A DNA stretch of 32,470 nucleotides from a virus. Where the stretch lies: the IMG/VR virus record IMGVR_UViG_3300042294_003403, positions 1 through 32,470 of that record; one strand, 5' to 3'. A model generated the notes under the pieces. That model saw only the letters and a list, made by a program, of their open reading frames with translations, did no database searches and was not told where the DNA came from. Below, in pieces: positions 1-32,470 of the stretch (positions are counted from its first letter, which is position 1; the number at the start of each line of letters is the position of its first letter). Position numbers and translations under genes: made by a program.

Positions 1-1
1 T

Positions 2-1621
2 GAAACCCGTGGATTGCAAAGCAAATGGGACAAGACTGGTCTTCTTGAAGGACTAGAAGGTGTCGATAAGGCACACATGTCCATCTTGCTTGAAAACCAA
101 GCACAACAATTGTTGAACGAAGCTACCTCTACAGGTACTTCCCAAAACAGTGAACAATGGGCTGGCGTAGCTCTTCCATTGGTTCGCCGTGTATTCGCTG
201 AAATTTCCGCTAAGGAATTCGTTTCAGTTCAACCAATGAACCTACCATCTGGTCTAATCTTCTATCTAGACTTCAAGTATGGTACTACCCGTGGTGGTCT
301 TCCAGGCCAAAACGGTTACAACGGACAATCCTTGTTCGGTGGTAACAGCACTAAGCTTGGTTCTACCGATGCGGCTGTAAACGGTCTATACGGTGTAGGT
401 CGTTATGCATATACTGAAAACTTCACTTCTTCAGTATTGTCATTTACTACAGGTTCAGTAAGCTTCAGTGATGTTGACTTGAATTCATTATATGTTGCTA
501 CAGGTTCATACAGAAAACTTACTGTAAACGTCGGCGACAATACCGGCAACAGAATTGATTTGAATGCAGTAAGAAGCTTTGCTTTGAGCGGTTCATCAAT
601 TGATCCAACCCTACAAATCAATGAATTAACCAAGGTATATAACACTGGTTCATTGGCATCTCCATATTACAGAATTCAATTCATTGTAACTGGTTCACAA
701 GCACCAACTCCAGGTAATGCTACATTGACATATACAGTACAACCTACTGACAGTACCCGTGGTGACTTCGAAGATACAAATCCATTCAAGGGATCTGCTG
801 GTGGTTCATCTGGTATCAACCAAGGTACTGATATCAACATTCCAGAAGTTAACTTGGAACTTAAGAGCGAACCTATCGTTGCTAAGACCCGTAAGTTAAA
901 GGCAGTCTGGACCCCAGAATTGGCTCAAGACTTGAATGCTTATCATAGCATTGATGCAGAAGCAGAATTGACTGCTCTCTTGAGTGAATATGTATCAATG
1001 GAAATTGATCTTGAAATTATGGACATGTTGATTAATGCAGCTCCTGCATTGACAACCGAAGCATGGTCTGCAGTAATCGGTAAAGACATCATCAAGGGTG
1101 CAAATGATGCTAACGGACTACCAACATTCACCGTAAACAACGATTCAACCAATCGTACTGCTTACGTAAAGAGTACTTGGTACCAAACTCTTGGTAACAA
1201 GATTCAAAAGGTAAGCAACAAGATTCATCAATTGACTCTACGTGGTGGTGCAAACTTCCTAGTAGTAGGTCCAGATGTAGCAACCATCTTGGAATCAATC
1301 CCAGGATATGTTGTTAACACAGACGGTGATTCTGCTAAGTTCGCAATGGGTGTAAGTCGTGTTGGTAGCTTCGCAAGTCGCTTCCAAGTCTACAAGAACC
1401 CATATATGCAAGAAAACACCATCTTGATGGGCTTCCGTGGAAATAACTTCCTAGAAACCGGTGCTGTATATTCCCCATACATCCCACTAGTACAAACTCC
1501 ATTGGTATACGATCCAGTCAACTTCACACCACGTCGTGGCGTATTGACTCGTTATGCTAAGAAAGTAGTACGTCCCGAATTTTACGGCAAGATATATGTT
1601 TCTGACTTAGATCAAATCTAA
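2..1621 (+). CDS. 23: Major capsid protein, T4 gp23-like (5' partial)
   Basis: Builds the hexameric shell of the phage head. The reading frame is open to the left edge, so the true start lies upstream; the TTG at 14 is only the first alternative start codon inside the window. The N-terminal part (SKWDKTGLLEGLEG, then ILLENQ, LPLVRRVF, SVQPMNLPSG) follows the order of T4 gp23 (KW.PLLEGE, IFENQ, MVRRAIP, VQPMNSPTG). The C-terminal half, with VGPDVATILES, TILMGFRGNN and PRRGVLTRYAKKVV, is also gp23-like. Between about residues 130 and 265 lies a Ser/Thr/Gly-rich stretch that looks like an enlarged insertion domain. Codon use is richer in C-ending codons (ACC, AAC, TTC) than in the following genes, as expected for the most abundant virion protein. 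A strong terminator follows directly. The family call is firm; the exact N-terminus cannot be seen. Confidence 0.95.
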   Translation, partial: ETRGLQSKWDKTGLLEGLEGVDKAHMSILLENQAQQLLNEATSTGTSQNSEQWAGVALPLVRRVFAEISAKEFVSVQPMNLPSGLIFYLDFKYGTTRGGLPGQNGYNGQSLFGGNSTKLGSTDAAVNGLYGVGRYAYTENFTSSVLSFTTGSVSFSDVDLNSLYVATGSYRKLTVNVGDNTGNRIDLNAVRSFALSGSSIDPTLQINELTKVYNTGSLASPYYRIQFIVTGSQAPTPGNATLTYTVQPTDSTRGDFEDTNPFKGSAGGSSGINQGTDINIPEVNLELKSEPIVAKTRKLKAVWTPELAQDLNAYHSIDAEAELTALLSEYVSMEIDLEIMDMLINAAPALTTEAWSAVIGKDIIKGANDANGLPTFTVNNDSTNRTAYVKSTWYQTLGNKIQKVSNKIHQLTLRGGANFLVVGPDVATILESIPGYVVNTDGDSAKFAMGVSRVGSFASRFQVYKNPYMQENTILMGFRGNNFLETGAVYSPYIPLVQTPLVYDPVNFTPRRGVLTRYAKKVVRPEFYGKIYVSDLDQI

Positions 1622-1647
1622 TCAATACTAAGATAGATTAAACAATG

Positions 1648-1675
1648 ACCCCGGCAGAAATGCCGGGGTTTTTTA
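1648..1675 (+). terminator. Intrinsic terminator after the capsid gene
   Basis: A perfect 9-bp stem (ACCCCGGCA / TGCCGGGGT) with a GAAA tetraloop is followed by a run of T. It starts 27 bases after the capsid stop codon and is the most GC-rich element in its surroundings. It should separate the heavily transcribed capsid message from the neck genes. Confidence 0.93.
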
Positions 1676-1686
1676 TTTTGTAATTC

Positions 1687-1694
1687 TATTTATA
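1687..1694 (+). promoter_or_regulatory. TATTTATA motif before the 1699 gene
   Basis: This exact octamer ends 4 bases before the ATG at 1699 and comes just after the capsid terminator, where a new transcript would be expected to start. The same octamer lies before six other genes in the window. Promoter function is inferred from position and recurrence. Confidence 0.5.
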
Positions 1695-1698
1695 TTAT

Positions 1699-2310
1699 AT
1701 GATAAATTTAACTGATATAGTGGATGAAATTTTAGAAAAAAATGAACCAATGAAGTTGGTTAAAGATGTTCAAATAAGCGAACAATTAAAATATCATTTA
1801 TATAGAAAACTTACATTAGAAGAAAATATATTTAGAATTTATAGTGAAGGATATTTTAAAATAGTAAATGAAGTTCGTGGTTTATACAATGATGACGCAA
1901 TTGAATTAAATGATGATGATGTAGATATTATAGAAAGTGATTTAGGAATTAAAGCAATATATGAAGGTATAGAAGTTTATTTAGATGCGCCAATTGAATT
2001 GGAAGAAGATGAATATCTAAATGAGGTAAAACACAGAGGTAGAACTGTACATCTTAGTAGACCATTTAGAACTCCAGGAGGACCAAAGAAATTTGCTGTA
2101 TATGTAAGAGGTAAGAATGGTAACATCAAGAAAGTTACATTTGGTGATCCTAAAATGAGAATTAGAGCTAGTAGTAAAGCTCGTAGAAAAAGTTTTAGAG
2201 CTAGACATAGATGTAGTCAAAAGAAAGATAGAACTACAGCCGGATATTGGAGTTGCAGAAGTCATAGAATTAAATCTTTAGGTACCAAGAGTAAGGGCAA
2301 ATATTGGTGA
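1699..2310 (+). CDS. Basic phage protein with RRKSFRARH...YWSC C-terminal motif
   Basis: 203 aa. The first half is acidic (DDDVDIIESD, ELEEDEYLNE); the second half is strongly basic. The sequence HRGRTVHLSRPFRTPGG, then YVRGKNGNIKKVTFGDP, leads into R162-RKSFRARH-R-C172 and GYWSC186. The order GRxVxLxxPxRTPGGPKKF, VKKVxFGDPxM, RRKSFRARHxC, YWSC recurs, as far as I recall, in uncharacterised proteins encoded near capsid genes of marine T4-related myoviruses. His170, Cys172 and Cys186 could bind a metal, but this is inference. It sits between the capsid and neck genes, so a head-associated or head-assembly role is plausible. No catalytic family is recognised. The start ATG has no Shine-Dalgarno sequence. 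Confidence 0.8.
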   Translation: MINLTDIVDEILEKNEPMKLVKDVQISEQLKYHLYRKLTLEENIFRIYSEGYFKIVNEVRGLYNDDAIELNDDDVDIIESDLGIKAIYEGIEVYLDAPIELEEDEYLNEVKHRGRTVHLSRPFRTPGGPKKFAVYVRGKNGNIKKVTFGDPKMRIRASSKARRKSFRARHRCSQKKDRTTAGYWSCRSHRIKSLGTKSKGKYW

Positions 2311-2311
2311 T

Positions 2312-2575
2312 ATGGAATTTCCATTTAAAGAAACACATTTACAAGATAATTTATATCTAAGAGAATTTGAAGAAAATGTAGATATAGATGATTTGGAATG
2401 GCACAGAGACAGAGAAGATAGAATTGTAGAAATAATTGGTGCAACAGATTGGCAATTACAAATGGATAATGAATTACCAAAAACTATGTCTGGTAAACTT
2501 TTTATACCAAAAGAAGTTTGGCATAGAATTATTAAAGGAAATGGTGATTTAAAAGTTAGAATAACTAAATTATAA
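2312..2575 (+). CDS. Small cupin-like phage protein
   Basis: 87 aa, starting one base after the previous stop codon, so probably translated from the same mRNA. The pattern NLYLREF, EWH31RDREDR, WQLQMDNELP, GKLFIPKEVWH71RIIKG, DLKVRI resembles a minimal one-barrel cupin: a first strand with His-x-Asp-x-Glu, a G...P...H second motif, and short alternating strands. Small proteins of this type occur in many marine myoviruses, but I know of no demonstrated function. Metal or sugar binding is possible; enzymatic activity cannot be claimed. Its place between the capsid and neck genes hints at a virion or assembly role. Confidence 0.75.
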   Translation: MEFPFKETHLQDNLYLREFEENVDIDDLEWHRDREDRIVEIIGATDWQLQMDNELPKTMSGKLFIPKEVWHRIIKGNGDLKVRITKL

Positions 2576-2577
2576 TA

Positions 2578-2585
2578 TATTTATA
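2578..2585 (+). promoter_or_regulatory. TATTTATA motif before the gp13-like gene
   Basis: The octamer lies in the 14-base gap between the cupin-like gene and the ATG at 2590, ending 4 bases before that ATG. The wider context is TATATTTATAAACA. No ribosome-binding site is present, so the motif occupies the space where one would be. Confidence 0.5.
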
Positions 2586-2589
2586 AACA

Positions 2590-3870
2590 ATGAGTGCTAA
2601 TTTAGATCAAGATAGAGTAAGATGGCCAGGTAGCGGTAGTGCAGTAACTACTGGAAGCATACCATTTGGATTTTATTTGACAGAACCTACTCCTGTTAGT
2701 TTAACAGCAAGTGTTGGATTTTTTGAATATGACTGTGAGAAAAGCGCAGAGTGGGCTGCAAAAAGAATGGGATATCCAATCATTGACATTGAACTAATTG
2801 ATGTAAATTTTTATGCAGCATTTGAAGAAGCTGTTAATGAATATGGTGCTCAAGTAAATCAATTTAATATCAGAAATAATTTATTGAATTTACAAGGATT
2901 AAGCACTGCAAATAATCCTAATATCACTGCTAAAAATGTAATAGGAACAGGATTGCCATATATAATTCAATTAGCTAAAGGATATGGAAGTGAAGTTGGA
3001 GTAGGTGGATATGTTGACATTAAAAAAGCGCCAGTTCAATTGAGTGCAAGTTTACAAACATATGATTTACAAACAATAATAGGAACCAACATTGAAAGTG
3101 GTAGTAGAGTTGAAATTAGAAGAGTATTTCATGGACCGTCACCAGCATTTGCTCGTATATATGATCCATTCAGTATGACAGGTATGAGTTATAGCAATGT
3201 ATTGAATGAAATGGGATTTGCTGGATATAGTCCTGCTACACAATTTTTGATGACACCAATTTTCGAAGATTTATTAAGAGGTCAAGCAATTGAATTTAAT
3301 GATATGGTTCGTAAAAGTGCGTATAGTTTTGAAGTGGTAAACAATAAATTAAAAATATTTCCTATACCTACATATGACCACACAATTTATATTGAATATG
3401 TTGTTGAAAAAGATAAATTTAGTAGTGCAAATACATTTAGTAGCGGAAGCAATTATGATGTAGTGAGTGATTACAGCAATGTACCATATCAAAATGTAGT
3501 TTACTATAAATTAAATGCAGTTGGAAAACAATGGGTTAAGAAATATTTCTTGGCATTGTGTAAAGAAAATCTTGGGATGATTAGACAAAAATATAGTACA
3601 ATTCCAATTCCTGGCGGTGAAGTAACATTGGATGGATCTGAATTGAGAAGCGAAGCAGCATCAGAAAAAGAAACTTTAATTACACAATTGAGAGAAAATC
3701 TTGAAGCAACCAGTCGTAAAGCTCAAATGGAAGCTAAAGCAGATGAAACTGAAAAAATGACATCTATCATGAAGACTGTTCCACTACTAATTTATATTGG
3801 TGTTTTAGTATTTGGTTTTATATTAATATTTCATGATAAACCCATGTCTTATTTGCAACATTTCATTTAA
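2590..3870 (+). CDS. 13: Neck protein, T4 gp13-like, with C-terminal membrane-like helix
   Basis: 426 aa. gp13 forms the head-to-tail connector ring at the capsid portal vertex. The similarity is one of layout: an acidic/hydrophobic helical part (GYPIIDIELIDVNFYAAFEEAVNEY), a central LMTPIFEDLLRGQ...KLKIFPIP segment, and the YYKLNAVGKQWVKKYFLALCKENLG...IPGGEVTLDGSEL segment, which matches the WLKKY...LPGGVTLNG part of T4 gp13. It is clearly longer than T4 gp13 (about 310 aa). The extra part includes a charged helical stretch (about 350-395) followed by a hydrophobic segment, residues 397-414 (VPLLIYIGVLVFGFILIF), that looks like a transmembrane helix. This is odd for a neck protein. It is followed 12 bases later by the gp14-like gene, the same order as in T4. 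Confidence 0.8.
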   Translation: MSANLDQDRVRWPGSGSAVTTGSIPFGFYLTEPTPVSLTASVGFFEYDCEKSAEWAAKRMGYPIIDIELIDVNFYAAFEEAVNEYGAQVNQFNIRNNLLNLQGLSTANNPNITAKNVIGTGLPYIIQLAKGYGSEVGVGGYVDIKKAPVQLSASLQTYDLQTIIGTNIESGSRVEIRRVFHGPSPAFARIYDPFSMTGMSYSNVLNEMGFAGYSPATQFLMTPIFEDLLRGQAIEFNDMVRKSAYSFEVVNNKLKIFPIPTYDHTIYIEYVVEKDKFSSANTFSSGSNYDVVSDYSNVPYQNVVYYKLNAVGKQWVKKYFLALCKENLGMIRQKYSTIPIPGGEVTLDGSELRSEAASEKETLITQLRENLEATSRKAQMEAKADETEKMTSIMKTVPLLIYIGVLVFGFILIFHDKPMSYLQHFI

Positions 3871-3882
3871 TAATAAAGTAAT

Positions 3883-4356
3883 ATGGCATTATTTGGAAGA
3901 TATTTTAGTCAACGAGACATTAATTTGGTAAACCAATTTAATGCGGAATTATTGCGTGATATTATTGAAACGCTTGTTGTTTTGTTTAAAATCGCACCAA
4001 ATGAAACCAACACAAACATTTATGGTGAAACAGTTGCAGCTGAAGGTAAAAGTTTTTATCCTGGTGTAGAATTAAGTACTTTAATTGATCGTGGTGATAT
4101 TAGTACCGATGATGAAGGATTTGGACCTGACAGAGATCAAACTGTTGTATTTAAATTCAGAGAACTGTCTTTAAAAGATGCGAGTTTTTATCCTGAAGTT
4201 GGCGATTTGATATTATTCAATGATCGTTATCATGAAATTGATAATGTTGTACAAGAACAATTTTTAGGTGGTCAGTCAAATAAATCGCATAGTATAATTT
4301 GTAACAGTCATTATACTAAGTTGAGCAAGATTAATTTAGTTAACCGTCAATATTAA
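3883..4356 (+). CDS. 14: Neck protein, T4 gp14-like
   Basis: 157 aa, shorter than T4 gp14 (about 256 aa). gp14 joins gp13 in the neck that closes the filled head and receives the tail. Supporting segments are an N-terminal helix (QFNAELLRDIIETLVVLFKI), a middle part with IYGETVAAEGKSFYPGVEL, and PEVGDLILFNDRYHEIDNVVQEQFLGGQ, which corresponds to the EGDLIYFPMDN.LFEINWVE...FYQLGQ segment of T4 gp14. The position between gp13-like and gp15-like genes, with gaps of 12 and 2 bases, supports the call. The next gene begins almost at once after the stop codon, so the three are probably translated from one mRNA. Confidence 0.75.
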   Translation: MALFGRYFSQRDINLVNQFNAELLRDIIETLVVLFKIAPNETNTNIYGETVAAEGKSFYPGVELSTLIDRGDISTDDEGFGPDRDQTVVFKFRELSLKDASFYPEVGDLILFNDRYHEIDNVVQEQFLGGQSNKSHSIICNSHYTKLSKINLVNRQY

Positions 4357-4358
4357 TT

Positions 4359-5534
4359 ATGTGGGAAGGTAATAAAAACAATCCAGTACCAACAAATAAC
4401 AATGTTGAAAAGAACAATCCTATTGTATCTAATGTAAGAAACATTGCATTGGATACTAGAAGAGATGAAGATCCAAAGAAAAACTTTACTGTTAGTTTAT
4501 TGGATGTTGATACTGCATTGATTAGTTATATACAAAATGTTATCAATCCTACTGTAATTGACGCAGGTGAAAATATAAAAGTGCCGATTATATATGGCAA
4601 TCCTGAAAAATGGTATGCTGCAAAAGCTCAAGGTGCATTAAGAGATCAACAAGGTAAATTACAAATACCATTGATAATGGTTAAAAGAACATCATTTGCG
4701 AAAGATGAAGGTTATCAAACATTTAATCGTTATTTGAGTTATCCAGTAATGACTAAGTTCAATGAAAAGAACAAATACGATAAATTTAATTTATTAAATA
4801 AGACAGTTGCTCCTACCAATCAAATATTTGCAGTTACTATGCCTGATCATATTAAGGCAGAATATGAATTTATTGTATGGACTGAATATGTTGAACAAAA
4901 CAATGCAATATTAGAAAAAATTAATTTTGCAGAAGGAGATTATTGGGGAGATAAACAAAGATTTAACTTTAGAGTTAAAATTGATAATTACACCAATACG
5001 ATTGAATCAAGTGGTGATAAAGACAGAATGGTAAGAAGTACATTTACTTTAACTACCAATGCTTATTTGTTGCCAGAATCTTTTGAAGATAGAAAACAAA
5101 CTGTTCAAAGATTATTGACACCAAAACAAGTAAAATTAACAGCAGAAATTGTTAGTAGTACTCAAATGGCTAAGGTTAATCAAAAGGTTAAAGATAACAC
5201 TTATAGTAACAAAGGAAATCCTTATTATAGTATAAATCCTATTGCCGAAAATGATAGTGAATGGAGATTTCCTAAAGGTACTATCGCAACCGAACAATCT
5301 ACTACTGCAGCTGGAGAAGCAATTACTACAATTAGACAAAGTTATGCCGCATTGATACAACAAACTATAAACTTAACAGTTAGTGGTTCTCAAGAAGTTA
5401 CTATTTGGCATCCTGTTCCAAATACACCAACTGATTATGGTGAAGATGGTTGGATGGCATATGATGGTGATTATCATTATATTTATGCTGGTGGAAGATG
5501 GTTAAGACAATCGATTGCAGATTGGACTGTTTAA
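4359..5534 (+). CDS. 15: Tail sheath stabiliser/terminator, T4 gp15-like, with fibre-type C-terminal module
   Basis: 391 aa against 272 aa for T4 gp15, the ring that caps tube and sheath and binds the neck. The shared layout is a helix ending in a basic/hydrophobic strand (IKVPIIYGNPEKWYAAK, as RVPITYASKEHF in T4), a PLIMVKRTSF strand, MPDHIKAEYEFIVWTEYVEQNNAILEKI (as MIYELSIFTRYEDDMFQIVEQI), and RFNFRVKIDNYTN...RSTFTLTTNAYLLPE. After about residue 290 comes an extra region. Its last 31 residues (GWMAYDGDYHYIYAGGRWLR...W) match a small module at the C-terminus of the next gene product (about 731-762) and in many phage fibres. This is a fusion unlike the T4 protein. Neighbours confirm the neck/tail-junction context. 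Confidence 0.75.
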   Translation: MWEGNKNNPVPTNNNVEKNNPIVSNVRNIALDTRRDEDPKKNFTVSLLDVDTALISYIQNVINPTVIDAGENIKVPIIYGNPEKWYAAKAQGALRDQQGKLQIPLIMVKRTSFAKDEGYQTFNRYLSYPVMTKFNEKNKYDKFNLLNKTVAPTNQIFAVTMPDHIKAEYEFIVWTEYVEQNNAILEKINFAEGDYWGDKQRFNFRVKIDNYTNTIESSGDKDRMVRSTFTLTTNAYLLPESFEDRKQTVQRLLTPKQVKLTAEIVSSTQMAKVNQKVKDNTYSNKGNPYYSINPIAENDSEWRFPKGTIATEQSTTAAGEAITTIRQSYAALIQQTINLTVSGSQEVTIWHPVPNTPTDYGEDGWMAYDGDYHYIYAGGRWLRQSIADWTV

Positions 5535-5563
5535 GTCTAAGAATTATATATTAATTAATTTTA

Positions 5564-5577
5564 TATTTATATTTATA
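5564..5577 (+). promoter_or_regulatory. Two overlapping TATTTATA motifs before the first fibre gene
   Basis: Two copies of TATTTATA (5564-5571 and 5570-5577) overlap in the 64-base gap before the ATG at 5599, leaving 21 bases to the start codon. This would fit a promoter with a short leader. The gap is otherwise A/T-rich without a hairpin. Confidence 0.5.
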
Positions 5578-5598
5578 ACTAGATAAAGACGAAATTAT

Positions 5599-7887
5599 AT
5601 GCCATACCCCAATTCTAACACTTTAAATATAGTAATTCCACAAACTTCTGCGTCATTGCAGGGTGGACAAGCACCATTTGTAGAAACAATTATTAGTGGT
5701 TCACGACTTATTTTACAAACCGATTCATTTGGTTTTTTAACAGGTTCATCTGATATAAATGTAAATAGTATTACTGCTAGCAATATTAGTGCAAGTGGTT
5801 ATATTAGTTCCAGTAATTTGTATGTAAAAACTAATATTACTGATGCAGGTACACTAACAGTAGTTGGCGCATCAACATTGGCTGGATTGACTGGTACTAC
5901 TGCCACCTTCAGCGGATTAGTTAGTGCGAGTGCAGGATTAACTGCGAGTGCAATACAAGATGCGGGTACACTTACTGTTGTTGGCAATAGTACATTATCA
6001 AATGTATTTGCAACAAATGTTACTGCTTCAAATATCAGTGCAAGTGGATTTATTACTGCAAGTTCGATTTATGATACTGGTACATTAACCGTACTAGGTA
6101 ATAGCACACTGACAAATGTATTTGCTACAAATATTACCGCAAGTAATTTAAGCGCAAGTAATAAAATTGTTGCTTCGGAAATTACTGCAAGTAATGAATT
6201 ATTTGTAGGTACTGGTCCAGCTTATAGAACTTATGGTGAGGCATCTGTTCCTGAAAATCTAGCACGATTATATGTAAGCGGCAGTGCAACAATATTTTCA
6301 AAATATGCCACTTTAAATTTGGCAACTAGTGCAAGTGATGCTGGTGCACAATCTTCAATTTTATTTTCACGTTTGGCTTCAAGTGGTTCTGAAGCAGTAT
6401 TATCTCCTAGAATGCAATTAGGAACCGAATCTGGTTCTACAGATTTGAGAGTTTATGCTTATTATTCTGCCACCGATCCAGACATTGTTAATCAAGCGGC
6501 CGGTGCAAATATAGTTGCTGGAACCAGAGCTATATTTAAACAAAGTGGTTATTTTGGTGTAGGTAATTTTATTAGTTATGGTGCTGGCGGTGGAGCTAGT
6601 ACGACATATGTTTCTAGTTTGCCAGGATATGCTGGTATTGTTGGTCCTGATGCAATGTTGACAATATTACCAATGGATAGTGCTAGTTTTGGTTCTGCTG
6701 GTTCTAAATCAGCAAATAGAAACATATTGAACATCATGAGTTATGATACCAGTTCAATTATGTTTATATCCGGTTCAGATGGATATGTTTTATTAGGAAA
6801 AAATACAACGGATGGTATAAACAGATTACAAGTTGCGGGTAATGTTAGTGCTAGTGCATATACTGGTTCATCTGCTAATTTTACAAACTTAATTGCAACA
6901 AATATTACATCAAGTAATATTAGTGCAAGTGGTAATATTAGTGCTAATACACTTACTGTAATAGGAAATTCTACACTATCAACTGTATTTGCAACAAATA
7001 TTACTGCGTCAAATATAAGTGCAAGTAGTAATATTAGTTCAAGTACTCTTTATGTCGTTGGCAATGGAACAATTAATGGTGATTTAAGAGTAAACGGTAA
7101 TAGTATTTTAGGTGATTCTTTAAGTGATGTAAATACTTCTAGCGGAAGTTTGAGAGTATTAAATACAACAAATAATGATCAACTAACATATACAAATGGT
7201 GCATTGGTAGTAGATGGTGGTGTTGGTATTGGAAAAAATTTATTTGTTAGTGGATCTATGTTGGTTGGCGGTGATTTTACTGTATTTGGCAGTTCTAGTG
7301 TAGTATATATCAGTTCAAGTACGGTCATTATTAATGATAATATTATTCAATTAAATGCATTTTTCCCATATGAACGATATGCTGGTTTTGAAGTATTTGA
7401 TAGTGGTAGCAATCAAAGAAGCGCATCATTACTTTGGGATGGTAAAAATGATAATTGGATAACAGTAGATCAAGTAAATAGTGCAAGTAACATAATAGTG
7501 GGTCCAACTAGTTCATTTGCATTAGATAATATTACTGGATTTACTACTAATAGAATTCCAAAAGCATATGATGCTACTGGCATTACCGATTCTTTAGTAA
7601 GTGATGATGGAACTACATTAAGATATACAGGAAATGTAATTAGTGCATCTTCAATAACATCAAGTTATGGTACAGTGACTTATATTACTGGTGCATTGGT
7701 AACTTATGTTACTGGTTCATTTAATATTCTTCAAGTATCTACAGGAAGCAGTCCTGGCACTGGTCAAGTTCCATCTTCACCAACAAATACTGGGTTTGTT
7801 GGACAAATAACTGTAGATAATAATTTTATCTATGTTTATACGGGCAATATTTGGAAGAGAGTTCCTATTTCAAATTGGGCACCATAA
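5599..7887 (+). CDS. Repeat-built tail fibre / adhesin protein, 762 aa
   Basis: A likely fibrous receptor-binding or virion-surface protein. About residues 50-200 and 415-490 are made of short repeats (NITASNISASG, AGTLTVVGNSTL, SSNLYV) of the type that forms beta-rich phage fibre shafts. A central non-repetitive block (about 205-410) may be a globular head or knob. Residues about 567-625 hold the module VIINDNIIQLNAFFPYERYAG...FDSGS..SASLLWDGKNDNW, also present in the 14654 gene. The C-terminus (731-762, GQITVDNNFIYVYTGNIWKR...W) matches the end of the gp15-like protein. No signal peptide or catalytic motif is visible. The ATG at 5599 is preceded by AGATAAAGACG, a weak ribosome site. A hairpin follows the gene. 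Attachment to the baseplate or tail cannot be told apart from sequence. Confidence 0.85.
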   Translation: MPYPNSNTLNIVIPQTSASLQGGQAPFVETIISGSRLILQTDSFGFLTGSSDINVNSITASNISASGYISSSNLYVKTNITDAGTLTVVGASTLAGLTGTTATFSGLVSASAGLTASAIQDAGTLTVVGNSTLSNVFATNVTASNISASGFITASSIYDTGTLTVLGNSTLTNVFATNITASNLSASNKIVASEITASNELFVGTGPAYRTYGEASVPENLARLYVSGSATIFSKYATLNLATSASDAGAQSSILFSRLASSGSEAVLSPRMQLGTESGSTDLRVYAYYSATDPDIVNQAAGANIVAGTRAIFKQSGYFGVGNFISYGAGGGASTTYVSSLPGYAGIVGPDAMLTILPMDSASFGSAGSKSANRNILNIMSYDTSSIMFISGSDGYVLLGKNTTDGINRLQVAGNVSASAYTGSSANFTNLIATNITSSNISASGNISANTLTVIGNSTLSTVFATNITASNISASSNISSSTLYVVGNGTINGDLRVNGNSILGDSLSDVNTSSGSLRVLNTTNNDQLTYTNGALVVDGGVGIGKNLFVSGSMLVGGDFTVFGSSSVVYISSSTVIINDNIIQLNAFFPYERYAGFEVFDSGSNQRSASLLWDGKNDNWITVDQVNSASNIIVGPTSSFALDNITGFTTNRIPKAYDATGITDSLVSDDGTTLRYTGNVISASSITSSYGTVTYITGALVTYVTGSFNILQVSTGSSPGTGQVPSSPTNTGFVGQITVDNNFIYVYTGNIWKRVPISNWAP
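7297..7470 (+). repeat. Fibre module 'DNIIQLNA..YAG..DSGS..LLWDG', copy 1
   Basis: Codes for the segment VIINDNIIQLNA, YERYAGF, DSGSNQRSASLLWDGKNDNW. A diverged copy is at 15307-15470 in another fibre gene. The similarity is clear in protein and weaker in DNA, so the shared module is old or was exchanged long ago. Confidence 0.7.
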
Positions 7888-7915
7888 AATAATCAATGAA
7901 AGTGTAAATAAAGTG

Positions 7916-7948
7916 ATAACCCAAGAAATAAACCTCTTGGGTTATTAT
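7916..7948 (+). terminator. Hairpin after the 762-aa fibre gene
   Basis: A perfect 11-bp stem (ATAACCCAAGA / TCTTGGGTTAT) encloses an 8-base loop, 28 bases after the stop codon. The 3' flank (TATATTTATA) is A/T-rich but lacks a clean T run, so termination may be partial. Its place between two genes supports the call. Confidence 0.72.
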
Positions 7949-7981
7949 ATTTATATAAACATAAATAAAGTAATATTTATA
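7948..7981 (+). promoter_or_regulatory. Two TATTTATA motifs before the 2217-aa fibre gene
   Basis: TATTTATA occurs at 7948-7955, directly on the 3' side of the hairpin, and again at 7974-7981, ending 4 bases before the ATG at 7986. Pairing a terminator with such motifs suggests that a separate transcript starts here. Confidence 0.5.
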
Positions 7982-7985
7982 CAAT

Positions 7986-10900
7986 ATGCCAATAGGATCT
8001 GGAATAGTTTATAATACCGGCGATTTAATCTTAAGTCAAGTAAGTAGTTCAGGTACAGCATTTTTAGAAACTAAAATAGCTGCAGCAACCAGTTCTCTCA
8101 TTTATTTTGATAGTACCGCTCGTATTAACAGCGCATCACTAAATAGTATCACTGTAGGTACTGCAAGTTATGTTAGTGGTAGCACTTCCATAATTACCAA
8201 TCTTACCGCAAGCAATATTAGTGCTAGTGGTACAAGTAGCTTTGGTATGGTTGGTATCGGTACAACAGTCCCAGGTGCTTTATTGGATGTAAATGGTCTT
8301 TTTAGATTCCAACAAGATATAAGAGTAAATAATGGTACAGATAAGCTTATATTAAGCGCTACTTCTACTACCACAGAACTACATTCTGCCGGAACAACTG
8401 GAATAGTATTTAAAAATGCTGGTAATAATGAAATTGTAAGATTTGATGCAGCTACAGGTAATGTTGGTATAGGAACAAATACACCTGGTACTTTATTAGA
8501 AATTAGTAGCAGTACCGCATCAAGTTTATTGAATGTAAAAGGTGCTGGTGGTAATGGTATATTATTTGTAAGTGGAAGTGGTAATGTTGGTATAGGCACA
8601 ACAAGTCCTTTAGAAGCAATAACATTTGGTGCGTCAAATAGTATTATTGCTAGAAGTTCTGCTACAACATTTAATAGTGGATATTGTAGTAGAATTTTGT
8701 TTAATCAAGGTGGGACAGGATACGGTTATTTAGGATTTTATACATACGAAGGTGGTAGTGGCGGCGGTGAAAGAATGCGTATATCGGAAAATGGTAATGT
8801 TGGTATAGGTACTACAAGTCCTGTTGCTAAATTACAAGTATCAGGTAGTATTAGTGGTAGTAGTTTTACAAGTAGTGTAAGCAATGCAGTTGGTTTCTTA
8901 GGCACATCAAGTTGGGCACAAAATGTTGTTAGTGCCAGTTTTGCAACAACTGCACAAACTGCAAATGCATTAAATGCAAGTAATACATATACAGTTGCGG
9001 GTTTAACATCCGCATATGTTGATGTAAATGGTTCAAGTGCGCCGACTACAGGAATTTATCGTCCGTCAACAAAAACGCTTGGATTATCTGCTGATAGTAC
9101 ATTAATATTTAAAATAAGTAATGTATCTACAACTGCTACATCTTCAATTGAAACAGGAAATTTTCTTGTGTCTGGTTCAGTAGGTATAGGTACAACAAGT
9201 CCTATCGATAAACTTGATTTAAATAGTGGTAATATTAGATTGAGCGACAATTATAAACTTTATAATGGATCATCAAATGATAGTGTTGGTATATATTTTA
9301 GTAATACTCTACAAGCAAATATTGCTGGTTATAGTGGTATAATATTTAGATCAAGTGCTACAAATATTTCTTCACAAACGGAAAGAATGCGTATTACTAG
9401 TGATGGTAATGTTGGTATAGGTACTAGTAGTCCTGCTCAAAAATTAGAAGTACAAAGTGGATCTGTTTTAATAAGAGGTGACGGTACTGCTTTATTTGGA
9501 ACATATTATGCAAGTGCAGGAGAAAATACATTTTTTACATTACATAGTGGGTCTGGAAATACATTTCATATAGGAAATGATGTAGCGGGAACAAACTATA
9601 ATACAATGGTATTTACTGCTGCAACAGATTCTACAGGCGGTAAAGTTGGTATAGGTACAAGTAGTCCCGGATCTAAATTACAAATAAACGATAACACTCC
9701 AGTTTTAACAATAAGAGCAAATGATGGTGGGACAAGTCGTAAAGCTTATATTGATTTTTATACTACATTTTTTAATTATCCATCGGATGTAGGTGCTAGA
9801 AGAACATCAACTATTGTTACAGGATTTGATAGTGGTGTATGGGGAACAGAATTTTTAGCATTTAATGTTGGTAGTGGAAGTGCTAATGACGCAGCTCTTC
9901 TTCCAATTGAAAGAGTTAGAATTGACGGTTCTGGAAATCTTGGTGTTGGTACTTCTACTATAATAGGAAAATTACAAGTTAATTCTACATCTGCTCCGTA
10001 TTATGGACCTGCCACAAGTTCAGCAACTGCAAATGGTATTTTTATATTAGGAAACACAACAGCCGATGTTGTAAATACATTTGGTGTAGATGCAACTACG
10101 ACTGCTTATGCATGGATACAACCAAGAAAAACAGGGACTGCCACTTACTATAGTTTAGCATTAAATCCAAACGGTGGAAATGTCGGTATTGGAACTACAA
10201 GTCCGAATGATAAATTGCATGTATCAGGATCAATTACTGCTGGAACAAATACATCTACATTTGGCACTACAATACTTCAAGGTTATTATACGGCAGGCTC
10301 TTTAACTGTATTAGGTACCGAACAAAGTAGTGGTGGACCAGTATTAGGATATGCTGTTACGCCTTCTACATCATCAACCGCAGCATTTTTAAGTTCAACG
10401 ACAATTACAATACCAAGAAGTGCGTATACACAAGACGGTGGAACACATCGTTGGTATATAGGCGCATCACAAACAGCCGCTATTGGAAGTTCTGTTTCTT
10501 TAAGTGAAGTGATGCGTATCAATAGTTCTGGTAATATTGGTATAGGTACTACTGTTCCTACTGGAAGATTAAACATTGCTTCTACAAGTCAAACAACAAA
10601 AGCAATCATTCAAAGCGTAAGTGCTGCTACTGGATTGGGAGGTTATTTGGCATTTAATCCTGGTGGGGATTCTACATATTCTAAAGTTGCTATAGGTGTA
10701 TACGATAATTATTTTAGTTCTTTTAATCGTGGAAATATAGCATTCATGATTAATTCAGTTGCAGATTCATCTGAAGTAGGATTCAGTGATACAAAAATGT
10801 ATATTTCCGCATCAGGAAATGTTGGTGTAGGTACTACAAATCCTACATCTAAACTCGAAATATATGCAAATACTGCAGCTGCATCTACGCCAGCATCTAC

Positions 10901-13900
10901 ATTGACTTTAAGTAATGCATTAGATGGCGGACATAGAATTTTATTCAAATCTTCTACAGGAAATCTAGTAGCAATTGATGGGGACATAACTTCTACTGGA
11001 GTAGGGACCGATGATGGTGTATTTAAAGTATCAACGTCTGTTAATGGATCTTTATCTGAAAGAATGCGCATTGATAGTTCTGGTAATGTCGGCATTGGAA
11101 CAACAAGTCCTGCTTATTTACTGGATGTAAGTGGAAGTAGTAGACATGGATATAGAACGGCTGATAATCACTATTTCACTGGTAGTGTAAATATAAGTGG
11201 TTCATTAAATGCTACTGCAAGTTGGGCGCAAAATGTTGTTAGTGCCAGTTATGCCTTGACTAGTAGTTTTGCAACAAGAGCACAAACTGCAAATGCATTA
11301 AATGCGTTAAATACATATAGTATTGCAGGTTTAACATCGGCATATGTTGATGTAGATGGTTCAAGTGCGCCAACTACAGGAATATATCGTCCGTCAACAA
11401 AAACGCTTGGATTATCTGCTGATAGTACATTAATATTTAAAATAAGTTATGTATCTGCACCTGCTACATCTTCAATTGAAACAGGAAATTTTCTTGTGTC
11501 TGGTTCAGTAGGTATAGGTACTACAAGTGTTCCTACAAGATTAACTACATATGTAGGTTCAGGAGCAATTTCTGGTACAAATGATGCTATTCGTTTACAA
11601 GTCGCTTCATACAATAATGCTGCTAGAAACACAATTGTTTGGGCACAAGATTCAAGTAATGTAGTTTTAGCTAGATATGGTACTGAATGGAATGCTAGTA
11701 CCAATCAAATGAATTTTGTTTGGAGAGATATGTACAATGGTGGTGTTGGATCAACTGAATTGATGAGATTTACAGGTGGTGGAAATTTAGGTATAGGTAC
11801 AACTGTTCCAAATAGTAAATTAGAAGTTGCTGGAACTGCTGGAACTGGAGTTGTATCCATAGTTAATACTACAAATGGTCGTTCTGGTTCATTTGGTATA
11901 GATAACAGTGGTGTATTTATTAGAAATTCAAGTGACGGTGATTATTTTGATTTAAAAAATGCTTCGGGTGTTGCTAGATTCAGAGTGATATATGATAATG
12001 CTACGCATTTAACTACAAACTTTGTATCTATAGGAAATCTAAGTGCTACAGGTAGTAAATTGAGTGTATTTGGTAATCTAAGTGTTGGTTCTACATATGG
12101 TTCAACGGCAGCACCTTCAAATGGTGCAATTTTTCAAGGATCGGTTGGAATTGGAACTACCAGTCCGGATTCTAGTTTACATGTTTATTCTACATCTTTT
12201 GAACCCACTATTAGATTAACATCGACGTCCGGTTCCGTAAAAACATATGGTTTGGTAAACAATCCGTATTGGGCAACTGGTTCATTTCATATATACGATT
12301 TTACTACTGACAATTCTAGAATTCATATTTCTAGCACAGGAAATATTGGTCTTGCTGTTGGTTCAACTACACCTGCTAATAGATTGGATGTAGTTGGTGA
12401 TTTGAGAGTAAGAGCTGCTGGTGCAGCAATGATATTGGATACTGCAACTACTAGTGATGGTAGAATGGAGTATAAGTATAATGGAACCAGAAAAGCTTTA
12501 ATTGGCGTTGATAGTGATAATCTTCAAATATCCGCAGATAGTGGTAATTTTTTACAATTCAGAACCAATAATACGCAGAGAATGATAATCAACAACTCAG
12601 GTGGAGTTGGTATTGGTACAAGTAGTCCATTATATTTGGTTGATATATATGATACCGGCGCAAATTCAGCGATGATGTCATTGAGAAGCAGTGGCAGTGG
12701 TAATGCTAGAATTTATTTTGATGCGGCTAACGGTGATTTGGTTGGAAGTGATTATTGTTATTTGGGACAAGATGATTCTACCCTTAATTTTGTAATTAAT
12801 ACATCAAATGCTGCTGGTAACATACATTTACAACCAAAAGATGGAACAAATAACGGTATATTATATGTAAGTGGAAGTACCAGATTTGGCAGAGTAATAT
12901 CACAAACTCATGAATTTACTGGTAGTATAAATTTGAGTGGTTCATTAAATGCAACTGCAAGTTGGGCTAACAATGTTGTTAGTGCAAGTTATGCAACAAC
13001 TGCACAAACTGCAAATGCATTAAATACAGGTAATAGTTATACTATTGCAGGCTTAACTAATAATGGAACTTTGTCACAACAAAATACATTATCAATGGGT
13101 TCTGGTTATCAAATACTTGCTACAACAGGCACAGTAACAAATCCTGGTATATCATTTGTTGGAGATACAAATACAGGAATATATTCTTCTGGAGCAGATA
13201 CAATCGGATTAGTTACAGGCGGAAGTGAAAAAGTTACAATTAATTCTACTGGTAATGTTGGTATAGGTACAACAAGTCCTACGAATGGAACATTGCAAGT
13301 ATACAATGCTTCTGGCAATACATTATCACTACAAAAAGCAGCTGGTGGAGCCGCATTGGCAATGGGTTCTGACACAACCAATTATGCATTGATTGAATCT
13401 ATTAATGCTGGCGGTATAAGATTTTATACTGGTAATGGCACACAAACAGAAAGATTACGCATTGATGTTAGTGGAAATGTTGGTATAGGTACTACAAATC
13501 CTGTTGCTAAATTGCAAGTGGCAGGTAATGTTAGTGGTAGTAGTTTTACAAGCAGTATAAGTAACGCAGTTGGTTTCTTAGGCACTTCAAGTTGGGCGCA
13601 GAATGTTGTTAGTGCCAGTTTCGCAACAACTGCACAAACTGCAAATGCGTTAAATGTAAGTAATACATATACAATTGCAGGATTGACATCCGCATATGTT
13701 GATGTTACAGGTGCTGGTACAATACCTACAACAGGTATTTATCGTCCATCAACAAAAACACTTGGATTATCTGCTGACGGTACATTGATATTTAAGATTA
13801 GTAATGTTTCTGCTCCCGCAACATCTTCAATTGAAACAGGAAATTTTCTAGTTCAATCTGGAAATGTTGGTATTGGAACAACAAATCCTACAGATAAACT

Positions 13901-14639
13901 TACTGTTTACGGTGCATTGGCATCATATAAAACTGGTGCGGATACAATACAAACGCAAGTTTATTTGGCAAATGGTGGTAATACAAGAGCATTTAATATA
14001 CAATTAAATTCGGGTGGTACTGGATTAGATTTATGGTCATATAATTCAGCAAATGCTTGGTTAAGACATACAACATTTGATTATGACGGTAGAGTTGGTA
14101 TTGGTACTGCGGCTCCTGTTGCAAAGTTTGAAATAAGTGGGTCAAGTAATAGTGCGTTGATGAATATCAAGTCACCTATTAGTGGTGCTATATTGTATGT
14201 AAGTGGAAGTGGTGCGGTAGGTATTGGTACAAGTAATGTTGGTGCTTTTACATTACAAGTTAACGGAAGTTTTGGTGCAACAACCAAGAGCTTTATTATT
14301 GATCATCCTACAAAAGCAGGTAAGAAATTGATGTATGGATCATTAGAAAGTCCATATCACGGTATAAGATTGACGGGAAGAGATACACTTGTAAATGGTA
14401 AATGTAAAATACAATTACCTGATTATATGTATAAATTAATACTACATGACAGTGTAAACATACAATTAACAGGCATAAAGTGTAACAAAACACTATATGT
14501 TGATGAAATTAATATACCAGAAAATTATTTTACTATTGCTTATGACAAAGCAATATTTGAAAGTTATAAAGATTATGATTTCTTCTGGGATTTTACAGCA
14601 ATAAGATCAGATGTACCTGAATTAATCACAGAACTTTAA
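7986..14639 (+). CDS. Giant tail fibre / adhesin protein, 2217 aa, with GNVGIGTTSP repeats
   Basis: The largest gene in the window. It contains about 22 copies of a GNVGIGTTSPxxKLxVxG motif from about residue 80 onward, separated by 60-120 residues of variable beta-rich sequence, often closed by ERMRI.S.GNVGIGT. This repeat is common in long phage fibres and in large surface proteins of Bacteroidota. A roughly 110-residue unit (SSWAQNVVSASFAT...TTGIYRPSTKTLGLSAD) recurs three times, with a fourth partial copy. The last 117 residues (about 2101-2217) form a distinct end domain starting KSFIIDHPTKAGKKLMYGSLESP and continuing GRDTLVNGKCKIQLPDYM, known from C-termini of other phage fibre proteins. 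It probably forms the tip or a trimerisation/attachment cap. The protein has no signal peptide or enzyme motif. Its role in host binding is inferred. Confidence 0.88.
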   Translation: MPIGSGIVYNTGDLILSQVSSSGTAFLETKIAAATSSLIYFDSTARINSASLNSITVGTASYVSGSTSIITNLTASNISASGTSSFGMVGIGTTVPGALLDVNGLFRFQQDIRVNNGTDKLILSATSTTTELHSAGTTGIVFKNAGNNEIVRFDAATGNVGIGTNTPGTLLEISSSTASSLLNVKGAGGNGILFVSGSGNVGIGTTSPLEAITFGASNSIIARSSATTFNSGYCSRILFNQGGTGYGYLGFYTYEGGSGGGERMRISENGNVGIGTTSPVAKLQVSGSISGSSFTSSVSNAVGFLGTSSWAQNVVSASFATTAQTANALNASNTYTVAGLTSAYVDVNGSSAPTTGIYRPSTKTLGLSADSTLIFKISNVSTTATSSIETGNFLVSGSVGIGTTSPIDKLDLNSGNIRLSDNYKLYNGSSNDSVGIYFSNTLQANIAGYSGIIFRSSATNISSQTERMRITSDGNVGIGTSSPAQKLEVQSGSVLIRGDGTALFGTYYASAGENTFFTLHSGSGNTFHIGNDVAGTNYNTMVFTAATDSTGGKVGIGTSSPGSKLQINDNTPVLTIRANDGGTSRKAYIDFYTTFFNYPSDVGARRTSTIVTGFDSGVWGTEFLAFNVGSGSANDAALLPIERVRIDGSGNLGVGTSTIIGKLQVNSTSAPYYGPATSSATANGIFILGNTTADVVNTFGVDATTTAYAWIQPRKTGTATYYSLALNPNGGNVGIGTTSPNDKLHVSGSITAGTNTSTFGTTILQGYYTAGSLTVLGTEQSSGGPVLGYAVTPSTSSTAAFLSSTTITIPRSAYTQDGGTHRWYIGASQTAAIGSSVSLSEVMRINSSGNIGIGTTVPTGRLNIASTSQTTKAIIQSVSAATGLGGYLAFNPGGDSTYSKVAIGVYDNYFSSFNRGNIAFMINSVADSSEVGFSDTKMYISASGNVGVGTTNPTSKLEIYANTAAASTPASTLTLSNALDGGHRILFKSSTGNLVAIDGDITSTGVGTDDGVFKVSTSVNGSLSERMRIDSSGNVGIGTTSPAYLLDVSGSSRHGYRTADNHYFTGSVNISGSLNATASWAQNVVSASYALTSSFATRAQTANALNALNTYSIAGLTSAYVDVDGSSAPTTGIYRPSTKTLGLSADSTLIFKISYVSAPATSSIETGNFLVSGSVGIGTTSVPTRLTTYVGSGAISGTNDAIRLQVASYNNAARNTIVWAQDSSNVVLARYGTEWNASTNQMNFVWRDMYNGGVGSTELMRFTGGGNLGIGTTVPNSKLEVAGTAGTGVVSIVNTTNGRSGSFGIDNSGVFIRNSSDGDYFDLKNASGVARFRVIYDNATHLTTNFVSIGNLSATGSKLSVFGNLSVGSTYGSTAAPSNGAIFQGSVGIGTTSPDSSLHVYSTSFEPTIRLTSTSGSVKTYGLVNNPYWATGSFHIYDFTTDNSRIHISSTGNIGLAVGSTTPANRLDVVGDLRVRAAGAAMILDTATTSDGRMEYKYNGTRKALIGVDSDNLQISADSGNFLQFRTNNTQRMIINNSGGVGIGTSSPLYLVDIYDTGANSAMMSLRSSGSGNARIYFDAANGDLVGSDYCYLGQDDSTLNFVINTSNAAGNIHLQPKDGTNNGILYVSGSTRFGRVISQTHEFTGSINLSGSLNATASWANNVVSASYATTAQTANALNTGNSYTIAGLTNNGTLSQQNTLSMGSGYQILATTGTVTNPGISFVGDTNTGIYSSGADTIGLVTGGSEKVTINSTGNVGIGTTSPTNGTLQVYNASGNTLSLQKAAGGAALAMGSDTTNYALIESINAGGIRFYTGNGTQTERLRIDVSGNVGIGTTNPVAKLQVAGNVSGSSFTSSISNAVGFLGTSSWAQNVVSASFATTAQTANALNVSNTYTIAGLTSAYVDVTGAGTIPTTGIYRPSTKTLGLSADGTLIFKISNVSAPATSSIETGNFLVQSGNVGIGTTNPTDKLTVYGALASYKTGADTIQTQVYLANGGNTRAFNIQLNSGGTGLDLWSYNSANAWLRHTTFDYDGRVGIGTAAPVAKFEISGSSNSALMNIKSPISGAILYVSGSGAVGIGTSNVGAFTLQVNGSFGATTKSFIIDHPTKAGKKLMYGSLESPYHGIRLTGRDTLVNGKCKIQLPDYMYKLILHDSVNIQLTGIKCNKTLYVDEINIPENYFTIAYDKAIFESYKDYDFFWDFTAIRSDVPELITEL
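8823..9203 (+). repeat. Long internal fibre repeat, copy A
   Basis: About 380 bases coding for VAKLQVSG...SSWAQNVVSASFATTAQTANALN...AGLTSAYVDV...TTGIYRPSTKTLGLSAD...SSIETGNFLVSGSVGIGTTSP. Related copies lie at about 11205-11524 and 13503-13890, with a shorter one at about 12943-13050. The 3' part is nearly identical to copy B. Confidence 0.85.
11205..11524 (+). repeat. Long internal fibre repeat, copy B
   Basis: Shares two long identical DNA blocks with copy A in its 3' half (around CGTCCGTCAACAAAAACGC and the following 45 bases, then GCTACATCTTCAATTGAAAC and the next 35 or so). It differs in the 5' half, where four codons (LTSS) are inserted. This mix suggests recent recombination or gene conversion with copy A. 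Confidence 0.82.
12943..13050 (+). repeat. Long internal fibre repeat, partial copy D
   Basis: Covers only the first third of the unit (GSLNATASWANNVVSASYATTAQTANALN...YTIAGLT) and then diverges into a different module (NNGTLSQQNTLSMGSG). Confidence 0.75.
13503..13890 (+). repeat. Long internal fibre repeat, copy C
   Basis: The full-length unit is colinear with copy A, including the upstream VAKLQV.G.(V/I)SGSSFTSS segment. Many differences from copy A are silent third-position changes, so this copy is older than the A/B pair and its protein sequence appears conserved by selection. Confidence 0.82.
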
Positions 14640-14647
14640 TATTTATA
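14640..14647 (+). promoter_or_regulatory. TATTTATA motif before the 1662-aa fibre gene
   Basis: The octamer fills the 14-base gap between two fibre genes and ends 6 bases before the ATG at 14654. It begins one base after the preceding stop codon. Confidence 0.48.
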
Positions 14648-14653
14648 TAAAAT

Positions 14654-17600
14654 ATGCCAGACATTATTATAACACCAAGTTCGGGTAAATTAGAATTCAT
14701 TGATAATTCTACACAAACAATTAGACGACATGCGTTTACACTGGATCATAATGATGGCATAAAGCTTGACGCACCATTATCTGCTGCAGCAGTTATAGCT
14801 CCGTTAAATGTTATAAATGTTACAGTCAATAATAGTAATGTAAATTATCCGTTTGTTTTAGCATCTGGTTCTGCGGAAACAGGTACAAAGACATTGATGA
14901 TGGACGGTTCCGGTGGAACTTATAATCCATTCACAAATACTGCAACAATTGACATATCTGGAAATTCTGCTACAACTACATTAGCGTCAAATTCTACAAA
15001 TCTAGGTGGTGTAGCTGCTGCAAGTTATGTTACTTTAACTGGTACACAGACACTTACAAATAAAACAATTACTGGTACATTTACAGGCAATTTAACAGGT
15101 ACAGGTAGTTGGGCTACCAATGCGGTTAATGCTAATACTGCAACAAATTCTACACAATTAAATGGACAATCTGATTCTTATTATACAAATATACCTGCTA
15201 GATTAGGATATACGCCAGTAAATAAAGCTGGTGATACTGTTTCTGGTAATTTAACTGTCAATGGAAATTTTTCGGTTAATGGTTCTTTTACTGCATTTAG
15301 TGCAAGCAATATTTATATTACATCAAGTAATTTGACGGTGACGGATAACATTCTATTAATGAATGCTTTGAGTCCATATCAAAGATATGCTGGTCTTCAG
15401 ATGTATGATAGTGGTAGTAATACATTAAGTCAATTTTTATGGGATGGTGAAGGAGATTATTTTTTCTTGACAGGAAGTAGTGTTAACGGTAAAATTATTA
15501 CTGGTCCTGACGGACAAACAAATTTAAGTTCTAACTATATTCCTAAAGCTACTGCTGGTTATAAATTAGGAAATAGTTTGCTTTATGATAATGGCACTAA
15601 TGTTGGTATAGGAACAACAAGTCCTGCTACAAAGTTAGATGTAGTAGGTGATGTTACTATGCCAGCAATTAAACAAAGTGCAACGCTATATAATGGTACA
15701 GACATCAGCGATGACAATTCAACTAGAACTGTATATTTCAATATTCCTGCCGGTGGATATAGTCCAATAACTTATTTTAAAGTAGCAAGAATAAAAATTA
15801 CTGGAAATTACCAAAATGTTAGTTTGAATGGGTATTTTACAGCTGCTAATTCTGCACTACATGTAGGTTTTGAGAGAAAAGTTGAATTTGACTTTATTGC
15901 TTATGCAGCTACTAATGCTGGCGCTCCTCAAGTAACCTACATTAAAAGAGGTCAAGATACTACAACAGTTTTAGTTTACGCAGTGGCAAATGGTGGTGGT
16001 GCAGGAACAACTTATTATGATGTATATATTAAACATGGTTGGTATAATGATACACACGGAGAGTTAGCTATTAGAGTAGGTTATTCATCAGCAGTTACTG
16101 TTTGGCAATCTGGGTTAGACAGCGGAACTTCTGCGCCTGTTGATACTTTGGTTAATCCAAATTCAAACTATAACTTTGATACAACAGGATTTGTTGGTAT
16201 AGGTACAACAACTCCATCTAGAAAACTTCATGTTTATTCAAGTGGTTTGTCAGATAATACAGTAAATCCTCTTTTATTAATAGATGGAAAATTTACAGCA
16301 GCTGGCGTAGATTCTAATGATATAGTCGGTATAGCTTTTAGAGTAGAAAATAGTGCTGGTGGATCTCAAACAACTACTTGTATAGGATCATCATATCAAG
16401 GCGCAGGTAACGCTTTATTGCTACAACCTGTTTCTGGTAATGTAGGTGTAGGAACAATAAATCCAAGTTTTAAATTAGATATAGGTGCGGCTGGCAATGA
16501 TGTAGTAAGTGTAAGATTGACTCCTGGTTATGAGCGTGTTAGATATTATGGATTTGATTTGTTAGGTTATAACGATGGTAATCTATGGATGATTGGTAAT
16601 AATCCTACAAACACTTTGGTTTTAGGAAAAACTTGGGATTGGGATAATCAAATTGGAATAGCTTATACGCCAGGCACCGTTGGAAATTCTGGAGGTATAT
16701 TACAAATAGGACAAATAAGCAAAAATAATGCTAACTATACGCACGGAATAACAAGGTTGTATACAAATGGTTTAGAAAGAATTACCATAATTGCTAATGG
16801 TAATGTGGGTATATCAACAACACTTCCTACAACGCCATTGCATGTAGTTGGTGTAATTAGTGGTAGTAGTTTTAGTGGTGCAGGTACAGGTTTAACAGGA
16901 ACAGCATCTGGATTAAGTATTGGTGGTAGTGCTGCAACTTGGACGACTGCAAGAACATTAACAATTGGTTCAACTGGTAAATCTGTAAATGGAAGTGCAG
17001 ATGTAAGTTGGTCATTGACTGAACTTGGGGTTGGCAATGGAACTATTACAATTGCTGCTGGAACAGGTGTTGGTGTAGGATCAACCAATACATTTACAAC
17101 AAATCAAAGTGGTGCAACAACCGTAACAATAACAAATACAGGTGTAACATCACTTACAACCAACACAGGATTAAGTTCAAATGTATCTGCAACTGGTGCA
17201 GTAACAATAACCAATACAGGTGTAACCAGTAATGTGGCTGGAACTGGTATTAGTGTTAGTGGTGCAACAGGCGCAGTAACAATTACTAATAGTGGTGTTA
17301 CAAGTGCGGTTGCTGGAACAGGTGTTGGTGTTAGTGGTGCAACTGGTGCGGTAACATTTTCAATTGGTCAAGCAGTAGGAACAGGTAATAGTCCTACATT
17401 TGCTGCGGTAACTACATCTACAGATGGTGCAAATCATATTATGGCAGGAACAACTAATGCTGAAGGTATTAGAATGACACCTGCTAGTTCTACAACTTAT
17501 CCTGTATTTTTAAGAAGCATCAATCCTGGTGTAGGAGAAGCTTCTCCGTGGATTTATAAAGAACAAGCAACCGATTGGGGTATTTGGCATAATAACCCAG

Positions 17601-19642
17601 TAAATTCAATTGATTTTACTAAACAGGGATCAGTTGGTATATCAACTAATGTCGGTGGTTCGTCAACAAATGCGGTCACTGTAAGAGTTGAAATGGCTAC
17701 TGGGTTTGTTCAAACTATTGCTGGTTATAGAAATAGTGCAGGAACAACAATTTTAGATAATAATGGTAATATTACAGGTACAGCAGCAGGTGAAACATTA
17801 TCAACAGTAACTGGTAGAGGTAACGGTACAGGTACACAAATAATCGTAGCAACTGCCGCTGGACAAGCAATGTATATTGGTAGACAAGCCGGTGCAGGTT
17901 ATAGTTATGGTAGTGCTGGTATATTTACAGCTTTATCCGATAATCCAAATGGTGGTTCTAATATTTTTTATCAAGGATATATAAGCAGTTCTGCAAGCAC
18001 TCCTGGTGGTATATTGACTTATAGTGTAAGAGCTGACGGTCAAATTTATACCACAATGAATACCGCAACAGGTATTGCTAATAATTCATTCAGTGTAGCG
18101 AAGACAGTATTGGGAACGATTCATATTGCTAATGGATCTGGAACAAGTGGTAATAATAGACAAGCTGCTATAACTTTTCAAGGAGATTCTGCGACCGAAG
18201 CTCAAGCGGGTATTTATGTTTCAAATAATAATAGCTCGGGAACTGCAATGGGTTTTGCTACAACCGACAATTATGGAACCGGTCCACAATTATTCATGAC
18301 CGCAACAAATGCCGGTGTTGTTAATTTTTCAAGAGCAAGACCTACATATGCAGGAAACGCATTGGTTGATGTGGCTGGCGGACAAACTATAGCTGGTATT
18401 ACATATTTTTCTAATGGTGAATCCATGAATGTTTATGGTATTCGTGGTAGATTTACAAATGAATATTTACATTTATATAATAAAGTAGGAGTTGGACATC
18501 CAGGTGGTTGGGGACAAGGAGAAGGAAATACTCCAAGTCAAGGTTTATCTACATATGGAGGTATAAGTATTGCTTATGGAACTAATGCGACATCCATTTT
18601 TTATGGAAATGTTGGTGTAGGTACTACAAGTGTTAGTGCAAGAGTTGAAAGTTATTATTCTTCAAATGCTATAACATTTAATTATCTCGCAACAAACTTA
18701 AATAACAATAGTCCGATACCAGTGTATGGATTTGATGTTACAAACGGTTCTGGTGAAACTAGATCAATCAAAGCCGGTATTGGTTATGAGAGGCATCTTG
18801 TAAACGGTAGAGGAACATTACATTTTTATAATGATAGCACCAACGATACTCAAAGTTTGAGTGGCAACAGAACATCTGCGGGTGACATAAAAATGTCTAT
18901 TGACAATGATGGAAATGTTGGTATCGGAACTCCAACTCCTACTTATAAATTACAAGTTCAAGGATCGTTTTATGTCAATAGCACTGCTTATATTAACGGA
19001 GCCTTGACTGTAGATGATAATATAATTGTTACAGCAGGCAATGATTTTGGTATATATGATTCCGATGGAACAGGCGCATATTGGCAATACATGGATTCTG
19101 GTATTGCTTATCTTAGAATTGATGATGGCGGTTCGGCAAATGGAAAATTAAATATTAACAGTGGGTTATTATATGTTGGTGCAAGTGGCGGAAATGTTGG
19201 TATAAGTTCAACTACTCCTGGTTATAAATTAGATGTCGTTGGCGATATTAATTTTTCTTCGACTTTAAAATTTGGTGGAATTAATGTTGTATCTAATGCT
19301 GGGGGCGATGTTTATTTAAACGGTAGAGTTATAAGAAACGAATCCAATACCAGTCAAGATGGTATGTATATCGGTTATAATAGTACCGGAACAACAAATG
19401 CTCATATTAGATTTTTTGCTAATGCTACAAATGAAAGAATGCGTATACAAGCTAATGATGGTAATGTTGGTATAGGAACCACAACCGCAGGGCAAAAATT
19501 GGATGTAGAAGGTAGAATACGAACCAGAGGTGCAAGTGGAACTGGTGGATTTGAAATAGGTGCTGCTTCATCAGGTGCAGCCAAGTGGAGAATTGAATGG
19601 GATAGTGCAAGTGATAGTTTGGATTTTAACTGGGTTGGTTAA
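14654..19642 (+). CDS. Long tail fibre / adhesin protein, 1662 aa
   Basis: The N-terminus (MPDIIITPSSGKLEFIDN) resembles starts seen on other phage fibre proteins and may be the virion anchor. Residues about 120-200 carry classical fibre repeats (TLTGTQTLTNKTITGTFTGN, LNGQSDSYY, ARLGYTPVNKAGDTVSGNLT). The shared DNILLMNALSPYQRYAG...DSGS...WDGEGD module lies at about 219-272. About nine NVGIGTT-type repeats follow. Residues about 735-910 form a low-complexity stretch (GTGLTGTASGLSIGG, TARTLTIGSTGKSV, TGAVTITNSGVTS) that is also in the 23182 gene. The protein ends abruptly at DSLDFNWVG without the end domain of the previous fibre, so an accessory protein from the next genes may supply the tip. 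No catalytic motif is seen. Confidence 0.87.
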   Translation: MPDIIITPSSGKLEFIDNSTQTIRRHAFTLDHNDGIKLDAPLSAAAVIAPLNVINVTVNNSNVNYPFVLASGSAETGTKTLMMDGSGGTYNPFTNTATIDISGNSATTTLASNSTNLGGVAAASYVTLTGTQTLTNKTITGTFTGNLTGTGSWATNAVNANTATNSTQLNGQSDSYYTNIPARLGYTPVNKAGDTVSGNLTVNGNFSVNGSFTAFSASNIYITSSNLTVTDNILLMNALSPYQRYAGLQMYDSGSNTLSQFLWDGEGDYFFLTGSSVNGKIITGPDGQTNLSSNYIPKATAGYKLGNSLLYDNGTNVGIGTTSPATKLDVVGDVTMPAIKQSATLYNGTDISDDNSTRTVYFNIPAGGYSPITYFKVARIKITGNYQNVSLNGYFTAANSALHVGFERKVEFDFIAYAATNAGAPQVTYIKRGQDTTTVLVYAVANGGGAGTTYYDVYIKHGWYNDTHGELAIRVGYSSAVTVWQSGLDSGTSAPVDTLVNPNSNYNFDTTGFVGIGTTTPSRKLHVYSSGLSDNTVNPLLLIDGKFTAAGVDSNDIVGIAFRVENSAGGSQTTTCIGSSYQGAGNALLLQPVSGNVGVGTINPSFKLDIGAAGNDVVSVRLTPGYERVRYYGFDLLGYNDGNLWMIGNNPTNTLVLGKTWDWDNQIGIAYTPGTVGNSGGILQIGQISKNNANYTHGITRLYTNGLERITIIANGNVGISTTLPTTPLHVVGVISGSSFSGAGTGLTGTASGLSIGGSAATWTTARTLTIGSTGKSVNGSADVSWSLTELGVGNGTITIAAGTGVGVGSTNTFTTNQSGATTVTITNTGVTSLTTNTGLSSNVSATGAVTITNTGVTSNVAGTGISVSGATGAVTITNSGVTSAVAGTGVGVSGATGAVTFSIGQAVGTGNSPTFAAVTTSTDGANHIMAGTTNAEGIRMTPASSTTYPVFLRSINPGVGEASPWIYKEQATDWGIWHNNPVNSIDFTKQGSVGISTNVGGSSTNAVTVRVEMATGFVQTIAGYRNSAGTTILDNNGNITGTAAGETLSTVTGRGNGTGTQIIVATAAGQAMYIGRQAGAGYSYGSAGIFTALSDNPNGGSNIFYQGYISSSASTPGGILTYSVRADGQIYTTMNTATGIANNSFSVAKTVLGTIHIANGSGTSGNNRQAAITFQGDSATEAQAGIYVSNNNSSGTAMGFATTDNYGTGPQLFMTATNAGVVNFSRARPTYAGNALVDVAGGQTIAGITYFSNGESMNVYGIRGRFTNEYLHLYNKVGVGHPGGWGQGEGNTPSQGLSTYGGISIAYGTNATSIFYGNVGVGTTSVSARVESYYSSNAITFNYLATNLNNNSPIPVYGFDVTNGSGETRSIKAGIGYERHLVNGRGTLHFYNDSTNDTQSLSGNRTSAGDIKMSIDNDGNVGIGTPTPTYKLQVQGSFYVNSTAYINGALTVDDNIIVTAGNDFGIYDSDGTGAYWQYMDSGIAYLRIDDGGSANGKLNINSGLLYVGASGGNVGISSTTPGYKLDVVGDINFSSTLKFGGINVVSNAGGDVYLNGRVIRNESNTSQDGMYIGYNSTGTTNAHIRFFANATNERMRIQANDGNVGIGTTTAGQKLDVEGRIRTRGASGTGGFEIGAASSGAAKWRIEWDSASDSLDFNWVG
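15307..15470 (+). repeat. Fibre module 'DNILLMNA..YAG..DSGS..LWDG', copy 2
   Basis: Protein-level counterpart of the module at 7297-7470 in the 762-aa fibre. Conserved positions are DNI..(L/M)NA..PY.RYAG, DSGS and LWDG. Confidence 0.7.
16860..17300 (+). repeat. Low-complexity fibre segment shared with the 1710-aa fibre
   Basis: Codes for GTGLTGTASGLSIGG, TARTLTIGSTGKSV.GSADVSWSL.E, then GNGTITIAAGTGVGVG.TNTFT.NQSGATTVTITN and VAGTGISVSGATGAVTITN. The second part has a close counterpart at about 24382-24565, and the first part at about 26240-26340 and 27030-27245, in the 23182 gene. It indicates module exchange between fibre genes. Confidence 0.75.
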
Positions 19643-19653
19643 TAATTAAAGAT

Positions 19654-20646
19654 ATGAATATAATATCAGGTTCTACAAACAATATATTTTATACAAAAGG
19701 ATATAATTTTGACGACCGTGTTTCTATTGATCCAGAAACAGGTCTAGCCAATTTAATGGTAAATGGTGACGCAGAATTTGGTTCCACTTATAATATTAGT
19801 TCACAAGGAATAAGTAGAACTGGTTCTTATGACGGTTCTTATTGTTTTTATGATATAGGAAATAGAGGATATTTGGGAACAACATATATTCCTGTTAATA
19901 CGGGTGATACATATTTACTTTCATATTATGCAAAATCGATGGGGTCAGTTTTGAGTCAAATGTATGCTGGATTACAATCATTTGATGAAGATTTAAATTT
20001 TATAGATTTAAGAAATAACGGCGGAATAGGTGATACCACATTGGCCGCACCATTAAATAATGGTGATACAACAATTACACTGACCGATGCTTCTGCATGG
20101 CAAGCAACAGGTGCACAATATTATTATAAAAATGTATTATTTTTCCCTGCAAGTCATCCAAAATATTATACTCCTTGGACATATACTAGATTTGGATATG
20201 GAGATCCAACAATTTACTATGGAACCAGAAACGGTAATGTATTATCTTTATCAACGGACGGTGTAAATAACAATTTAACATGGAGTTATGGAACTTTACC
20301 TGCAGGCACTCCTGTATCAAATGGTGTAGCCGGAGGAACATATGGGTATTATTTAAATTGTAATACTACTATTCCAAATACTTGGACAAAATACAGTCTT
20401 ACTCTAACAGGCGAAGGAAGAACTTCTGGATGCGGTTATAATGTATTTAGATATGGAACTAAATATGTGACATGGATGGCCCTTACAAATTATGGTCAAT
20501 CATCAACATCAATTATTTATTATGACAATATTGTGTTTGCAAATATGACAACCCGAAGTCAAACATATGCTTATACCAAACATATGAGTAGAGCCAAATT
20601 GGGAACTACATTTGCACAAAATTTCAACGAATTAGGAATATCATGA
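19654..20646 (+). CDS. Carbohydrate-binding-module-like virion protein, 330 aa
   Basis: The segment LANLMVNGDAEFG, then GSYDGSYCFYD, YIPVNTGDTYLLSYYAKS and MYAGLQSFDEDLNFID, is the usual strand order of CBM4/9-type jelly-roll domains: an N-term 'NL(V/M)xNGDaE' opening and a 'YxlSyyAKs' core strand. It is followed by GDTTLAAPLNNGDTTITLTDASAW and a YTPWTYTR segment, a pairing I recognise from other phage adhesins. A second part of the sandwich (WTKYSLTLTGEG...YYDNIVFANM) completes the fold at about residues 245-310. The likely role is binding a surface glycan as a fibre tip or accessory. The gene begins 11 bases after the previous fibre gene and ends in a 4-base overlap with the next, so the two are probably coupled in translation. 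Confidence 0.75.
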   Translation: MNIISGSTNNIFYTKGYNFDDRVSIDPETGLANLMVNGDAEFGSTYNISSQGISRTGSYDGSYCFYDIGNRGYLGTTYIPVNTGDTYLLSYYAKSMGSVLSQMYAGLQSFDEDLNFIDLRNNGGIGDTTLAAPLNNGDTTITLTDASAWQATGAQYYYKNVLFFPASHPKYYTPWTYTRFGYGDPTIYYGTRNGNVLSLSTDGVNNNLTWSYGTLPAGTPVSNGVAGGTYGYYLNCNTTIPNTWTKYSLTLTGEGRTSGCGYNVFRYGTKYVTWMALTNYGQSSTSIIYYDNIVFANMTTRSQTYAYTKHMSRAKLGTTFAQNFNELGIS

Positions 20647-21911
20647 GTTTAAAGTTATATTATGATCCATATGATATAAACTGTTTTAGAGGTGAACCCA
20701 CCACTAATTTGTTTACTGCTGCATATCCTACAGCTAATGGTGGATTTGCTTTTCCATTTACATCATCATATAGAGGAATATGGACACCAAATGGAGTTCA
20801 AACGGCTTCCATAAATAGATACAATAATCCAGGCAATGTTAATTGTTGCCCGGCATTTTTTACATATGGAGGCGTAAGTTTATCACCATCAACAACATAT
20901 TGTTATAGTGCGTTTTATAAAGTTGTAAATAACGATTATGGTAATGCAAATTATTTATATAGATATGAATATAATGGTGGGACATATTTAACAGAAGCCG
21001 GTGTTTGGAGTTCTGTTAACAGATTGCCATATCCTGGCGGTTGGTATCGAATATTCGGAACATTTACAACTCAAGCAACTACAACAACTGGTAACTTTTA
21101 TTCATTTACATATGAATATAATACAGACAATACACAAATCGCAGTAAATCATCAATTAGAAGCAAAAAATCATTTAACAAATTATGCGGGTCCAAGTGGA
21201 ACAAGAGGGGTTACAGTTGTGACTGGCGGTGGTTTAGTTGATTTGACCGGAAATAATAACAACGGCGATTTGACTTATGGAAGTTATGTTACAACTACTG
21301 TATTTCACAATAACACATTTTATTTTAATGGCACCAGTGCAAATAATTGTATACGAATATTAGATGCAAATATTGCTGCTAATTTATTACCAACAGGTAA
21401 AAGTTTTACGGTAGTTGTATGGGCAAATAAAATCGCAAATGCGACAAATACCTCTCCGTTTTTATTTGGTTATAGAGACACTAGCGGTAATGGTATCAGT
21501 TTAATTATATATGGAACAGGCAATACAAGCACAGATTTTGGTTTTATAGTAGAACGAACAGGTGGTCCATCATTGAGTAGTAGAAGCGGAGCGGTTAATA
21601 CAAGTGGTTGGCATATGTATACTGGAGTATATAATAATGATGGTATGTATAAAAACAGCATTGTTAAGTATTATGACACAACACAAGTTGGTTCAATGGT
21701 GAGTTCGTCGAGTTCAACTAGTGCGTGGACAAAGCCAGTAACAAGTCAAGGTGGATGTATCGCAATTGGAACTGCACCGAATACTGTAAACACTGCAAAT
21801 TCAATTCATAATTTAAATGGTTATATAGGTGAAATAAGAATATATGACCACGCATTAACTGCTGCTGAAGTATCAACATTATATAAATTAGGAATACAGA
21901 AACATATATGA
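20643..21911 (+). CDS. LamG/concanavalin-like adhesin, 422 aa
   Basis: Two parts are visible. The N-terminal part (about 1-190), with GEPTTNLF, a STTYCYSAFYKV strand and GGWYRIFGTFTTQ, is another jelly-roll-like carbohydrate-binding segment. The C-terminal part (about 195-418) has the laminin-G/concanavalin-like order: VDLTGNNNNGDL, FYFNGTSANNCIRI, KSFTVVVWANK, GWHMYTGVYNN and the characteristic ending LNGYIGEIRIYDHALTAAEVSTLYKLG. The start ATG overlaps the previous stop (ATGA), with AGGA placed 5 bases upstream, one of the few ribosome-site matches here. The role is inferred as glycan recognition at the virion surface. Confidence 0.82.
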   Translation: MSLKLYYDPYDINCFRGEPTTNLFTAAYPTANGGFAFPFTSSYRGIWTPNGVQTASINRYNNPGNVNCCPAFFTYGGVSLSPSTTYCYSAFYKVVNNDYGNANYLYRYEYNGGTYLTEAGVWSSVNRLPYPGGWYRIFGTFTTQATTTTGNFYSFTYEYNTDNTQIAVNHQLEAKNHLTNYAGPSGTRGVTVVTGGGLVDLTGNNNNGDLTYGSYVTTTVFHNNTFYFNGTSANNCIRILDANIAANLLPTGKSFTVVVWANKIANATNTSPFLFGYRDTSGNGISLIIYGTGNTSTDFGFIVERTGGPSLSSRSGAVNTSGWHMYTGVYNNDGMYKNSIVKYYDTTQVGSMVSSSSSTSAWTKPVTSQGGCIAIGTAPNTVNTANSIHNLNGYIGEIRIYDHALTAAEVSTLYKLGIQKHI

Positions 21912-23164
21912 GTGTTATAAGTTCATTAAGCAAAAGAGGACAGTATTCAACTGTTTCAAGAATGTCAGAAGTTCCTGTAACAGAGGGACTTATATTGTAT
22001 TTAGATTCAAGTGACGAAGCTAGTTATGACGGCGGACCAACAACAAATTATTTTAAACCAACAGAAGGAACATTTGATAATAACGGTGCAGGAACATTTC
22101 AAAGACTAAGAAGTGGAAGTTATGGTGGTTATATAATAAAACCAACCGATGTTGTTTATAGATATGATTTAGGCGGAACAGGATGTCATTATCACGGAAA
22201 TTCTGTTCCAACAGCTAGTATTGGAATTGGAGTGACTATATTATTTACTTTTGATTATTTTATCAGCGCCGGAACAGTTTTGGTAAATGATTATTTAGCA
22301 AACATTGAAAAATACAATTCAGCAGGAACTTGGACAGACGGAGTTGGTCTTACAAACGCAGGAAAGACTATTGGTGTTTGGCAATCGGCTACTCTTTCTA
22401 CAACCATAAATTCTGTAGACTATTATGTTAATCCTTATTTATATCCTGGCGGTTGTAGTTCGTCAAGACTTGCTGCGGATGGATTCATCTTATATAGAAA
22501 TCCACAAATACAAGCTTTAAATTATCAATCCCGATTTGTTTATGGACCTAATGGGTCATTTAATACAAGAAACAATGGTAATTTTTGGAGAGATTTGAGT
22601 GGTAGGGGTAATGATTTTACAATACAAGGTAATATTACTTGGAATAAAGACACAGGATTTAGTAATTTTAATGGTAATAGTGTTGCAAATGGTAATAAGA
22701 TTTTTAGAAGTAATTTCCCGCAAAATTTAAAATCAAGTCAAAGTGGTCAAGGATACACAGTTGTAGTAGTTGCTAGAAGCACAGTTTCTGGTGGATGGAG
22801 AAAGTTGATAGGAAATTGGGATGGTGACAATTATATTGATTTATACCAAAATACGACAGGAAATACATGGCATCAAGATGGCAGCGGTGAAACATTATAT
22901 GTAGACGGAGTGCAAGTTGGTCAAGATACATATGTTATGTATAATGCCGGATTTCATTGTTATGCGGCTACAAACTTGAATAATGGAACACTAACAAATC
23001 CAACATTACCGTTAACTATAGGAAATGAACCAAATGGAGCAGCTAATCCTAATGCATATCCATGGGTTGGTGATATTGCTGTAGTTTTGATGTATGAGAG
23101 GGTATTAACTGCGTCAGAAATAAAACAAATAAGCAATTTATATAAAGATAAATACGGATATTAA
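21908..23164 (+). CDS. LamG/concanavalin-like adhesin, 418 aa
   Basis: A probable paralogue of the preceding gene product. The N-terminus has EGLILYLDSSDEASYDGGPTTNYF; the middle has WRDLSGRGNDFTIQGNITWN, the usual opening of a LamG-like domain. Then come GYTVVVVARSTVSGGWRKLIGNWDGDNYIDLY, LYVDGVQVGQ and the ending WVGDIAVVLMYERVLTASEIKQISNLYKDKYG. The start ATG overlaps the stop of the preceding gene by 4 bases (ATGA), which makes a translationally coupled trio with 19654 and 20643. The two LamG-like proteins are divergent, suggesting different glycan targets. Binding partners cannot be read from sequence. Confidence 0.82.
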   Translation: MSVISSLSKRGQYSTVSRMSEVPVTEGLILYLDSSDEASYDGGPTTNYFKPTEGTFDNNGAGTFQRLRSGSYGGYIIKPTDVVYRYDLGGTGCHYHGNSVPTASIGIGVTILFTFDYFISAGTVLVNDYLANIEKYNSAGTWTDGVGLTNAGKTIGVWQSATLSTTINSVDYYVNPYLYPGGCSSSRLAADGFILYRNPQIQALNYQSRFVYGPNGSFNTRNNGNFWRDLSGRGNDFTIQGNITWNKDTGFSNFNGNSVANGNKIFRSNFPQNLKSSQSGQGYTVVVVARSTVSGGWRKLIGNWDGDNYIDLYQNTTGNTWHQDGSGETLYVDGVQVGQDTYVMYNAGFHCYAATNLNNGTLTNPTLPLTIGNEPNGAANPNAYPWVGDIAVVLMYERVLTASEIKQISNLYKDKYGY

Positions 23165-23168
23165 TATA

Positions 23169-23176
23169 TATTTATA
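23169..23176 (+). promoter_or_regulatory. TATTTATA motif before the 1710-aa fibre gene
   Basis: The octamer lies in the 17-base gap after the LamG gene and ends 5 bases before the ATG at 23182 (context ATATATTTATAACC). Confidence 0.48.
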
Positions 23177-23181
23177 ACCAT

Positions 23182-26100
23182 ATGGCAGACTTAAAGACAA
23201 CAAATATTTTCGGTGACGCTTATATTAATAATAAAGTGGGTATTGCTACAAACGCACCTGCTACAAGATTACAAATAGGTCAGCTATCCCCAACCGCAGC
23301 TACAGAAGGTATCCAATTCGGTGATGATCCAGGTACAAGAGTTTATAGAAGTGCCGCAGGAATTCTTACTTATAGCGGAAGCATTGAAATAAGCGCAAAT
23401 GCGTCCTTAAATGGTAATTATGGTAATTGGACCGGAGAAATCAATAAAATACAATGGCATTCAAACAATTTATATCTTGTAAATAGAGGTGGTGGAAGTT
23501 GGTTGTTTAGAAATTCTAGTGGAGCTAATGTATTTGAAGTTGCTGCAAATGGTACAACTTCTGCTGCGGCTAATATTAACGCAGGAACTTATGTATATGC
23601 AGGCACATATCTTCAAACAAATGGAAATTTAATTTATCCATCGGGTCAAACTGCTACACAAAGATTAGAAGTTGGTAATGCTTCTGGAAATGCATGGGTT
23701 ACAGGTATATCTATTGCTCAAGGTGGAAATGTTACAGTTTATAATAATTTAACTGTAAGTAATGCTGCTACCGTCACTAATGATTTAACGGTCAATGGTA
23801 ATACTTACTTGGGTAACGCAAATAATGATACAGTATATGTAAATGATACTATTAGAATTGGTGCAACTGATAGTGGTGACGCATCATTATTTTTCGGTGA
23901 AGGCAGTGTTGCTGGTAGTGATTATGGTGCTAGATGGTATTGGGATAGCGGTTATACATTTACTTGGTATACAAGAAATGCTGGAACCGATACTGCTTTA
24001 TTTGATTATGTAACAAATGATACAACTTATTTAAATTGGCGTAGACATTTCCATATGCAAAATAAGGAAATTAATTATAACGCACAAATTCATTTTAACG
24101 CTGGAACAAGATTTGTTGGAAATAATACAAGTTATCTAAATTTTAGATCAGATTCAGCAGGCGCAGGTGGAATTCTTGTTCAAGATGGAAATGCTACTAC
24201 AAAAGGATATACTGGTTATTGGGATTCTGCTGGTGGAGGTATATTAAATAATAGCGGAAATTGGGCAGTAAGATATAATTTCGGAAGTGCAAATTCTGGT
24301 GGAACATTATACGGTGCATGGACAGTAAATGGAAACATATCTGCTACCAATTTATCTGGAACAAATACAGGTGATCAAACTATTGGAAACGGAACAATTA
24401 CAATTGCTGCAGGAACTGGTATAGGTGTTGGAACAACCAATACATTTACCATGAACCAAAGTGGTGCTACAACGGTAACAATAACAAATAGCGGTGTAAC
24501 AAGCAATGTTGCTGGAACTGGTATTAGTGTAAGTGGTGCGACTGGTGCGGTAACTATTACAAATAGTTCACCGAATGCAACTCATACCGGTGATGTAACA
24601 GGAGCAACCGCATTAACAATTGCAAATGATGCAGTAACTACTGTTAAAATACTAAATGCAAATGTTACCAATGCAAAATTAGCAAACAGTTCACTTACAA
24701 TTGGTTCAACTGCAATTTCTTTGGGTGCAACCGCAACAACAATTGCAGGTTTAACTAGTGTAACATCCACAACATTTGTTGGTGCTTTAACTGGAAATGC
24801 AACTACGGCCACTGCATTGACATCAATGAATATATCACAGTTTACAAATAACAGTGGTTATTTAACAAGTGCAGTAACAAGTTTAGCTGGAACAACAAAT
24901 AGAATAACAGTTAGTGGTGCAACAGGTGCAGTAACTTTAAATTTACCACAAGATATTCATACAGGCGCATCCCCAACATTTGCAGGTCTAAGTCTTACAA
25001 GTGTATCTACAACAGGCGCAACAATTACAAATTTGACGGGTGCATATCAAAATACAACTGTATATGACAGTCCAAGAACACAATCTGCTACACCAAGTAG
25101 AGGTATAAGAGCACCAGCATCTTCAATACAATTTACAGACAGTTACGCAATCGCACCATTTTATACATATAGATCCACAGGCGATTGGCCAGTTCCATAT
25201 GGTATTGGTTGGGGAACAGGTGGTGAATCATCTGGTATTTTTCAAAGATATGCTTCAAATGGTTCTTCATTTGGTGATATGATTTTCTATACAGGAAATG
25301 ACGGCAGTGGAGCATTTTCATTTAGAAGACACGTTTGGGAATCAACTACTTATTTTGCTGCTGGTTCTAATCACTTAAATGATGAATTATTTAGAATTGA
25401 TTGGGCAGGTAAAGCAACCGCAACATCATTTGCATTACCTGGCGGATTTACAATTACTGATCCTGGCAGTGGGTATGCTGCATTTAGTAATTGGGTATTA
25501 TTAGGCACTACAGGATTTTATAGCGCAACAAATAGCGCACATTTATTACCAAATCCAGGCAGCTATGGTTCTTGGAAAATTACTGGAACCAGAGGTGGTT
25601 GGTATGGTATTGAATTTGAATCTGGTGTAAGTTTGATGGCAAATAGTAATCAAGTTGGATTTCATAGAAATGGATATGGATGGCAAATGTGGTGGTCTGC
25701 TGGAACAGGATATGTTCACAAAGGAGATCCAGGTGGTGGAACTCAAGCTACAATTTTAGATTCAAGCAATTATACTAGTTATACACCAGGACTTGGAACC
25801 AATAATACATTGACCGGAATAAACACGATTAATAATACAAGCAATACAGTAATAAATACTTTATCGGGTAATTTAGGGTTGACAATGTTTCAAGCAACTG
25901 CCGGAACAGATGCTTATATGACTTTTCATATTGGTAGTGATTATGCTGCATATTTTGGGCTTGGTGGTGCTGAAAATGATTTAGTATATGGTGGTTGGAG
26001 TGTTGGAAATGTTAGATATAGAATATTACATTCTGGAAATGCTACATATGCATGGAACATGAATCAGTATGTAAGAACTACAGATACTTGTTCATTTGCA

Positions 26101-28314
26101 GGTTTGACGGTTTCAAATACAATAAATGGAAGTGTTACAGGTAATGCTGGTGGAAGTTCTACTTCTTGTACAGGCAATGCAACTACAGCTACAACATTAC
26201 AAACCGGAAGAACTATTAACGGAACAAGTTTCAATGGCAGTGCTGCTATAACAACCGCAAATTGGGGAACAGCTAGAACACTTACAATTGGATCAACAGG
26301 AAAATCTGTAGACGGTAGTGCAGCTATTACCTGGTCTTTGGCAGAAATTGGTGCTGCAGCAACCAATCAAACGATGTTTGTTGGAACAACTTCGGTTGCT
26401 ATAAATAGAGCATCTGCGGCTCAAACTTTGACAGGCGTAAATATTGACGGTAACGCAGCTAGCGCTACTTATGCAAGAAGATTAGATGATGCATCAAGAT
26501 CATCATTTACAGTAGGCGGAAACAAAGATAACTATTATCCTGTATTCTTTGCTATCGGTGCAGGATCAACTGCTCTACAGTATTCCGAATTCGTAATTGA
26601 AAGAGGTGGATATGATGATCCTGGTTATACATTTGCTGGTGGCAATACGTTTAGTACACTGAACATTCGTTTTTCTTGTAAAGCAAGCGGTTGGGGGTTT
26701 GGCGCTACATATGAAAATGTTGAAATGCACGGATATACAACTCAACTGGTTGCTAATTGGCAACAGATGTCAGAACAAAGTATATTAATTGTTTGGTTGA
26801 GAGGAGCAACAATTTATAATTTTTGGAATGTTGTTGGAAATACGACCCTTGTCAATGGAAACAGTGGAGGAACATCGTTAACATTAGTCAATGCGCCATA
26901 TTATAATTATACTTATGCACCAACTACAACTGTACAAACTAAAGCTCTATACGGTAAATATATTAATAGCAGCACTGGAACATCGGGAATTTATGTTGCT
27001 GGAAATGTTTTAGCAGAAGGACTTTTTAGTGGGCCAGGAACAGGGTTGACAGGTACTGCAGCAGGATTAAGTATTGGTGGCAATGCTGGTACTGCTACAA
27101 TATTACAAACCGCAAGAAATATTAACGGAACAAGTTTCGATGGTAGTGCTGCTATAACAACTGCAAATTGGGGAACAGCTAGAACACTTACAATCGGTTC
27201 AACAGGAAAATCTGTTGACGGTAGTACAGCTATTACTTGGAGTTTGGCAGAAATTGGTGCAGCCGCAACCAATCAAACAATGTTTATTGGAACAACTTCG
27301 GTTGCTATAAATAGAGCATCAACAAGTCAAACTTTAACGGGTGTAAGTATTGATGGTAACGCAGCTACTGCTACAAGTGCTACTTCTGCAACAAGTGCAT
27401 CGTTTGCAACTACAGCAGCTACTGCAACAAATGTTAGTATTGCAAATGGCAGTGTAGCATTAGCAAAAATTGAAAACATTACTGCATATACAATTTTAGG
27501 TAATAGTAATGCTAGTTCTGCTGCTACTCCTGCTGCTTTATCGGTTGCAACAGTGGCTACAATGTTAAGTGGTCAAACCATGAACATTAATGGTAGTTCT
27601 ACATCTATTAGTGGATTTGGAAATCCTGCCACTACTGCTACTGCAAATACAATTGCATATAGAGATGCTAACGGAGATTTATCCACTAGATATTTCTTTG
27701 GAAGTTATCAAAATTCAAGTGACGATATTAACACGGGTAATATTAGCCATATAATGGCAAAATTTGGTGATAATTATCATCGTAGTGCCACTGCCGCAAA
27801 AGTAGCAGCATTTATTACTGGTCAAACAATGAACATTGCTGGTAGTTCCACAAGCTGTACTGGCAATTCTGCTACTGCTACAAATGCTACTACTGCTGGA
27901 GGTTTGGCGGTTCAATCCGGAACAAATTATGACGCAAATAAAATAGTAAGAACAGATGGTAATGGTTATATCTTGGCAGGATGGATAAACACAATTTCTG
28001 GTAATAATGGAACCACAGCTATTGACAGAGTATATGCCTCTAATGATGGTTATATTAGATATTATACCCCTGCAAATTTTAGAACTGTTTTGGATGTACC
28101 AACAAGAAACGGAAGCGGAGTTACAAATTTTGGTATTAACACTGCTCCGTCAAACAGATTACATATTAATGGTGATGGAACAAATCCTGCAATTCGTGTA
28201 GATAACGGAGCAGTAGTATTAGCAGCAAGTGCTGCATCAAACAGTAAAACATTTTATGGTTGGTTACCAATATCAATTGCCGGAACAACCAAGTGGATTC
28301 AAATGTATAATTAA
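23182..28314 (+). CDS. Long tail fibre / adhesin protein, 1710 aa
   Basis: The N-terminus MADLKTTNIFGDAYINNKVGIATNAPATRLQIG places a VGIGTTSP-like repeat directly after a short anchor; a matching repeat (FGINTAPSNRLHINGDG) lies close to the C-terminus. Between them are fibre repeats (TTATALTSMNISQFTNNSGYLTS; GDVTGATALTIANDAV), a large unique block (about 615-950) with many aromatic residues that may be a receptor-contact domain, and two copies of a 90-residue unit (INGTSF(N/D)GSAAITTANWGTARTLTIGSTGKSVDGS...INRAS). The end (NSKTFYGWLPISIAGTTKWIQMYN) is a short terminal strand motif. There is no enzyme motif and no signal peptide. The protein is thought to be a receptor-binding fibre or part of a branched fibre with the other long proteins. 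Confidence 0.86.
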   Translation: MADLKTTNIFGDAYINNKVGIATNAPATRLQIGQLSPTAATEGIQFGDDPGTRVYRSAAGILTYSGSIEISANASLNGNYGNWTGEINKIQWHSNNLYLVNRGGGSWLFRNSSGANVFEVAANGTTSAAANINAGTYVYAGTYLQTNGNLIYPSGQTATQRLEVGNASGNAWVTGISIAQGGNVTVYNNLTVSNAATVTNDLTVNGNTYLGNANNDTVYVNDTIRIGATDSGDASLFFGEGSVAGSDYGARWYWDSGYTFTWYTRNAGTDTALFDYVTNDTTYLNWRRHFHMQNKEINYNAQIHFNAGTRFVGNNTSYLNFRSDSAGAGGILVQDGNATTKGYTGYWDSAGGGILNNSGNWAVRYNFGSANSGGTLYGAWTVNGNISATNLSGTNTGDQTIGNGTITIAAGTGIGVGTTNTFTMNQSGATTVTITNSGVTSNVAGTGISVSGATGAVTITNSSPNATHTGDVTGATALTIANDAVTTVKILNANVTNAKLANSSLTIGSTAISLGATATTIAGLTSVTSTTFVGALTGNATTATALTSMNISQFTNNSGYLTSAVTSLAGTTNRITVSGATGAVTLNLPQDIHTGASPTFAGLSLTSVSTTGATITNLTGAYQNTTVYDSPRTQSATPSRGIRAPASSIQFTDSYAIAPFYTYRSTGDWPVPYGIGWGTGGESSGIFQRYASNGSSFGDMIFYTGNDGSGAFSFRRHVWESTTYFAAGSNHLNDELFRIDWAGKATATSFALPGGFTITDPGSGYAAFSNWVLLGTTGFYSATNSAHLLPNPGSYGSWKITGTRGGWYGIEFESGVSLMANSNQVGFHRNGYGWQMWWSAGTGYVHKGDPGGGTQATILDSSNYTSYTPGLGTNNTLTGINTINNTSNTVINTLSGNLGLTMFQATAGTDAYMTFHIGSDYAAYFGLGGAENDLVYGGWSVGNVRYRILHSGNATYAWNMNQYVRTTDTCSFAGLTVSNTINGSVTGNAGGSSTSCTGNATTATTLQTGRTINGTSFNGSAAITTANWGTARTLTIGSTGKSVDGSAAITWSLAEIGAAATNQTMFVGTTSVAINRASAAQTLTGVNIDGNAASATYARRLDDASRSSFTVGGNKDNYYPVFFAIGAGSTALQYSEFVIERGGYDDPGYTFAGGNTFSTLNIRFSCKASGWGFGATYENVEMHGYTTQLVANWQQMSEQSILIVWLRGATIYNFWNVVGNTTLVNGNSGGTSLTLVNAPYYNYTYAPTTTVQTKALYGKYINSSTGTSGIYVAGNVLAEGLFSGPGTGLTGTAAGLSIGGNAGTATILQTARNINGTSFDGSAAITTANWGTARTLTIGSTGKSVDGSTAITWSLAEIGAAATNQTMFIGTTSVAINRASTSQTLTGVSIDGNAATATSATSATSASFATTAATATNVSIANGSVALAKIENITAYTILGNSNASSAATPAALSVATVATMLSGQTMNINGSSTSISGFGNPATTATANTIAYRDANGDLSTRYFFGSYQNSSDDINTGNISHIMAKFGDNYHRSATAAKVAAFITGQTMNIAGSSTSCTGNSATATNATTAGGLAVQSGTNYDANKIVRTDGNGYILAGWINTISGNNGTTAIDRVYASNDGYIRYYTPANFRTVLDVPTRNGSGVTNFGINTAPSNRLHINGDGTNPAIRVDNGAVVLAASAASNSKTFYGWLPISIAGTTKWIQMYN
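24382..24565 (+). repeat. Fibre segment shared with the 1662-aa fibre
   Basis: Codes for GNGTITIAAGTGIGVGTTN, TFTMNQSGATTVTITNSG and VAGTGISVSGATGAVTITN. Its counterpart is at about 17035-17290 in the 14654 gene, with high identity at the DNA level over short blocks. Confidence 0.72.
26191..26463 (+). repeat. 90-residue fibre repeat, copy 1
   Basis: Codes for INGTSFNGSAAITTANWGTA, RTLTIGSTGKSVDGSAAITW, SLAEIGAAATNQTMFVGTTS and VAINRASAAQTLTGVNIDGN. The second copy is at about 27098-27369. They share long identical DNA runs such as around GCAAATTGGGGAACAGCTAG. Confidence 0.85.
27098..27369 (+). repeat. 90-residue fibre repeat, copy 2
   Basis: Colinear with copy 1 at 26191-26463. Most differences are silent or conservative. 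After the repeat the sequence runs into an Ala/Thr/Ser-rich linker (ATATSATSATSASFATTAAT). Confidence 0.85.
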
Positions 28315-28325
28315 AATAACAATTT

Positions 28326-28598
28326 ATGGACAATATAGAATATACGATATGTAGATATGAACTTTATCCACCAGATTTTCATACTGCCATAGCAGTTGGA
28401 TTTTTGGTAAAAGATATATCAACAGGAAATACCGGAACAATGGAAAAGTTAATACCATTGGAAGATTCAAACGGTAAAACACAAAGTGAAGTTTGTAACT
28501 TGGCATTTTCAAGATTAACAACGGAAAATCAAAATTTACTTGACTACTTTCAAAAGAAAAGAGATACCGTAGTAGGAAGTGTATTTATTCCTAGTTAA
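28326..28598 (+). CDS. Small phage protein of unknown function, 90 aa
   Basis: Begins 11 bases after the last long fibre gene and ends 5 bases before the glycosyltransferase gene, so it very likely shares their mRNA. The sequence has alternating hydrophobic strands (FHTAIAVGFLVKDI, EKLIPLEDSNGKTQSEVC) and a helical C-terminal part (LAFSRLTTENQNLLDYFQKKRD). I do not recognise a family. A small fibre-assembly or accessory protein would fit the location, but nothing in the sequence proves it. The start ATG has no Shine-Dalgarno sequence. Confidence 0.72.
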   Translation: MDNIEYTICRYELYPPDFHTAIAVGFLVKDISTGNTGTMEKLIPLEDSNGKTQSEVCNLAFSRLTTENQNLLDYFQKKRDTVVGSVFIPS

Positions 28599-28603
28599 TT
28601 ACA

Positions 28604-29629
28604 ATGTCAAATAGGTTATTGCTTACCAGCGAATACAATTTCGTATCTGGTTATAATATTTTGTTATCAACGATTTTAGAAGAATCGGTGAAGAAAAATG
28701 TCATTGTTATACCCAAATATTATAACAAACCATCAGAAAAGTTTAAATCTTATTTTGATAATATTCCAAACAGAGACGGCACAGAAAAAGAATTATTGTT
28801 ATTTCCATCTTTCAATTATCCCGATATTCAACATCATTTATTACACATTCTAAATGGAAAAAATAAAACATATTTTAGTATGTGGGAAGCAAGTAGGATT
28901 GGAGATTTTTACATTGATAAAATAAATCTATTTGATAGAGTTATAGTTCCAAACAAATGGAATAAACAAACATTTGAAAATCAAGGATGTACCAGTGAAA
29001 TTTCAGTAGTAAATCTGGGTGTAGATACAAAAGTATTCAATTATACAGAACCAAATAATAATGATATTTTTACATTTGCAACAGGCAACGATGATCCAAG
29101 AAAACGCTTACCAGAAGTAATAAAATGCTTTATTAAAGCATTTCCAAATGAAAAAGATGTTCGTCTCTCTATTAAAGTATCTACACAAACAACACAAAAA
29201 TTTACAGATAATAGAATCATATTCAATACACAAAATTTTACTAAACAACAATTAAAAAATTGGTATTGTTCAAATGATGTATTCGTTTCTGCTGTAAGCG
29301 CAGAAGGATGGGGATTAATGCAACACGAAAGTATGGCATGCGGTAGACCTGTAATTGTTGCAAATTATGGTGGATTAAAAGAATTTGTTACACTTGAAAA
29401 TAGTTTTTGTCTAAGACATATAGAAGTAGATGCAACAGGATTTTGGGAATTTCCTGGTGCAAAATGGTCTAGATACGATGAAGAACATATGATTGAAACA
29501 ATGAGATATTGTTACAATAATAGAGATAAAGTAAAAGAAAAAGGTATAATTGCAAGCAAAGATGCTTGCAAATTATCCAATGAATTGTTTATTCAAACAC
29601 TATTGAAAACACTATCAATAGACTTTTAA
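28604..29629 (+). CDS. Glycosyltransferase, GT-B fold, GT4/GT1-like
   Basis: 341 aa. Transfers a sugar from a nucleotide donor to an acceptor. The C-terminal Rossmann half is clear: DIFTFATGNDDPRKRLPEVIKCF (the usual 'G...kRK....i.af' opening), FTKQQLKNWYCSNDVFVSAVSAEGWGLMQHESMACGRPVIV and YGGLKEFV. The EX7E motif is E234-GWGLMQH-E242, the donor-phosphate and ribose-binding signature of retaining GT4 enzymes. The N-terminal acceptor half is divergent and contains TYFSMWEASRIGD and RVIVPNKWNKQTFENQG. Its end overlaps the end of the minus-strand glycosyltransferase by 15 bases. The target may be virion proteins, phage DNA or a host glycan; adjacency to Ser/Thr/Asn-rich fibre genes favours virion glycosylation, as inference. 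Confidence 0.88.
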   Translation: MSNRLLLTSEYNFVSGYNILLSTILEESVKKNVIVIPKYYNKPSEKFKSYFDNIPNRDGTEKELLLFPSFNYPDIQHHLLHILNGKNKTYFSMWEASRIGDFYIDKINLFDRVIVPNKWNKQTFENQGCTSEISVVNLGVDTKVFNYTEPNNNDIFTFATGNDDPRKRLPEVIKCFIKAFPNEKDVRLSIKVSTQTTQKFTDNRIIFNTQNFTKQQLKNWYCSNDVFVSAVSAEGWGLMQHESMACGRPVIVANYGGLKEFVTLENSFCLRHIEVDATGFWEFPGAKWSRYDEEHMIETMRYCYNNRDKVKEKGIIASKDACKLSNELFIQTLLKTLSIDF

Positions 29630-30271
29630 TTTTTCATGTCCCACAACAACATCTGTATCAATAAATACTTTATAACCCAATTTTGTTATTTCTCTACACC
29701 ACGCAACATCTTCCATAGTAAAGTCTTTTGAACCTCTAATATTAACAAATTCTGGTTTAAACCAAGGATATTTCATGCTTTCAAATACACCTCGTTTAAC
29801 CAACATAAATCCAAATCCTGTATAAACTACGGGGAATTTTTTGTATTTGCTTTTAAAATCATTCAACACTTTATCATCCATAAATTGGAAATTGCCATTT
29901 TGTTGGAAATAATCTTCATCCCAATAAGGAACAGTTGCATAATGAGTACCACCATCCATTTTGTATACACCACTAACAATATCTTCTTTATGATCTAATA
30001 GTTGTTGAAATTGTTTTGGTGTGAAGATAATATCACTATCTATCCACATCATATAATCATAATCCAACTTATTACCAAATGGTTTTTGATTTTCACCAGC
30101 TAATATATTACCACCCAAACACATATTACGAGCGTAATAAATGTTACAACTATACTTTTGAGAGTAAATAACGCTATGTCCTTTGTTATAACAATATCCA
30201 AGTAGATTTGTCCAACATTGTAAAAACTGTCCGCTAAATTCTCTGCCGGGTAAACAAAACAAAATTTTCAT
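29615..30271 (-). CDS. Glycosyltransferase-like protein, GT-A fold with DxD
   Basis: 218 aa, the only minus-strand gene in the window. The N-terminus MKILFCLPGREFSGQFLQCW opens a Rossmann-like fold; Y46ARNM leads to the core motif YDYMMWIDSDIIF with D78-x-D80, the metal/nucleotide-sugar binding DxD of GT-A enzymes. Further conserved segments are HKEDIVSGVYK, VVYTGFGFMLVKRGVFE, E187DVAWC (a catalytic-acid-type 'ED') and DTDVVVGH212, which together match phage and bacterial GT2-type domains of about 220-250 aa. The gene has its own upstream region, shared divergently with 30343, and is likely transcribed separately from the fibre mRNA. Its acceptor is unknown. It could work with the neighbouring GT-B enzyme. 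Confidence 0.85.
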   Translation of the reverse strand: MKILFCLPGREFSGQFLQCWTNLLGYCYNKGHSVIYSQKYSCNIYYARNMCLGGNILAGENQKPFGNKLDYDYMMWIDSDIIFTPKQFQQLLDHKEDIVSGVYKMDGGTHYATVPYWDEDYFQQNGNFQFMDDKVLNDFKSKYKKFPVVYTGFGFMLVKRGVFESMKYPWFKPEFVNIRGSKDFTMEDVAWCREITKLGYKVFIDTDVVVGHEKLKVY

Positions 30272-30287
30272 AAAATATAATAACTAA

Positions 30288-30299
30288 AATTGTACAATT
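30288..30299. promoter_or_regulatory. 12-bp palindrome in the divergent intergenic region
   Basis: AATTGTACAATT is a perfect palindrome placed 16 bases from the minus-strand start (30271) and 43 bases from the plus-strand start (30343). It could be an operator for a dimeric regulator of one or both genes. The role is inferred from position only. Confidence 0.35.
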
Positions 30300-30327
30300 A
30301 CACATATATATCTATGTTACAACCTAG

Positions 30328-30333
30328 AAAGGA
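30328..30333 (+). promoter_or_regulatory. Shine-Dalgarno site AAAGGA of the 70-aa gene
   Basis: AAAGGA stands 9 bases before the ATG at 30343. It is the clearest ribosome-binding site in the window; nearly all other genes have only A/T-rich sequence there. Confidence 0.7.
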
Positions 30334-30342
30334 TATTATAAT

Positions 30343-30555
30343 ATGGAAAATCAACTATCAAGATTCAGTGTTACAGAACTAAAGGCTTTGGTTTATGACG
30401 AATTGGCAAAGTCTGAACAAGCTCAAGCAAATATTCGTATTCTTAATCAAGAACTACGAAATAGACTTCAACCAGCACAAGGTGGAGTAACTAATCCAGA
30501 TGGAAGTCAACCAACCGTTACTTCTGCTGATTTCTCAGGTGCTCCTGATGCTTAA
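30343..30555 (+). CDS. Small coiled-coil phage protein, 70 aa
   Basis: The first two thirds (SVTELKALVYDELAKSEQAQANIRILNQELRNRL) form a predicted amphipathic helix or coiled coil; the tail is Gly/Pro/Thr-rich and probably unstructured. It has a good Shine-Dalgarno site and richer codon use (CGT, AAC, ACC) than the fibre genes, suggesting efficient expression. It is followed 3 bases later by another small coiled-coil gene. No family is recognised with confidence; a scaffolding or accessory virion role is a guess. Confidence 0.75.
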   Translation: MENQLSRFSVTELKALVYDELAKSEQAQANIRILNQELRNRLQPAQGGVTNPDGSQPTVTSADFSGAPDA

Positions 30556-30558
30556 TTT

Positions 30559-30837
30559 ATGTCAGAACCAATTAAATTTTCTCAAGAAGAACTAGATGGT
30601 TTGGGTAAAATCCAATCCAAATACCAAGAAAATACTTTCCGATTTGGACAGTTGTATCTGGATAAATTGTCTTTGGATGAAAAGTTCAAACAACTAACAG
30701 AAGCAGAAGCAAGTTTGAAAAATAACTTCTTGGAAATTCAAAAAGAAGAAGAAACTTGGTTAAATAGTATCACTGCAAAGTATGGTGAAGGATCATTATC
30801 GTTGAAAGACGGTACCTTTATTCCAACAAAAAAGTGA
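30559..30837 (+). CDS. Small coiled-coil phage protein, 92 aa
   Basis: The sequence IKFSQEELDGLGKIQSKYQENTFRFGQLYLDKLSLDEKFKQLTEAEASLKNNFLEIQKEEETWLNSI has long heptad-like spacing of Leu/Ile/Phe and should form a coiled coil. It ends with the segment KYGEGSLSLKDGTFIP. Small proteins with a 'F(T/S)xEEL..L..(I/L)Q..Y......GQL.LDKL' start and a 'YGxGSLxxxxGxFxP' end recur, to my recollection, in marine myoviruses without known function. It follows the 70-aa gene by 3 bases and is followed by a strong terminator, so the two make a short operon. Confidence 0.78.
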   Translation: MSEPIKFSQEELDGLGKIQSKYQENTFRFGQLYLDKLSLDEKFKQLTEAEASLKNNFLEIQKEEETWLNSITAKYGEGSLSLKDGTFIPTKK

Positions 30838-30858
30838 TATAACAAACAAAATTCAAAC

Positions 30859-30890
30859 AACCCACATAATTAATTTTATGTGGGTTTTTT
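30859..30890 (+). terminator. Intrinsic terminator after the two small coiled-coil genes
   Basis: A perfect 11-bp stem (AACCCACATAA / TTATGTGGGTT) with a TTAATT loop is followed by a T run. It begins 21 bases after the stop codon at 30837. It is the only structure seen in the 131-base gap before the next gene, apart from the TATTTATA motif. Confidence 0.9.
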
Positions 30891-30940
30891 ATTGTATATA
30901 TATAATTAAACATTTTAGGATATAATCTATAGAACTTTTA

Positions 30941-30948
30941 TATTTATA
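30941..30948 (+). promoter_or_regulatory. TATTTATA motif before the last gene
   Basis: The octamer sits between the terminator at 30859-30890 and the ATG at 30969, 20 bases before that ATG. Directly after a terminator, it is in the position of a promoter. Confidence 0.52.
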
Positions 30949-30968
30949 TCTAGCAAATATATTTTCTT

Positions 30969-32470
30969 ATGAACATGGATCAATTTATTGTAAGACCAGG
31001 CCAAAAACCTGTTGAAGAAAAAACACAGGTTATTAATGTACATAGAACTGTAAAAGGTTTCTATAAAGCATCTATCATGGAACCAGATGCAAGCGGTAAT
31101 ATTAATGAAGCATTTTCAACTGGTTGGAAACCAAACACCATTCTAAATAGTGGATTGGACAAAATTGCTTATATGCCATGGGCACAAACATTCCAATTTT
31201 GTTTGATTGGTGACTATCCATATACTGGTGCTGATCCTGCTACTGCATCGTATGATGAAACCATGTTAAAGAGACCAAAGAGAATACATTCATTTTATTT
31301 GCCTGGTCAAGGAAATTGTGGACATGTAATATCAGGAAGTACGGTAAGATTGTTCAGAACATTTGATTTTTATAAAGAAATAGACAATGTTACATATACC
31401 GAAGTAGGATTTAAAGAAACTCCTGCAGCAAATACATTGTTTAGTAAAATTCGTTTTGATCCAACAATGAGTTTACATGCAGGTCAATTTATGCGTGTTT
31501 CATACGAACTTCGTGTAAATTTAAATCCTGCTACTGCAAGTGCAGGTGGTATTACTCCAAGTCCATTTCCATCATTTACTGGATGGACAACAGGTTCATT
31601 GGATAAAGAAGCAATTCAAAAAATAGGTTTGTGTGGTATTGATAGTGGTAGTGGATTGGCAGTTCCAATTGATGAAGGTGGATTTTGCAATGAACCATTT
31701 GCTCCAGGTCAATTAAGTTTTGGTCCTGCATTTGGATTCGTAAATAGATATTATAATGGAAGTAATGTTAATTATTATCCATCAGGTTCAACAACATATG
31801 AACCAAATCCGTTTAAAGCAATTGGACCACTTCAAGAATTTGATGTAGGTTATAGTAATATTTATGCTATGTTGGATTATTCAATCTCAGCAAGCAATGT
31901 AATTTCCGGCGGTAAATATAGCGGTAGTTTTGTTGTACCCGATACAAGTAACTTCTTACCAAGAAATTATTTTACTACTGATTATTTAAGAGCCGCCGCT
32001 ACAGTTGTTTATGCTGGTGTTTATAATTCTTCAAGTTTTAAAAGCGTTGACGGCGGATCTGGAAGATATAGTAATATAAATTTTGAGGCTGCATCAGGAT
32101 ACATAGAAGGAAAAACTGCTTTGAGAGTGAGTGAAAGTATAAGATTCTATAATCTTGATAATTTATGGACTCCGTATTGTAAAATGCAAACTTATACATC
32201 AATTGGCAATACAGGATCATTGCCAATTAATAATACAAATTTAATCAACGAATATTTTTATGATACTTTAATGCAAACAAGTGGAAGTTGGTCGTATCCA
32301 TCATACCCATCATCATTGGCAGTACCCGGTGGAAATGGAACAGCATCCGCATTTGAACCTGACAGTTCAATTTTAAGTGGAAGATCCGGATCATTTAACA
32401 ATGTAAAAAATTCAAAAATTCCTGCTAAATATCCTTATTGGGATGATTGGAATCCGTTTACACCAACAGG
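30969..32470 (+). CDS. Large virion-type structural protein (3' partial)
   Basis: An open frame of 500 codons runs off the right edge with no stop codon. It begins MNMDQFIVRPGQKPVEEK; a second ATG two codons later is an alternative start, and neither has a clear Shine-Dalgarno site. The segment KGFYKASIMEPDASGNINEAFSTGWKPNTILNSGLDKIAYMPWA resembles the 'WxxNxIxxxGLD' pattern found near the N-terminus of several phage virion proteins, where a short strand is followed by a fixed Gly-Leu-Asp turn. Later parts are rich in Ser, Gly, Tyr and Asn, as in other structural proteins here. A tail, baseplate or fibre-related role is likely. The exact function is not recognised, and the C-terminal part is outside the window. 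Confidence 0.82.
   Translation, partial: MNMDQFIVRPGQKPVEEKTQVINVHRTVKGFYKASIMEPDASGNINEAFSTGWKPNTILNSGLDKIAYMPWAQTFQFCLIGDYPYTGADPATASYDETMLKRPKRIHSFYLPGQGNCGHVISGSTVRLFRTFDFYKEIDNVTYTEVGFKETPAANTLFSKIRFDPTMSLHAGQFMRVSYELRVNLNPATASAGGITPSPFPSFTGWTTGSLDKEAIQKIGLCGIDSGSGLAVPIDEGGFCNEPFAPGQLSFGPAFGFVNRYYNGSNVNYYPSGSTTYEPNPFKAIGPLQEFDVGYSNIYAMLDYSISASNVISGGKYSGSFVVPDTSNFLPRNYFTTDYLRAAATVVYAGVYNSSSFKSVDGGSGRYSNINFEAASGYIEGKTALRVSESIRFYNLDNLWTPYCKMQTYTSIGNTGSLPINNTNLINEYFYDTLMQTSGSWSYPSYPSSLAVPGGNGTASAFEPDSSILSGRSGSFNNVKNSKIPAKYPYWDDWNPFTPT

What the first reader, a model, noticed from the sequence alone, without database searches (positions are those of the whole stretch)
28604..30271. Two convergent glycosyltransferase genes overlapping by 15 bases next to the fibre locus
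A GT-B enzyme (EX7E at 234-242) and a GT-A enzyme (DxD at 78-80) face each other tail to tail, and their coding ends overlap at 29615-29629. They may glycosylate the Ser/Thr/Asn-rich fibres or capsid, or change the host surface to block superinfection. The opposite orientation of the second suggests separate timing and possible antisense interference.
Basis: partly seen in the sequence, partly recalled or inferred. Interest (0 to 1): 0.5.

Follow-up and report, generated by a model that had tools for sequence, protein, structure and literature searches.

The report
Sugar-transfer enzymes linked to phage tail fibres
A large aquatic phage carries two sugar-transferring enzymes beside its tail-fibre gene; relatives in phages and in some bacteria suggest that at least one of them works on fibre proteins, while the small overlap between the two genes looks like the edge of a swappable gene block.

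Summary
In detail: a GT-B gene (28604-29629, +) and a GT-A gene (29615-30271, -) converge and overlap by 15 nt; both motifs are in place and both genes are under purifying selection.

The overlap is not a conserved device. In relatives it is 15 or 18 nt, a gap, or formed with other genes. DNA similarity to five relatives without intact GTB begins at 29622-29630 in four: the overlap is a cassette seam. The exchanged block is fibre C-terminus, g14 (90 aa) and GTB; sister phages have a tip-like gene and a tail-assembly chaperone there.

GTA (PHROG 1574, 'unknown function') has a confident GT-A fold close to STIV A197. Chromosomal relatives in Elusimicrobiota and the Fibrobacterota group lie within 2 kb of a fibre-like gene in 9 of 12 loci; the other three are cut by contig ends or incomplete.

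Best reading: cytosolic enzymes that glycosylate fibres, GTA generally, GTB for one fibre type. Acceptor, sugar and timing are inferred; host-surface modification is the main rival. GTs in fibre regions are known; this is a new variant.

The parts
23182..28314 (+). g13, 1710-aa tail fibre; its last ~50-150 residues belong to the exchangeable block
   Evidence: phrog_21722 long tail fibre distal subunit 5e-22, phrog_26292 tail fibre 4e-13; DNA shared with three GTB-carrying relatives starts at 27869, 27883 and 28156
23168..23176 (+). ATATTTATA motif before the fibre gene, candidate late-transcription signal
   Evidence: 9 sites, all on + strand, 2.8 expected over both strands; TATTTATA within 60 nt of 7 of 17 + genes
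28326..28598 (+). g14, 90-aa protein of unknown function, precedes GTB in the window clade
   Evidence: homologues before GTB in L002, L082-L084, L087, L019, L009/L116, L011/L115, L088, L117, L118; present without GTB in L186; not detected in the remaining distant GTB loci L119-L179
28604..29629 (+). GTB, GT-B-type glycosyltransferase, 341 aa
   Evidence: Pfam PF13692 8e-10, PF00534 1e-9; phrog_2170 5e-27; PDB profile best hit 3oy2 B736L 8e-10
29303..29329 (+). EX7E motif of GTB (E234-E242)
   Evidence: both Glu invariant in 9 of 9 homologues aligned
29615..29629 (.). 15-nt tail-to-tail overlap; right-hand boundary of the exchanged cassette
   Evidence: DNA similarity to relatives without intact GTB begins at 29630 (L003, L006), 29624 (L007), 29622 (L010); at 29423 inside GTB in L025
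29615..30271 (-). GTA, GT-A-fold glycosyltransferase, 218 aa, PHROG 1574
   Evidence: phrog_1574 9e-59; model pLDDT 95.5; STIV A197 2c0n VIA Z 17.3, rmsd 2.3, 161 aligned
30032..30040 (-). DSD (DxD) motif of GTA, residues 78-80
   Evidence: D78 and D80 invariant in 57 of 57
29708..29713 (-). ED motif of GTA, residues 187-188; D188 aligns with A197 Asp151
   Evidence: profile alignment (residue number counted by me along the printed chain); D188 57 of 57
29636..29638 (-). C-terminal His212 of GTA, GT-A metal-ligand position (role recalled)
   Evidence: 57 of 57; lost in L186
30272..30342 (.). 71-nt divergent region between GTA and g17, similar in close relatives
30343..30555 (+). g17, 70 aa, part of the backbone kept with GTA
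   Evidence: homologues beside GTA in most clade loci, not in L011/L012
30559..30837 (+). g18, 92 aa, part of the backbone kept with GTA
   Evidence: only weak PHROG/Pfam matches
30859..30886 (.). terminator-like 11-bp stem after g18
   Evidence: scored on both strands

Best explanation
Both genes encode soluble glycosyltransferases that act in the cytosol of the infected cell, and the most likely acceptors are tail-fibre proteins. GTA is the general fibre-linked enzyme: it stays with the g17-g18 side whichever fibre tip is next to it, and in some bacteria it stands beside a fibre-like gene. GTB belongs to one exchangeable fibre-tip block (fibre C-terminus, g14, GTB), in the slot where sister phages keep a tip-like gene and a tail-assembly chaperone. 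GTA would place or extend a sugar on the fibre from a metal-bound nucleotide sugar; GTB would add another for that fibre type. The 15-nt overlap is the seam where the exchangeable block meets the fixed, oppositely oriented GTA. Shown: genes, families, GTA's predicted fold, motifs, selection, block boundaries, linkage. Inferred: acceptor, sugar, order of action, timing.
For: GTA fold and motifs. Nearest solved sequence relatives are virus-encoded: GTA profile to STIV A197, an essential enzyme of a virus with a glycosylated capsid protein; GTB profile to chlorovirus B736L. Exchange block and its seam; chaperone in the same slot of L003 and L010, the same 150-aa gene and a tip-like ORF in L006 and L007; GTB scar behind a different fibre in L025. 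g14 directly before GTB in the window-clade loci where that side is visible and in distant L117 and L118. L118: fibre, g14, GTB, three GT- or methyltransferase-like genes, antisense GTA. Bacteria: fibre-like ORF within 2 kb of GTA in 7 of 7 loci at 50-56% identity (5 within 50 nt; L195's GTA is interrupted), against 1 of the other 22 loci of that search; follow-up 2 of 5 new places, both of them the complete genes with two flanks. One sampled locus of the wider GTB family (L136) lies beside virion/amidase-like and tail-fibre PHROG matches; Arthrobacter phage Kitkat's GT lies between tail terminator and tail assembly chaperone genes. L012's contig also encodes a GDP-mannose dehydratase and several GTs. 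No hydrophobic segment in either protein.
Against: GTA's context is not uniform: in many marine phages it follows uvsX/uvsY or lies near terminase, HNH or RNA-ligase genes; only 20 of 130 GTA-bearing loci (with duplicates) have a GIGTxxP-type ORF within 3 kb. Of the three remaining bacterial places, two are cut at a contig end with no fibre-like ORF on the side held, and one partial copy has none in 6 kb. GTB is absent or broken in L003, L006, L007, L010, L025 and L186, so it is dispensable. g14 occurs without GTB in L186 and was not detected in the remaining distant GTB loci L119-L179; in L117 g14-GTB does not follow a fibre. 35 of 41 phage records with a GTB match are Streptomyces phages; in the one viewed, Faust, the two GTs lie between a hydrolase and a ribonucleotide reductase gene. 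GTs in fibre regions have been read as host O-chain modifiers (PMC7029224 passages). The GTB model is weak (mean pLDDT 63, motif region under 50). B736L's acceptor is itself doubtful (PMC9614988 passage). No glycan has been measured.
Confidence: 0.5

Rival explanations
1. The enzymes modify the host's surface polysaccharide from the cytosol (LPS core or O-chain precursor) so that other phages, or the progeny, no longer adsorb to the dying cell; they sit near the fibre because receptor choice and receptor masking are selected together.
For: Published reading of GTs in the fibre-containing hypervariable region of pelagimyophages (PMC7029224 passages) and of jumbo-phage GT clusters (PMC7824862 passages). 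Co-exchange of GTB with the fibre tip fits receptor-matched masking. Soluble GTs can act on core or lipid-linked precursors (recalled).
Against: No lipid-carrier or flippase partner matched in the window ORFs scanned (g8 and g9 not scanned); no hydrophobic segment in GTA or GTB. Chromosomal GTA genes beside fibre-like genes in bacteria are not explained by superinfection exclusion.
Confidence: 0.25
2. GTA acts on capsid or baseplate proteins rather than fibres, with GTB a separate passenger.
For: STIV A197 precedent; GTA lies a few small genes upstream of gp25/gp6 baseplate genes in Kyanoviridae S-T4 and ACG-2014f and in phage Sf-CH8.
Against: Bacterial GTA genes stand beside fibre-like genes where I saw, by eye, no capsid or baseplate gene.
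Confidence: 0.12
3. DNA hypermodification: the pair glycosylates modified bases of phage DNA against restriction.
For: T4-like phages are the classic case (recalled); GTA follows uvsX/uvsY in some marine phages; three GTA-bearing records outside the clade, among them S-TIM5, have a PF00303 gene.
Against: PF00303 (thymidylate synthase family, which includes T4-type hydroxymethylases, recalled) was found in 0 of the 6 clade records L003, L006, L009, L012, L019 and L025 and in 3 of all 14 records; the clade records may be fragments. No T4-type DNA glucosyltransferase among the Pfam hits. Location in the virion/fibre module.
Confidence: 0.07
4. The convergent overlap is a regulatory device: antisense transcription or collision tunes the two genes against each other.
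For: GTA is the only minus-strand ORF over 150 aa in the window and lacks the TATTTATA motif there; GTB lies in the fibre gene's direction.
Against: Overlap of 15, 15, 15, 18, 18 and 18 nt in six GTB loci, gaps of 12 and 44 in two, overlaps of 4-14 nt with other genes in L003, L006, L007, L088 and L186, gaps in L009, L010 and L025. The seam is where recombination joins blocks.
Confidence: 0.04

Closest known systems
STIV A197 (PDB 2c0n), archaeal-virus GT-A glycosyltransferase
   Same: Single GT-A domain of ~200 aa, virus-encoded, DxD and catalytic-base Asp aligned; VIA Z 17.3 over 161 residues, 20% identity
   Different: A profile match only, not a single-sequence match; A197 is linked by its authors to the capsid protein, GTA here to fibres
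Lysyl hydroxylase LH3 accessory domain, COLGALT1, mimivirus R699, yeast Mnn9
   Same: GT-A folds scoring Z 14.8-17.5; LH3 and A197 are tied
   Different: 10-18% identity; the LH3 and R699 stretches matched begin at residues 296 and 253, which I take to be the second, accessory domain (inference from ranges and PMC11838735 passages); a shared fold is no proof of function
Chlorovirus NY-2A B736L (PDB 3oy2), GT-B
   Same: Best PDB sequence match of the GTB profile, 8e-10; virus-encoded
   Different: Algal virus enzyme; acceptor unsettled (PMC9614988 passage)
Glycosyltransferases in the fibre hypervariable region of pelagimyophages
   Same: GT genes beside tail fibres in T4-like phages (PMC7029224 passages)
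   Different: Read there as host O-chain modifiers; the fixed GTA / exchangeable GTB block was not in the passages seen
Mycobacteriophage capsid and tail-tube glycosylation (Freeman et al. 2023)
   Same: Phage virion proteins that carry glycans
   Different: Paper not held; known here through a citing passage (PMC12619734) and recall; capsid and tail tube, not fibre

Membership tests
GT-B / GT4-like glycosyltransferase (GTB) | Sequence match above curated cut-off | tested here: met
   PF13692 39.5 bits (cut-off 27), PF00534 38.6 (26.4)
GT-B / GT4-like glycosyltransferase (GTB) | EX7E conserved | tested here: met
   9 of 9 aligned
GT-B / GT4-like glycosyltransferase (GTB) | Two-Rossmann GT-B fold | tested here: inconclusive
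   Best Foldseek hits are glycosyltransferases I recall as GT-B, but mean pLDDT is 63 and residues 230-291 are under 50
GT-A glycosyltransferase (GTA) | GT-A fold | tested here: met
   pLDDT 95.5; best matches LH3 and A197, Z 17.5 and 17.3
GT-A glycosyltransferase (GTA) | DxD, ED base and C-terminal His (pattern recalled) | tested here: met
   D78, D80, D188, H212 in 57 of 57; E187 56 of 57
GT-A glycosyltransferase (GTA) | Transfer of a sugar | not testable with these tools
   no assay
PHROG 1574 | Full-length profile match | tested here: met
   9.4e-59, residues 2-217
Seroconversion operon gtrABC | Adjacent flippase and bactoprenol-GT membrane genes (recalled) | tested here: not met
   No such family among the window ORFs scanned (g8 and g9 not scanned); of 19 ORFs only g4 has a strongly hydrophobic segment. 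The window is a fragment.
T4-type DNA glucosyltransferase | Match to T4 alpha- or beta-glucosyltransferase families | tested here: inconclusive
   None among Pfam hits up to E 1; presence of those models in the library not checked
T4-type DNA glucosyltransferase | Hydroxymethyl-pyrimidine synthesis gene (PF00303 family) in the genome | tested here: inconclusive
   0 of 6 clade records, all possibly fragments; 3 of 14 records in all
Virion glycosylation system | Glycan on a virion protein | not testable with these tools
   needs mass spectrometry

The most novel reading that the evidence does not exclude
GTA is a fibre-dedicated glycosyltransferase that serves two worlds: phage tail fibres and free-standing surface-fibre loci (fibre, sometimes an outer-membrane-like protein, GTA) on chromosomes of Elusimicrobiota and the Fibrobacterota group. 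In the T4-like phages the fibre tip brings its own second enzyme (g14-GTB) in place of a tip-plus-chaperone module, so that receptor specificity is changed by swapping glycosylation as well as protein tips.
Probability: 0.28. Interest if true: 0.72.

Novelty: new variant of a known kind. Interest (0 to 1): 0.5.

Why it matters
PHROG 1574, filed as unknown, becomes a predicted glycosyltransferase with a testable acceptor; GTA relatives occur in 104 phage records here. If fibres are glycosylated, predicting host range from fibre protein sequence alone would miss part of the receptor-binding surface, and the bacterial fibre-GTA loci would offer a second way to find the acceptor. The case also shows that a striking convergent overlap can be a simple recombination seam.

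Tried and rejected
Antisense regulation through the overlap: rejected, because the overlap varies and re-forms with other genes.

Collagen-type hydroxylysine glycosylation, suggested by the LH3/COLGALT1/R699 folds: a 2OG-Fe(II) oxygenase family (PF13640) was found in 2 of 18 records, neither of the window clade; runs of 8 or more GXY triplets in 1 ORF of the loci then held, from the 735-kb phage. Not pursued; a GT(S/K)-rich repeat in the L118 fibre was seen by eye and the pattern was not run on it.

Glycosylation sequon counts in fibres were not interpretable. The sigma-70 scan gave fewer sites than shuffles, 31 against 46. Shine-Dalgarno check: 4 of 18 starts have a short purine match; host left open. 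Nearest capsid proteins are from Flavobacterium phages, a 484-kb uncultured phage and a Microcystis phage, 51-53%, so a Bacteroidota host is only a guess.

Single-sequence PDB search with GTA gave only hydrogenase chains, best E 0.8, taken as chance. A search of five bacterial genomes for further GTA copies found only the copies already known.

Literature: 10 searches, seen as listings. No title or abstract start in them describes this gene pair, on glycosylated tails and phage protein glycosylation, showed 20 of 26 papers, none about a fibre glycosyltransferase as far as titles tell; one search showed 8 of 24. Most subscription papers are not held.

The tree joins the six bacterial genes put in (with viral L017) at 100/96, near but not inside the window clade; several long branches make the deep order unsure, and my fibre labels in it were set by hand and not tested.

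I lowered the main confidence from 0.52 to 0.50 for this.

Full report
What is there. The window is a 32,470-base virus record, the structural part of a T4-like phage: a major capsid protein of phrog_138, nearest to the Gp23-type protein of Flavobacterium phages immuto at 53%, then large structural genes, a 1710-aa tail fibre, g14, GTB, GTA in reverse, two small genes and another tail-fibre gene (phrog_4176). Both genes are conserved and under purifying selection, though many dS values are near saturation.

What the enzymes are. GTB is a GT-B-type enzyme: Pfam GT1 families above cut-off and phrog_2170; its profile's best solved relative is chlorovirus B736L. Its model is poor, so the fold rests on sequence. 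GTA is not named by Pfam or PHROGs, but a 57-row alignment gave a confident model (pLDDT 95.5). It matches GT-A enzymes: the LH3 accessory-domain stretch (Z 17.5) and STIV A197 (Z 17.3, rmsd 2.3, 161 residues) are tied, then Mnn9, R699 and COLGALT1. The GTA profile finds A197 by sequence too (3.8e-5), with D188 on A197's Asp151. For A197, reviews say that D151E delays replication, that knock-out is lethal, and that the virus's capsid protein is glycosylated (PMC10551542 passages; PMC4187194 passages). D78, D80, D188 and H212 are invariant in 57 of 57 homologues aligned.

The overlap is a seam. In eight loci where GTB ends next to GTA, six overlap (15, 15, 15, 18, 18, 18 nt) and two have gaps (44, 12). 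With other neighbours GTA overlaps by 4 nt (L003, L006, L007, L088) or 14 nt (L186), or is separated by 7-102 nt (L009, L010, L025) (16 junctions listed; L012 left out as the same type as L011, and L083, L084 and L087 as the same type as L082). BLASTN of window 23000-31000 against eight relatives shows why. Three with GTB share DNA from 27869, 27883 and 28156, inside the end of the fibre gene, through to about 30800-30900. Five without intact GTB share DNA on the GTA side only from 29630, 29630, 29624, 29622 and, in L025, 29423; L003 also shares short fibre stretches further left. L025 keeps only a C-terminal remnant of GTB behind a different fibre. So everything from the fibre's distal end to the GTA stop is exchanged as a block, and GTA-g17-g18 is the fixed side.

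What fills the slot. L003 and L010 have a Phage_tail_APC chaperone beside an ORF that looks like a fibre tip (no Pfam match; L003's has a weak tail-fibre PHROG match, 0.001). L006 and L007 have the same 150-aa gene next to GTA and a tip-like ORF but were not scanned. L009 has a TnpB-type transposase, a sulfotransferase and two further ORFs that look like glycosyltransferases by eye, without a Pfam match, one of them a GTA-profile match, with g14-GTB beyond them. L186 has fibre-g14 and no GTB, and its GTA has lost the C-terminal His. g14 lies directly before GTB in the window, L002, L082-L084, L087, L019, L011/L115, L088, L009/L116 and in the distant L117 and L118; L004, L005 and L089 are cut off on that side. 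The remaining distant GTB loci (L119-L179) showed no g14. In the clade loci followed to the fibre end, and in L118 and L186, the fibre finishes in a short C-terminus that looks alike by eye; in L117 the gene before g14 is not a fibre.

Where else the families occur. A profile search with GTB gave 77 viral loci. In the one member of the large distant group that I scanned, L136, the GT precedes a protein with amidase and virion-structural PHROG matches, and a tail-fibre PHROG follows two genes on; others share the layout by gene size. Among annotated phages 41 records match GTB, 35 of them Streptomyces phages: Kitkat's GT lies in the tail genes, Faust's two GTs do not. GTA relatives occur in 104 phage records, mostly cyanophages, best identity 46%; one search gave 79 viral loci (80 stretches kept of 86). 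Among 56 representatives under 90% identity, the commonest neighbours of 90-900 aa within three genes are g18-like (12 loci), phrog_7802-like (12), 5'-3' deoxyribonucleotidase-like (9), a phrog_967 tail-fibre connector (8), GTB (7), UvsX (6), UvsY (6) and an unnamed 285-aa protein (6). Context is therefore mixed, and this counts against one acceptor for the whole family. A GIGTxxP-type ORF lies within 3 kb of GTA in 20 of 130 loci, duplicates included; 29 of 1579 ORFs of 150 aa or more in all loci then held have the motif.

The bacterial test. All seven with 50-56% identity (five Elusimicrobiota, one Fibrobacteres, one Raymondbacteria; two genomes give two loci each; L195's GTA is interrupted) have a GIGTxxP-motif ORF within 2 kb, five of them within 50 nt. 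Of the other 22 loci only L204, an 89%-identical fragment, has one. The five such ORFs scanned (L190-L193, L195) match tail-fibre PHROG 9942. Flanking genes look chromosomal by eye. As a check I searched 294 and 167 genomes of those phyla, the known ones included: five new places. Two complete genes with both flanks have the fibre-like ORF at 137 and 780 nt; two lie at contig ends and show none on the side held; one partial, apparently frame-shifted copy has none in 6 kb. In L189, L195 and L234 a protein that looks outer-membrane-like by eye stands between fibre and GTA. Loci of one clade are not independent, so I give counts and no probability.

Mechanism and rivals. Taken together, fibre glycosylation is the best-supported reading: GTA general, GTB tied to one fibre type. 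Host-surface modification remains serious, since published work reads GTs in T4-like fibre regions that way (PMC7029224 passages; PMC7824862 passages; PMC10202952 passages name both DNA protection and superinfection for freshwater phage GTs). DNA modification has little support. Timing: TATTTATA precedes 7 of 17 plus-strand genes and is absent within 150 nt upstream of GTA in the window and in 11 of 13 relatives, which fits a different transcription class but proves none.

Novelty. GTs near phage fibres, and virion glycosylation, are known. New here, as far as the listings of ten searches of the open library show, are the fixed-GTA/exchangeable-GTB architecture, the reading of PHROG 1574 as an A197-like GT-A enzyme, and its pairing with fibre-like genes on bacterial chromosomes.

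Noticed in passing
L018:3811-4392, L020:4361-4942, L021:5414-5992, L022:5415-5996, L052:4165-4746: A second, shorter GTA copy lies directly upstream of, and overlaps, the intact GTA; its DxD reads SNK or SNQ and the ED and C-terminal GH are lost. L020 and L052 copies look identical. This looks like a conserved catalytically dead partner.
   Followed up: partly
window 2577-2585, 5563-5577, 7947-7981, 14639-14647, 15309-15317, 23168-23176, 30940-30948: ATATTTATA occurs 9 times, all on the + strand, against 2.8 expected on both; 8 of 9 start 13-39 nt before a gene start. A candidate late promoter; its core is the reverse complement of the T4 late element (recalled).
   Followed up: partly
L009:6659-10617: TnpB-type transposase, sulfotransferase and further GT-like genes between GTA and g14-GTB next to the fibre.
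   Followed up: partly
L108:990-20000 and L110:18045-19208 (contig of L012): A phage GT island (GT61, GT2, GT1-type, nucleotidyltransferase-like, methyltransferase) and a GDP-mannose 4,6-dehydratase.
   Followed up: partly
L189, L195, L234: Bacterial loci with fibre-like gene, an outer-membrane-like protein (by eye), then GTA; may be a surface-fibre system.
   Followed up: partly
L041:6001-6650: GTA reading frame split in two in a relative of L009; real decay or assembly error not decided.
   Followed up: no
L008:5158-5823: A prepilin-like N-terminus (by eye) is encoded beside a GTA 68% identical to the window's.
   Followed up: no
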